Virus record (IMG/VR): IMGVR_UViG_3300023223_001075
Location: 1 to 41,856 of that record
Source: a virus
Strand: one strand, 5' to 3'
Length of the DNA stretch: 41,856 nucleotides
Below, piece by piece: positions 1 through 41,856 of the stretch. The position numbers were made by a program, and so were the translations under genes. Position 1 is the first letter of the stretch, and each line of letters starts with the position of its first letter. The notes under the pieces were generated by a model. The model was not told the origin of the DNA. It ran no database searches and saw nothing but the letters and a program-made list of their open reading frames with translations.

Positions 1-144
1 AATAATCTGCCGATTCGTTGGCAGGTTCAAACTTCTTTTCAAAATCTCTAAATGAATAGAGTTTATTGCCCACAAGCATCTTGGAACCTACTGTTCTAGA
101 AACTTTGCAGGTTCTTCCATTGATTTTGTTTATGAATTTGTGCA
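1..144. repeat. Terminal direct repeat (left copy)
   Basis: These 144 bases are identical to 41713-41856. The repeat lies inside a gene that reads continuously only if the two ends are joined, so the natural molecule is circular, circularly permuted or terminally redundant, with a unit length of 41,712 bp. An assembler overlap and a true short terminal repeat cannot be told apart from the sequence alone. Confidence 0.97.
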
Positions 145-145
145 T
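1..145 (-). CDS. Seam-spanning small protein, N-terminal part (70 aa when joined)
   Basis: On the minus strand an ATG at 145-143 opens a frame that runs off base 1. Joined to the other end of the window it continues to a TAA at 41645-41647, giving 70 residues. The product begins MHKFINKINGRTCKV and is basic and soluble, with aromatic residues near the C-terminus (LFYTGRYKQPYEI). I do not recognise a family. Its start overlaps the last 16 bases of the upstream 72-aa gene, so it is the last gene of the leftward early operon. The uninterrupted frame across the join is itself evidence that the join is real. Confidence 0.7.
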   Translation of the reverse strand, partial: MHKFINKINGRTCKVSRTVGSKMLVGNKLYSFRDFEKKFEPANESADY

Positions 146-348
146 TTGATTCGTTTGTACAAATTATTGATAGCTTTGGCTTTTTCGTATAGGGCTTCAA
201 TAGTGAACTCTTGATATTCACCTTCTGTTATGTTAGTATTTTTCATAGTATCCAAAGCTTGGTTCAGATCATGTAACTCTATGCCTTCAGGTGGATTACC
301 ACTCATTTTGATGAAGTCAATTTTCTCTCTAATTGTTTGCTTGATCAT
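130..348 (-). CDS. Small hypothetical early protein (72 aa)
   Basis: This is a soluble, mostly helical-looking protein beginning MIKQTIREKIDFIKM, followed by a run of charged and amphipathic sequence (residues about 20-65, with LHDLNQALDTMKN). I see no catalytic motif and no family I can name. It starts with ATG at 348, overlapping the stop of the HTH gene by 4 bases (345-348), so it is probably translationally coupled to that regulator and shares its promoter. It overlaps the next leftward gene at 130-145. A small accessory or regulatory role is plausible but not shown. Confidence 0.65.
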   Translation of the reverse strand: MIKQTIREKIDFIKMSGNPPEGIELHDLNQALDTMKNTNITEGEYQEFTIEALYEKAKAINNLYKRIKCTNS

Positions 349-542
349 TTCAATAAATCAGGTTGTAAAATGTTAAGAAGCTTTTCAATCCTTTGAACCC
401 CACGTATGTTGTCCAATTTCATGAATTGGAGTAGGCTTTGATAGTCAATGTCAGCCTGTGCAGCTATTTGATAAAGCGATTTGCCTTCATTGACAACCGC
501 ATTATTTACTAGCTCTTGTGTGTGTTTTAGTAGATCATTCAT
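345..542 (-). CDS. Small helix-turn-helix regulator (65 aa), probable leaderless mRNA
   Basis: The product is 65 residues with a Cro/CI-like helix-turn-helix core: GKSLYQIAAQADIDYQSLLQ (about residues 20-39) followed by a helix around RIEKLLNIL. It is shorter than lambda CI and close to a DNA-binding domain alone, so it may be Cro-like. ATG at 542 lies 6-8 bases after a candidate -10 box and has no Shine-Dalgarno, which suggests a leaderless transcript of the kind known for lambda cI from PRM. A perfect inverted repeat (GCTTAG at 543-548, CTAAGC at 561-566) covers the -10 region and is a candidate operator. It probably controls the leftward genes; its target is inferred. Confidence 0.7.
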   Translation of the reverse strand: MNDLLKHTQELVNNAVVNEGKSLYQIAAQADIDYQSLLQFMKLDNIRGVQRIEKLLNILQPDLLK

Positions 543-548
543 GCTTAG

Positions 549-576
549 ATATTATATAGGCTAAGCAATATGTCAA
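549..576 (-). promoter_or_regulatory. Leftward promoter P1 with inverted-repeat operator
   Basis: On the minus strand TTGACA (571-576) is followed by TATAAT (551-556, 14-bp spacer) or TAATAT (549-554, 16-bp spacer), just upstream of the HTH gene's ATG at 542. The arms GCTTAG and CTAAGC flank the -10. The region from ATTGCTTA through the -10 resembles the promoters at 1870-1897 and 9655-9682. The -35 overlaps the lipoprotein gene's stop codon. Confidence 0.6.
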
Positions 577-887
577 TTGCCAATTTCAAATAGATAATCA
601 TGAGAGAACTTTCCTATGTATATCCTCATTTTGACAGTTGATTTGTCAGGTGATGCATCATATCCCATGCCAGTAATAGATGGGGTTTTATCAGTATACA
701 ATTGAAGGCCATCTTCGTTAATGGCCCATGTGCCATCATGATCAACCATCAATGTGAATTGGTTGTCTGTATAATAGTTGTCGTAGTGGACATCTTGTAT
801 TAGGTTTCTCTCGTGGTGAGTTAGGTCGTCGCCGCCTTTTCCGCAAGCTAGGATCAGGAGTATTAGTGTTAGGTATAGATATTTCAT
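573..887 (-). CDS. Putative lipoprotein (104 aa), superinfection-exclusion candidate
   Basis: The N-terminus MKYLYLTLILLILACGKGG is a short lipoprotein signal peptide: a Lys, a hydrophobic stretch, and a lipobox with Cys15. Residue +2 is Gly, so an inner-membrane retention Asp is absent. The mature part of about 90 residues is polar and looks beta-rich (FTLMVDHDGTWAINEDGLQL). Phage-encoded lipoproteins such as T5 Llp and lambda Bor act at the cell surface and can block superinfection or alter serum resistance; early expression here fits such a role, but no family match was recognised. ATG at 887 overlaps the stop of the upstream gene in a TAATG junction. Confidence 0.72.
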   Translation of the reverse strand: MKYLYLTLILLILACGKGGDDLTHHERNLIQDVHYDNYYTDNQFTLMVDHDGTWAINEDGLQLYTDKTPSITGMGYDASPDKSTVKMRIYIGKFSHDYLFEIGN

Positions 888-1177
888 TATAATTCCCCCT
901 GAGTCGTGATGAGTTCAATGCTTTTCACCTTGCTCCAATCAAAACAAGGACCATCTGTCCAATTTGTGGGCATAAACCATCTATCACCGTAATAATCAAA
1001 GCCAACAGCCGCAGCTGACACCCCTCCTGATTTCCAAAATATTTTATATAAACCAAGAGAACAACCTCGAAATTGAGTTGGAGTCTCCTTATTTCGTGGA
1101 GGTGCGACAAAAGGGTTAGCTCTTTTAAAACGTTCTAAAGCTTTCTTTAGATTTATGAACTCTTGTTCTCTACTCAT
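887..1177 (-). CDS. Hypothetical early protein (96 aa)
   Basis: A soluble protein with a charged helical N-terminus (MSREQEFINLKKALERFKRANP) and an aromatic, Gly-rich C-terminal half containing GFDYYGDRWFMPTNWTDGP and a closing beta-like segment KVKSIELITT. The pattern suggests a small alpha-beta domain, but I cannot name a family. ATG at 1177 overlaps the stop of the membrane-protein gene upstream by 4 bases. A shorter frame inside it (925-1110) is a shadow. It belongs to the block of small genes between the promoter near 1870 and the lipoprotein gene. Confidence 0.65.
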   Translation of the reverse strand: MSREQEFINLKKALERFKRANPFVAPPRNKETPTQFRGCSLGLYKIFWKSGGVSAAAVGFDYYGDRWFMPTNWTDGPCFDWSKVKSIELITTQGEL

Positions 1178-1368
1178 GTTGTTAACGAATAATAAAGGAA
1201 AGAAAGGGTTAATGCGACAATGGCCACATCAAAAATAAAGGATATGGCTCCAAGAAGGTAACCAATAATTTCATGATCAGTTCTATTGACATAAAATTCT
1301 GCATGATCACCTATCACATGCCTAAAGGCAAATAATACCAGTATCGTTTTGAATAATGTGTCTTCCAT
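1174..1368 (-). CDS. Small membrane protein (about 64 aa)
   Basis: The start is set at ATG 1368 because AAGGAGG lies 9 bases upstream on the minus strand (about 1378-1384); a longer frame to 1416 would bury that site. The product begins MEDTLFKTILVLFAF, has a polar centre (GDHAEFYVNRTDHEI), and ends in a long hydrophobic stretch (GYLLGAISFIFDVAIVALTL), so one or two membrane helices are likely. Function is unknown. Neighbouring the lipoprotein gene, it could be another envelope-directed early product; a holin role is possible but is not suggested by its place in the early operon. Confidence 0.68.
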   Translation of the reverse strand: MEDTLFKTILVLFAFRHVIGDHAEFYVNRTDHEIIGYLLGAISFIFDVAIVALTLSFLYYSLTT

Positions 1369-1369
1369 T

Positions 1370-1597
1370 TTAATTTTCCTCCTTATTAAAAACACCTGGA
1401 TTACTATAAGCTTCAAGACCTTTTTCTAATTCGTCTTTAGATTCTGGTTCACGAACGATATTCCTTTTAATATCCTTTTTAGACATCCACAAAAAAGTTG
1501 TGCCATCAGGATCATCATCAAATATTATTTTAAACTGTGCAGCTGGAGCGCCCCTACTCCATCGACGGTAATTGAAGTTATCAAATTGTATCTTCAT
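1370..1597 (-). CDS. Hypothetical early protein (75 aa)
   Basis: A soluble 75-residue protein. Its first half, MKIQFDNFNYRRWSRGAPAA then FKIIFDDDPDGTTFLWMS, looks like a small beta-rich domain with several aromatics; the second half is charged and helical. I do not recognise it. ATG at 1597 abuts the stop of the next upstream gene, and its own stop ends just before the ATG at 1368, with that gene's ribosome-binding site inside this coding sequence, as expected for a compact operon. Confidence 0.62.
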   Translation of the reverse strand: MKIQFDNFNYRRWSRGAPAAQFKIIFDDDPDGTTFLWMSKKDIKRNIVREPESKDELEKGLEAYSNPGVFNKEEN

Positions 1598-1845
1598 TAC
1601 TCCGACCCCTTGTTTAACTCGTTGTACATTTCCATCCTGCTATCATGGATTTCATCTTTCAGAATATCTTTAAATTTATCCAATGCCTTATCACTCAATA
1701 AGAGTCTAGCATTAGACCCATTTTTTAATGATACTTCAAGTCCTTTTGTTTCTGACTCTTCAATATTAGCAATTATATCAGAAAAATTTTGAAGATCATT
1801 TGATAGTCGGCATATTTTGTCGTAGTCTGTTTGTTCCATTCTCAT
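1597..1845 (-). CDS. Hypothetical early protein (82 aa), first gene after promoter P2
   Basis: The product is acidic and helical: MEQTDYDKICRLSNDLQNFSD, then SLKNGSNARLLLSDKALDKFKDIL, and a charged C-terminus. It has no recognised domain. Two ATGs are possible, at 1845 and 1839; GGAGAG lies immediately before the first, so spacing favours the second, which would give 80 residues. It is the first gene downstream of the promoter at 1870-1897 and therefore probably heads a transcription unit running through the membrane, lipoprotein and HTH genes. Confidence 0.66.
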   Translation of the reverse strand: MRMEQTDYDKICRLSNDLQNFSDIIANIEESETKGLEVSLKNGSNARLLLSDKALDKFKDILKDEIHDSRMEMYNELNKGSE

Positions 1846-1869
1846 CTCTCCGTTGTGTAGTGTCTAAGT

Positions 1870-1897
1870 AGTATATAGCTTAAGCAATATTAGTCAA
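1870..1897 (-). promoter_or_regulatory. Leftward promoter P2
   Basis: On the minus strand TTGACT (1892-1897), a 16-bp spacer and TATACT (1870-1875) lie about 25 bases before the next gene. The 27 bases spanning the spacer, -10 and just downstream match the promoter at 9655-9682 at 22 positions and the one at 549-576 at 20 positions, including TTGCTTA before and CTTAGAC after the -10. Confidence 0.65.
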
Positions 1898-1919
1898 TAA
1901 GAAAAGTCCCAAACTCTCA

Positions 1920-2153
1920 TTATATTGAATATTGAGCATTGGCAGGAACTCTTTTATTCTGCGCTGCGCATGATCCGCAAGTTCTGTTTCCATAGCTATC
2001 GGAAAGAAAACTCACGCCACATTTTAGGCATCCTCTTTTCTTCTTCTGATTCATCTTTTTTAGCCCAGCTTCTCTATTTAATTGCTCTTGGGTGTAGTCT
2101 CTATTTATTAAGTCGTGAAAACTTTCGTGTAATATTGCTGATAGTTTGCTCAT
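1920..2153 (-). CDS. Zinc-ribbon protein (77 aa)
   Basis: The N-terminal half is helical (KLSAILHESFHDLINRDY). The C-terminal half carries a four-cysteine ribbon, RGCLKCGVSFLSDSYGNR then TCGSC, with a basic tail. CLKCG...GNR-CxxC ribbons occur in many phage and proteobacterial small proteins and bind zinc. Nucleic-acid binding and a regulatory role are plausible from the basic surroundings but inferred. ATG at 2153 overlaps the stop of the upstream gene by 4 bases. The gene ends just before promoter P2, so it is the last gene of the recombination unit. Confidence 0.72.
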   Translation of the reverse strand: MSKLSAILHESFHDLINRDYTQEQLNREAGLKKMNQKKKRGCLKCGVSFLSDSYGNRTCGSCAAQNKRVPANAQYSI

Positions 2154-2404
2154 TCTTTCTCCTCTTTATCGTCGAAGTCTTTTAAGATATATTCGTGTTT
2201 GAGGCTTGATATGTAAGATTCAATCACAGATTTAGTCTTGCCTTGAATTATCTGCTCATGTTTTTCGATGGTTACATTTTTTAGATCAGTGCAAACCCCA
2301 AGATCATAACTTTCTAATCTGTCAAACAATTTAATTGAAGATTCTGAAAGGTCGTCATTGGTAATGGTAAACTCAGCCGTAATTGTGTACGTTCTTTCGC
2401 TCAT
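2150..2404 (-). CDS. Hypothetical early protein (84 aa)
   Basis: An 84-residue acidic protein. The N-terminus alternates polar and hydrophobic residues (ERTYTITAEFTITNDDLSE) as in a beta-hairpin, then helices follow (SSIKLFDRLESYDL, KSVIESYISSLKHEYIL), ending KDFDDKEEKE. No family is recognised. The ATG at 2404 overlaps the nuclease gene stop by 4 bases, so the two are probably translationally coupled; a partner or inhibitor role for the nuclease is possible but not supported by any motif. Confidence 0.65.
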   Translation of the reverse strand: MSERTYTITAEFTITNDDLSESSIKLFDRLESYDLGVCTDLKNVTIEKHEQIIQGKTKSVIESYISSLKHEYILKDFDDKEEKE

Positions 2405-3282
2405 TCTTTCTCCAATTGTTGATAGTGTGAAGTTTTCATATAGAGAGACGTATCAATTCCAGCGTCTTCTAACATTTCTTTGCTTAGTCTTTTTGATGAC
2501 TTTTCCCTTAAGACATAGCCCTCCGGAGGGTTCGCCTTAGCTTCCTTTTTCACAGACTCAATATATTTTGTCACAGCGGGTCCCTTTTTCAAAACCTCTG
2601 TGACAGTCATCTCCTTATTGAATGCAGATTTTAAGGACTGGTTTAATTCTCTGCATCTTTTCTTTTTCGCACAATAATTGCATGCGTCTCCAACGGTTGG
2701 GATTGGCAATTTAGTCAAGAGATGGTCAACAACTTCGTAGTCAGTGGGGAAATGCTTGAACTCGTGAGGGGGTTGAATTACTCCTGTGTGGACTGGCTCT
2801 TCCAAATTGAAAGATTTTTTGTAGAGCCTTCCATATCCCCTTAATTGTGGGGCAGTGGAAGGAACGAATTTAAATCCAGTTTTGTAGTCAATGATTAAGG
2901 TGATGTCAGTAGTAGCATGCTCCATGACTAAATCCATCGTCCCGCATATTTCATCATCTTCTAAAAATAACTCTTGATGAACAGTGTAGTACCCATCCAT
3001 AACAAGCTGTTGTAATATAGTTATAATATACATAAGCTTTTCTTTTTCTTCAGCTGGCCAGTCATCAGCAAGATTGATATTAAATTCCAGGAAATCATGG
3101 ATGTGATCATCAAGAACCATATGAATAGTAGTTCCCATAAGAGCATAAACACTTGAAGTATTCTCAGACTCAAAGGCCCCGCAAAGGGCCAATTGATTCA
3201 GTGATGAGCAAGAGACTTTGCCTTCAACTGAAATATGCTTATGGGCTTCGGCTTTGGCGTAGTATTCTTTATATGAGATCAT
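2401..3282 (-). CDS. DUF2800-like PD-(D/E)XK exonuclease with Fe-S cysteines (293 aa)
   Basis: This resembles phage DUF2800/Cas4/RecB-type nucleases. Seen in the sequence: an N-terminal cysteine in LNQLALCGAFES (Cys34), a nuclease core ICGTMDLVMEH followed by LIIDYKTGF (Asp, then D-x-K), and a C-terminal cluster CNYCAKKKRC. The one-plus-three cysteine arrangement is the known 4Fe-4S ligand set of Cas4 and AddB-like nucleases. The family degrades DNA ends, and beside a Sak4-like ATPase and an SSB-like protein it would supply single strands for annealing recombination. The C-terminal 80 residues (VTEVLKKGPAVTKYI onward) are a helical extension. ATG at 3282 overlaps the upstream stop. Confidence 0.8.
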   Translation of the reverse strand: MISYKEYYAKAEAHKHISVEGKVSCSSLNQLALCGAFESENTSSVYALMGTTIHMVLDDHIHDFLEFNINLADDWPAEEKEKLMYIITILQQLVMDGYYTVHQELFLEDDEICGTMDLVMEHATTDITLIIDYKTGFKFVPSTAPQLRGYGRLYKKSFNLEEPVHTGVIQPPHEFKHFPTDYEVVDHLLTKLPIPTVGDACNYCAKKKRCRELNQSLKSAFNKEMTVTEVLKKGPAVTKYIESVKKEAKANPPEGYVLREKSSKRLSKEMLEDAGIDTSLYMKTSHYQQLEKE

Positions 3283-3559
3283 CTATAGCCTCTATACTAG
3301 TTCTCTCAGCAATCTCATCAACTAAATCGTTGATCTCTTCAGTTGCAGTTTTATCATTTTTCTTCCAAACATCCTTAATTGTCATATTGCTGAACTCCTT
3401 TGAATAAGGCACGAAGGTTGAGGTGGTTGAAATAGAGGTCTCTGAATCCCCACTACATTCAACTGTTGTTATATAACGCCAACCCCCTGGCACTCTCATA
3501 GCCTCGGTATAAGAATCAATGATGGTTGTTTCATGTAGTTTCATTTCATGTAGGTTCAT
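3269..3559 (-). CDS. Hypothetical phage protein with RVPGGWRY motif (96 aa)
   Basis: The start is ATG 3559, preceded by AAAGGAG at a good distance; the upstream ATG at 3580 has no such site. The product begins MNLHEMKLHETT and contains MRVPGGWRYITTVE, then VPYSKEF. Short phage proteins with a 'RVPGGWxY' beta-strand signature are common, but their role is unknown to me. The C-terminus (ATEEINDLVDEIAERTS) is an amphipathic helix. It overlaps the nuclease start at 3269-3282 and the previous gene at 3546-3559, keeping it within the recombination operon. Confidence 0.65.
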   Translation of the reverse strand: MNLHEMKLHETTIIDSYTEAMRVPGGWRYITTVECSGDSETSISTTSTFVPYSKEFSNMTIKDVWKKNDKTATEEINDLVDEIAERTSIEAIDDLI

Positions 3560-3818
3560 TAATGTCTTCTCCTTTCCCATTTAATACTAAGTGTGTATAT
3601 CCCTGGTAATATTCCATAATATCCTCAATTTTTTTATATTTTTCTATTGCATAATCTTCTCCACAGCAATCACATGTAACAAGATACGGATCACGACCAA
3701 GTTTTTCCTCAAATATTTGACAAGCTTTATATAGATCATCCTCTTCTATAAAAATGATTTTCCATTTGAGTTTTTCTTCCCCGCCTGAACTTAAGTCATA
3801 GAAATATGTGCCGCTCAT
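3546..3818 (-). CDS. Hypothetical Cys-containing protein (90 aa)
   Basis: The product begins MSGTYFYDLSSGGEEKLKWK and contains LVTCDCCGEDYAIEKY, three cysteines in a CDCC arrangement which might hold a metal with other ligands. The rest is acidic with helical segments. A TTG at 3830 would extend it by four residues, but ATG 3818 forms a TGATG junction with the stop of the ATPase gene and has GGGGGT upstream. No known family is recognised. It sits between the ATPase and the nuclease, so it may belong to the recombination module. Confidence 0.62.
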   Translation of the reverse strand: MSGTYFYDLSSGGEEKLKWKIIFIEEDDLYKACQIFEEKLGRDPYLVTCDCCGEDYAIEKYKKIEDIMEYYQGYTHLVLNGKGEDINEPT

Positions 3819-4477
3819 CAATACCCCCAATAATCACGAATACATTTATCAACCACAGCCAAATCATTATCAAATTCTTTAGCTGGGAACATTTCAGGCG
3901 GTGCTTTAAAAACAGACTGACTATCATATGAGGAATGAAAAGAATATTTGTCCTCAGTTTTTACAGCATAAAGGCAAACTGTAAACCTCCCCTCAATACA
4001 AGCTTTATCATCCAATAGTTTACCAAGAGTCTTAGGTTTTAGCTCTCCTTGGTCATCCTTATCAATGTGGTGCATGAAGTAAACATTCGTTTCCGGATGA
4101 AGATTCCTTGAGAAATCAATCAGGTCCCAGAAGTTTTTCCCAAGGTCAGTGAATTTTTGGTATCCAGTCTCGTTGGCCCTTTTGAAAAAAGAATGAGCCA
4201 TCAAATATTGACTGTCATCAATTACGATTACTTTCTTTTTATTGGTCATTGATTGAAAGCCCATGATTTGCATGAGTTTTTGATATGAACTATCGCGAGA
4301 TAAATTTATGATTGAACCAGAAGTGTTTTTCTCGCTATAAATCCCCCATTCCTTCAGACTGAAAGGGGGTTTTTTATGATCAACTGAAATGATGCAGGTT
4401 TCTTTGGGGTCCAAATTCCGTAAGGAGTAGCTTTTGCCACTCCCGGAACGACCCAATATTAAAATTGGCTCTGACAT
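3818..4477 (-). CDS. Sak4-like RecA-fold ATPase (219 aa)
   Basis: The Walker A motif GRSGSGKS lies at residues 9-16 (MSEPILILGRSGSGKSYSLR) and a Walker B-type VIVIDDSQYLM near residues 82-93. The later segment FMHHIDKDDQGELKPKTLGK is typical of the phage Sak4/AAA group, which are single-domain RecA-like ATPases promoting strand annealing with help from a phage SSB. The length fits that family. It starts 3 bases after the stop of the SSB-like gene (4480) and overlaps the following gene, so both DNA-binding partners are made together. A packaging or helicase ATPase is less likely given the size and neighbours. Confidence 0.82.
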   Translation of the reverse strand: MSEPILILGRSGSGKSYSLRNLDPKETCIISVDHKKPPFSLKEWGIYSEKNTSGSIINLSRDSSYQKLMQIMGFQSMTNKKKVIVIDDSQYLMAHSFFKRANETGYQKFTDLGKNFWDLIDFSRNLHPETNVYFMHHIDKDDQGELKPKTLGKLLDDKACIEGRFTVCLYAVKTEDKYSFHSSYDSQSVFKAPPEMFPAKEFDNDLAVVDKCIRDYWGY

Positions 4478-4479
4478 TA

Positions 4480-4998
4480 TTAAGTAGGCATCTTTTTAAA
4501 GTCGATGTCTGAAGTGCTTTCCGCTCCAGTCCTGATGTTTTTCTTGCCTACGTTTCGGAGCGCTTCTTCTTCCAAGTCTACAGCCTCAGTCAATGATTCC
4601 AAAATGGTATCATTTCCACCGACTGACTTTTTGTTTTTGTCATAGTAGCCACCAAAAGGTATAGCTCTTAAGAATCTGCCATCTTTAAAGGCCACCACGT
4701 AACCCTCAGCACCTACAATCTCTTGCTCAGATTCTAGGTCAACCCTGCCTATCATGACTTTCAAGCGACGTTTGATCTCTTCAATTGCCTTATCCTTGTC
4801 AGAATTTATATTTAAGAAATCAGTAAGATCAGGACCAGAATTTCCATGCTCATCTTTTAACGACATTGAAAACATTATTTTTTGTGGACCACCATTGAAC
4901 TCTTTTAATTCCGACTTGGTGACTTTAAATTTATAGACTCCAGTTTTTGGCGGAACTATATCGCCTACTTCTTTGTTTGTTGGATTGAATATACCCAT
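4480..4998 (-). CDS. SSB-like / DUF669-like single-stranded DNA-binding protein (172 aa)
   Basis: The first 110 residues look like a beta-barrel protein: GVYKFKVTKSELKEFNGGPQ, KIMFSMSLKDEHG, EGYVVAFKDGRFLRAIPFGG. The tail is acidic (about residues 125-172). This pattern and its position directly before a Sak4-like ATPase fit phage SSB or DUF669-type proteins, which coat single strands and help the annealase. ATG 4998 is preceded by AGAGG on the minus strand. It is the first gene of the leftward operon, so it would be expressed earliest. The assignment rests on pattern and context, not on a motif unique to the family. Confidence 0.62.
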   Translation of the reverse strand: MGIFNPTNKEVGDIVPPKTGVYKFKVTKSELKEFNGGPQKIMFSMSLKDEHGNSGPDLTDFLNINSDKDKAIEEIKRRLKVMIGRVDLESEQEIVGAEGYVVAFKDGRFLRAIPFGGYYDKNKKSVGGNDTILESLTEAVDLEEEALRNVGKKNIRTGAESTSDIDFKKMPT

Positions 4999-5138
4999 TG
5001 TAAACCTCTTTTAAATAGTGAAAAAAAAACGGTTTGCTTCAGACTCTTCCCTGTCGCTTAATCTGCCGTCGCCAGTGCCATGTTGTTGTGTTTAAGGTCG
5101 TCCCCTCATGGCTGGTAGTTGACTCATTGATAAAAGAC

Positions 5139-5166
5139 ATGTTATGGGGACCCAACACTATGTCAA
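5139..5166 (-). promoter_or_regulatory. Leftward early promoter
   Basis: On the minus strand TTGACA (5161-5166) is followed after 16 bp by TAACAT (5139-5144). It would drive the SSB-like gene and everything to its left, leaving a leader of roughly 135 bases. A GTTATGGGGACC element (5141-5152) overlaps the -10 and is nearly repeated at 5184-5195 (GTTATGTTTACC); these may be operators. Confidence 0.5.
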
Positions 5167-5207
5167 ATCAATTCTCAAAGAAAGTTATGTTTACCTAACA
5201 CCAAGCC

Positions 5208-5235
5208 TTGACAGTTATCAATATATGGATATATT
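5208..5235 (+). promoter_or_regulatory. Rightward early promoter
   Basis: TTGACA (5208-5213), a 16-bp spacer and TATATT (5230-5235) form a strong sigma70-type promoter. Transcription would begin near 5242, which rules out translation from a TTG at 5208 and fixes the start of the next gene at 5265. Together with the leftward promoter it makes a divergent control region whose -35 boxes are about 40 bp apart. Confidence 0.7.
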
Positions 5236-5264
5236 TAGACCAACTTTATTTTCAAGGATTTAGA

Positions 5265-5426
5265 ATGTTATTACAAGATGCCGCTAAATATATGGGGGTC
5301 ACTATTGACGCCCTTTATATGCACAAGAAAAGGAGGTCTAAATTGGGTCTTAAGATTTATGAAAATTCATCCAAAAGATTGGTTATTAGAAAGGCCGATG
5401 TTGATTCTTATCTAAAGAAAAGGTAA
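5265..5426 (+). CDS. Small HTH_17/excisionase-like DNA-binding protein (53 aa)
   Basis: The product begins MLLQDAAKYMGVTIDALYMH and continues with a basic segment and RLVIRKADVDSYLKKR. This is the winged-helix layout of excisionase/MerR-like HTH_17 proteins: recognition helix first, then a wing, then the characteristic 'D-x-x-Y/L' C-terminus. ATG 5265 has AAGGA 7 bases upstream and lies about 23 bases after the predicted transcription start. It is the first rightward gene, opposite the leftward operon, so a regulator of the divergent promoters is the natural reading. No integrase was found, so an excision role is unlikely. Confidence 0.75.
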   Translation: MLLQDAAKYMGVTIDALYMHKKRRSKLGLKIYENSSKRLVIRKADVDSYLKKR

Positions 5427-5430
5427 AAAG

Positions 5431-7920
5431 ATGAGTCTAGAAAGCTATGAATTTGCAAAGGACCTAGAAGAACAAGGAATAAAATCAATCCCATGTGAAG
5501 TACAAAAGGGATCTTGTGAAATAAAAACACAATGGAGAGATTGTGATGTTTCAGTTGATCTAAACAGAAGCATGTTTCACAAACAGAATGGAGTCGCTGT
5601 GATATGTGGTTCCCGTTCTAAACGTTTAATCACGGTCGACGCAGACCAAAAGCATGATTCAACCTTCACTCTATCCGGAAGACTCTTGGAGGCAATTAAA
5701 TTTGCCATGCCTGATCTATATGACATCTTGTATATTGAGGAGACCCGCTCTGGAGGACTTCATTTAATTTATTTTTTAGCCCAGCAAAGCATCGAAAAAT
5801 TTATTCCAGCCAGGACCATTGAAATAGATAAGAATGGGAAAGAGGCTAAGTTTGCATTGATCGAAGTTTTAGGTGATGGGCAAATCGTTTTTGTTGCTCC
5901 AACTCCTGGCTACAAAGTTCTTCAAGGATCATTCGACGAAATCCCAACGATTGATATGAGTGTTCATGAAGAGTTGATGAGATTATTGGAAACCTTCAAC
6001 GAGTTGCCAGATGAGGAAATAGAAGAGGTTCAGGAATTTATTCCAACTGAAGAGGACGATTATGAAGACCTGGACCAAAGACCGGGTAGCATTTATAACC
6101 GAAATTGTGATGTTCATAAAGTAGCTAAATGGCTTCAGGAAGAGCACGGTTGGAAAGTCGCTAAAAAGTTAGGTGAAAAATATTGGTTTACTCGACCAGG
6201 GAAAGACAAAGGCATATCTGCAACTTGGAATTATGACGGGCGCCGACTTTTTTGTTGTTTTAGTTCATCATCTGAATTTGAAACCCATCATAAGAATGGA
6301 AAAATGAAGGGTCACACAGCTTTTTCATTGCTGGCTAGATTAGAATGCAATGGGAGCTACAGAATGGCAACGGCGATTGTGGTTCAGGCTGGATATGTCC
6401 CGGACGAAGATTGGGGAGAAATCGAAAAATTAAAGGTAGCTCAAGCAGAGAGCTTAAACGTGAATAAGCTCTTGGGAACGAATAAAGAATTTAAAAAATT
6501 TATCCTAGAATATGAGGAATGCTTTCAGGTGGCTCCAGAGATGGTTCTTTTGCCAGCCCTTTCGATCATGAGCTTAGCTCTTTGTGGCGCTGTAAAGTTA
6601 AGAATTAATGATTCATGGATTGAAGATGTCCCTCAATGGACAATCACGGTTGCCAATGCTTCAGAGAGAAAAAGCCCAGTTCTAACCAAATTATGTCTAC
6701 CTTTCTATAACTATTTTGATGACTTTGGAAAAAATAATGGGAGTGCCATCAGGAAGCAATCTAGAAAAAGGGGGATATTAAAAAATAAAATAGAAGCACT
6801 CGAAGATAAACTGAGGAAAAATAAAAAGGGAACTGACGAAGATGAGATTTTAAATCAAATTGAAATACTTGAAAATAGAATTGAGGCTTTTCCAAAAATG
6901 GCCCAAGTTCCGGACATGATTAAATCTGATATCACCGCAGAAGCTTTGGGTATGGAACTCATGAAAAATGGAGAAGTTTGCGGACTAATATCTGGAGAGG
7001 CGACCCCAATTGAAATCGCTTGCGGTCTTTATTCTGGAAAGCCAAACCTGAATATTTATCTAAGTGGCTATTCAGTCGAGAGAGTATCCATCAGTCGAGT
7101 TGGCCGGGAAGGTGGAGTAATTGAGCAGCCCCGCATAGTTTTGGGCGTCATGATGCAGACTGGACCAATGAAAGAATTAAGTGAATCAATAGAAGCTAGG
7201 GGAAAGGGGTTTATTGGCAGAACGCTTTTTGCGTGTCCTAAAAGTAAAATTGGAAACAGAAAGACTATCACCAATCCTGTCAGCGAATCATCATCAGCCT
7301 GGTGGCGGTTAAGAATAAACTCAGCTCTTGATTTAAAGCATCGACTTAGATTTTTCAAAAACGATAAAGGTGAATTAGAGTACAGCTTTGACGACCCCAA
7401 AATAATTGACATGACAAAAGAGGCAAAAAAAATATTTAATGATGCCAGGGTGAAAAATGAAGAAAGTTTGGCCATTGGATCAGATTTGGACGATGACACC
7501 GGATGGGGTGGGAAATTGATGGGCAATATTGCCAGGCTTGCACTGAATCTTCATTTTCTTGAGGGGCGTGGGATTGATGATAAATTGAATGAGTCAACAA
7601 TGAAAGATGCGATTGCATGGATTGAACCACTTGAAGAGCATTATCACACCGCCATGGGTTCAGTTGGGACCAAGCCGATTGATAAATATGTACAGAGGGC
7701 TTGTGATAAGATTATTAAGGATGAATTAAAGAGCCCCTTTTCACTGAATGACCTATATAGAAAACTCAAGACCAGAAATAGAAATAAAATAGACCACTGG
7801 GAGCCAGTTTTTGTAAGAATGGTTGAATTGAACTATATTAGGATTAAAGAGGAAGGCGACCGCAAGCCAAAACGAATGATCACTCTTCACCCAAATTTTA
7901 TAAAAGTGGTGGGAAAATGA
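5431..7920 (+). CDS. Bifunctional primase-polymerase with DUF3987 helicase-like domain (829 aa)
   Basis: The N-terminal part (about residues 1-200) has archaeo-eukaryotic primase features: an acidic VDAD motif near residue 68, a TRSGGLHLIYF motif near 105, and a following LIEVLGDGQIVFVAP. A linker rich in acidic residues (about 195-215) leads to a second domain and then a DUF3987 region (about 345-800), whose ATP-binding segment reads VANASERKSPV where a P-loop is expected, as in many DUF3987 proteins. Such fusions prime and unwind DNA at phage origins. The start ATG 5431 has an AAAGG site. The gene's end overlaps a 46-aa frame by an ATGA junction. Confidence 0.82.
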   Translation: MSLESYEFAKDLEEQGIKSIPCEVQKGSCEIKTQWRDCDVSVDLNRSMFHKQNGVAVICGSRSKRLITVDADQKHDSTFTLSGRLLEAIKFAMPDLYDILYIEETRSGGLHLIYFLAQQSIEKFIPARTIEIDKNGKEAKFALIEVLGDGQIVFVAPTPGYKVLQGSFDEIPTIDMSVHEELMRLLETFNELPDEEIEEVQEFIPTEEDDYEDLDQRPGSIYNRNCDVHKVAKWLQEEHGWKVAKKLGEKYWFTRPGKDKGISATWNYDGRRLFCCFSSSSEFETHHKNGKMKGHTAFSLLARLECNGSYRMATAIVVQAGYVPDEDWGEIEKLKVAQAESLNVNKLLGTNKEFKKFILEYEECFQVAPEMVLLPALSIMSLALCGAVKLRINDSWIEDVPQWTITVANASERKSPVLTKLCLPFYNYFDDFGKNNGSAIRKQSRKRGILKNKIEALEDKLRKNKKGTDEDEILNQIEILENRIEAFPKMAQVPDMIKSDITAEALGMELMKNGEVCGLISGEATPIEIACGLYSGKPNLNIYLSGYSVERVSISRVGREGGVIEQPRIVLGVMMQTGPMKELSESIEARGKGFIGRTLFACPKSKIGNRKTITNPVSESSSAWWRLRINSALDLKHRLRFFKNDKGELEYSFDDPKIIDMTKEAKKIFNDARVKNEESLAIGSDLDDDTGWGGKLMGNIARLALNLHFLEGRGIDDKLNESTMKDAIAWIEPLEEHYHTAMGSVGTKPIDKYVQRACDKIIKDELKSPFSLNDLYRKLKTRNRNKIDHWEPVFVRMVELNYIRIKEEGDRKPKRMITLHPNFIKVVGK

Positions 7921-8057
7921 AATATCTTGGAGCAATGGGTGCATTGGGTGCAATGGGTGCAGGTTCGGTCGGGGTGTATTGGGTGAAAAAGCCTGTTAAG
8001 ATAATTTATAACTTATTATTATTATTATTTTTATTTTTTAAGGGGGTGGGGGGGTAA
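7917..8057 (+). CDS. Possible 46-aa peptide encoded through the repeat region
   Basis: An ATG in an ATGA overlap with the primase stop opens a 46-codon frame. The peptide begins MKYLGAMGALGAMGAG, where the tripeptide repeats come from the 9-bp DNA repeat, and then has KKPVKIIYN and a Leu/Phe-rich stretch ending in Gly residues. It could be a small membrane peptide, but the composition follows from nucleotide repeats (a TTA run and a G run), so it may be non-functional. The overlap with the primase is the main argument for translation. Confidence 0.3.
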   Translation: MKYLGAMGALGAMGAGSVGVYWVKKPVKIIYNLLLLLFLFFKGVGG

Positions 8058-8092
8058 GGCACCTGTCCCCATTGCACCCATTGCACCCAATA
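7933..8092. repeat. Inverted arrays of a 9-bp iteron-like repeat, candidate origin
   Basis: On the left CAATGGGTG (7933-7941), CATTGGGTG (7942-7950) and CAATGGGTG (7951-7959) stand in tandem, with a further TATTGGGTG at 7977-7985. On the right the same units occur inverted: CACCCATTG at 8075-8083, CACCCAATA at 8084-8092 and a weaker copy at 8066-8074. Positions 7943-7961 and 8073-8091 form a perfect 19-bp inverted repeat. Between the arrays lie a TTA-rich tract (about 8000-8040) and a G-rich run (about 8042-8054). Tandem sites, an AT-rich stretch and position between primase and helicase genes fit a replication origin; an RNA structure controlling the helicase gene is the alternative. Confidence 0.6.
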
Positions 8093-8110
8093 CTATTTTT
8101 TTGAGGTGAT

Positions 8111-9658
8111 ATGATGGAAATTAAAGATATTTATTATCAAAGCGATGCAGTTGAAACCATTTTGGAAACTAAAAAGAATTGTTTAATCCAGGCGCCGACC
8201 GGAGCTGGAAAAACAATCATCATGGGATTAGCAATCAATCGACTCGTTCAACGTGGTCAAACAGCCCTGATTCTGGCCCATAGAGGAGAATTGATCATTC
8301 AGGCGATAGATAAGTTCAGTTCGTTAGTCACGTCGCCTGTAGGGGCTTATTCGAGCTATATTGGAATTAAGCAGATTGAGGACGTGACGGTTGCGACATA
8401 TCAAAGCTTTGGAAGGATGCAGAATATTCCAAAATTTGATTATATATTCATTGATGAGGTGCATCGACTTCCTTGGATGGATAAAAAATCCATGTACAAG
8501 AAAATCATTGATGCTCATGATTCGATTTTGATTGGAGTTACGGCAACCCCATTTCGGATGAGGAATCTGATTTACGGTATTGGAGACGAATATTGGTTCC
8601 AAAGATTAGATTACAAAATCAACATGAGGGAAATTATCGAGAAAGGTTTCTTGGTCGACTACAAATACAAAGTTGGATACTCTACATCAGAAATAAGAAA
8701 AAAGCTTGATAAAGTAAAAATGGTCATGGGAGATTATGATCAAGGTGAAATTGAAGATATCATGAAGGAACGGATGTTCGTCAAAAATGTCTATGATGCG
8801 ATTGATAAACAGGCAAAGGATAGGAAGAAAATAGTCGTATTTTGTACCAGCATTAAGCATGCTGAACTATTGGATACTGGATTTGATGGAAAAAGCGTTT
8901 GCGTTCATTCGAGAATTAATAAAAAAATAAACCAAGCCAGTCTGGAGGGTTTTAACTCTGGAGACATTCGGGTGATCTTCAGTATTGGCATCTTGACCGA
9001 GGGCTGGGACTCGCCGGTGTGTGATTGCGCGATTATTGCACGTCCAACCAAATCACCGGCTTTGCATGTCCAGATGCCAGGTAGGGCTCTTCGTACGTGC
9101 CCTGGAAAAGTTGATGCTTTGATCCTAGACATCGTCGGAAACTATCATGATCATGGATCAATTGAGGACCCGAGGGTTTATAAAAAGAAAAAAGGTGACC
9201 CCGAGACTCATAAGGTTTGCCCAAATTGCCTGGAGGTCTATGAAAAGGGGCTTACAAAATGTCCTGAATGTGGATATGAGGAACCGAAATCAGCTAGACC
9301 TCCAAGGAAAGGAAAAAAGCAAGATGTTGAGGACTTAGAGTTCAGAGATATCAAGGACACCAAAAGGACGTTTCATACCATAACAGCCAAAAGGCATACG
9401 ACCAAGGCTGGAAGGTCGACGCTTAAAGTTGAGTTTTATCACACTGAAGGATTTAAGCCAGTTCGTGTTTATTACCCATTGGATGCCCATTGGCCCCCAA
9501 TGTCTTGGGCCAATATCATTAGGAGGAAATTCCCTAAGTTTAAGAATAAGAAAGTAAAGATTGAGGACTTTTTGAAAGGGGTCGAAGGTTCTCATTTAGT
9601 TCCATTTGAAGGTGAGATTGTAGATGGTAATTTTGGAAAAAAGATAAAAGGTATTTGA
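8111..9658 (+). CDS. Superfamily II DNA helicase with zinc finger (515 aa)
   Basis: Motifs in order: a Q-like start, Walker A APTGAGKT (about 27-34), FIDEVHRL (about 113-120; DEVH box), GVTATPFR, GILTEGWDSP, and motif VI QMPGRALR (about 320). A four-cysteine finger CPNCLEVYEKGL...CPECGYEEP lies at about 360-385, followed by a C-terminal domain of about 130 residues. This is the DEXH helicase often found in phage replication modules beside a primase. Two ATGs (8111, 8114) follow GAGGTGAT; the second has the better spacing. It lies just after the iteron-like arrays and is the last gene before the accessory promoter. Confidence 0.9.
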   Translation: MMEIKDIYYQSDAVETILETKKNCLIQAPTGAGKTIIMGLAINRLVQRGQTALILAHRGELIIQAIDKFSSLVTSPVGAYSSYIGIKQIEDVTVATYQSFGRMQNIPKFDYIFIDEVHRLPWMDKKSMYKKIIDAHDSILIGVTATPFRMRNLIYGIGDEYWFQRLDYKINMREIIEKGFLVDYKYKVGYSTSEIRKKLDKVKMVMGDYDQGEIEDIMKERMFVKNVYDAIDKQAKDRKKIVVFCTSIKHAELLDTGFDGKSVCVHSRINKKINQASLEGFNSGDIRVIFSIGILTEGWDSPVCDCAIIARPTKSPALHVQMPGRALRTCPGKVDALILDIVGNYHDHGSIEDPRVYKKKKGDPETHKVCPNCLEVYEKGLTKCPECGYEEPKSARPPRKGKKQDVEDLEFRDIKDTKRTFHTITAKRHTTKAGRSTLKVEFYHTEGFKPVRVYYPLDAHWPPMSWANIIRRKFPKFKNKKVKIEDFLKGVEGSHLVPFEGEIVDGNFGKKIKGI

Positions 9659-9682
9659 CAAACATTACTTAGGCTATATTAT
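9655..9682 (+). promoter_or_regulatory. Rightward promoter P3 for the accessory cluster
   Basis: TTGACA (9655-9660, overlapping the helicase stop), a 16-bp spacer and TATTAT (9677-9682) precede the accessory genes. The segment ATTACTTA, GGCTATATT, ACTTAAAC around the -10 matches the leftward promoter at 1870-1897 at 22 of 27 positions, so these two units are probably controlled alike. Confidence 0.68.
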
Positions 9683-9710
9683 ACTTAAACAACAACACAA
9701 GGATATGAAA

Positions 9711-10247
9711 ATGAATCAAGAAGAAGCTAAGAAATATTTATTCGAAAGGATTCCTGCTTTGGTGCAGTGTAATCCAGAGTCCGAATGGGCTTATCTTTTT
9801 TCTGATGACAAGGGTTATTATTGGGTGTCTGATGAGAATAACTTTGGAGATGGGGAGGATGATTCTATTTGTTCTATCAAAATCCCTTACGATGAGAATG
9901 GGGAGCTGGCTCTTGAGGCTTTGTTTTGGGATGGCATTGATCGGCAAAGATGCTCTCATTTGTACAGAGGCATGCAGGGTAATAAATATTTATCAAATAA
10001 ACTTAGCTGGGACAACATGACCCCAATCTACCCAACCGAAGCCCCAAAAACAGTAGACTTTACATACGAAGATTTAAAGGATGTTTCTTGGGTGAAGAGT
10101 AAGATTAATGGAATGGAGTATCTAATTGCAGCTAGATGCCCAGAGCAAAAGACTTTTAAATTTCTTGATGGCTACAAGAGTGTTGATGTTATTATTAAAA
10201 ACTACACCCAAACAGACGGCACACCTTTCACAAAAGAGGTCAAATAA
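9711..10247 (+). CDS. Hypothetical accessory protein (178 aa)
   Basis: ATG 9711 is preferred because AAGGA (9699-9703) lies 7 bases before it; ATG 9705 is too close. The protein is acidic and aromatic: NPESEWAYLFSDDKGYYWVS, then CSIKIPYDENGELALEALFW and HLYRGMQGNKYLSNKLSW. The segment SIKIPYDENGE...LEALF is echoed by FKIPYKDGEPWLEAEF in the gene at 12213-12647, so the two look like paralogs within one cluster. No known family. It is the first gene of the accessory unit and its end overlaps the next start (TAATG). Confidence 0.72.
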   Translation: MNQEEAKKYLFERIPALVQCNPESEWAYLFSDDKGYYWVSDENNFGDGEDDSICSIKIPYDENGELALEALFWDGIDRQRCSHLYRGMQGNKYLSNKLSWDNMTPIYPTEAPKTVDFTYEDLKDVSWVKSKINGMEYLIAARCPEQKTFKFLDGYKSVDVIIKNYTQTDGTPFTKEVK

Positions 10248-10348
10248 TGGAAACAACAATAGGAATAATCATATCCCTGATAACTATTTCAATAGTTTAT
10301 CACATAGCAGAATATTTTGGTCGTAGAAAGAAGGAGGCTGGAGAGTGA
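10247..10348 (+). CDS. Single-span membrane miniprotein (33 aa)
   Basis: ATG 10247 overlaps the preceding TAA (TAATG). The product METTIGIIISLITISIVYHI is hydrophobic for about 18 residues and then basic (GRRKKEAGE), the layout of a one-helix membrane peptide with its tail in the cytoplasm. It overlaps the GTG of the next frame by 4 bases. It might be a small toxin, a holin-like peptide or an inhibitor of a host membrane enzyme; nothing in the sequence decides between them. Confidence 0.5.
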   Translation: METTIGIIISLITISIVYHIAEYFGRRKKEAGE

Positions 10349-10440
10349 AAAAACTCAACCTAAGAATACTAAGAGCACTAAGGATCAAAGCAGCTAAAAA
10401 AGGGGTTTCTGTTAGGAGTTTGTTGAGGGGGATGAGGTAA
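10345..10440 (+). CDS. Basic 31-aa peptide, possible ribbon-helix-helix fragment
   Basis: GTG 10345 follows AAGGAGG (10331-10337) at 7-base spacing, one of the clearest ribosome-binding sites here. The peptide is strongly basic: KKLNLRILRALRIKAAKKG then VSVRSLLRGMR. The pattern (short strand, then 'ALRIKAAKKGVSVRSLL') resembles the first strand and helices of Arc/FitA-type ribbon-helix-helix proteins, but is shorter than those families. Its stop overlaps the next ATG (TAATG). A DNA-binding role is an inference from charge and pattern. Confidence 0.45.
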   Translation: MKKLNLRILRALRIKAAKKGVSVRSLLRGMR

Positions 10441-10637
10441 TGGAAGATGGTGGTATGGGTTTTCTTGTGGGACTTATTTTAGGAGTCATTATTGGTGTAT
10501 GTATTGGTGGAGCTAAAGAATCTTATCTTCACAAAGAATTCCTGAAAGACAATGGCTTAGGCAGGTATAGCCAGGAAACAGGCGATTATGAGTACCTTAA
10601 TGCTTCTGGTAATGTTATTGAGATTGGAGGGTGGTGA
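10440..10637 (+). CDS. Small Gly-rich membrane protein (65 aa)
   Basis: The N-terminus MEDGGMGFLVGLILGVIIG then VCIGGAKESYL is a single transmembrane segment rich in glycine zipper spacing (G-x3-G), followed by a polar tail of about 40 residues (NGLGRYSQETGDYEYLN). ATG 10440 overlaps the previous TAA. The family is unknown. The tail motif 'GRYSQETGDYEYLNASGN' looks like a short soluble domain on one side of the membrane. It is one of several tiny membrane proteins in this cluster. Confidence 0.62.
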   Translation: MEDGGMGFLVGLILGVIIGVCIGGAKESYLHKEFLKDNGLGRYSQETGDYEYLNASGNVIEIGGW

Positions 10638-10638
10638 G

Positions 10639-10809
10639 ATGAAAACATTTGAAGGAGATAACGGACATTGGAAATTTTGCCTAAAGTGTGGCACCGCTGA
10701 GGGAACGGGCCATTTAAAGTCATGTAAATATTTTATAGATTACAAGGATAAATATATAAAGGCGAGGAAGCAAATTCGTGAACTTAAGTCGTTATTATTA
10801 TCAATATGA
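10639..10809 (+). CDS. Small zinc-binding-like protein (56 aa)
   Basis: ATG 10639 follows GGAGGGTGGTG, so the longer frame from 10588 is not used. The product MKTFEGDNGHWKFCLKCGTA, then GHLKSC, has a CxxC pair with a later His and Cys, the layout of a treble-clef or ribbon zinc site. The C-terminal half (KDKYIKARKQIRELKSLLL) is a basic amphipathic helix. Function is unknown. Its TGA overlaps the ATG of the nuclease gene in an ATGA junction. Confidence 0.65.
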   Translation: MKTFEGDNGHWKFCLKCGTAEGTGHLKSCKYFIDYKDKYIKARKQIRELKSLLLSI

Positions 10810-11180
10810 AAATCCTAGAAAGCACTGAACAACAAGCCCTAATAAAATGGATCAAACTGAATGCATCTAGATTCCCAGATGTTGAGAGAATCTTCTCGAT
10901 TCCCAATGGTGGGAAAAGGGACAAGGTGACTGCTATCATGCTGAAAAGGGAAGGCCTTAGGGCTAATGTTTTAGACCTCTTTTTACCTAAGCCTATGGGT
11001 GGATATTTTGGTCTTTGGATTGAGATGAAGCAAAGATTAGCTGGGTACTTATCAGATGGGCAGGAGGATGAGATTTCATACTTGAATAGGGTAGGGTATT
11101 TGGCTGTTAAATGTCATGGGGCTAAAGAGGCGGCATGTACAATTGTGGCGTATTATAAACTTGGGGAAAATGATGGGTGA
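10806..11180 (+). CDS. VRR-NUC endonuclease (124 aa)
   Basis: This matches phage VRR-NUC proteins, stand-alone PD-(D/E)XK nucleases. Visible landmarks are E8 in the first helix (STEQQALIKWIK), SIPNGG (31-36), the acidic site Asp57 in NVLDLFLP, the E-x-K pair Glu73/Lys75 in GLWIEMK, and SDGQ before the last helix. The family cuts branched or structured DNA and is a Holliday-junction resolvase candidate in phages that lack RusA or T7 gp3-like enzymes; none was seen here. The length is typical. It overlaps both neighbours by a few bases. Confidence 0.88.
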   Translation: MKILESTEQQALIKWIKLNASRFPDVERIFSIPNGGKRDKVTAIMLKREGLRANVLDLFLPKPMGGYFGLWIEMKQRLAGYLSDGQEDEISYLNRVGYLAVKCHGAKEAACTIVAYYKLGENDG

Positions 11181-11577
11181 AGGATGTGGATATGTATTGC
11201 AAAGCGCTGGCATGTACTGCGGATGCAAAGACCCCTGTGATTCAAGTAAGATTGTTTTATGCAATGGTTGTCAGATAAGTAGTCTTGAAAAACAGGTCAA
11301 GGAGTTGAAGGAAGAGAAGAGGATTGAGGCTGAATGCACTGAGGCTATGCTCAAAAAAGCTTATAGCAAATCATATAGCTCATATAATTTTAATGGATTT
11401 AAATCATCAATGAGTAAGGAGTTTTATCAGGGTTTATTTAATAAAGGCACCTGTCCTTTTTGTTATAAAAAGACTATTAAAGACAAGGGTCATGCGGGAT
11501 TAAAGACTTGTTTTAATGAAAAATGTGAGTGGTATCTAGGTTATGGAATGGAAGTAGACGAATCAGATGAAAGCTAA
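11170..11577 (+). CDS. Cys-rich protein with coiled coil (135 aa)
   Basis: The start is ATG 11170 or 11173; a longer frame from 11116 lacks a ribosome-binding site. The N-terminus has seven cysteines in about 40 residues (GMYCGCKDPCDSSKIVLCNGC), then a charged helix (SLEKQVKELKEEKRIEAE), then a second site CPFCYKKT...CFNEKCEWYL. The N-terminal pattern is echoed by YYGCRDDC at the end of the 12640-13134 product. Two zinc sites joined by a helix are likely; the target is unknown. Confidence 0.65.
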   Translation: MMGEGCGYVLQSAGMYCGCKDPCDSSKIVLCNGCQISSLEKQVKELKEEKRIEAECTEAMLKKAYSKSYSSYNFNGFKSSMSKEFYQGLFNKGTCPFCYKKTIKDKGHAGLKTCFNEKCEWYLGYGMEVDESDES

Positions 11578-11707
11578 TACAGACAACTGGTACAACGACA
11601 ACAGATCATACATATACAAACACAGACTAAGGAGACTTAAATGGAAGATAGCAGCACTTACAGGGTGGACCTTATTTTTATGTACTTGGGCTTGGATAAT
11701 AGCATGA
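11567..11707 (+). CDS. Small protein with C-terminal membrane helix (46 aa)
   Basis: ATG 11567 overlaps the previous gene by 11 bases and the frame ends at TGA 11705-11707, which overlaps the next ATG (11704). The product is polar and basic at first (YNDNRSYIYKHRLRRLKWK) and ends in a hydrophobic span (ALTGWTLFLCTWAWIIA). The two junctions make it likely that this frame is translated and that the competing longer upstream start of the next gene (11641) is not. Function unknown. Confidence 0.5.
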   Translation: MKANTDNWYNDNRSYIYKHRLRRLKWKIAALTGWTLFLCTWAWIIA

Positions 11708-11958
11708 TCTGGATACTTGTACCCTTATTTATGGTTGTCCTATATCTATGCCTTTCGACTTTGCATTATAGGAGAACGAAAATTCAAATTGTTGAGGACC
11801 GTCTTTTGAAGGGGTGGCATCATTTGAGTGAAGTGAAATGTCGTCAAGCTTTTCTAGAGGTTAGCGAAGAGGACAAGACATTTATATACCATCGAGCAAT
11901 CAAGGGTGGGATGAAGGTAGAAGCTATACAACTTTTTCAGAGAGATATGAATGATTGA
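11704..11958 (+). CDS. Membrane-anchored small protein (84 aa)
   Basis: Starting at ATG 11704 (ATGA overlap) the product opens with a transmembrane segment, MIWILVPLFMVVLYLCLSTL, followed by a basic stop-transfer region (HYRRTK) and about 55 soluble residues, GWHHLSEVKCRQAFLEVSEE and so on. An alternative start at 11641 would add 21 residues overlapping the preceding frame. With the preceding peptide it forms a pair of one-span membrane proteins joined by a start/stop overlap, an arrangement seen for spanins and holin/antiholin pairs, though no spanin hallmark (lipobox or long periplasmic coil) is present. Confidence 0.6.
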   Translation: MIWILVPLFMVVLYLCLSTLHYRRTKIQIVEDRLLKGWHHLSEVKCRQAFLEVSEEDKTFIYHRAIKGGMKVEAIQLFQRDMND

Positions 11959-11976
11959 ATTAACAGACGAACAGAC
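11951..11976 (+). repeat. 26-bp direct repeat at gene starts (copy 1; copy 2 at 12213-12238)
   Basis: The first 26 bases of the genes at 11951 and 12213 are identical. The repeat carries the overlapping stop and start (ATGATTGA) and the codons for MIELTDEQ. The same 8-bp junction also occurs at 12640-12647. Identity at DNA level over such a short unit suggests recent duplication or gene exchange at start sites. Confidence 0.85.
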
Positions 11977-12220
11977 TGAAGTTCTTGAGCATACTTTAGG
12001 CGCTGGAAATAGGTATAAAAAGAGCAAATGGGGTTTTAGGAATAGATTTAATGCAGATGAAGGACACAGTGACTTTAAAACATTAGAGTCGTTAGAGAAG
12101 AAAGGTCTTATGGTTAGACGTAAATATTTTGACGGCTTTATGTTTCACTCTACACAAGATGGAGCTAAAGCTATTGGATTTAAGTCAGCACAATTAAAGA
12201 GGGCTTTTGAAGATGATTGA
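11951..12220 (+). CDS. MIELTDEQT-family accessory protein A (89 aa)
   Basis: An 89-residue soluble protein with a winged-helix-like pattern: NADEGHSDFKTLESLEKKG then LMVRRKYFDGFMFHSTQDGA. The 'LESLEKKGLV...' helix followed by a beta-hairpin is typical of small winged helices but no family is named. Its first nine codons (MIELTDEQT) are identical at DNA level to those of the next gene. ATG 11951 and the previous TGA overlap as ATGATTGA. It may bind nucleic acid. Confidence 0.65.
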   Translation: MIELTDEQTEVLEHTLGAGNRYKKSKWGFRNRFNADEGHSDFKTLESLEKKGLMVRRKYFDGFMFHSTQDGAKAIGFKSAQLKRAFEDD

Positions 12221-12647
12221 ATTAACAGACGAACAGACGATTGAGATGTATGATAAGATCATGCTTAATCATAGGCTTTATGGGTTGAAAGAAGACAGAG
12301 ATATTTATTTTATATTTGATCCATCAAGTAAAAATTTCTTGCCTCGTGAAACTGAGGTAAGTGACAAACATCTTTATTCATTCAAAATCCCCTACAAAGA
12401 CGGTGAGCCATGGTTGGAGGCTGAGTTTTCGGAATATGGCAAGAATTGGAATAGTGGAAGGTTTTATTCAATAGATCACAGATTCGCAGAAGATGCATAT
12501 CTGTCTTATGATTATAACTTTAGTCTTTGCCGCCCCATAAAACCAAAAGACAAGCATGAGAATTTGAGGAAGATATTTATGGACCCTGATGAGGATCAGT
12601 TAGGTAAAATCAGAAAAGCAGTTGAAGAGGATATGAAAAATGATTGA
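12213..12647 (+). CDS. MIELTDEQT-family accessory protein B (144 aa)
   Basis: ATG 12213 lies in the second copy of the 26-bp repeat; a TTG at 12207 is an unlikely start. After the shared N-terminus the protein diverges: RDIYFIFDPSSKNFLPRE, then SFKIPYKDGEPWLEAEF and a charged C-terminal helix. The central segment resembles that of the first gene of this cluster (9711-10247). So this protein seems built from a start shared with its left neighbour and a body shared with a gene 2.5 kb away. Function unknown. Its end overlaps the next ATG as ATGATTGA. Confidence 0.68.
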   Translation: MIELTDEQTIEMYDKIMLNHRLYGLKEDRDIYFIFDPSSKNFLPRETEVSDKHLYSFKIPYKDGEPWLEAEFSEYGKNWNSGRFYSIDHRFAEDAYLSYDYNFSLCRPIKPKDKHENLRKIFMDPDEDQLGKIRKAVEEDMKND

Positions 12648-13134
12648 TATTGGTGATGGAAATGAAGTTCCAGTAGGTAAAATTATTTATGAGGGGGAGG
12701 AGGGTTTTGGTGATCCACCCTTGGTAGATAAATTGAATGAACGAATCTTACATTTAGAGAAAAAAGTAGCCCAAGGCTTCAAAGATGACATCAAGCATCT
12801 AACCAGGATTGCTGAGTTGGCTGAGATTGGGAATAAGTATAAGGCTGAGAATGAGCAATTTAAAGCAAGCGCCAGAGGCATGAAAAAGAACATCAAGGGA
12901 CTTGAAAAGAAGCTGTATAGAGAGCCACAGGACGTTTCCGGATTTGCAGACAAAATTAATGCACAAGCCAAAAGAATCAAGGAACTCGAGGAAGAGAATC
13001 AAAAACTAAAGCAAATACTGGGGAAATATCAATTTTCTGAAGGTCATGGCGGTAGATCATATTGCGTATGTTGTGATAGTTCTGTTTATTATGGGTGTCG
13101 TGATGATTGCGAAATTGCGGAGGTTTTGAAGTGA
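12640..13134 (+). CDS. Coiled-coil protein with C-terminal Cys cluster (164 aa)
   Basis: Residues about 28-60 and 75-130 are long charged helices with heptad character (LNERILHLEKKVAQGF; AKRIKELEEENQKLKQIL), so a coiled-coil dimer is likely. The last 30 residues hold five cysteines (YCVCCDSSVYYGCRDDCEIA), probably a zinc site, related in pattern to the N-terminus of the 11170-11577 product. Function unknown; an adaptor role is plausible. The start is coupled to the previous stop. Confidence 0.65.
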   Translation: MIDIGDGNEVPVGKIIYEGEEGFGDPPLVDKLNERILHLEKKVAQGFKDDIKHLTRIAELAEIGNKYKAENEQFKASARGMKKNIKGLEKKLYREPQDVSGFADKINAQAKRIKELEEENQKLKQILGKYQFSEGHGGRSYCVCCDSSVYYGCRDDCEIAEVLK

Positions 13135-13631
13135 AAGTACATGAAATTTGGAAAGACATTCCTGGATATGAAGACGCTTATCAAGCTTCAAATCTTGGTA
13201 GAATTAGGTCTCTTGATAGATTGTCACGTGCTGGAAAGAATTTAAAAGGCAAGATTATTTCTCAAACAAAAGACCCATCTGGGCAGTGTAGGGCGAGGAT
13301 TTACGATGAAATGAAACTTGTATCTAGGCTAATTGCATCTGCATTTTTAGTATCAAAAGTAAAGTATTGTGTTTATCATTTAAATGAAATCGACGATAAT
13401 CGTTTAGAAAATCTTGAGATAGTCAGCCCCCGAGAAATTACAATCAGAAGAAGTCTCTCTAAAAGGAAAAAAAATAAAAAAACTAAGTTTGTTGGGGTTT
13501 TTTGGAATAAGAGAGCTAGAAAATGGAGGTCGACCATATATATAAATATGAAAGCAGTTTACCTTGGTACTTTCGAGAAAGAAATAGATGCCGCTATGGC
13601 ATATTCTAGAATATGGAAAAATGTTGGATAA
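13131..13631 (+). CDS. HNH homing-type endonuclease with NUMOD4 and AP2 domains (166 aa)
   Basis: GTG 13131 follows GGAGG (13119-13123) and overlaps the previous stop; an upstream ATG at 13107 has no such site. The N-terminus EIWKDIPGYEDAYQASNLGR then IRS is a NUMOD4 motif. The middle (VYHLNEIDDNRLENLEIVSP) is the HNH part; the expected first His is seen in YHLN, and Asn residues follow. The C-terminus (KFVGVFWNKRARKWRSTIYI, then YLGTFEKEIDAAMAYSR) is an AP2 DNA-binding domain. Such free-standing enzymes cut DNA and spread themselves. It lies between the accessory genes and packaging genes, a usual landing place. Confidence 0.85.
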   Translation: MKVHEIWKDIPGYEDAYQASNLGRIRSLDRLSRAGKNLKGKIISQTKDPSGQCRARIYDEMKLVSRLIASAFLVSKVKYCVYHLNEIDDNRLENLEIVSPREITIRRSLSKRKKNKKTKFVGVFWNKRARKWRSTIYINMKAVYLGTFEKEIDAAMAYSRIWKNVG

Positions 13632-13646
13632 TATTGAGGATTTTCA

Positions 13647-13895
13647 ATGATTGATCTGAAGCCGATTGAGCCGTGTGGACACCTACTTGAGTTAGGTGAA
13701 AATAAGGGAATTATATCATGTGGTGCTCTTGGATTGTATTGTTATGACTGCATCAAGAAAGACCGCGACAGATACAAGAAATTATCAGAGCTGCAGTCTG
13801 ATTTACTGGACTGTAGCAAAGTTGGATACGGAGTTCCTTGGCTAGATGCTCATCAGGCTCTTGAAAAGTTTATTACTGAGGAGGTTGAGAATTGA
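13647..13895 (+). CDS. Small Cys/His protein (82 aa)
   Basis: The product begins MIDLKPIEPCGHLLELGENK and has CGALGLYCYDCIKKDRDRY, a C-G-H...C...C-x-x-C layout consistent with one zinc site. The C-terminal half is helical (LQSDLLDCSKVGYGVPWLDA). No family is named. ATG 13647 begins 15 bases after the endonuclease stop with GAGGA upstream. Its end overlaps the next start. Confidence 0.62.
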   Translation: MIDLKPIEPCGHLLELGENKGIISCGALGLYCYDCIKKDRDRYKKLSELQSDLLDCSKVGYGVPWLDAHQALEKFITEEVEN

Positions 13896-14074
13896 GTATT
13901 AGATGCAAATTAGGAGTTCACGATTGGGTAAATATGAGGGATCATCCCGGTAATCAGTATTTTAAATGCCGGAGATGTGAACTTAAAAGAGTTGTTTGTC
14001 CTGAGCATGGATATCAGCCTATTGATGATAGATTTATTGAATCTGTAAAATCTTGTTATAATGAACCTGAATGA
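13892..14074 (+). CDS. DUF1660-like zinc protein (60 aa)
   Basis: A TTG start at 13892 follows GAGGAGG (13879-13885). The product SIRCKLGVHDWVNMRDHPG then YFKCRRCELKRVVCPEHG fits the short phage proteins of the DUF1660 type ('RCxxxGHxW...CxRC'), which have a Cys/His zinc site. Their function is unknown. It is the last gene before the packaging genes; a promoter-like TATAAT lies inside its 3' end. Confidence 0.62.
   Translation: MSIRCKLGVHDWVNMRDHPGNQYFKCRRCELKRVVCPEHGYQPIDDRFIESVKSCYNEPE
14054..14062 (+). promoter_or_regulatory. Extended -10 promoter candidate before the packaging genes
   Basis: TGTTATAAT (14054-14062) is an exact extended -10 element (TGn plus TATAAT) 28 bases before the start of the small terminase gene. 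No good -35 is visible, which extended -10 promoters do not need. It could start late transcription. Confidence 0.4.
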
Positions 14075-14089
14075 CAGGTAGGGTGCAGG

Positions 14090-14416
14090 TTGAACAACAC
14101 AGGAAAAGGCCAATTTAAAAAAGGGACTTCAGGAAACCCAAAGGGGGGGCCTAAGAAAGGAACATCCCTTGCGGAAATTCTAAGGAAAGTTGGTGAGCAG
14201 GTTGATCCAAAGTCTAAGAAGTCAAAACATGAGCAATTAGCCGATTTAGTCTGGGAAATGGCCTTGAAGTATAAAGAGCAATGGGCAGTAAGAGAGATTT
14301 ATAACCGTCTTGATGGCATGCCAAAACAGACCATTGAACAGATAGGAGATGAGGATAGGCCGGATATTATTCTTAATGTGATTCCCAATAAACAAAAATC
14401 TGAAGCAGAGGATTAA
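14090..14416 (+). CDS. terS: Terminase small subunit, DUF5681-like (108 aa)
   Basis: The N-terminus NNTGKGQFKKGTSGNPKGGP is the 'GxFKKGxSGNPKGRP' signature of DUF5681 proteins, which are found directly before large terminase genes and are read as small terminase subunits recognising packaging DNA. A helical body follows (ADLVWEMALKYKEQWAVREI), then a C-terminal tail (RPDIILNVIPNKQKSEAED). The frame has a stop at 14072, so the only usable start is TTG 14090. It overlaps the large subunit gene by one base (TAATG). Confidence 0.8.
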   Translation: MNNTGKGQFKKGTSGNPKGGPKKGTSLAEILRKVGEQVDPKSKKSKHEQLADLVWEMALKYKEQWAVREIYNRLDGMPKQTIEQIGDEDRPDIILNVIPNKQKSEAED

Positions 14417-15675
14417 TGGACTGGGCTAAGTTCGTTAAGGAAAACCCTTGGTGTTTATATGGCAAGCAATATGAATATTTTTACCAGTTAAGTACCAAGT
14501 ACCGAGTAATGGATAAGGGTCGGCGTACTGGTTACACCAAAGGGGCTTTAAATTATTGCGGCCTTGAGGGTTTTAAAAAGAAAAATGCCTTGCAATTCCT
14601 TTGGGTCGATACTGTAAATACGAATATTGATAGGTACGTAGAGAGGTATTTATTGCCTAATCTAAGGATGTATCGTTCAAATCTATGGGACTGGAAGCAA
14701 TCTAAGAAAGAGCTGTGGATATGTGATTGCAAATATGATTTCCGTTCAGCTGATAGGCCCGAGAATATTGAAGGTTTTGGATACCACCGAATAATTATCA
14801 ATGAGGCTGGAATCATCCTACAGAAGGAAAAGGGCCGCTATCTATGGTTTAATGCAATTCTGCCCATGACCATGGATTATGATGATTGCATTGTTTTTAT
14901 TGGAGGAACCCCAAAAGGAAAGAGAGGTAAAGACGGGAAAATCAGTCTATTTACTGAAATGTGCGATAAGGCAAGAAGTGACAAGTTTCCTAAATATTCC
15001 CTGGTTCATATCAATACTGATGAAAATCCAATCCTTACTAAAGATGCAGTCGAAGAAGTTAAGGAGGAATTGCCAGAAGGCCCCATAAGGGATCAGGAAT
15101 TTTACGGCAAACACGTAGATTCAGTAAGTGGAATCATCAAAGCCTTCTGGTTCACCATTGATGAGGTGCCGCTCGAAGGAGAACAGGTCAGGTCTTGGGA
15201 CCTTGCATTCACCACCAAAACAGCCAATGACTTCTACGCAGGAGTCAAAATGTCCCGCAATGAGACACAATATCAGATTCAAGATGTTGAACATGGGAAG
15301 CTCCATTGGCCTGATTTAAAGCTATTGATTATCTCGACAGCTGAACTTGACGGCACTGATGTTCCGGTGGTAATTGAGGAAGCTGGCCAACAAGTGGGCT
15401 TTGTGGATGATATTCGCTCCCATCCAAGAATGGCGAATTATAATATCATTGGTCAAGCGCCCATTGGTAATAAACTGATACGAGCTATGAAATGGGCTTC
15501 AAGGCTCAAGAGTGGACAAGTAACATTGCTTAGAGGCCTATGGAATGAACCGTTTGTAAATGAAAATTGTGCATTCACCAATGATGATAGCCACGCCAAT
15601 GATGACCAAATTGACGGCACAAGCGGCGCATACCAACATTTCAACTCTGATCAAGTCTCCATTTGCTATGTTTAA
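14416..15675 (+). CDS. terL: Terminase large subunit (419 aa)
   Basis: An ATPase-nuclease packaging motor. The ATPase half has a degenerate Walker A (KGRRTGYTKGA, about 34-44) and a Walker B-like RIIINEAG (about 127-134) where Asn replaces the usual Asp before the catalytic Glu. The nuclease half has acidic sites in SWDLAF (about 258-263), VVIEEAG (about 317-323) and DDQIDGTSGAY (about 395-404), as expected for the RNase H-like fold. Length is normal for the family. It is coupled to the small subunit gene and followed by the portal gene. Confidence 0.9.
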   Translation: MDWAKFVKENPWCLYGKQYEYFYQLSTKYRVMDKGRRTGYTKGALNYCGLEGFKKKNALQFLWVDTVNTNIDRYVERYLLPNLRMYRSNLWDWKQSKKELWICDCKYDFRSADRPENIEGFGYHRIIINEAGIILQKEKGRYLWFNAILPMTMDYDDCIVFIGGTPKGKRGKDGKISLFTEMCDKARSDKFPKYSLVHINTDENPILTKDAVEEVKEELPEGPIRDQEFYGKHVDSVSGIIKAFWFTIDEVPLEGEQVRSWDLAFTTKTANDFYAGVKMSRNETQYQIQDVEHGKLHWPDLKLLIISTAELDGTDVPVVIEEAGQQVGFVDDIRSHPRMANYNIIGQAPIGNKLIRAMKWASRLKSGQVTLLRGLWNEPFVNENCAFTNDDSHANDDQIDGTSGAYQHFNSDQVSICYV

Positions 15676-15690
15676 GGGGCGTCATATAAT
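15663..15690 (+). promoter_or_regulatory. Possible promoter directly before the portal gene
   Basis: TTGCTA (15663-15668), a 16-bp spacer and TATAAT (15685-15690) lie 8 bases before the portal ATG at 15699. No Shine-Dalgarno is visible there, so a transcript from this promoter would be almost leaderless. The -35 is weak and lies inside the terminase gene. Confidence 0.35.
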
Positions 15691-15698
15691 TAAATCAC

Positions 15699-17036
15699 AT
15701 GTTGAATAAATTACTAGAGAAATTAGGCTTCAAGTCCCTTCATGGCCATTTTGGGAATTCCAACCTAATGACTTCAGGCGAAGCAGTCTGGAAGATGGGT
15801 GGTAGCGAATCCTTCGCAACTGAAGGCTTCATGAGGAACGTGATTGCTTACCGCTGTGTAAGCATTATTTCACAAGCCCTCTCCTCCGTGCCCCTTAAAG
15901 TCAAAGTAAATGACAAATTACAAGACAAAACCCACCCCCTTGTCCAGCTTTTAAAGAAGCCTAACTCTCTACAGGGAGGCTCAGACTTTTTTGAATATTA
16001 TACAGCCTACAGGCTCATTGATGGAAATGCTTACCTTGAAAAGATAGAGACATCAATAACTGAGGGTGCCAAAGAGTTGTGGCTCTGGACGCCTATGGAG
16101 ATGGAGATAAAGGCCAAGAATGGGGTGCGAATCCCAACCTCTTATAAATGGACCAATGGCATAACCACTGAAACTTGGGATGTTGATCCCAAAACGGGCA
16201 ACAGCGCAATCATGCACTGGAAATCATTCCACCCCAAGAGTCAATATTATGGGTTAAGCCCAATGGCCCCGGGTGCATTCTCCATTGATCAGCATAATGA
16301 ATCATCAGAATGGAACATGCGCTCTATTCAGAATGGTGCCGTCCCCACTGGTATTCTTAGAAATAAAGGGGGAGCTCTTACTACCAATCAAAGGAAAGAG
16401 ATAAGGCAAGACATCAACGAGTCACATTCTGGGGCAGTGAACGCCAGAAAAACAATGATTCTTCCTGGCATGCTTGAGTACCAACAATTAAGCCTAAGCC
16501 CAATTGATATGGATTTCCTGAACACGCACAAAAATGCCGCAGAGGAAATTGCTGCCGCTTATGGCGTGCCTCTTCAAGTAATCCCTATCAGTGGGAGCCA
16601 AACATTTGCCAATTATGGTCAGGCCCGTCTAGCCCTTTGGGAAGATACGGTAATCCCATTGCTTATAGAATTGATTGGGAGATTGAATAATGAAATCGCC
16701 CCTGGATTTGGTGAAGGTATTGAGATATTCTTTGATCCAAATGACATTGAGGCTCTTTCCGAAAAACGTACTCAAAGACTAAAAGACTTCAATGATATCG
16801 ACTATTTGACCATCAATCAAAAGCTTGAAGCTAATTCTTATCCGCCAAGTGAAAATCCATTAGCTGATGAATTATTTCAGAACGCTTCGGAGTTCCCTTT
16901 AGGATCATTGGATGATCTTGATATGAGCGAAGATGAGCAGGAAAAGATTATGGCAGTTATCCTCATGGACCATAAGGGAATCACAAAAGACGAAGCCTTG
17001 AAGGAGGCGCGTGCCATTATTCAATCCGAAAAATGA
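15699..17036 (+). CDS. HK97-type portal protein (445 aa)
   Basis: The portal ring forms the DNA gate at one capsid vertex. Signature segments are seen in order: EGFMRNVIAYRCVSIISQAL then SSVPLKVKV (about 45-75), LLKKPNSLQGGSDFFEYY, a core with YYGLSPMAPG and PTGILRNKGG, and AAAYGVPLQVIPISG near residue 285, all typical of the HK97 portal family. The acidic C-terminus (SEDEQEKIMAVILM) is a helical clip-like tail. No Shine-Dalgarno is clear before ATG 15699. It overlaps the next gene by 26 bases. Confidence 0.92.
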   Translation: MLNKLLEKLGFKSLHGHFGNSNLMTSGEAVWKMGGSESFATEGFMRNVIAYRCVSIISQALSSVPLKVKVNDKLQDKTHPLVQLLKKPNSLQGGSDFFEYYTAYRLIDGNAYLEKIETSITEGAKELWLWTPMEMEIKAKNGVRIPTSYKWTNGITTETWDVDPKTGNSAIMHWKSFHPKSQYYGLSPMAPGAFSIDQHNESSEWNMRSIQNGAVPTGILRNKGGALTTNQRKEIRQDINESHSGAVNARKTMILPGMLEYQQLSLSPIDMDFLNTHKNAAEEIAAAYGVPLQVIPISGSQTFANYGQARLALWEDTVIPLLIELIGRLNNEIAPGFGEGIEIFFDPNDIEALSEKRTQRLKDFNDIDYLTINQKLEANSYPPSENPLADELFQNASEFPLGSLDDLDMSEDEQEKIMAVILMDHKGITKDEALKEARAIIQSEK

Positions 17037-17769
17037 GGTAGAACGTCAACGAGAGGCGATAATCCAAGAGCGTAACCGCATGATAATGGAGAGACGGGCA
17101 ATCCCTCCATTAAGAAAGGAGTTCAATCGAGTGGCCAAGGTGGCCTCTCAACCTGATGCCAATATGCCCATCATAATTGTTGAGCATCAGAGAAACATTC
17201 AGAACATCCTAAGGCGCATTTATGCAGCGACCATAAGGCAATCCGCAATGCGCACCGTCAGAGAGGCTCCTAAATCGGCCTTCCTGAATATAGAAAAAAA
17301 GGACCTGGAAGGAGAGATTGCTAGACTTATCAGCACTTGGATTTTCACACATGCCCTATTGGAATCATCTTTGATTTCAGGAACAACCCAGTCCATCATC
17401 GTGGACATCCTGGCGGAAAACATTGGTGAATCTGAAATAGTTATAGGCAAAGCCATTCGTGAGGCTGTAGGGGGCAATATTGGCATAAGCAGGGCCAGAA
17501 CCATTGCTAGAACTGAAACTCATGATGCAAGCCAGGATGCACAGCTCCAAATGGTCGAGACAATGAATTTTCCTCCAGACTCTAAAGACTGGGTGGTTAT
17601 TAGAGATGGTCGTGAAAGAAAATCTCATAGGAACGTAAAGAAGGTGCCCCTCAATAGCGACTTCGATGTAGGCGGCAAAAAGATGAGCCGCCCTGGCGAT
17701 AGGAGAGGAGGTGCAGCTGAAGTTATAAACTGTCGCTGCGTTATGATATTTGTAGACAATGATGTCTAA
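17011..17769 (+). CDS. Mu F-like head morphogenesis protein (252 aa)
   Basis: A GTG start at 17011 follows AAGGAGG (17001-17007) inside the portal gene's end. The helical first 150 residues lead to a C-terminal MuF domain: ISRARTIARTETHDASQDAQ, WVVIRDGRERKSHRNV, SRPGDRRGGAAEVINCRCVM. The R-x-x-H, PGD and INCRC motifs define the family. MuF proteins associate with the portal and enter or assemble with the capsid. No extra toxin domain is fused here. Unusually the protease and capsid genes do not follow; a 9.9-kb adsorption block does. Confidence 0.9.
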   Translation: MPLFNPKNEVERQREAIIQERNRMIMERRAIPPLRKEFNRVAKVASQPDANMPIIIVEHQRNIQNILRRIYAATIRQSAMRTVREAPKSAFLNIEKKDLEGEIARLISTWIFTHALLESSLISGTTQSIIVDILAENIGESEIVIGKAIREAVGGNIGISRARTIARTETHDASQDAQLQMVETMNFPPDSKDWVVIRDGRERKSHRNVKKVPLNSDFDVGGKKMSRPGDRRGGAAEVINCRCVMIFVDNDV

Positions 17770-17799
17770 TTACTAAAATAATTCGAAAGGAGCATTTGA

Positions 17800-18087
17800 A
17801 TGGCAGGAAAAACACTATTTACGAATCAAACCATAGATGGGGATTCTTCTGTTTTTGATGCTGACAATGGAGGCAAGGCCAAGATTCGTGTTTTCGGAAA
17901 CTTTGACGGGGCCACCGTTCAAGTCCAAATGGCTTTCAGAGATGCAGATTATGTATCCCTTGAAGACGGCGATTTCACTACTGCAGGCGCAAAAGATGTA
18001 TTGCTTCAAACTGGGATGTCAATTCGATTGAATTTATCCAGTGCTGGAGCTTCAACTGATATCACAGCTGATTTCATAGACGGTTGA
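17800..18087 (+). CDS. Small beta-rich structural protein (95 aa)
   Basis: SD AAAGGAG precedes ATG 17800. The sequence looks like a small beta-sandwich (AKIRVFGNFDGATVQVQMAF, DVLLQTGMSIRLNLSSAG) ending in STDITADFIDG. The closing motif ITADFID also ends the last domain segment of the 41009-41644 tail protein (GSGDITADFIDT). Position at the head of the fibre cassette suggests a head fibre, decoration or fibre-anchor protein. Its TGA overlaps a TTG that may start the next frame. Confidence 0.65.
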   Translation: MAGKTLFTNQTIDGDSSVFDADNGGKAKIRVFGNFDGATVQVQMAFRDADYVSLEDGDFTTAGAKDVLLQTGMSIRLNLSSAGASTDITADFIDG

Positions 18088-18884
18088 TTCTCGGGAAAAT
18101 CATCGGCCCAATAATTGGGAAGATCATCGGAAAAATCATTCCCGGTGTAGAAGGAATCATTCCGGGTGATCCAGTTGTAAATATTATACCACTGAATCCA
18201 GTGGAAACTGAGTCTTTATTGGCTCAGCCTTTAAATTTCACATTAGATGATTCTTTCGGTTTTGACTGGCAGAATAACGAGGCTTCATTTGCTAAAGTTT
18301 CATATCCATGTATGGGTGGCTCAACAAATGCACTTGAAGATAATTCAACAAATGGATTCAATTTAACCAATAGCGGTGGGGTTGTTTTTACTGCTGCAGG
18401 TGGACCAAAAGCAAGCTTACCAAGCTATTGGGACTTTCCTGCTGCCTCTGATGACCTTCGATCACTTGGGTTTAATGGTGTAGGTGTAAATGATGGAGAC
18501 GGAGCCATATCTGTTGCTGGTTGGTTCAGGAACCCTGTCATTGGAGCTATTAGAAGTCTTTGTCAGTGGGGTACACCAACCGATATTGATGACATTCAGA
18601 TAAGAATTTCTGCTACTGATTTTATAGAAGTTAGAATGAGCGGAACAACTGTTGTCACTAGCCTTTCAGCCATATCCGTAGCCACTTGGTTTCATTTAGC
18701 TATTGTGTACAATGGTGGGAATGGGGACACAACAAAGATATTTATCAATGGAATTGATGTTAGTGGCGCAACAAATTCTAAACCTGATCCTACTATAGGA
18801 ACAACCAATAACGTACGATGGGGTAGGAATTTACTTGGAGCCGAAGACTTCGAGGGTGATATGACAGATATGAGGATTTATTAA
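18084..18884 (+). CDS. LamG-like protein, first part of a possibly split gene (266 aa)
   Basis: The only start in reach is TTG 18084, overlapping the previous stop. The first 30 residues are a hydrophobic repeat (LGKIIGPIIGKIIGKIIPG). Residues about 60-265 form a LamG/concanavalin-like domain: DGAISVAGWFRNPVIGAIRS, VATWFHLAIVYNGGNGDTT, KIFINGIDVSGATN, FEGDMTDMRIY. Such domains bind glycans. The domain stops at RIY, exactly where family members continue with 'NRxLSxAEI'; the missing piece is found at the start of the next frame, so this may be one gene broken by a frameshift. Confidence 0.72.
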   Translation: MILGKIIGPIIGKIIGKIIPGVEGIIPGDPVVNIIPLNPVETESLLAQPLNFTLDDSFGFDWQNNEASFAKVSYPCMGGSTNALEDNSTNGFNLTNSGGVVFTAAGGPKASLPSYWDFPAASDDLRSLGFNGVGVNDGDGAISVAGWFRNPVIGAIRSLCQWGTPTDIDDIQIRISATDFIEVRMSGTTVVTSLSAISVATWFHLAIVYNGGNGDTTKIFINGIDVSGATNSKPDPTIGTTNNVRWGRNLLGAEDFEGDMTDMRIY

Positions 18885-21073
18885 TGATACTGTCTGAAGC
18901 TCAAATATCATTGCTTGCTGCTGGAGCAACTAATAAATGGGTCGATAATTTTGTGCCCAAAGCTCCAACTAGAGGACTTGTAGGCGAATGGAATCTTAAT
19001 GATAATATTCCCACAGCCACAATTGTCGATTCTACAGCTAATCCAGCAAATGGAACTATCGGGGGAGGAGAGAACTCTGATGACATGTCTGTTCCTGGAA
19101 AGGTCGGAACAGCACTCACTTTCGACGGAAATGATGATATAACTGTACCTAGTGTTCCTAAGCTTAATGATCATATCACTACTACGATAGGGGCATGGGT
19201 CAATACTTCTCAGGCCACTGGGTCAAATATGCAGATAGCAGGAAGGTTTGTATTTAGAATCTTGAGGAACAATCAAGGCAATGGGGGAGTGTTAATCGCT
19301 ACCCAAGGGCCAACCCCAAACTTTCTGCTGGGTACTACTCCAATCAGTGACGGTTTATGGCATCATGTAGTGGGCGTTTTCGATGGTTCGCAGCATTTGA
19401 TTTATGTTGACGGTGTTCTTGACGGTGTTCAAGCAACAACTGGGGCTCTGTCTTTAGTCGATCAAACATTTGATATGGCTAGTAATGGCGCTGCTGAATT
19501 CTTCAATGGACCAATAAATATAGTAAGAAATTATAACAGAGCCCTTTCTGCTCAAGAAATTATAGCATGGTACTCAAATGAAGCCCCGCTTTTAGTTGCA
19601 AGATTTGATGATACCGCAGCAACCACAGTTGTTCTCGATAGCTCAAAAAGATCAGATAAATTGAATGGGGTTATCGTCGGCGGAAAAACTGCTAGTCAGA
19701 TGACAGTTCCAGGCGTCGTTGATAAGGCCTTCATTTTTGATGGAATCAATGATTATATTAATTTTGGAAACGACTCCAGATATGATATAGTTAGCTGTAT
19801 ATTTATTTCATGCTGGATTATAACACCAGGTATGACTAATTCTTTTGCTACATTCGTAGTAAAAGGTGGAACATACGGAATCAGAAGGAATGGCGTAACC
19901 TCTAATGCTCAATTTATATTGGTTGGTGTGGGAACTGTCAACGGATCAATAGCTATTGATGATGATCAACCGCATCATATTGCTGGAACATATGATGGAA
20001 ATACGATGTCTTTATATATAGATGGAGTTTTAGATTCAAGTTTGGTTGTTTCTGCATCTATAACAACATCGATATTTGATTTAACAATAGGCGGTGTATC
20101 TAGTGGCGAAATGTTCAATGGAACTATAGATGATGTTAGATTAGAAGAATCATGCCCTATCATTGATCAAGTCCAAGAAATGTACAACAAGACAAGGGCC
20201 TGTGCAACTGGCTACAGTGCAATAGCCAAAACAGCTGAGCTATGCAGTGAAAATGCAGTCATTTCAGATATAGAACTATGGAGCCCATCTCAAATAAATA
20301 CTATTGCTTGGTATGACCCAAGTGAAAGAACTAGTATTACAGAGTTATCGGGAGCAGTTAGCCTAATTGCTGACTTGGGTACAATTGGCGGGGAGGATAT
20401 GATTCAAGCTGTAGTTGCAAATCAGCCAACAACTGACACTAGGACTATAAATGGTTTGAATGTTTTGGATTGCGATGGTGGTGACTTCATGGAGAGAGCT
20501 ACGTTCCCAGTTCCTGCTAGTGGTGATATTTCCATATTTATGGTAGCTGAGCTTGATGTTATAAACAGCACAAATGATTCAGTTTATTGCCTGGATGCAA
20601 CCAATGATTTTCAATTTGGGTCCACTAATGCGACTCAATTTGATGGAGGTATACAAACTGCTGGGATAGGTGTAAATGTGCTTTTAACTGGTGGCCCTTT
20701 TCCGGGACCGTCTATTTATAATACGAATTTTGATTTTGCTGGCCTTGTAGCTTATAATGCATTCATGGATGGCACTCAAAGAGCTGTTGACACTGCATAT
20801 ACCACAAAATTAGATGTTAGTCAAACTTTTAGGTTGTTTTCTAATAGAGGTCTGGATCAACAAATAGACGGCGCCTTCGGTGAAACCGTGGTCACTGAGA
20901 ATGTAACCATTGTCACACGAGAATTAATTGAGGGATATCTTGCAAACAAATGGGTGAATAATTTACCAATTGGACACCCATTCAAATTAGTTGCTCCGCT
21001 TGCTAATGTAACTTATGTTACAACGGTAGATGGAATTGTTGTTGTGGACGGATTACCGGTGATTGAAATATAA
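18884..21073 (+). CDS. Multi-LamG adsorption protein (729 aa)
   Basis: It opens with ILSEAQISLLAAGATNKW, the usual end of a LamG domain, which matches the break in the previous frame. Then come a LamG domain at about 30-230 (GLVGEWNLNDN...NYNRALSAQEIIAWYSNEA), a second at about 235-440 (GTIDDVRLEE), and a third concanavalin-like domain at about 465-700 ending EGYLANKWVNNLPIGHPF. The last is paralogous to the N-terminal domain of the 32316-33791 product (EAYLAGKWG). A tail VDGIVVVDGLPVIEI closes it. It is likely a virion surface protein that binds carbohydrate. ATG 18884 overlaps the previous stop (TAATG). Confidence 0.75.
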   Translation: MILSEAQISLLAAGATNKWVDNFVPKAPTRGLVGEWNLNDNIPTATIVDSTANPANGTIGGGENSDDMSVPGKVGTALTFDGNDDITVPSVPKLNDHITTTIGAWVNTSQATGSNMQIAGRFVFRILRNNQGNGGVLIATQGPTPNFLLGTTPISDGLWHHVVGVFDGSQHLIYVDGVLDGVQATTGALSLVDQTFDMASNGAAEFFNGPINIVRNYNRALSAQEIIAWYSNEAPLLVARFDDTAATTVVLDSSKRSDKLNGVIVGGKTASQMTVPGVVDKAFIFDGINDYINFGNDSRYDIVSCIFISCWIITPGMTNSFATFVVKGGTYGIRRNGVTSNAQFILVGVGTVNGSIAIDDDQPHHIAGTYDGNTMSLYIDGVLDSSLVVSASITTSIFDLTIGGVSSGEMFNGTIDDVRLEESCPIIDQVQEMYNKTRACATGYSAIAKTAELCSENAVISDIELWSPSQINTIAWYDPSERTSITELSGAVSLIADLGTIGGEDMIQAVVANQPTTDTRTINGLNVLDCDGGDFMERATFPVPASGDISIFMVAELDVINSTNDSVYCLDATNDFQFGSTNATQFDGGIQTAGIGVNVLLTGGPFPGPSIYNTNFDFAGLVAYNAFMDGTQRAVDTAYTTKLDVSQTFRLFSNRGLDQQIDGAFGETVVTENVTIVTRELIEGYLANKWVNNLPIGHPFKLVAPLANVTYVTTVDGIVVVDGLPVIEI

Positions 21074-21075
21074 TT

Positions 21076-24000
21076 ATGGCTGATGAGATAATAAAGAACG
21101 TTGTTGATAACCAATATGTAAAGGTTGAGGGCTTAAAGGTACTGAATGTTGGCGATGATGTCATATTAACTAATAGCACAGGCAATCTAATTATTGCTGA
21201 AACTGATGTGCTGAAAGGTATTATTAATAAATTGAGTACAGATACTAATGTTTCCAACTTTATAATACATGATATTAATGATATAGCGCTATTTACCGTT
21301 AATGGTGCTGGAGATGTTGGTATTGGAGGTGATCCTTTACCACTTTCAAAGCTGCATGTGGAAGCTGGTGCATCAGGTGTTGCGGCTCCTGCGTTAAATA
21401 GTGTTATGACTTTGGAGAGTGCAGCAGATGGTTTCTTATCCCTTCTTACTCCAAATGCAAATTCAAGTGGCTTACTTTTCGGAAATGTTTCAAACAACGC
21501 AGCAGGAAGTATTAATTACAACTCCACCACAGATGATGGTCTTGATTTTAGAGTAAATGGTAATCTTATTGCTTTAGTTATTGACAAAGATAAAAATGTT
21601 GGAATTGGAATATCTATACCTGATGATCTATTGCATGTGCATAAGGCTAGCGCTGGCGCAGTCTCGGCGGTTGCTGGTAGTGTTATAACAGCCGAAAATA
21701 ACGGACCTTGTTCCCTATCGATACTAGGTCCAAACGGTTCCGAAAGGTCTATATATTTCGGTGATCCATCTAGTAATACTAACGGAGGAATCCTTTATGA
21801 TGCTGCTATAGAAGATGGTTTTGAATTTAGGACATTCCTATCAACTAAAATGGTTATCCTAAAAACTGGTGAAGTTGGCATTGGAGTCACCGATCCTGAT
21901 GCAAAACTAGAAGTAAACGGCACTGTTAAAATATCAGATGATTTTACTGTTGCTGTCAGCCTAATTTTTGTCGACAAGAGCAATGGAACTGTTAATATAG
22001 GTTCAGCCGTTACCGGAACAGACAGATTTAATGTATTTGGACCAGGAACAGGAGTGCAACAAGGCATCGCTAGTTTTTACGATTTAGCGGGTAACATAAA
22101 ATTTAGATTCCGAGATGAAATTACTGGGACAGTACCGCCCCGACTAGAAACTGAATCTTCATTAGGTATGGCTTTCAATACCACTACAAATTCTAAATAT
22201 GTATGGTATATAAATGGAACAGGTAATGAAATAATGCGTCTTACTTCTAATGGACTGGGTATTGGTACGTCAATTCCAGACGCAAGTGCATTATTAGACT
22301 TGTCATCAACCACACAGGGATTTTTAATCCCTAGTATGACCTCGTCACAACGAGACGCAATTGCAAGCCCTAAGGCAGGGTTGCTCATAGATAATGTCAC
22401 TACTGGCAGTCTTCAGAGGTTTAATGGGTCCTCTTGGGGGCAGCCTGCACCAAGTGAAAATCTTGCTGCGGTTTTAGCTATTGGTAATCAGTCCGGTGGA
22501 AACAATCTTTTAATGGATAGCGGTGATAAGATTGGTGTGGGCACTCTCACTCCTGCTGGGAAAGTGCAGATAGCAGAAGACGGGTCCTCCGCTACAGTCT
22601 TTCCTGAAGAGCCGTGTCTTGACGACTGGGTGCTTCAAACTAGCGCAGCGGATAACGATTGGGATGACATAGCCTTTGGCAATGGAGTGTTCGTAGCTAT
22701 TTCAGCTACTGGCACCGACCGTGTGATGACTTCAACAGATGGCGTCACTTGGACAAACATCTCAACTCCTCTAGATGGCGTTGCTCTAAAAGGCATTGCC
22801 TATGGTAATGGTCGATTTGTTGTTGTCGCTTTCGGCACTTCTTTTATGACGTCTGATGATAATGGAGCGACATGGACAACAAGAACTATCGGAACGAGTA
22901 ACCAATGGGTTTCCGTTGCATACTCAGTGACTCTAGATAGATTTGTAACAGTCAACGCCAGTGGCCCTGACCCTAAAGCAGCACACTCAGATGATGGCGG
23001 TGAGACTTGGACGGTCGCCGACACTGGCCTAAACAATAACCTGTGGAACGACATCACATGGGGCGAGGTCGGCGGTGGTACGTTCGTCGCAGTTTCAAAC
23101 GATGGTGCCAACAAGATAGCCACATCAACAGATGGAGAAACGTGGACGGCACGCACTGAGCCTACTTCGCATGTCATGCGTTCGGTTACTTTTGGTAACG
23201 GCATCTTCATAGCAGTAGGTGACAATGGTGTGATTGATGGGCGCGTATTGCGGTCAGATGACGGTGGTATTACTTGGACTGATAAAACTGCTGTTAGTTT
23301 AAATAATTGGAGGTCTGTAACCTTTGGCAATGGTCATTTCATGGCTGTGGCAAAAACTGGCACCGGTGACAGAGCCATGACCTCTACAGATGGTCTTACA
23401 TGGATCACTATAGCAACCCCAGCTGATAACAACTGGGAAGCTGTAGCGTTTGGCAATGGTAAATTTGTAGGTGTGTCCAACACTGGCTCTGGTGATAGGG
23501 TGATGACACTCCCCTTGATTGAAGTTTCTGTTTTAGAATTAGTTGAGGATGTTCCAGAAGTATTAGGTGCTTGGGCAAGCGAGACCAGCTCAGAAGATAA
23601 CACTTGGAATGATATCGCTTTCGGCAACGGATTATATGTTGCTGTTGCTGGTGATGGTACTAATAGAGTCATGTCGTCACCTGATGGCGTTACTTGGACA
23701 AATAGAACTGCTGCTGAAGCAAATGATTGGAGAGGCATAACATTTGGAGGAGGCCAGTTTGTAGCCGTTGCTACTTCAGGTACTAACCAAGTGATGACTT
23801 CACCTGACGGCATTACATGGACAGCAAGGTCTATGACCAGTTCTGACTGGCGATCTGTTACATTTGGTGATGGTACATTTGTTGCTATTAGTAGAACTTC
23901 ACTCCCTGATGTTGCAACCTCCCCTGATGGTATTACTTGGACTGATAGAACTTCGGCTGGCCTCTTAGGTTGGCGAGAAGTTATTTTCGTCCCTGAGTTG

Positions 24001-26238
24001 TCATTGTTTGTTGCTGTAGCTGGTGCAAGTTCTAACCAGATTATGACATCTCCAGATGGTATCACTTGGACTATAAGAACAACACCAGACAATTTGGAAT
24101 ACAGGTCGATTGCTTTTGGTAATGAGATCCTGGTAGCAGTTGCAAGTGATGGAACAAATAACCAAGTGATGACTTCACCAGATGCCATTACTTGGACTCA
24201 GAGAGTAACACCTGTAGATCAATCTTGGTTGCATGTTGCATTTGGTAATGGTCAATTTGTTGCGGTTTCAACTTCTGGAACTGGTAGCAGGTGTATGACA
24301 TCAACCGATGGCATCGTCTGGGCATTAAAGACAACGCCAGTGGACAATGCTTGGGAATCTGTGACCTTTGCTAATGATCAATTCGTTGCAGTAGCCACAA
24401 GTGGTACAGGCGATAGAGCAATGACATTGCCCTTGCAAGGCACATCAACTGCAATATTAGATTTGAAGTCAACTACATCAGGTTTCTTGCCTCCTCGAAT
24501 GACAACGATGCAGAGCAATAATATACCATCACCTATTGCAGGGCTATTCGCTTACAATCTTGATACTAAACATAATACCACATACGATGGTACTGCATTT
24601 CGTGAATTATCGCAAACCGCAGTTAATACGGTTGAAATTTTCCAGGAAAGCGATTGGCCAAATGATCCCGTTGCTGGTGTACTAATAATTGATAGTGGAC
24701 GCTATTTGATTAAGGATGGTTACACAACCGGAAATCGATTTGAAATAGCAGTAGGAGCTCAGCTAATTATTGAAGGCGAATCGTTATCACCACTTATTTA
24801 TGTCGGAACCGGTACTTTGTTTTCGGGCACCCCAGAAGTATTTGGAATATTTTCAACCATTGGAGTTTTAGCTGCACCGGGTTCACAATTATTTGATTTA
24901 ACGGCCGCAAATCCATTGACTTCAATAATGATTGTCGAAAGACAAACTCAATTTGTAGCAGTGGCAGGTACAAACACAATTGGTACAATTCAAGGTTTTA
25001 GGGTGCCAGTAATTCAAGCAACAATTTTTAGTGGGTTTCAAGAAGGCATAACATTTATTGATGGGTCAATGCTTTTGGATAATATCAATTTTGCTATGAA
25101 TCTAACTGGAACATCTCCAATAGTAAATTTATCCGGCAATTTTCTTGTTGGTGCAAGTAGATTCTGTGATTATCGCGGGAGTGCCTCACAACCTTTATTC
25201 AATATTGACCCCGCTATTGATGTACCAATATCTATTATTAATAATCGTAATATTTTTGATACTGAATTTTTTGAATCTGGCATAACTGGTGCATTCACGG
25301 CTGTTACAGATGACTCAATTTTTGCTACTTCTATAACTTCGGTAATTGATTCGCCTACTACGCCTGGAATAGCTCGATTTCTATTTACTGCTGGACCGAC
25401 CGTAAATGTCAACCAAGAGGTTATAAACAGCGGATTTGTTACTGAAACTACCTATAACGCGACTGAAATAATAACAGCCACAGATGGTACGACATATTTC
25501 GAAACATCTATTGCCTTTACAGCTACTGATACTGGCTCGTTCTTATCAAATTCTGTTAATATATTTTCAGCATCGCATGGGTTTTCCAATGGGCAAACAT
25601 TACTTATGGACACTGACTTGTCAACTGACTATGATGGTGGTGTAATTTTATACAATGTTACGACTAACACATTCCAAATAAATCAAACCTTTACTACTAC
25701 ACATACAGGAAGCTGGGATACTGGAAGTTTAACCGAAAAAGCTGTAGTCATGACGGTTAAGGATAATCCATCTCAAGGTAGTAGCAAATTTATTGCGACT
25801 TCTTTTGTAAATAATAATACCACAGCAAACGGCTCTATAGTAAATAATACTTTTACTGATATGGTATTTGGAACTGTTGGGAGCGCCTTAAATGTAGGTT
25901 CAACTATTGAGCGTTGGAAATTAATTGATGAAGTTAATGGCACATTTGAATATACAGGATTAGAACCTTTTGACGGTTTGCTCACTTTTGATTTCACGGT
26001 ATCTGCTTCATCTGAACAAGAATTCAGATTTAAATGGGTTGTTGATGAAGGGAGCGGTTTTGGTGACTTAGCGGACAATGTGGAGGCTTTGGCTAGTATT
26101 AAAGATACTGCTCAGAGTGTTACAAAAACATTTCCATTAGCGTGTAATAAAGGTTGTCAGATAAAACCACAAATAACTCGTAATGCAGGTTCTGAAACGA
26201 TAACGACACGTTATGCAACTATTTTTGCAACTCAATAA
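21076..26238 (+). CDS. Giant tail fibre with two seven-bladed beta-propellers (1720 aa)
   Basis: Residues 1-517 are fibre-like with repeated 'GIG...P..KLHV' units (VGIGGDPLPLSKLHVEAG) and ASALLDLSSTTQGFLIPSM. Residues about 518-814 and 833-1120 each contain seven repeats of about 41 residues of the form 'W..VAFGNGxFVAV...MTSxDGxTWT'. Each block starts with an isolated Trp strand and its seventh repeat ends in MTLPL, as in ring-closed propellers. Residues about 1122-1720 contain AILDLKSTTSGFLPPRM, then beta-solenoid-like sequence and a C-terminal beta domain. No S74 autoprotease is visible. The likely role is host receptor binding. There is no clear Shine-Dalgarno before ATG 21076. Confidence 0.85.
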   Translation: MADEIIKNVVDNQYVKVEGLKVLNVGDDVILTNSTGNLIIAETDVLKGIINKLSTDTNVSNFIIHDINDIALFTVNGAGDVGIGGDPLPLSKLHVEAGASGVAAPALNSVMTLESAADGFLSLLTPNANSSGLLFGNVSNNAAGSINYNSTTDDGLDFRVNGNLIALVIDKDKNVGIGISIPDDLLHVHKASAGAVSAVAGSVITAENNGPCSLSILGPNGSERSIYFGDPSSNTNGGILYDAAIEDGFEFRTFLSTKMVILKTGEVGIGVTDPDAKLEVNGTVKISDDFTVAVSLIFVDKSNGTVNIGSAVTGTDRFNVFGPGTGVQQGIASFYDLAGNIKFRFRDEITGTVPPRLETESSLGMAFNTTTNSKYVWYINGTGNEIMRLTSNGLGIGTSIPDASALLDLSSTTQGFLIPSMTSSQRDAIASPKAGLLIDNVTTGSLQRFNGSSWGQPAPSENLAAVLAIGNQSGGNNLLMDSGDKIGVGTLTPAGKVQIAEDGSSATVFPEEPCLDDWVLQTSAADNDWDDIAFGNGVFVAISATGTDRVMTSTDGVTWTNISTPLDGVALKGIAYGNGRFVVVAFGTSFMTSDDNGATWTTRTIGTSNQWVSVAYSVTLDRFVTVNASGPDPKAAHSDDGGETWTVADTGLNNNLWNDITWGEVGGGTFVAVSNDGANKIATSTDGETWTARTEPTSHVMRSVTFGNGIFIAVGDNGVIDGRVLRSDDGGITWTDKTAVSLNNWRSVTFGNGHFMAVAKTGTGDRAMTSTDGLTWITIATPADNNWEAVAFGNGKFVGVSNTGSGDRVMTLPLIEVSVLELVEDVPEVLGAWASETSSEDNTWNDIAFGNGLYVAVAGDGTNRVMSSPDGVTWTNRTAAEANDWRGITFGGGQFVAVATSGTNQVMTSPDGITWTARSMTSSDWRSVTFGDGTFVAISRTSLPDVATSPDGITWTDRTSAGLLGWREVIFVPELSLFVAVAGASSNQIMTSPDGITWTIRTTPDNLEYRSIAFGNEILVAVASDGTNNQVMTSPDAITWTQRVTPVDQSWLHVAFGNGQFVAVSTSGTGSRCMTSTDGIVWALKTTPVDNAWESVTFANDQFVAVATSGTGDRAMTLPLQGTSTAILDLKSTTSGFLPPRMTTMQSNNIPSPIAGLFAYNLDTKHNTTYDGTAFRELSQTAVNTVEIFQESDWPNDPVAGVLIIDSGRYLIKDGYTTGNRFEIAVGAQLIIEGESLSPLIYVGTGTLFSGTPEVFGIFSTIGVLAAPGSQLFDLTAANPLTSIMIVERQTQFVAVAGTNTIGTIQGFRVPVIQATIFSGFQEGITFIDGSMLLDNINFAMNLTGTSPIVNLSGNFLVGASRFCDYRGSASQPLFNIDPAIDVPISIINNRNIFDTEFFESGITGAFTAVTDDSIFATSITSVIDSPTTPGIARFLFTAGPTVNVNQEVINSGFVTETTYNATEIITATDGTTYFETSIAFTATDTGSFLSNSVNIFSASHGFSNGQTLLMDTDLSTDYDGGVILYNVTTNTFQINQTFTTTHTGSWDTGSLTEKAVVMTVKDNPSQGSSKFIATSFVNNNTTANGSIVNNTFTDMVFGTVGSALNVGSTIERWKLIDEVNGTFEYTGLEPFDGLLTFDFTVSASSEQEFRFKWVVDEGSGFGDLADNVEALASIKDTAQSVTKTFPLACNKGCQIKPQITRNAGSETITTRYATIFATQ
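22627..23517 (+). repeat. Coding repeats, propeller A (seven units)
   Basis: Seven units encode blades with the core 'FGNGxFVAV' and 'TSTDGxTWT'. Units begin near DNDWDDIAF, ALKGIAYG, QWVSVAYS, LWNDITWG, VMRSVTFG, NWRSVTFG and NWEAVAFG. The last lacks the TWT strand, which the initial DDWVLQTS strand can supply. Confidence 0.85.
23572..24435 (+). repeat. Coding repeats, propeller B (seven units)
   Basis: Seven units follow the same pattern as propeller A, beginning near TWNDIAFG, DWRGITFG, DWRSVTFG, GWREVIFV, EYRSIAFG, SWLHVAFG and AWESVTFA, with TSPDGITWT at their ends. The first strand WASETS pairs with the short final unit, giving again a closed seven-bladed ring. Confidence 0.85.
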
Positions 26239-26253
26239 TACAATAGGATAATT

Positions 26254-27186
26254 ATGCTACATAATATATTCAACGATGAGGTGAGCGCCCAAGCGGCGCT
26301 TGATGCCGATTTTGAAGACTATAAGACGGCAAATAATTATTCAGCTAGTAATGGGTACTGGATTGTAACCACATCATTGGATGTTGTGGCTCAAAGAGTC
26401 ATTGATGGAAAGTGGCATTATGAAAAATGTAATGACTCCCTAAGCACCCACACAGAAGAAGAATATGATCCTTCATGGGAGATTGCTCCTGAGCCATCGT
26501 CTTTCTTCATGAAGACGAATCTCGATAGTAGCTCAACCTTTGACCCAGCTCTAAATATATCAGCCACATGGGATTATGGAGATGGGAATAGTGATACTGG
26601 TTCTAGTGTTTCACATACCTATACAGATGAAGCCGCATCTCATGACGTTACCATAGATGATATTGATATAACTGCCGTTACGGTAATAAGCGCTACTGGT
26701 GATGGAATCACAGATATTGATGTCACTGGTTTCACCGGTCTAATAACGATGTGGGTCTATTACAACCCATTGCCAAACTTAGACGCTTCAAATTTGCCAT
26801 CACTTATAGACCTAAGAGTTGGTCTTAACAACACTCTAGAAACCGCTGATCTTTCTGGCTCAGACAATATTCAGTACCTAAATTTAAGAACTGGATTATT
26901 GACTGAGTTAGACATTTCTAATTTGACTGCTATGCATCATTTAGAGGTATATGATAATTTGTTGACTAGTATAGATATTTCTAGCCATCCTTTGCTTACA
27001 TATGTTCGAGTTCAAGGGAATGTATTATCTTCTACAAATTTGGCTAAAATCATATCTGATCTTAAAGGCTTTGGAAAGCTTAACGGAACTTTTGAGTTCG
27101 ATGGAACACCCCACATTTCGGCTTTGGATGATTTCAACGGCTTAGTAACTGATGGATGGAGCATAACAGGGAACACACCAGCATGA
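26254..27186 (+). CDS. PKD-like and leucine-rich-repeat adsorption protein (310 aa)
   Basis: Residues about 1-80 are a mixed domain (LDADFEDYKTANNYSASNG, IDGKWHYEK). A PKD/Ig-like domain follows (ISATWDYGDGNSDTGSSVSH, TYTDEAASHDVTI; about 105-145). From about 150 to 290 there are leucine-rich repeats of the bacterial 'LxxLDxSxxxxLxxLxV' type (LTELDISNLTAMHHLEVYDN, LLTSIDISSHPLLTYVRV). This is a protein-binding or glycan-binding surface protein, probably linked to the fibre just upstream. LRR proteins are rare in phage virions. It overlaps the next ATG. Confidence 0.75.
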   Translation: MLHNIFNDEVSAQAALDADFEDYKTANNYSASNGYWIVTTSLDVVAQRVIDGKWHYEKCNDSLSTHTEEEYDPSWEIAPEPSSFFMKTNLDSSSTFDPALNISATWDYGDGNSDTGSSVSHTYTDEAASHDVTIDDIDITAVTVISATGDGITDIDVTGFTGLITMWVYYNPLPNLDASNLPSLIDLRVGLNNTLETADLSGSDNIQYLNLRTGLLTELDISNLTAMHHLEVYDNLLTSIDISSHPLLTYVRVQGNVLSSTNLAKIISDLKGFGKLNGTFEFDGTPHISALDDFNGLVTDGWSITGNTPA

Positions 27187-27422
27187 CTCACACAACTGAA
27201 GGGTTTTACATCTGCACAAATGCAATTGATATATTCCATACATCTGAAGTAAAAGATGGTAGGAATCTAACCACTGGGCAGCCTTATGTCTTATTTGGGG
27301 AAACCGAGGATGAGGTCTTTGGGAAAGCATTTGTTAATCCCACACGAGATATTCACGGTGAATTTGACATGACGGAATTGACCCCCAAATCTGCAGCTGA
27401 TATTATATCAAATAAAATTTGA
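27183..27422 (+). CDS. Hypothetical protein (79 aa)
   Basis: ATG 27183 overlaps the TGA of the PKD/LRR gene; a longer frame from 27156 is unlikely. The product begins MTHTTEGFYICTNAIDIFHT and has a small beta-rich body (RNLTTGQPYVLFGETEDEVFG) and ends in LTPKSAADIISNKI. No family is recognised. It could be a chaperone for the fibre proteins, as small genes after fibre genes often are, or a lysis regulator given the next gene. Confidence 0.6.
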   Translation: MTHTTEGFYICTNAIDIFHTSEVKDGRNLTTGQPYVLFGETEDEVFGKAFVNPTRDIHGEFDMTELTPKSAADIISNKI

Positions 27423-27649
27423 TGCCAGATAACGAAAATCATGCACTCCCAGCCAATCACTACATAAAAGTCAATGGCATGATAGAAGAAAAGGTAGCAC
27501 CCATCAAGGAAGACATAAAGTCTATGAAAACCTCAATAACTCAGATTAAAACAGTTGGCTCATTCCTAAAATGGCTTATTCCTTTGGGTATGGCCGGGAC
27601 GGTGGCTTTAAGCTCATTGATTGCTGGACTTATTGTCAAGCTGCTTTGA
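27422..27649 (+). CDS. XhlA/holin-like membrane protein (75 aa)
   Basis: The first 45 residues are charged and helical (MIEEKVAPIKEDIKSMKTSI then TQIKTVGSF), followed by one strong transmembrane segment (LKWLIPLGMAGTVALSSLIA, GLIVKLL) at the C-terminus. This N-terminal coil plus C-terminal anchor is the layout of XhlA-type phage membrane proteins, which assist cell lysis. No endolysin lies next to it, so the holin reading is uncertain. ATG 27422 overlaps the previous stop in TGATG. Confidence 0.62.
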   Translation: MPDNENHALPANHYIKVNGMIEEKVAPIKEDIKSMKTSITQIKTVGSFLKWLIPLGMAGTVALSSLIAGLIVKLL

Positions 27650-27656
27650 TTGATGA

Positions 27657-27683
27657 TTGACACTAAAACCTTTTTGAGATAAT
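27657..27683 (+). promoter_or_regulatory. Promoter for the protease-capsid unit
   Basis: TTGACA (27657-27662) and GATAAT (27678-27683, 15-bp spacer) lie just before the protease ATG at 27690. With the terminator at 29964-29993 it would make protease, capsid and decoration genes a separate highly expressed unit. The transcript would start at or within a few bases of the ATG and no Shine-Dalgarno is visible. Confidence 0.5.
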
Positions 27684-27689
27684 TACGTT

Positions 27690-28361
27690 ATGGAAATGAA
27701 AAGGATAACAGTTCCTTTTGAGATGAAACAGGTCTCTGAAGAAGGTGAGTTTGAGGGTTTCGCCTCCACCTTTGGAAATGTTGACTTTGATGGTGATGTA
27801 GTAGAAAGAGGAGCATTCGTTGATGATCTAAAGGAATGGAAGGCCAAGGGTCAACTTCCTTTAATGCCATGGCAGCATGATATGCGGGCCCTGGTTGGTG
27901 ACTTTCTTTCTATGGATGAGGTCGAAAAAGGCCTATTCGTTAAAGGTCAATTCTGGGTTGGATCAAAATCTACTGATCTTTCAAAAATGGCTCACAATTT
28001 ATTTGTTGGTACAGGACCTAAGGCGATGTCAATTGGTTTCTCTGTACTGGATTCTGAAGTGAAATTAGTTGATGGCGAAAGAGTCAGGTCAATTTTAAAA
28101 GTTAAATTATTTGAAGTGTCTATTGTTCCATTCGGGGCGAACCCTGAAGCTTTGGTCACTTCTTCAAAAAGTTTAGTCACGCCGGAAGGAATCCCGGTAG
28201 ACAAAAGGTCCTTTGAGAAAATCTTGCGAGATGCCGGACTCTCATGCAAACAGGCCAAAACCCTCCTATCAGGGGGCTATTCTGCGTTGAATCGAGATGA
28301 TGAGATGAATGAATTGTTAGCAGCAATTAAAACCCTATCAAACTCTATTCAAGGAAAATAA
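27690..28361 (+). CDS. HK97-type prohead protease (223 aa)
   Basis: A serine protease that matures the capsid by cutting the delta domain of the major capsid protein. Family landmarks are seen: EGFASTFGNVDFDGDVVERG (about 20-40), the catalytic His in MPWQHD (about 63), catalytic Ser in KAMSIGF (about 113), and LFEVSIVPFGANPEALV (about 143-159). A C-terminal extension (KRSFEKILRDAGLSCKQAKT) may be scaffold-like. ATG 27690 or 27696 may be used. Two bases separate it from the capsid gene. Confidence 0.92.
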   Translation: MEMKRITVPFEMKQVSEEGEFEGFASTFGNVDFDGDVVERGAFVDDLKEWKAKGQLPLMPWQHDMRALVGDFLSMDEVEKGLFVKGQFWVGSKSTDLSKMAHNLFVGTGPKAMSIGFSVLDSEVKLVDGERVRSILKVKLFEVSIVPFGANPEALVTSSKSLVTPEGIPVDKRSFEKILRDAGLSCKQAKTLLSGGYSALNRDDEMNELLAAIKTLSNSIQGK

Positions 28362-28362
28362 A

Positions 28363-29556
28363 ATGGCTGATAAGGATGCATTAGATGCACTCGAGAATAT
28401 CAAGTCTATATTTGAAGACTTTAAAAAAACAAACAATCAGGCAATCGACGACCTCAAGAAGAATAGAGGAGTTGCCGATTTAGAGGCCAAAATGGGCCGC
28501 ATGGAAAAGGATTTAGAAAAACAGGAAAAGATTATCAAGTCTGTTGAAGAATTAGAAGTCCAAATGAAAAGACGCGGTACAGGCGTTGAAGATAAAAAAT
28601 CAGAAGCTAAAGCAGTTTTCGAAGAGTTCTTGAGCAAAGGTCTTAAGAAAATGACTCCTGACCAATTGAAATTACTTTCAGTTCAGTCTGATCCTGATGG
28701 CGGGTTTAATGTCTTGCCTGATACGGGTGGCCGAACAACTGGCAAAATATTTGAAACGTCTCCAATGAGGAGAATTGCAAATGTCCAAAGCATCAATACT
28801 GATGCTCTTGAAGGTAAGATTCAAGACGATGCTCCAGAGGCTAGATTCAGAGGGGAGACTCAACCTGTAACCGACACAGCCAACGCCACATTAGGTGTTT
28901 GGAGAATCCCAGCAATGGAGCTTTATGCCATACCTACGGCAACGGCTAAATTGCTTGAGGACGCAAATTTCAATGTTTCTCAATGGCATGCAAATCTTGT
29001 GTCTGAAGAGTTCATGAGAAAAGAGAATTCATCATTTGTTTTGGGTGACGGTATTATACAACCCCGTGGATTCCTAACTTTCCCTGCATCAGCTGATGCT
29101 AATATTTACGAGAGAGGAAAAATCGGACAAGTTATAACTGAAAATTCATTGACCATCACTTTTGATGACTTGATTGAAATCAATTACAAACTGAAAGAAC
29201 AATGGAGAATGCGCGGTACTTACATGATGAACCGCTCAACGTTCGCTGTTGTTAGAAAACTGAAGGACCAAGAAGGCCAGTACCTATGGCAACCAAGTAC
29301 TCAAATTGGTCAACCTTCTACAATCTTAGGTGCTCCTACGATTGAATTCAACGACATGCCAGATGTTGGAACGGACACATTGGCTCTTGCCTTTGGTGAC
29401 ATGAATGACACCTATCAAATTGTTGATAGATTGGGCATCTCTGTGCTTCGTGATGATGTCACAGACTGGCCAAATGTTCAATTCAAAACACGCAAGAGAG
29501 TTGGGGGCGACGTTGTCGGCTTTGATTCCTTGAAAATCTTAAAAATTAAAGCGTAA
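28363..29556 (+). CDS. HK97-fold major capsid protein (397 aa)
   Basis: Residues 1-100 are a charged coiled-coil delta domain (AKMGRMEKDLEKQEKIIKSV), the built-in scaffold. The shell fold starts around LSVQSDPDGGFNVLPDTGG (about 106-124) and includes RIANVQSINTDALEGKI, a conserved FVLGDGIIQPRGFLTFP (about 226), and the C-terminal AFGDMNDTYQIVDRLGISVL. Length is normal. It follows its protease by one base. The mature N-terminus would lie near residue 100-110, judged from the family. Confidence 0.94.
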   Translation: MADKDALDALENIKSIFEDFKKTNNQAIDDLKKNRGVADLEAKMGRMEKDLEKQEKIIKSVEELEVQMKRRGTGVEDKKSEAKAVFEEFLSKGLKKMTPDQLKLLSVQSDPDGGFNVLPDTGGRTTGKIFETSPMRRIANVQSINTDALEGKIQDDAPEARFRGETQPVTDTANATLGVWRIPAMELYAIPTATAKLLEDANFNVSQWHANLVSEEFMRKENSSFVLGDGIIQPRGFLTFPASADANIYERGKIGQVITENSLTITFDDLIEINYKLKEQWRMRGTYMMNRSTFAVVRKLKDQEGQYLWQPSTQIGQPSTILGAPTIEFNDMPDVGTDTLALAFGDMNDTYQIVDRLGISVLRDDVTDWPNVQFKTRKRVGGDVVGFDSLKILKIKA

Positions 29557-29570
29557 GGAGGCTATAGAAA

Positions 29571-29957
29571 ATGGGAGCTTTTAGAGATCAATTTAATACA
29601 TTAAAAGGTAAACTTGGGGTTGAGCCTCAAGCCCTTGGAGTGGCTACAGCCAACGGTGCAGAGGTTGATATGCAAGGTTTCGAAGCCTTGACATTCTTCG
29701 CTTCACTGGGTGCGCTTGGCGTTGGACTTGTGAAAATTCAAGAGAGTGACACTTCTGGAAGTGGGTTCACTGATGTTACAGATGTGAACGATTTCCTTGG
29801 AACTTCGGCAACCCCTGCATTAGTGCAGAGTGATGTCGTTTCAATTGGATACGTTGGGAACAAACGCTTTGTTCGTCCTGTGATCGTACTCACTACTGGC
29901 GGCGACGTAAGTTGCCCTGGCATTTTGGGTTATCCCCACCTAGCAACCGTCCAATAG
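29571..29957 (+). CDS. Capsid decoration-like protein (128 aa)
   Basis: A beta-rich protein with AEVDMQGFEALTFFASLGAL, VKIQESDTSGSGFTDVTDVN and GYVGNKRFVRPVIVLTTGGD. The layout 'E..TVF....S..VK..ESDD..G.FTDV.......V.IGY.GNKRYVR' is common in proteins coded directly after HK97 capsid genes, which act as head decoration or head fibre parts. SD GGAGG lies before ATG 29571. A strong terminator follows its stop. Confidence 0.75.
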   Translation: MGAFRDQFNTLKGKLGVEPQALGVATANGAEVDMQGFEALTFFASLGALGVGLVKIQESDTSGSGFTDVTDVNDFLGTSATPALVQSDVVSIGYVGNKRFVRPVIVLTTGGDVSCPGILGYPHLATVQ

Positions 29958-29963
29958 GACGTT

Positions 29964-29993
29964 GGGGAGGGTTAACGCCCTCCCCTTTTTTTT
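29964..29993 (+). terminator. Rho-independent terminator after the head unit
   Basis: A perfect 8-bp stem GGGGAGGG (29964-29971) and CCCTCCCC (29978-29985) with a 6-base loop is followed by eight Ts (29986-29993). This is the only textbook intrinsic terminator recognised in the genome. Confidence 0.93.
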
Positions 29994-30014
29994 CTTTATT
30001 TCAAGGCACGAAAA

Positions 30015-30176
30015 ATGAAAGTCATTATACTTAAAAGTGGACACGGGAATTATCACCCAAATCCAAAACGGGAACCTGAAGAAATTGACGATGCGGTTGC
30101 AAAAACATTGATTGCAGTTGGTGTTGCCAAAGAACCAAAAACAAAAAATAAGCCAGGTCCTAAAGAGACTAAATGA
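30015..30176 (+). CDS. Small post-capsid protein (53 aa)
   Basis: ATG 30015 has AAGG 8 bases upstream. The product MKVIILKSGHGNYHPNPKRE then EEIDDAVAKTLIAVGVAKEP has the 'evpeevAkaLIaaGvAe' ending typical of short phage proteins found between capsid and connector genes, whose role is not well defined. The C-terminal tail is basic (KTKNKPGPKETK). It overlaps the next ATG. Confidence 0.72.
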   Translation: MKVIILKSGHGNYHPNPKREPEEIDDAVAKTLIAVGVAKEPKTKNKPGPKETK

Positions 30177-30874
30177 ATTACTACTTGAGTCCATCTGAGT
30201 TAATAAAGAGGTCTAAGGTTACTGCAAAGCCTTCGATTGCCCCTATTAGCTTGGATGACCTCAAGGCACAAATTAGACGAACTGATCCCTCGTATGTAGC
30301 TGACGATACCCTATTACAATTATATATTGATGGAGCTACAGAAACAGCTCAAGAGTACACAAGTAGAAAATTCATAGATCAAGAAATCACTTTACTTTTA
30401 GACCGCTGGCCCTTAATTGGAATCAATGAACCATGGTTCAGTGGCACCCGTTTGGCTTCGCAGTACCCAGTATATCAATCAAGAAACCAACAAGATAGAT
30501 CAATTGAAATACCATGGGCTCCATCCATTTCTATAACTGAGATCAGCACGTTCGATGATGATAATAACGAAACGGTTTACGATGCGTCTAATTATTTTCT
30601 TGATAATTCTGATAATGATATGTTCTCTCGTGTTGTGCTTAATTTAAATGCAGAAACACCAACTAATTTAAGAGCCAATAATGCGGTGCAGATTGTGTAT
30701 AGAGTTGGCTATGGTTTAACTAAAGATGATGTTCCAGCTGATATCCGAGTTGGCATTTCAATGATTGGCTCTTACCTTTATTTGAATAGAGGAGATTGCA
30801 ATGATTGTTCATGTGTGGCAGCATCAGGAGGAAAGTCGTTTCTTGATTCTAAAATAATCTATGAGGTCAACTGA
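30173..30874 (+). CDS. Head-tail connector, gp6-like (233 aa)
   Basis: This fits the HK97 gp6/SPP1 gp15 adaptor family: ISLDDLKAQIRRTDPSYVAD then LLQLYIDGATETAQEYTSRK (about 25-65), a beta part with SISITEISTFDDDNNETVY, and a helical end VPADIRVGISMIGSYLYLNR. These proteins form the ring below the portal. The insert GINEPWFSGTRLASQYPVYQ makes it longer than the smallest members. ATG 30173 overlaps the previous TGA and the stop overlaps the next ATG. Confidence 0.85.
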   Translation: MNYYLSPSELIKRSKVTAKPSIAPISLDDLKAQIRRTDPSYVADDTLLQLYIDGATETAQEYTSRKFIDQEITLLLDRWPLIGINEPWFSGTRLASQYPVYQSRNQQDRSIEIPWAPSISITEISTFDDDNNETVYDASNYFLDNSDNDMFSRVVLNLNAETPTNLRANNAVQIVYRVGYGLTKDDVPADIRVGISMIGSYLYLNRGDCNDCSCVAASGGKSFLDSKIIYEVN

Positions 30875-31275
30875 TGGCTTGTGGATGTGCAGGAATCAAT
30901 GCTGGTGAGTTCAGGGATCAAATAATTATCGAGAAGGGCGTTTCTACTCCAGATGGTTTCGGAGGGAGAACAACCGTTTACAGTACTTTCAGAACGCTTA
31001 ACGTTAAGGTCCAAGAAAAAAGCGGAAATGAAAACTTTGCCCGTCAAAATCAAAACACAAATAAAACGACTGTTTTCACTACTTGGTATGATGCTCAAGT
31101 AGAGCCAGACGAAGGCGAGATGAGAATCTTATATCGTGATAAAGTTTACGATTTCACCTGGTCTGAGAACATTGAAGGAATGGATACTTTCATGAGATTG
31201 ACAGGAAAGCTCAACAGAATGAAAGACTCTAACACATTATTGCCTTACACTCTACCATTTACACTAGAATCATGA
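30874..31275 (+). CDS. Head closure / head-tail joining protein, SPP1 gp16-like (133 aa)
   Basis: The order GEFRDQIIIEKGVSTPDGFG, TFRTLNVKVQEKSGNENF and EMRILYRDKVYDF matches the phage head-tail joining family, which seals the connector after packaging. The length is slightly above typical because of the final segment (KLNRMKDSNTLLPYTLPFTL). ATG 30874 overlaps the connector stop. Next would normally come the gp10-like tail completion gene; here two adsorption-type genes and a tail-tube gene intervene. Confidence 0.82.
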   Translation: MACGCAGINAGEFRDQIIIEKGVSTPDGFGGRTTVYSTFRTLNVKVQEKSGNENFARQNQNTNKTTVFTTWYDAQVEPDEGEMRILYRDKVYDFTWSENIEGMDTFMRLTGKLNRMKDSNTLLPYTLPFTLES

Positions 31276-32300
31276 CTCAATCACAAACAGGTAATCCAAC
31301 AAAGGTAGCGGGTGACAAAGTAGATTCAGCATATGTAAATGCTTTGAATGACACTATAAATGATAACGCCACGGATGCTGAGCCTAAATTGTTCGATGAT
31401 CCATCAGGCTCCTTAGCAGACCCAACTACACCTCATTTTGCTGAAAGAACCGTAACCGTTGATGCTGGAGTACAGACAGCGGTTCATGTTCAACATATAG
31501 CAGATTTCCTTAATACTCAAATTGGGGTTGCTCTTCTTGCAGATGTGATTAATACTGGTTCTGCAACTGGTGGAGGTGGTCACTTGCCTGCCTTGATAGG
31601 AAGATGCGAGGACACTTTGTCTGGGGCTTCTACTTTGCCGATGTGGGGAGTTGAGGGAAAAATTATACAGAAGGGTGAATTTAATGGTCACTTTCCACTC
31701 TTTTTAATATATCAAAGAAATGTTGATACACCTTTAGGTGGAAATATAGTAAGTTTAATTTGTGGTTTTGCTGAATTAACTGAGGCAGATGGCACAACAC
31801 CCGACGCAACTGGGACTGTAATTCATCTAGACTGCACAGTTATTGGGACTGGCGGCTCTGAGTTTTTCGCTGTTAAAGGTAGTAATGTCCACAAGATAGA
31901 AACTGGTGGAAATATTAAATCTACTCAGTCCAGTGTGATATCAACTGGTGTAGCATCTGAAGTTAAAGCCCAAGCAATAGAGGCTGGTCGTTCGGTTTCT
32001 TTGAATCATGATGACACAAAAGGTTCAATCAAACAATCAGATATTAATCAAGATTTAGAGATATCATCAGGAAGGTTTTTGATTTATGAACAAGGATCAG
32101 GATTCGTAGCAAGAAATAACGGTGCGAATTTAGGGATAGATGGGTTTAGATGGAAAGTAGCTTCTACTGAAACTAATATGAAGCATCAGACAACCCCCGC
32201 CGATCCTGATGCTGGAAGCGTTGTTTTATATTCCAAATCTGATGATAAATTATATTTTAAAGATTCCGGAGGCACAGAGCATGAAATTGCTACGGTTTAA
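31272..32300 (+). CDS. Fibre-like structural protein (342 aa)
   Basis: The N-terminal 60 residues are helical/polar (AYVNALNDTINDNATDAEPK). The middle is Gly- and Thr-rich beta sequence (HLPALIGRCEDTLSGASTLP, GGNIVSLICGFAELTEADG). The C-terminus ends DPDAGSVVLYSKSDDKLYFK then DSGGTEHEI, a motif common at fibre ends ('LYfKdsdGtE'). It is probably a second fibre or a tail/neck appendage. It overlaps the head closure gene by 4 bases. Confidence 0.7.
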   Translation: MTQSQTGNPTKVAGDKVDSAYVNALNDTINDNATDAEPKLFDDPSGSLADPTTPHFAERTVTVDAGVQTAVHVQHIADFLNTQIGVALLADVINTGSATGGGGHLPALIGRCEDTLSGASTLPMWGVEGKIIQKGEFNGHFPLFLIYQRNVDTPLGGNIVSLICGFAELTEADGTTPDATGTVIHLDCTVIGTGGSEFFAVKGSNVHKIETGGNIKSTQSSVISTGVASEVKAQAIEAGRSVSLNHDDTKGSIKQSDINQDLEISSGRFLIYEQGSGFVARNNGANLGIDGFRWKVASTETNMKHQTTPADPDAGSVVLYSKSDDKLYFKDSGGTEHEIATV

Positions 32301-32315
32301 TAAAAGGAAAACAGC

Positions 32316-33791
32316 ATGAGCTTAGTTTTTGATGGATGGTGGGACGCCTTTGACACAAGCACTTTCACAATTGTAAGTGACAAGGTTACCAACTGGGCCA
32401 ACAAAGGGACCGAGGGTTCGGCTTGGGATATGGCTCAAGCCGATACGGCGAAACAGCCAAAGCTTAAATCTGATGGTGCCAATGGGATTAATGTTTTAAA
32501 TTTCGAAGCTGCTGATTATTTATTGACGACGGGTAACGCTATAGAGCTGCCCAACGATGTTACAATTTTTACCTGTTTCAAGCCCATTCAATGGATTAAG
32601 ACATTTGCCGCTGGCGCCCATAATAATGATTCTTTCTTTTGGGGAAACTCAACTACTGGGGCCGACATCTTCACTATAGAATCAGGAATTAAGGTTGACC
32701 AAAATGGTGAATATGGCATAGCTATTGATACAAATGCAGCCAACTGGACCCCAGATCATATCTCAAATAGCAGCCAGAAATATGAGAACCGTATGCATGT
32801 TGCTTGTGCTCATCTTAATTTTGCATCAAACACAGCCCGGCTCTTTGTGGATGGAATGTTTGAAGCGGAGAACACAGCTTATAGCACCGGGATTTCAGTC
32901 AGTAGCCCACAAGATATTATGTTTGGTGCAAATGACTCTGAACCTGATTTCGCAGGATTTGAAGTTTATTACGGCGAGGTCATCATAATCAAAAGAGCCG
33001 TGACAATAGAAGAAAGGAATAGCATCGAAGCTTATCTTGCTGGCAAATGGGGTGCTCGCTTATTTCCTGCTGAGGCTTCTGGTAATTATATTGCAACTGT
33101 GAGAGATTCCGTTACAGCTGACCCGATTGAAAATGTAGTTATTGACTTTTCATATACCGAAGGGGGGCCAGTCGTGCTCAGTCAAACTACTGATGTAAGT
33201 GGAAACACTGCCGGGGCTACATTTAGAACAGGTCCAATATTTTGGAAAACAACTCTCGCAGGATTTGAAGAAAATAAAAACTCTTTTGTAGCTAATCAAA
33301 CAGGCGGTTCTATAAATATTATCATCACTGAATCTCTTGTCTCTGGAGAAATAAGGATTGTCTTAGGCTGGGCTGAAGCTCCACTCGATTTGGATGCTCA
33401 TACCTATGGACCTGTGCTTCCTTCTGGGTTCGAGCATGTGTACTTTTCAAATAAGCAATTGGGTTCAGCAGACTTTGAGTTAGACAGAGACGATAGAGAT
33501 AGTTTCGGACCAGAGACGACTACAATCCATAGGTTAAACACTGGCACTTATGAGTTTGCAATTCATGATTTTAGCAATAAGGATTCAGGAACAAGCAACA
33601 TAATGGGTGCTCAAAGCGAAGCTGTTGTCACTGTTTATAGATTCGGCCTTCCAACTCTATTTTTTAATGTCCCCAACATTGCGGGAACGGTCTGGGATGT
33701 GTTTGATATAGACGGTGACACAGGGGTTTTAACTCCGATTAATACGATGAGATTTGAGTCTAGTGCTGCCAATGTTCTCCCTGCCCCTTAA
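32316..33791 (+). CDS. ConA-like / Ig-like / YfaP-like surface protein (491 aa)
   Basis: Three parts are seen. Residues 1-245 are a concanavalin-like domain (FDGWWDAFDTSTFTIVSDKV, HVACAHLNFASNTARLFVDG, ending EAYLAGKWGARLFPAEASG), paralogous to the last domain of the 18884-21073 product. Residues about 248-345 look like an Ig/carboxypeptidase-regulatory-like domain (VRDSVTADPIENVVIDFSYT). Residues about 346-460 resemble YfaP/DUF2135 (LGWAEAPLDLDAHTYGP, LDRDDRDSFGPETTTIHR, GTYEFAIHDFS). It is probably a virion appendage. SD AAGGA precedes ATG 32316. Confidence 0.72.
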   Translation: MSLVFDGWWDAFDTSTFTIVSDKVTNWANKGTEGSAWDMAQADTAKQPKLKSDGANGINVLNFEAADYLLTTGNAIELPNDVTIFTCFKPIQWIKTFAAGAHNNDSFFWGNSTTGADIFTIESGIKVDQNGEYGIAIDTNAANWTPDHISNSSQKYENRMHVACAHLNFASNTARLFVDGMFEAENTAYSTGISVSSPQDIMFGANDSEPDFAGFEVYYGEVIIIKRAVTIEERNSIEAYLAGKWGARLFPAEASGNYIATVRDSVTADPIENVVIDFSYTEGGPVVLSQTTDVSGNTAGATFRTGPIFWKTTLAGFEENKNSFVANQTGGSINIIITESLVSGEIRIVLGWAEAPLDLDAHTYGPVLPSGFEHVYFSNKQLGSADFELDRDDRDSFGPETTTIHRLNTGTYEFAIHDFSNKDSGTSNIMGAQSEAVVTVYRFGLPTLFFNVPNIAGTVWDVFDIDGDTGVLTPINTMRFESSAANVLPAP

Positions 33792-33800
33792 ATAAATACC

Positions 33801-34223
33801 ATGTCAGAAGCTTGTGGAAGTGAATTTTTATTATCAATTGGCACAACTGATTTGGTGCCAGTTTTTACTCAGATTGCTTGCATCAAAGACACAGCCGTAA
33901 ATGTCAGTCGAGAGACCGTTGATATCACTACAAAAGATAGCAATGGGGCTCGGGATATTCTGGGATCATGTGGGGTCAAGACATGCACCATAACAGGCGG
34001 TGGAGTGTTCAATAGTCAGGATGCTTTCATTGAAGTTCAGCAAGCTGCCATCACTCGAACTCAACGAGTCTTTAGGGTCACTTCAGATTTAGGCGACACT
34101 TGGGAGGGGAAATTTTTAGTATCCGCCTTTGATAGAAATGGGTCTTTTAATTCTGCTGAAGAGTTTGCCATGACTTTAGAGAATGCATCCATGATTGTTT
34201 ACACCCCTGCTGCTTTGCCTTAA
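33801..34223 (+). CDS. Major tail-tube protein paralog 1 (140 aa)
   Basis: This belongs to the TP901-1-type tail-tube group. Shared landmarks with the two later copies are the N-terminal CGSEFLL, KDTAVNVSRETVDITTKDS, a CGVKTCTITGGGVF turn, VTSDLGDTWEGKFLVSAFDR and YTPA at the end. It lies upstream of the gp10-like and DUF3168-like genes, an unusual position for a tube gene. It ends directly at the next ATG. Confidence 0.85.
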   Translation: MSEACGSEFLLSIGTTDLVPVFTQIACIKDTAVNVSRETVDITTKDSNGARDILGSCGVKTCTITGGGVFNSQDAFIEVQQAAITRTQRVFRVTSDLGDTWEGKFLVSAFDRNGSFNSAEEFAMTLENASMIVYTPAALP

Positions 34224-34678
34224 TGGCTAGGAATGGCATCACTATTAGGGTTCTTCGCAAGAAGGAATTTGCTGAGTCTATGATGAAGAAGACTGCAGCT
34301 ATCCTTGCAGCTGAAGGCAAAGCTATTGCTCAAGCTACACGTTTGGTTGAAGGCACTGCGAAAACATCAATTGCTAAAGAAGGCTCTTTTCGTGAGTACA
34401 TATCTAGGATAACAAAGGTCTCTCACTGGTCATCTCAACCAGGTTCACCCCCAGCAAGTGACACAGGAAACCTTGCAAATAATATTTCTAGCGGAGTTGA
34501 AAAAGAAGGAAACTCTTGGGTTGGTAGAGTAATTTCTAGAGCTATATATTCAGCATGGCTGGAATTTGGGACAAAACACATTGAGGCCAGACCTTTCATG
34601 TTCCCAGCTCTTTTTGATAACAGAAAGAAGATAAGGAAATTAGTCAGAGACGCTTTAGTAAAGGGGCTTAATAAATGA
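34223..34678 (+). CDS. HK97 gp10-like tail completion protein (151 aa)
   Basis: The segment SQPGSPPASDTGNLANNIS, then WVGRVISRAIYSAWLEFGTK and IEARPFMFPALF, is the HK97 gp10 signature ('PGxPP.dtG.L...', 'YA.ylEfGT..m.ARPFl.Pal'). These proteins form the upper tail terminator or completion ring. ATG 34223 overlaps the preceding TAA and the stop overlaps the next ATG. Confidence 0.88.
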   Translation: MARNGITIRVLRKKEFAESMMKKTAAILAAEGKAIAQATRLVEGTAKTSIAKEGSFREYISRITKVSHWSSQPGSPPASDTGNLANNISSGVEKEGNSWVGRVISRAIYSAWLEFGTKHIEARPFMFPALFDNRKKIRKLVRDALVKGLNK

Positions 34679-35067
34679 GTGTTTTCACTGAAGTATTAGG
34701 CGAAATGGTCAATAGACTATTGAATGATCCCGGGGTCTCTGCACTTGTCGGCACTAGGGTTTTTAGCTTAACGCCTCAAGATACCGCACTTGCTTATATC
34801 AAAGTAAAATCAAGAAGCGACGAATCTGATACGAAGACCACAGACGGATTCAGAGACATTATCACAATTGATATGTGGACAGATGACGAGAGCCTTAAAG
34901 GAGTAGACGACATCGCCGACGCCGTTTACGCATCCATGCAAAATAAGCCATATACAGGCTTGTCCCTTAAATCTTTGTGTTTGCAGTATCAGAATTATAA
35001 TACATTCATTGAACCGGATAATATTTCGACGCATGGAGTAATGACCTTTTTACACCTTTATTCATAA
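34675..35067 (+). CDS. DUF3168-like tail terminator (130 aa)
   Basis: The layout VNRLLNDPGVSALVGTRVFS, LTPQDTALAYIKVKSRSDES and IDMWTDDESLKGVDDIADAV fits DUF3168/gp17-like tail completion proteins that cap the tail tube at the head side. Length is normal. It overlaps the gp10-like gene by 4 bases and is followed by the second tail-tube copy. Confidence 0.82.
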   Translation: MSVFTEVLGEMVNRLLNDPGVSALVGTRVFSLTPQDTALAYIKVKSRSDESDTKTTDGFRDIITIDMWTDDESLKGVDDIADAVYASMQNKPYTGLSLKSLCLQYQNYNTFIEPDNISTHGVMTFLHLYS

Positions 35068-35076
35068 TGATAGATC

Positions 35077-35496
35077 ATGCCTGATAAGTATTGCGGAAGT
35101 GGATTTTTAGTCCTGCTACAGGACTTAATTACTCCAGCTAATTATAATATTGTTGGCTCGATGAAAGATACCTCATTGTCTATCAGTAATGAAATGGTAG
35201 ATGTGACCAGTAAAAGCAGTGCTGTGACTCGTCAATTATTGGATCAATGTGGAATAAGCAGTCTATCAATATCTGGCTCCGGAGTGTTTACTGATGATTT
35301 GACTGTTCAAGAATTGCAGGTTGCCTCACAAACTGGTGCAGTAATTGTTGCAAGATTGGTATCAGATTACGGAGATAAATATGAAGGACCCTGGCAGATA
35401 ACTAGTTTTGACAGGAATGGAGGCTATAACGGCGCCGAAGAATACAGCGTTTCTTTTGAAAGCGCCTCAGATATAACTTACACCCCAGCCCCATAA
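35077..35496 (+). CDS. Major tail-tube protein paralog 2 (139 aa)
   Basis: This shares the family pattern with its paralogs: YCGSGFLVLLQDL, MKDTSLSISNEMVDVTSKSS, CGISSLSISGSGVF, LVSDYGDKYEGPWQITSFDR, NGAEEYSVSFESASDITYTP. It occupies the usual tail-tube position, after DUF3168 and before the chaperone. Identity to copies 1 and 3 is moderate, so duplication is not recent. No Shine-Dalgarno is evident before ATG 35077. Confidence 0.85.
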   Translation: MPDKYCGSGFLVLLQDLITPANYNIVGSMKDTSLSISNEMVDVTSKSSAVTRQLLDQCGISSLSISGSGVFTDDLTVQELQVASQTGAVIVARLVSDYGDKYEGPWQITSFDRNGGYNGAEEYSVSFESASDITYTPAP

Positions 35497-35507
35497 CAGG
35501 AGATAAC

Positions 35508-35921
35508 ATGTCAGAATTTTGCGGAAATTTATTTTTACTAAAAGTCGAGGACTCTCCAGGATCTACCACTTTTACAGAAGTTGGTGTATTCAAAGAGACG
35601 GCCTTAAGCATCAACAATGAAACGGTTGATGTAACCGACAAGAGCACAGCTCCAGCTAGAACTCTTTTCAATTGTGGAATCAATTCAATGGCGATAACTG
35701 CGTCTGGAAATTTCACTGCAAACGCCCCTTTGCAAATCATTGCATCTAGGTCCAGAGATGGAGCCTTATACAATTATCAATTAGTTTCTGATTATGGAGA
35801 TATCTATGAAGGTGCATTTCAGACAGTAACTTTTGACAGAAATGGCGCATTCAATGGCGTAGAAGAATGCTCAATTTCCCTAGACAGCTCAGGCGTAATC
35901 GCTTACACCCCAGCCCCATAG
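35508..35921 (+). CDS. Major tail-tube protein paralog 3 (137 aa)
   Basis: This again has the family landmarks: FCGNLFLLKVEDS, FKETALSINNETVDVTDKST, CGINSMAITASGNF, LVSDYGDIYEGAFQTVTFDR, GVEECSISLDSSGVIAYTP. It has a good Shine-Dalgarno (CAGGAG) unlike copy 2. All three copies keep the FDRNG turn and the closing YTPA, so all could polymerise. It lies directly before the chaperone gene. Confidence 0.85.
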   Translation: MSEFCGNLFLLKVEDSPGSTTFTEVGVFKETALSINNETVDVTDKSTAPARTLFNCGINSMAITASGNFTANAPLQIIASRSRDGALYNYQLVSDYGDIYEGAFQTVTFDRNGAFNGVEECSISLDSSGVIAYTPAP

Positions 35922-35952
35922 TAATTTTTTTTAACATTAAAGGAGAATAAAA

Positions 35953-36339
35953 ATGTCAGCACGCGGCACAGTTGACTTTACTTTTAAAGGTGAAGCCCTA
36001 ACTTTAAGACCAGACCTTCAGGCCATTGTCGAGATTGAGGAATCACTTGGAAAGACATTGGTTAGCATAGGTATCCAGACCTCCCTTGGCGGTGGTATAA
36101 GATTAAAGGATTTGTACACAATTGTTTGGGGTGGACTCAGAGGCCATTACAGGGGTGATAGAGGAGTGCATAAAGCGCCAAGCATTGATGAAGTTGCAGA
36201 AGAGATTTATGAAAACGGAATGATGAACCCTAAATTAACTGAAGCGGTTAGTGATTTCATTGTAAATGCTATTTCAACCCCTGATGAAATTGAGGCCGCT
36301 AGTAATGGTGGTGTAAAAAAAAAGAAGAAGAAGAAGTAG
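35953..36339 (+). CDS. GTA gp10-like tail assembly chaperone, short form (128 aa)
   Basis: AAAGGAG precedes ATG 35953. The product begins MSARGTVDFTFKGEALTLRP and has LQAIVEIEESLGKTLVSIG and LKDLYTIVWGGLRGH, the signature of GTA-gp10-like tail chaperones that coat the tape measure during tail assembly. It ends in a lysine run (VKKKKKKK) coded by an A-rich slippery site, followed by TAG. A longer frameshifted form is predicted. Confidence 0.87.
   Translation: MSARGTVDFTFKGEALTLRPDLQAIVEIEESLGKTLVSIGIQTSLGGGIRLKDLYTIVWGGLRGHYRGDRGVHKAPSIDEVAEEIYENGMMNPKLTEAVSDFIVNAISTPDEIEAASNGGVKKKKKKK
36318..36324 (+). promoter_or_regulatory. Programmed -1 frameshift site (A AAA AAG)
   Basis: In the chaperone's reading frame the bases 36318-36324 read A AAA AAG, the most efficient -1 slippery heptamer known in bacteria. 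Slippage moves ribosomes into a frame open to 36551. The same kind of site lets lambda and many siphophages make the G and GT chaperones. Confidence 0.88.
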
Positions 36340-36551
36340 ATGAGGAGTTCGACTATTCCAGCCTTGTATCAATGGCCCAAGTCGAGCTCGGCATTAACCC
36401 AATTGAGGTGTGGCGTATGACTTATCGAGAGCTTGCGCCATGCCTTCGTTTAAAAAGAACAGGCAGCTCTAAGATTAAGAAAAAGAGAAGCGCTCAAGAT
36501 GAAATTGATGACTTTGTTGCTAAGCTTAAAGCGAAAGGTGTGAATGTCTAA
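36324..36551 (+). CDS. T-extension of the tail assembly chaperone (-1 frame, 75 aa; fusion of 199 aa)
   Basis: After a -1 shift the frame reads EEEEVDEEFDYSSLVSM, then GINPIEVWRMTYRELAPCL, and a basic end, stopping at TAA 36549-36551. 'GxxPxEfWrlTprEl' is the hallmark of the T part of phage tail chaperones, so the frame is coding although it has no start of its own. The fused protein has 124 residues from the first frame plus 75. The TAA overlaps the tape measure ATG (TAATG). Confidence 0.85.
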   Translation, partial: EEEEVDEEFDYSSLVSMAQVELGINPIEVWRMTYRELAPCLRLKRTGSSKIKKKRSAQDEIDDFVAKLKAKGVNV

Positions 36552-38269
36552 TGGCTGAAGTCGATGATCTGATTATTAAGATTGGCGCTGATCTCAGCGA
36601 GATGAAGAAGGCCTTTAATGATGTTGAGAAGCGTTCACAGAAAGCAACCGATAAGCTAAATCAGGAATTTAAAAAGACCAAGAAGGGAGCTGATGATGCT
36701 GCCAAAGGGATTAAGAATTTAGCCGTAAGAGTTGCGGTTATGGCCCTAGCTTTTAAATCCGCTCAAAAAGCAGTACAATCTTTCGCAGGCGCGCAAGGCC
36801 TTGTGAAGATGTCCAAGCAATTGAAGATCAGTGCAACTGAGTTTGCAAAGCTGGACAACTTGGCTGCTTCTCTGGGTGGAACGACTGAGGACGTTTCCGA
36901 TACCATTAAAGATTTAAATGAAAGGATCAAAGATGCCGCAACAAATGGCGGTGAGTATGACGAGGTTCTTAAATCTATCGGTTTAAGTTCAACTGAACTT
37001 GCAAGGCAAACACCGACTGATCAGTTAGACTCATTCATAACAGCATTGAATAATGCCAATGATGTTGGTAAACAAAACTTTGTAGTCAACACTTTGGCCG
37101 GTGATGCAGGGTTTAGATTGGCGGGTGCCTTCAGCGAAATAGAGGGGTCAGTTAAAGATGCGGCCAATGAATTGGCTAAAATAATTGACCCTATAAGTGA
37201 TATAGAATCCGCTGCCGTAGCAAAAATATCTAAAGATTTTGCAGTCATGGATAAGCAAATTGAAAGAGTTGCACAGAAATTGACCATCGGGTTTGCAGCT
37301 GCTTTGGGGGTTGCTGTCTCTAGTTTGGGAACTCTTATTAGTGATGTTAATGCGCTAGTTCCGTCAATTGAGGCATTTTCAAAAGCTGGTGCCTTTGCCT
37401 TCATAAGCCTTGGGATATTGGTGGACACAACCGCGGCAAAACTTCAATTCACAAAGGGCCTTCTTCTTTTAATAACTTCCGCCGCAGTTGATCTTGGAAT
37501 TAAAGCTGCAAAAGCATTTGGAGGAGCCACAGAAGGAGCCAAGTCATTCTCTACATCATTAAAAGTTGATGGAATAAAAGCTATAAATGCCTCTAAGGTT
37601 GCTGCAGTACAGTCACTTGATGCTTTATTAAATCATGCTGAAAAGACAAAAGCACTTCATAAAGAGTTTATGAATGAAATCACTCTTCAAACTAAAATTG
37701 GAAATGATGAAGTTGTTGGCGGAAGCAAAATTGCTCAAACATTATTAACAAATGAGCAGCGGGTCCAAATTGATAAACGTAGAAAGTTAGGCAAAGGTTC
37801 ATTCACCCAACAAGTAAACGACGCCGGTAATTTCTTCAAATCTATTTCTGTACTGATGAACTCAGAAAACAGAAAACAATTTGAAATAGGAAAGGCCGCT
37901 GCAATCGGTGGTGCTGTTGTTGACACATTCAAGGCAGCAACCGGGGCATATGCCGCATTGGCTGGAATCCCCTTTGTTGGTCCAGCATTAGGCGCAGCGG
38001 CTGCTACAGCTGCAACTCTGGCCGGAATAGCTAATGTCAACGCCATCAAGGCTCAATCGTTTGGTGGAAGTGGCGCGCCATCCCCTGCTGTTCCTGATGT
38101 TGGAGGAGGTGGTGGTGATGCTGCTCCAGCTGAAGCGGCCCCAGCCCAAAATATAACCAACGCAAATATTTCATTGATTGGAAATAGCTTCAGTCAAGAC
38201 AACGTAAGAGACTTGATCAACTCTTTAAATGAGGAGACAGACGACAATGTTATTCTTAAAGTCAATTAA
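36551..38269 (+). CDS. Tail tape measure protein (572 aa)
   Basis: The N-terminus is coiled coil (IGADLSEMKKAFNDVEKRSQ), followed by VKMSKQLKISATEFAKLDNL, a predicted phage tail-length domain, and hydrophobic helices (about 240-300). The C-terminal region AAIGGAVVDTFKAATGAYAA then LAGIPFVGPALGAAAATAAT is the usual end of lambda H-like proteins. At about 0.15 nm per residue the tail would be roughly 85 nm long. It follows the chaperone gene directly. Confidence 0.9.
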   Translation: MAEVDDLIIKIGADLSEMKKAFNDVEKRSQKATDKLNQEFKKTKKGADDAAKGIKNLAVRVAVMALAFKSAQKAVQSFAGAQGLVKMSKQLKISATEFAKLDNLAASLGGTTEDVSDTIKDLNERIKDAATNGGEYDEVLKSIGLSSTELARQTPTDQLDSFITALNNANDVGKQNFVVNTLAGDAGFRLAGAFSEIEGSVKDAANELAKIIDPISDIESAAVAKISKDFAVMDKQIERVAQKLTIGFAAALGVAVSSLGTLISDVNALVPSIEAFSKAGAFAFISLGILVDTTAAKLQFTKGLLLLITSAAVDLGIKAAKAFGGATEGAKSFSTSLKVDGIKAINASKVAAVQSLDALLNHAEKTKALHKEFMNEITLQTKIGNDEVVGGSKIAQTLLTNEQRVQIDKRRKLGKGSFTQQVNDAGNFFKSISVLMNSENRKQFEIGKAAAIGGAVVDTFKAATGAYAALAGIPFVGPALGAAAATAATLAGIANVNAIKAQSFGGSGAPSPAVPDVGGGGGDAAPAEAAPAQNITNANISLIGNSFSQDNVRDLINSLNEETDDNVILKVN

Positions 38270-38330
38270 CCCCTACGGATGTAAACAGGGGTGTGCCGTT
38301 GCAATTTATTGTAATTCTCCTTTTACATCC
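38270..38330 (+). promoter_or_regulatory. Structured intergenic RNA candidate
   Basis: Right after the tape measure stop there is GGATGTAAA (38277-38285) pairing with TTTACATCC (38322-38330). Inside lies a hairpin TTGCAA/TTGTAA with TTTA loop (38299-38314). CCCCT (38270-38274) can instead pair with AGGGG (38287-38291), which would compete with the outer stem. No T-run follows, so it is not a plain terminator. The next gene has no clear Shine-Dalgarno. Confidence 0.5.
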
Positions 38331-38341
38331 ACCTTTTAATC

Positions 38342-39133
38342 ATGGCAGGATCAGCTCACACTAGTATAAATCTCCAAGAGGTATTGTTTGACAATGCACT
38401 TGAAGGAAAAGCGTTCACATATACCGAAACAGAGATAGCAGGTTTTGAAATTCAAAACATGCTGGACTGGAGAGACTTCTCGGTTTTTCGTGAGCTTATA
38501 GGAGGTTTTGGTCAAATAGATTTCACCATGACGGAGGACACTGTCATTGACACATTGGCTTTCTTTTACGTCGCCAATACAGGATTTCTAACTGATGCGG
38601 TGGAGGTATATTATGAAAGTGCTCCAGCTGTATTCACTCTTTTGCAATCATCTGGGTTCGTAGACAATCGGGTCATGAGGTTTAGCACATTTACTCAAAC
38701 AACTGTTTTGTCTGGAAGAAAGATAAGGATTGCATTTATTGATATTTCAAAAGATATTCAAATAAGGTCCTTAGTAGTAGGTGAAAGATTGCAGTTTTTA
38801 ATGGGTCAATGGTCAGGAATCAATCCACCTCAATTGAATCAAGGAGTTGTAGTTGGAAACCCAACAGCCGTCAATGGTTCTTTCCTAGGTCGCAACCAAA
38901 GGCGTGCTGAGAACAGAGGAATGATTAAGCTTGAGAATCTTTCACAAACTTGGGTACGAGACAATTGGAACCCATTTTCAATCGCCGCAACATCTCATGC
39001 ATTCTTTCATAGATGGAATCCAACTGAGTTCCCCAGTGAGACAGCATTCACTGTTGGAGAAATAATGGCCCCAAAAAATGAAAGCGCATCCTTGATGTCT
39101 GTCGAGATGCCTACAATGTTTATAGTCGAATGA
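38342..39133 (+). CDS. Distal tail / minor tail protein (263 aa)
   Basis: A beta-rich protein after the tape measure, where distal tail proteins are coded. It has VLFDNALEGKAFTYTETEIA, DTLAFFYVANTGFLTDAVEV, IDISKDIQIRSLVVGERLQF and a second half beginning GRNQRRAENRGMIKLENLSQ. The 'IGxLxxGxxLxf... R...' layout is that of minor tail proteins seen with GTA-like and lambda-like tails. ATG 38342 lacks a clear Shine-Dalgarno and follows the structured region. It overlaps the hub gene by 4 bases. Confidence 0.72.
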   Translation: MAGSAHTSINLQEVLFDNALEGKAFTYTETEIAGFEIQNMLDWRDFSVFRELIGGFGQIDFTMTEDTVIDTLAFFYVANTGFLTDAVEVYYESAPAVFTLLQSSGFVDNRVMRFSTFTQTTVLSGRKIRIAFIDISKDIQIRSLVVGERLQFLMGQWSGINPPQLNQGVVVGNPTAVNGSFLGRNQRRAENRGMIKLENLSQTWVRDNWNPFSIAATSHAFFHRWNPTEFPSETAFTVGEIMAPKNESASLMSVEMPTMFIVE

Positions 39134-40998
39134 CTTACGATGATCAGAAAATCAAGATGGGTCGGCACTCCATCTGGGTTCTTGAAATAGACTTCAAAAC
39201 TTGTTCACTGCTATTTGGCGTAGGTCTATGTACAGCAACGGAAACGGTTCCAGGCAGTGGTACGAAATGCTTCAACACCTTTGGCACATGCCCAGTTCCT
39301 TTAATATTTAAAAGTGATGGACGCCAAACAACAACATTCAGGTTTTCGTCTGAAAGAATAGACGGCCTCCAACAAGTGGGTGAACCCCCAGTTTTCCCAA
39401 CCATTTTGAGCATGGATAATGCGCCCGCGAAGCTTGAACCTGGGAAAGGATTGGGCGTAAGGTCTTCGGCCAGAATAACCCTACAAGATCACCCGTGGAC
39501 AGACATTGGGGTGGACCCTTATTTATCCGAAGGTGAAAGGACTTACACCCCAGATGATCAAGGTACATTTTGGGGAAAACTTTTGGCCCGTGATCCTTTT
39601 TATGAAAATGATATCGTAAGAGTCAAGCAAGGATATTTGGAGGATGATGGCACGTACAATGAGGACAATATGGAGACGAGGGAATATATCCTTTTCAAAA
39701 TATCTGGCCCAGATAAAACCGGGAAAGTTGTTATTGAATGCAAAGATGTTCTTAAGTTTGCTGATGGGGTTAAGGCTCAAGTTCCTAGGCCATCAAAGGC
39801 GGAGCTTGATGGGGCTCTAGATAATTCAGCTACCAGTTTTGATATAACAGATGTGAACGCTCAAATATTTGATAATTTTATAGCAGTCCCATCACAAAAA
39901 TTTATTATTATTGATGACGAAATTATAGAGATTGGAGCCATGATTGATAACACTGGAAATAGCTATTCTATATCTGGCGCCACCCGAGGGAAATTACCTT
40001 TTTATTATCCAGACCCACAGACAACTGAAATAGATGCTCATGATGATTTAGCCCTTGTTCAGGCCTGTTTTAATTTCGATAATGTCAGGCTTGATGATAT
40101 CCTTTTCACATTACTAAATACTTACGCTGAAATCCCTGCGGGCTCACTTGACCAGGCAGGCTGGAATAATGTAATGAACTTTGGTCTAAGCAATTACAAC
40201 TTTAGCACTTTGTTGATTGAGCCCTTATCAGTTAAGGATTTGATTGAAGAATTGAGTCAGTACACAGTTTTCTTTTGGTGGCATGAAAGGGACGCTGAGG
40301 TCAAGATGGCCTCTTTGCTTGAATTAAGATTGGAAACTCAAGCTACATTGAATGACCAAATTTCTTTTCTAAAAAATACGGTCAGTGTGACTCGTGACGT
40401 AAAACAAAGGAACTCACAAATCTGGGTTTATCATGGTCATCGTTCCCCACTTGAAGACCTTGATAAATACCAGTTTTTCAAGTCGTTGTCTGTTTTTGTC
40501 AATTTAGATTCAGAGACAGAAGATGAATATGGAAAGCCAGCAATTAGAAAAATATTCAGCCGATGGCTAACATTAGGTCAAACTGTTATAGCAGATGAAG
40601 TGGCAAGTCGTTTACTTGATCAATACAAGGATACCAAAAACATTGTTTTAGCTACCCTTGATGCCAAAGATGATGACCTATGGACCGGGAATTTAATCAA
40701 GTCCCAGACCCAATTTGTTCAAGATCAATTCGGTGCTGACCTACTTGATAGCTATTTGGTCTTACAGGTCAAAGAACAGAATCAGCCTACAGGTACAAAG
40801 TTTCAATACTTGCTTCAAGAGTGGGCTCAGCCTATTGGTAGGTTTGCGGTAATAGCTCCAGATACTGATCCCGATAATGAACCTAATCCATTCCCTACTT
40901 TCAGTAATGCTTCAGATCAACAAAGAAATGACTTTATTTTTATAGCCCCAGATTCTGGATTTTTTGATGACGGAAGCGAAGCCTATCAAATTTGGTAA
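39130..40998 (+). CDS. Tail hub / baseplate protein with N-terminal Cys cluster (622 aa)
   Basis: It is the largest protein of the tail-tip block. The N-terminal part has four cysteines, Cys25, Cys34, Cys47 and Cys54, in CSLLFGVGLC...KCFNTFGTCPVP, followed by RFSSERIDGLQQVGEPPVFP, RSSARITLQDHPWTD and a barrel-like body (ISGPDKTGKVVIECKDVLKF). The C-terminal 250 residues (IEPLSVKDLIEELSQYTVFF, YLLQEWAQPIGRFAVIAP) look like a tail-tip hub. The four-Cys module is recurrent in phage hub proteins and may bind an Fe-S cluster or form disulfides. It overlaps its neighbour upstream. Confidence 0.77.
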   Translation: MTYDDQKIKMGRHSIWVLEIDFKTCSLLFGVGLCTATETVPGSGTKCFNTFGTCPVPLIFKSDGRQTTTFRFSSERIDGLQQVGEPPVFPTILSMDNAPAKLEPGKGLGVRSSARITLQDHPWTDIGVDPYLSEGERTYTPDDQGTFWGKLLARDPFYENDIVRVKQGYLEDDGTYNEDNMETREYILFKISGPDKTGKVVIECKDVLKFADGVKAQVPRPSKAELDGALDNSATSFDITDVNAQIFDNFIAVPSQKFIIIDDEIIEIGAMIDNTGNSYSISGATRGKLPFYYPDPQTTEIDAHDDLALVQACFNFDNVRLDDILFTLLNTYAEIPAGSLDQAGWNNVMNFGLSNYNFSTLLIEPLSVKDLIEELSQYTVFFWWHERDAEVKMASLLELRLETQATLNDQISFLKNTVSVTRDVKQRNSQIWVYHGHRSPLEDLDKYQFFKSLSVFVNLDSETEDEYGKPAIRKIFSRWLTLGQTVIADEVASRLLDQYKDTKNIVLATLDAKDDDLWTGNLIKSQTQFVQDQFGADLLDSYLVLQVKEQNQPTGTKFQYLLQEWAQPIGRFAVIAPDTDPDNEPNPFPTFSNASDQQRNDFIFIAPDSGFFDDGSEAYQIW

Positions 40999-41008
40999 AG
41001 GATAAAAA

Positions 41009-41644
41009 ATGACAGTAACAAGAGCCGCATATTCAGATATAAATGATGATGAGATTATAGCTGAAGCTCCTATAACAGCTTCATTGATGAAGAGGTATAG
41101 GGATAATTTAAACTCATCCATAGGTTCAGCTGATGGCATTGGGCCACCAGTAGTTGATGACAGGAGAGTATTTGTTCCAGAAAGATTAAAGAGCGCAACG
41201 ACTACTGCAGGAAAACCTATCATAACGGATTCATCTGGTGGGTTCACACTTGGTGATTCAGCTGCATTTCTAAATGACATGCAATCATTCTCTGGATCAG
41301 CTCTATCATTTCCATTTAATGCAGCTGATTTATATGGAAACATTGTTATAGATGAATTTCTTTCAAAAGAAGGAACTGACGCGAGAATAAGATATGTAGG
41401 TACAGTTTCATATACAACCAGCTTGATAAATCTTATATCAACAGCCGCCATTGAAGGCAGCGGAGATATAACAGCAGATTTTATTGACACAACCCTAACA
41501 GGAACATTTCAAGAAGTTAATCACCTTGAAGGAAAAGATATAAGGCTTTTGATAAGAATAGATTCAGGTAATCTAGAATTCGATATTGATAACATTGGTG
41601 GTGGAAATGCATCTTTACGAATCACAGTAGGTAATTCTAGATAG
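41009..41644 (+). CDS. Terminal tail protein (211 aa)
   Basis: AAGGA lies before ATG 41009. The N-terminus is helical (INDDEIIAEAPITASLMKRY, RDNLNSSIGS), a common start for tail-tip and fibre-adaptor proteins, and the rest is beta-rich (IRYVGTVSYTTSLINLISTA, LLIRIDSGNLEFDIDNIGGG). The motif GSGDITADFIDT is shared with the end of the small protein at 17800-18087. It may be an adaptor for fibres. Its TAG at 41642-41644 abuts the stop of the leftward seam gene. Confidence 0.68.
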   Translation: MTVTRAAYSDINDDEIIAEAPITASLMKRYRDNLNSSIGSADGIGPPVVDDRRVFVPERLKSATTTAGKPIITDSSGGFTLGDSAAFLNDMQSFSGSALSFPFNAADLYGNIVIDEFLSKEGTDARIRYVGTVSYTTSLINLISTAAIEGSGDITADFIDTTLTGTFQEVNHLEGKDIRLLIRIDSGNLEFDIDNIGGGNASLRITVGNSR

Positions 41645-41856
41645 TTATTTTTTGATCTCATATGGTTGCTTATATCTCCCAGTATAAAAAAGTGATTTCT
41701 CTAACTCCATAAAATAATCTGCCGATTCGTTGGCAGGTTCAAACTTCTTTTCAAAATCTCTAAATGAATAGAGTTTATTGCCCACAAGCATCTTGGAACC
41801 TACTGTTCTAGAAACTTTGCAGGTTCTTCCATTGATTTTGTTTATGAATTTGTGCA
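41645..41856 (-). CDS. Seam-spanning small protein, right-end copy (lacks only its first base)
   Basis: This is the same 70-aa gene described at 1-145, seen from the other end. It reads from base 41856 (second base of the ATG, whose first base is at 145 in the left copy) to TAA 41645-41647. Its stop lies back to back with the stop of the rightward tail gene, leaving no intergenic space for a conventional terminator between converging transcripts. Confidence 0.7.
   Translation of the reverse strand, partial: HKFINKINGRTCKVSRTVGSKMLVGNKLYSFRDFEKKFEPANESADYFMELEKSLFYTGRYKQPYEIKK
41713..41856. repeat. Terminal direct repeat (right copy)
   Basis: These bases are identical to positions 1-144. See the left copy for interpretation. 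Confidence 0.97.
41719..41736 (+). terminator. UUCG-loop hairpin at the seam, weak terminator candidate
   Basis: CTGCCGA and TTGGCAG (one G-T pair) enclose a TTCG loop, which is a very stable RNA tetraloop on rightward transcripts. The following bases (GTTCAAACTTCTTTT) are only partly T-rich, so termination would be weak. It lies 74 bases past the last rightward stop, inside the leftward seam gene. The same hairpin appears at 7-24. Confidence 0.35.

Follow-up and report, generated by a model that had tools for sequence, protein, structure and literature searches.

A tailed-phage fibre with two predicted tandem seven-bladed Asp-box propellers, encoded in the head gene module

A fibre gene with two predicted propellers

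The window, the whole stretch of DNA that was analysed, spans 41856 bases and corresponds to one IMG/VR virus record; its genes include those for terminase, portal, MuF, protease, capsid, and tape-measure proteins. It encodes a long surface fibre in which two tandem seven-bladed beta-propellers are predicted (Table 1). We consider this protein to be, probably, a modular fibre with two closed rings of the short Asp-box type, in which the pair arose by ring duplication and the most likely activity is non-enzymatic adhesion.

The fibre ORF has no match in PHROG or NCBIfam. Pfam matches above cut-off in its propeller part were to EPTP (PF03736) and DUF6242 (PF19755); a match to Flu_PB2_2nd in the window fell below cut-off and was taken as chance. 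The preliminary description of this DNA, made from the sequence, had located the propeller pair correctly at 22627-24435, which corresponds to residues 518-1120 of the ORF. Ahead of the pair, the repeats of the N-terminal shaft start at residues 81, 175, 267, and 394. Two minus-strand ORFs lie antisense across the propellers at 22800-23330 (176 aa) and 23334-24188 (284 aa); these were rejected as genes and regarded as mirror images of the repeat sequence.

Table 1. Features of the fibre gene and of the interval that contains it (residue numbers refer to the fibre ORF)
Feature	Coordinates	Strand	Remarks
Variable slot	17770..27689		From MuF (17011-17769) to S78 prohead protease (27690-28361)
95-aa protein at slot start	17800..18087	+	No PDB or PHROG match
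266-aa protein	18084..18884	+	N-terminus MILGKIIGPIIGKIIGKIIPG; LamG (concanavalin-like) domain
729-aa protein	18884..21073	+	Two LamG matches
Fibre ORF, 1720 aa	21076..26238	+	Tailed-phage surface fibre; contains both propellers
N-terminal shaft, residues 1-517	21076..22626	+	Four V/LGIG..P repeats
First anchor segment, ALLDLSSTTQGFLIPSM..., residues 405-454	22288..22437	+	Similar to second copy; cyanophage matches
Propeller 1, residues 518-815	22627..23520	+	Seven blades; three of six Asp-boxes regular
Propeller 2, residues 833-1121	23572..24438	+	Seven blades; six of six Asp-boxes of short type
Second anchor segment, AILDLKSTTSGFLPPRM..., residues 1126-1175	24451..24600	+	Similar to first copy
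C-terminal part, residues about 1186-1720	24631..26235	+	Common to phages with other or no propellers
310-aa protein	26254..27186	+	PKD domain and LRR-like stretch (internalin J model match)

Blade anatomy and ring closure

Each block contains seven units, which measure 41, 41, 45, 45, 44, 42, and 39 residues in propeller 1 and 41, 41, 40, 43, 42, 42, and 39 residues in propeller 2. The usual blade has a W..V.F strand, an FVAV strand, and a VMTS strand followed by an Asp-box ending in Trp, the last blade being without this Asp-box. Each block starts with a single outer Trp strand (WVLQT in one, WASET in the other) and finishes with a blade that has no outer strand of its own and ends in MTLPL; the six Asp-box-like motifs per block are accompanied by this N-terminal Trp strand in place of a seventh. 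The preliminary description had reported this layout with units of about 41 residues, and it holds with actual lengths of 39-45. The repeated motif that marks Asp-box propellers is present in 12 copies, nine short (S-x-D-x-x-x-W) and three regular (S-x-D-x-G-x-T-W), the regular ones all in propeller 1, by the definitions of Quistgaard and Thirup 2009 (PMC2716378). A blade profile built from 11 propellers, two of them the window's own, scored 683 bits on the propeller region, and the best of 500 residue shuffles scored 11 bits, so the repeats stand well beyond chance expectation.

Structure prediction, proposed as a check in the preliminary description, was run by AlphaFold2 with an alignment of 27 tandem propellers as input. 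The model has a mean pLDDT of 87.9, with 447 of its 644 residues scoring at least 90, and contains 14 blades in a ring-type strand order: in both blocks a lone D strand precedes seven A-B-C sets, which are separated by six D strands, and the seven strand sets per block match the sequence units. The ring-to-ring arrangement in the model is unsure because its pTM is only 0.54. Two closed seven-bladed rings are supported by the model, by the strand order, by the multiples of seven found in relatives, and by the sister relation of the two rings, which points to doubling of an entire ring, while the end-to-end contact within each ring is one that we infer from the lone N-terminal strand and the last blade without an outer strand seen in both blocks. 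In such a clasp closure, the N-terminal strand would supply the outer strand of the last blade in each ring. The original claim of two tandem seven-bladed propellers is thus upheld by the modelled blades and agrees with the blade counts of relatives; the alternatives of an open solenoid or a different blade count are rejected by the model, the strand order, and these counts.

Comparison with known propellers

Asp-box (BNR) propellers resemble the window's rings in carrying one of the two motif forms at the same place in each blade, and the BNR-type likeness proposed earlier stands, with nine of 12 motifs belonging to the known short variant. Members of that group are mostly glycosidases or Vps10 receptors (PMC2716378), whereas no catalytic set is seen here. 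Among solved structures, the closest sequence relative of the family profile is Ycf48 (PDB 8am5, E 1.3e-4), a photosystem II assembly factor and not a lectin; the present protein differs in having two tandem rings in a phage fibre and no link to photosystem II. Phage and bacterial propeller proteins of the DUF6242/EPTP type (PF19755, PF03736) are in many cases single rings, unlike the two rings in a long fibre found here. Single-ring viral predicted structures gave TM-scores of 0.87 and 0.90 by target length, the higher, against one ring, being the one annotated as DUF6242. Some PDB matches are solved proteins that have two seven-bladed domains, but they superpose poorly along the full length. 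GH74 xyloglucanases are alike in having tandem seven-bladed Asp-box propellers, but no sequence match to them and no evidence of their catalytic pair was found in this protein.

Published work describes beta-propellers of other sorts in the tail devices of phages as well as a phage sialidase with Asp-box propellers, and a paper on propeller amplification covers viruses too. A search of open-access papers found none on this double-ring fibre.

Relatives and multiples of seven

The double-ring fibre belongs to an already known and widespread kind of propeller in phages. A first viral scan returned 11 loci with propeller relatives. A second, with an alignment as query, returned at least 447 stretches in viruses, and 323 bacterial stretches came from a scan of genomes. 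Blades were counted with one profile HMM, taking complete ORFs that had four blades or more among the best-scoring loci. Of these ORFs, 72 of 90 in viruses and 55 of 59 in bacteria had a blade number divisible by seven; weak blades overlooked by the HMM would be one cause of the exceptions. The number of tandem rings among relatives ranges from one to five, with single ORFs holding three times seven blades in locus L002 and five times seven in L020. Viral propeller relatives are fused to collagen repeats in L006, L020, and L080, and another sits inside a Phage-tail_3 protein (L011). Certain genes adjoining viral propeller relatives match baseplate and tail families. Cultured phages that encode a related propeller protein include Limnohabitans phage DC31 and Synechococcus phage B23.

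Two of these loci deserve separate mention. The open frame L020:1-8334, which overruns the start of its locus, encodes a long collagen region together with its five seven-bladed rings. In Synechococcus phage B23, a plus-strand open frame of 323 aa with seven blades (L014:3905-4873) occupies a stretch annotated as two minus-strand hypothetical proteins, b23_0328 and b23_0329, and this annotation is likely on the wrong strand.

Origin of the ring pair

Rings 1 and 2 are sisters with support of 97/97 in a careful tree of 46 rings, in which propeller 1 lies on a long branch and the bootstrap had not settled. In a FastTree of 169 rings the two were not joined. When the blades of the two rings were compared, the register pairing blade i with blade i was the best of seven, and 0.16% of permutations were equally good. 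Because the rings are sisters in the 46-ring tree and their blades pair in register, duplication of a whole ring is the best reading of how the pair was produced.

Anchor segments and C-terminal part

Two similar segments had been described as bounding the propeller pair. The two anchors are indeed 46% identical over a gap-free alignment (23 of 50 positions), but the first is separated from its propeller by residues 455-517. It matches cyanophage proteins, including the "phage tail fiber-like protein" of P-SSM2, and phage matches to the N-terminal shaft are confined to residues 387-454; a scan of viral contigs with the N-terminal 517 residues as query found no relative. No copy of the anchor pattern was present in the other propeller loci examined up to that point. 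The idea that the propellers had been inserted between copies of one anchor draws weak support, the anchor being common to cyanophage fibres and the pair itself probably stemming from ring duplication, and duplication of the anchor through propeller insertion was rejected on account of its sharing among cyanophage fibres. Assignment of the protein to a phage fibre is supported by these matches and by the occurrence of propeller relatives on collagen fibres and in a tail-tip protein.

The C-terminal part has relatives at 45% identity in locus L178 and 44% in L179. In L178, the relative comes after repeated units of about 50 residues that belong to another propeller-like class; three blocks can be counted clearly and contain about five units apiece, and as read from the sequence these units would form propellers. 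In L179, the relative stands alone as an ORF with no propellers, close to a tail-fibre gene. Since relatives of the C-terminal part carry a different propeller array or none, the propellers behave as exchangeable cassettes of virion fibres. An AlphaFold2 model of the C-terminal part from four sequences had a pLDDT of 43, too poor for use.

The L178 protein is a 2602-aa open frame (L178:1794-9599) with several blocks of propeller-like repeats of about 50 residues, four F.DGSTQ-like pieces, and, at its end, the C-terminal part that it shares with the window's fibre.

Position in the head module

The fibre gene lies upstream of the major capsid protein gene, together with LamG and PKD protein genes, in a 9.9 kb interval between the MuF and prohead protease genes. 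A cousin contig, L176, has portal, MuF, protease, and capsid proteins 54%, 64%, 62%, and 44% identical to those of the window; its MuF-protease interval is 7.5 kb and has one small gene beside the protease in common (42%), the rest being unrelated. The corresponding gap in L177, L182, L183, and L185 is 0 to about 0.9 kb. The interval is a variable appendage slot of the head module. The tail-length gene and a fibre gene of the tail module (39130-40998), separate from the one studied here, lie more than 10 kb further on.

Since the fibre gene is in the head module, a capsid spike has to be considered, and a tail position of the fibre is doubtful. The protein could sit on the capsid as a head spike instead of belonging to the tail, a placement that we rate as possible but short of probable and that is compatible with an adhesion fibre. 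Together with the neighbouring LamG and PKD proteins it would then form a head adhesin set giving a first, reversible contact, as in RcGTA. The gene's place well ahead of the tail genes favours this, as do the swapped slot content in L176 and its near or complete absence in the other relatives. The repeated Ile-Ile-Gly start of the 18084 product also recalls the N-terminus of RcGTA head fibres, which plugs a pentamer of base protein on the capsid; RcGTA head spikes bind capsule (PMC7296036). They are the nearest known analogue, alike in their Ile/Leu-Gly-rich N-terminus, which is here found in the neighbouring gene and not in the propeller protein itself, and no sequence link to RcGTA was found. 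The 95-aa product at the start of the slot is a possible spike base, but it has no sequence match to a known one. The location of a gene does not settle where its product sits in the virion, the anchor has a match annotated as tail-fibre-like, and the L179 relative of the C-terminal part lies near a tail-fibre gene. A speculative proposal, which we regard as rather doubtful, is that the MuF-protease interval serves as a slot for exchangeable adhesins that are borne on the capsid as spikes. In this lineage it would be occupied by the double-propeller fibre and the lectin-like LamG and PKD proteins, and the phage would first touch its host with the head, using cassettes that close relatives exchange as wholes.

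Three further observations were made in the window. The N-terminus of the 18084-18884 product (MILGKIIGPIIGKIIGKIIPG) contains five Ile/Leu-Gly-type repeats ahead of LamG, directly behind the 95-aa ORF. Three paralogues of about 140 aa (33801-34223, 35077-35496, and 35508-35921; 35-48% identity) lie upstream of the tape-measure gene. The proteins of 32316-33788 and 18884-21073 share a region of about 280 residues at 27% identity.

Adhesion, spacing, or catalysis

For the adhesion fibre that we favour, the repeat shaft would carry the two rings, followed by a C-terminal part common to fibres of unrelated phages. The rings would attach to a component of the cell surface or of the space outside the cell, probably a glycan, and their doubling would raise avidity or broaden the range of ligands. 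Binding of the host surface by the propellers is likely, judging from the fibre context, the lectin-like LamG and PKD domains encoded by neighbouring genes, and the swap of propeller class; the double lectin head for host binding put forward in the preliminary description is plausible. The sequence anatomy, the ring model, the duplication, the module exchange, and the head-module position were read or computed from the sequences; fibre assembly, surface exposure, ligand binding, and the purpose of that binding are what we infer. Conserved positions in the family alignment are structural and indicate no binding site.

Propellers serve as plain scaffolds as well, and the rings may instead space or stabilise the shaft, binding no ligand themselves. 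The variable tandem number, the structural nature of the conserved residues, and the absence of propellers beside the C-terminal part in L179 are consistent with such a role. Large globular rings would be costly as spacers, however, and the exchange of propeller class in L178 and the divergence of the two rings would fit ligand binding better, and we therefore consider spacing unlikely.

A polysaccharide-cleaving enzyme would be expected to carry certain marks: in GH74, a pair of catalytic aspartates set between tandem seven-bladed rings, or in GH33/GH58 sialidases, a FRIP motif, an arginine triad, and six blades. The best PDB fold match is a GH74 enzyme, and weak profile matches reach Asp-box regions of sialidases (E 0.0065 and 0.04), but no GH74 chain was matched by sequence, and the fold matches over the whole length have TM-scores near 0.37 with an rmsd of about 26 A and so reflect the propeller fold only. 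The rings have seven blades instead of six, there is no FRIP motif ([FYW]RIP) anywhere in the protein, and the family alignment has no conserved acid outside the Asp-boxes. The preliminary description had likewise seen no catalytic set, which agrees with these results and with a single-sequence search that gave no significant match to a solved glycosidase. A glycosidase, having neither motif nor sequence in its favour, was rejected and is in our estimate very improbable.

The protein illustrates clearly how phage fibres are assembled from complete closed propellers as units, which occur singly or two to five in series; rings are duplicated in their entirety, and another propeller class can take their place on the same C-terminal part. 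Blade numbers in sevens, in phages and bacteria alike, give an easy criterion by which other repeat fibres can be judged. Should the location in the head module indeed reflect capsid spikes, the slot would help to find head adhesins among unclassified phages.
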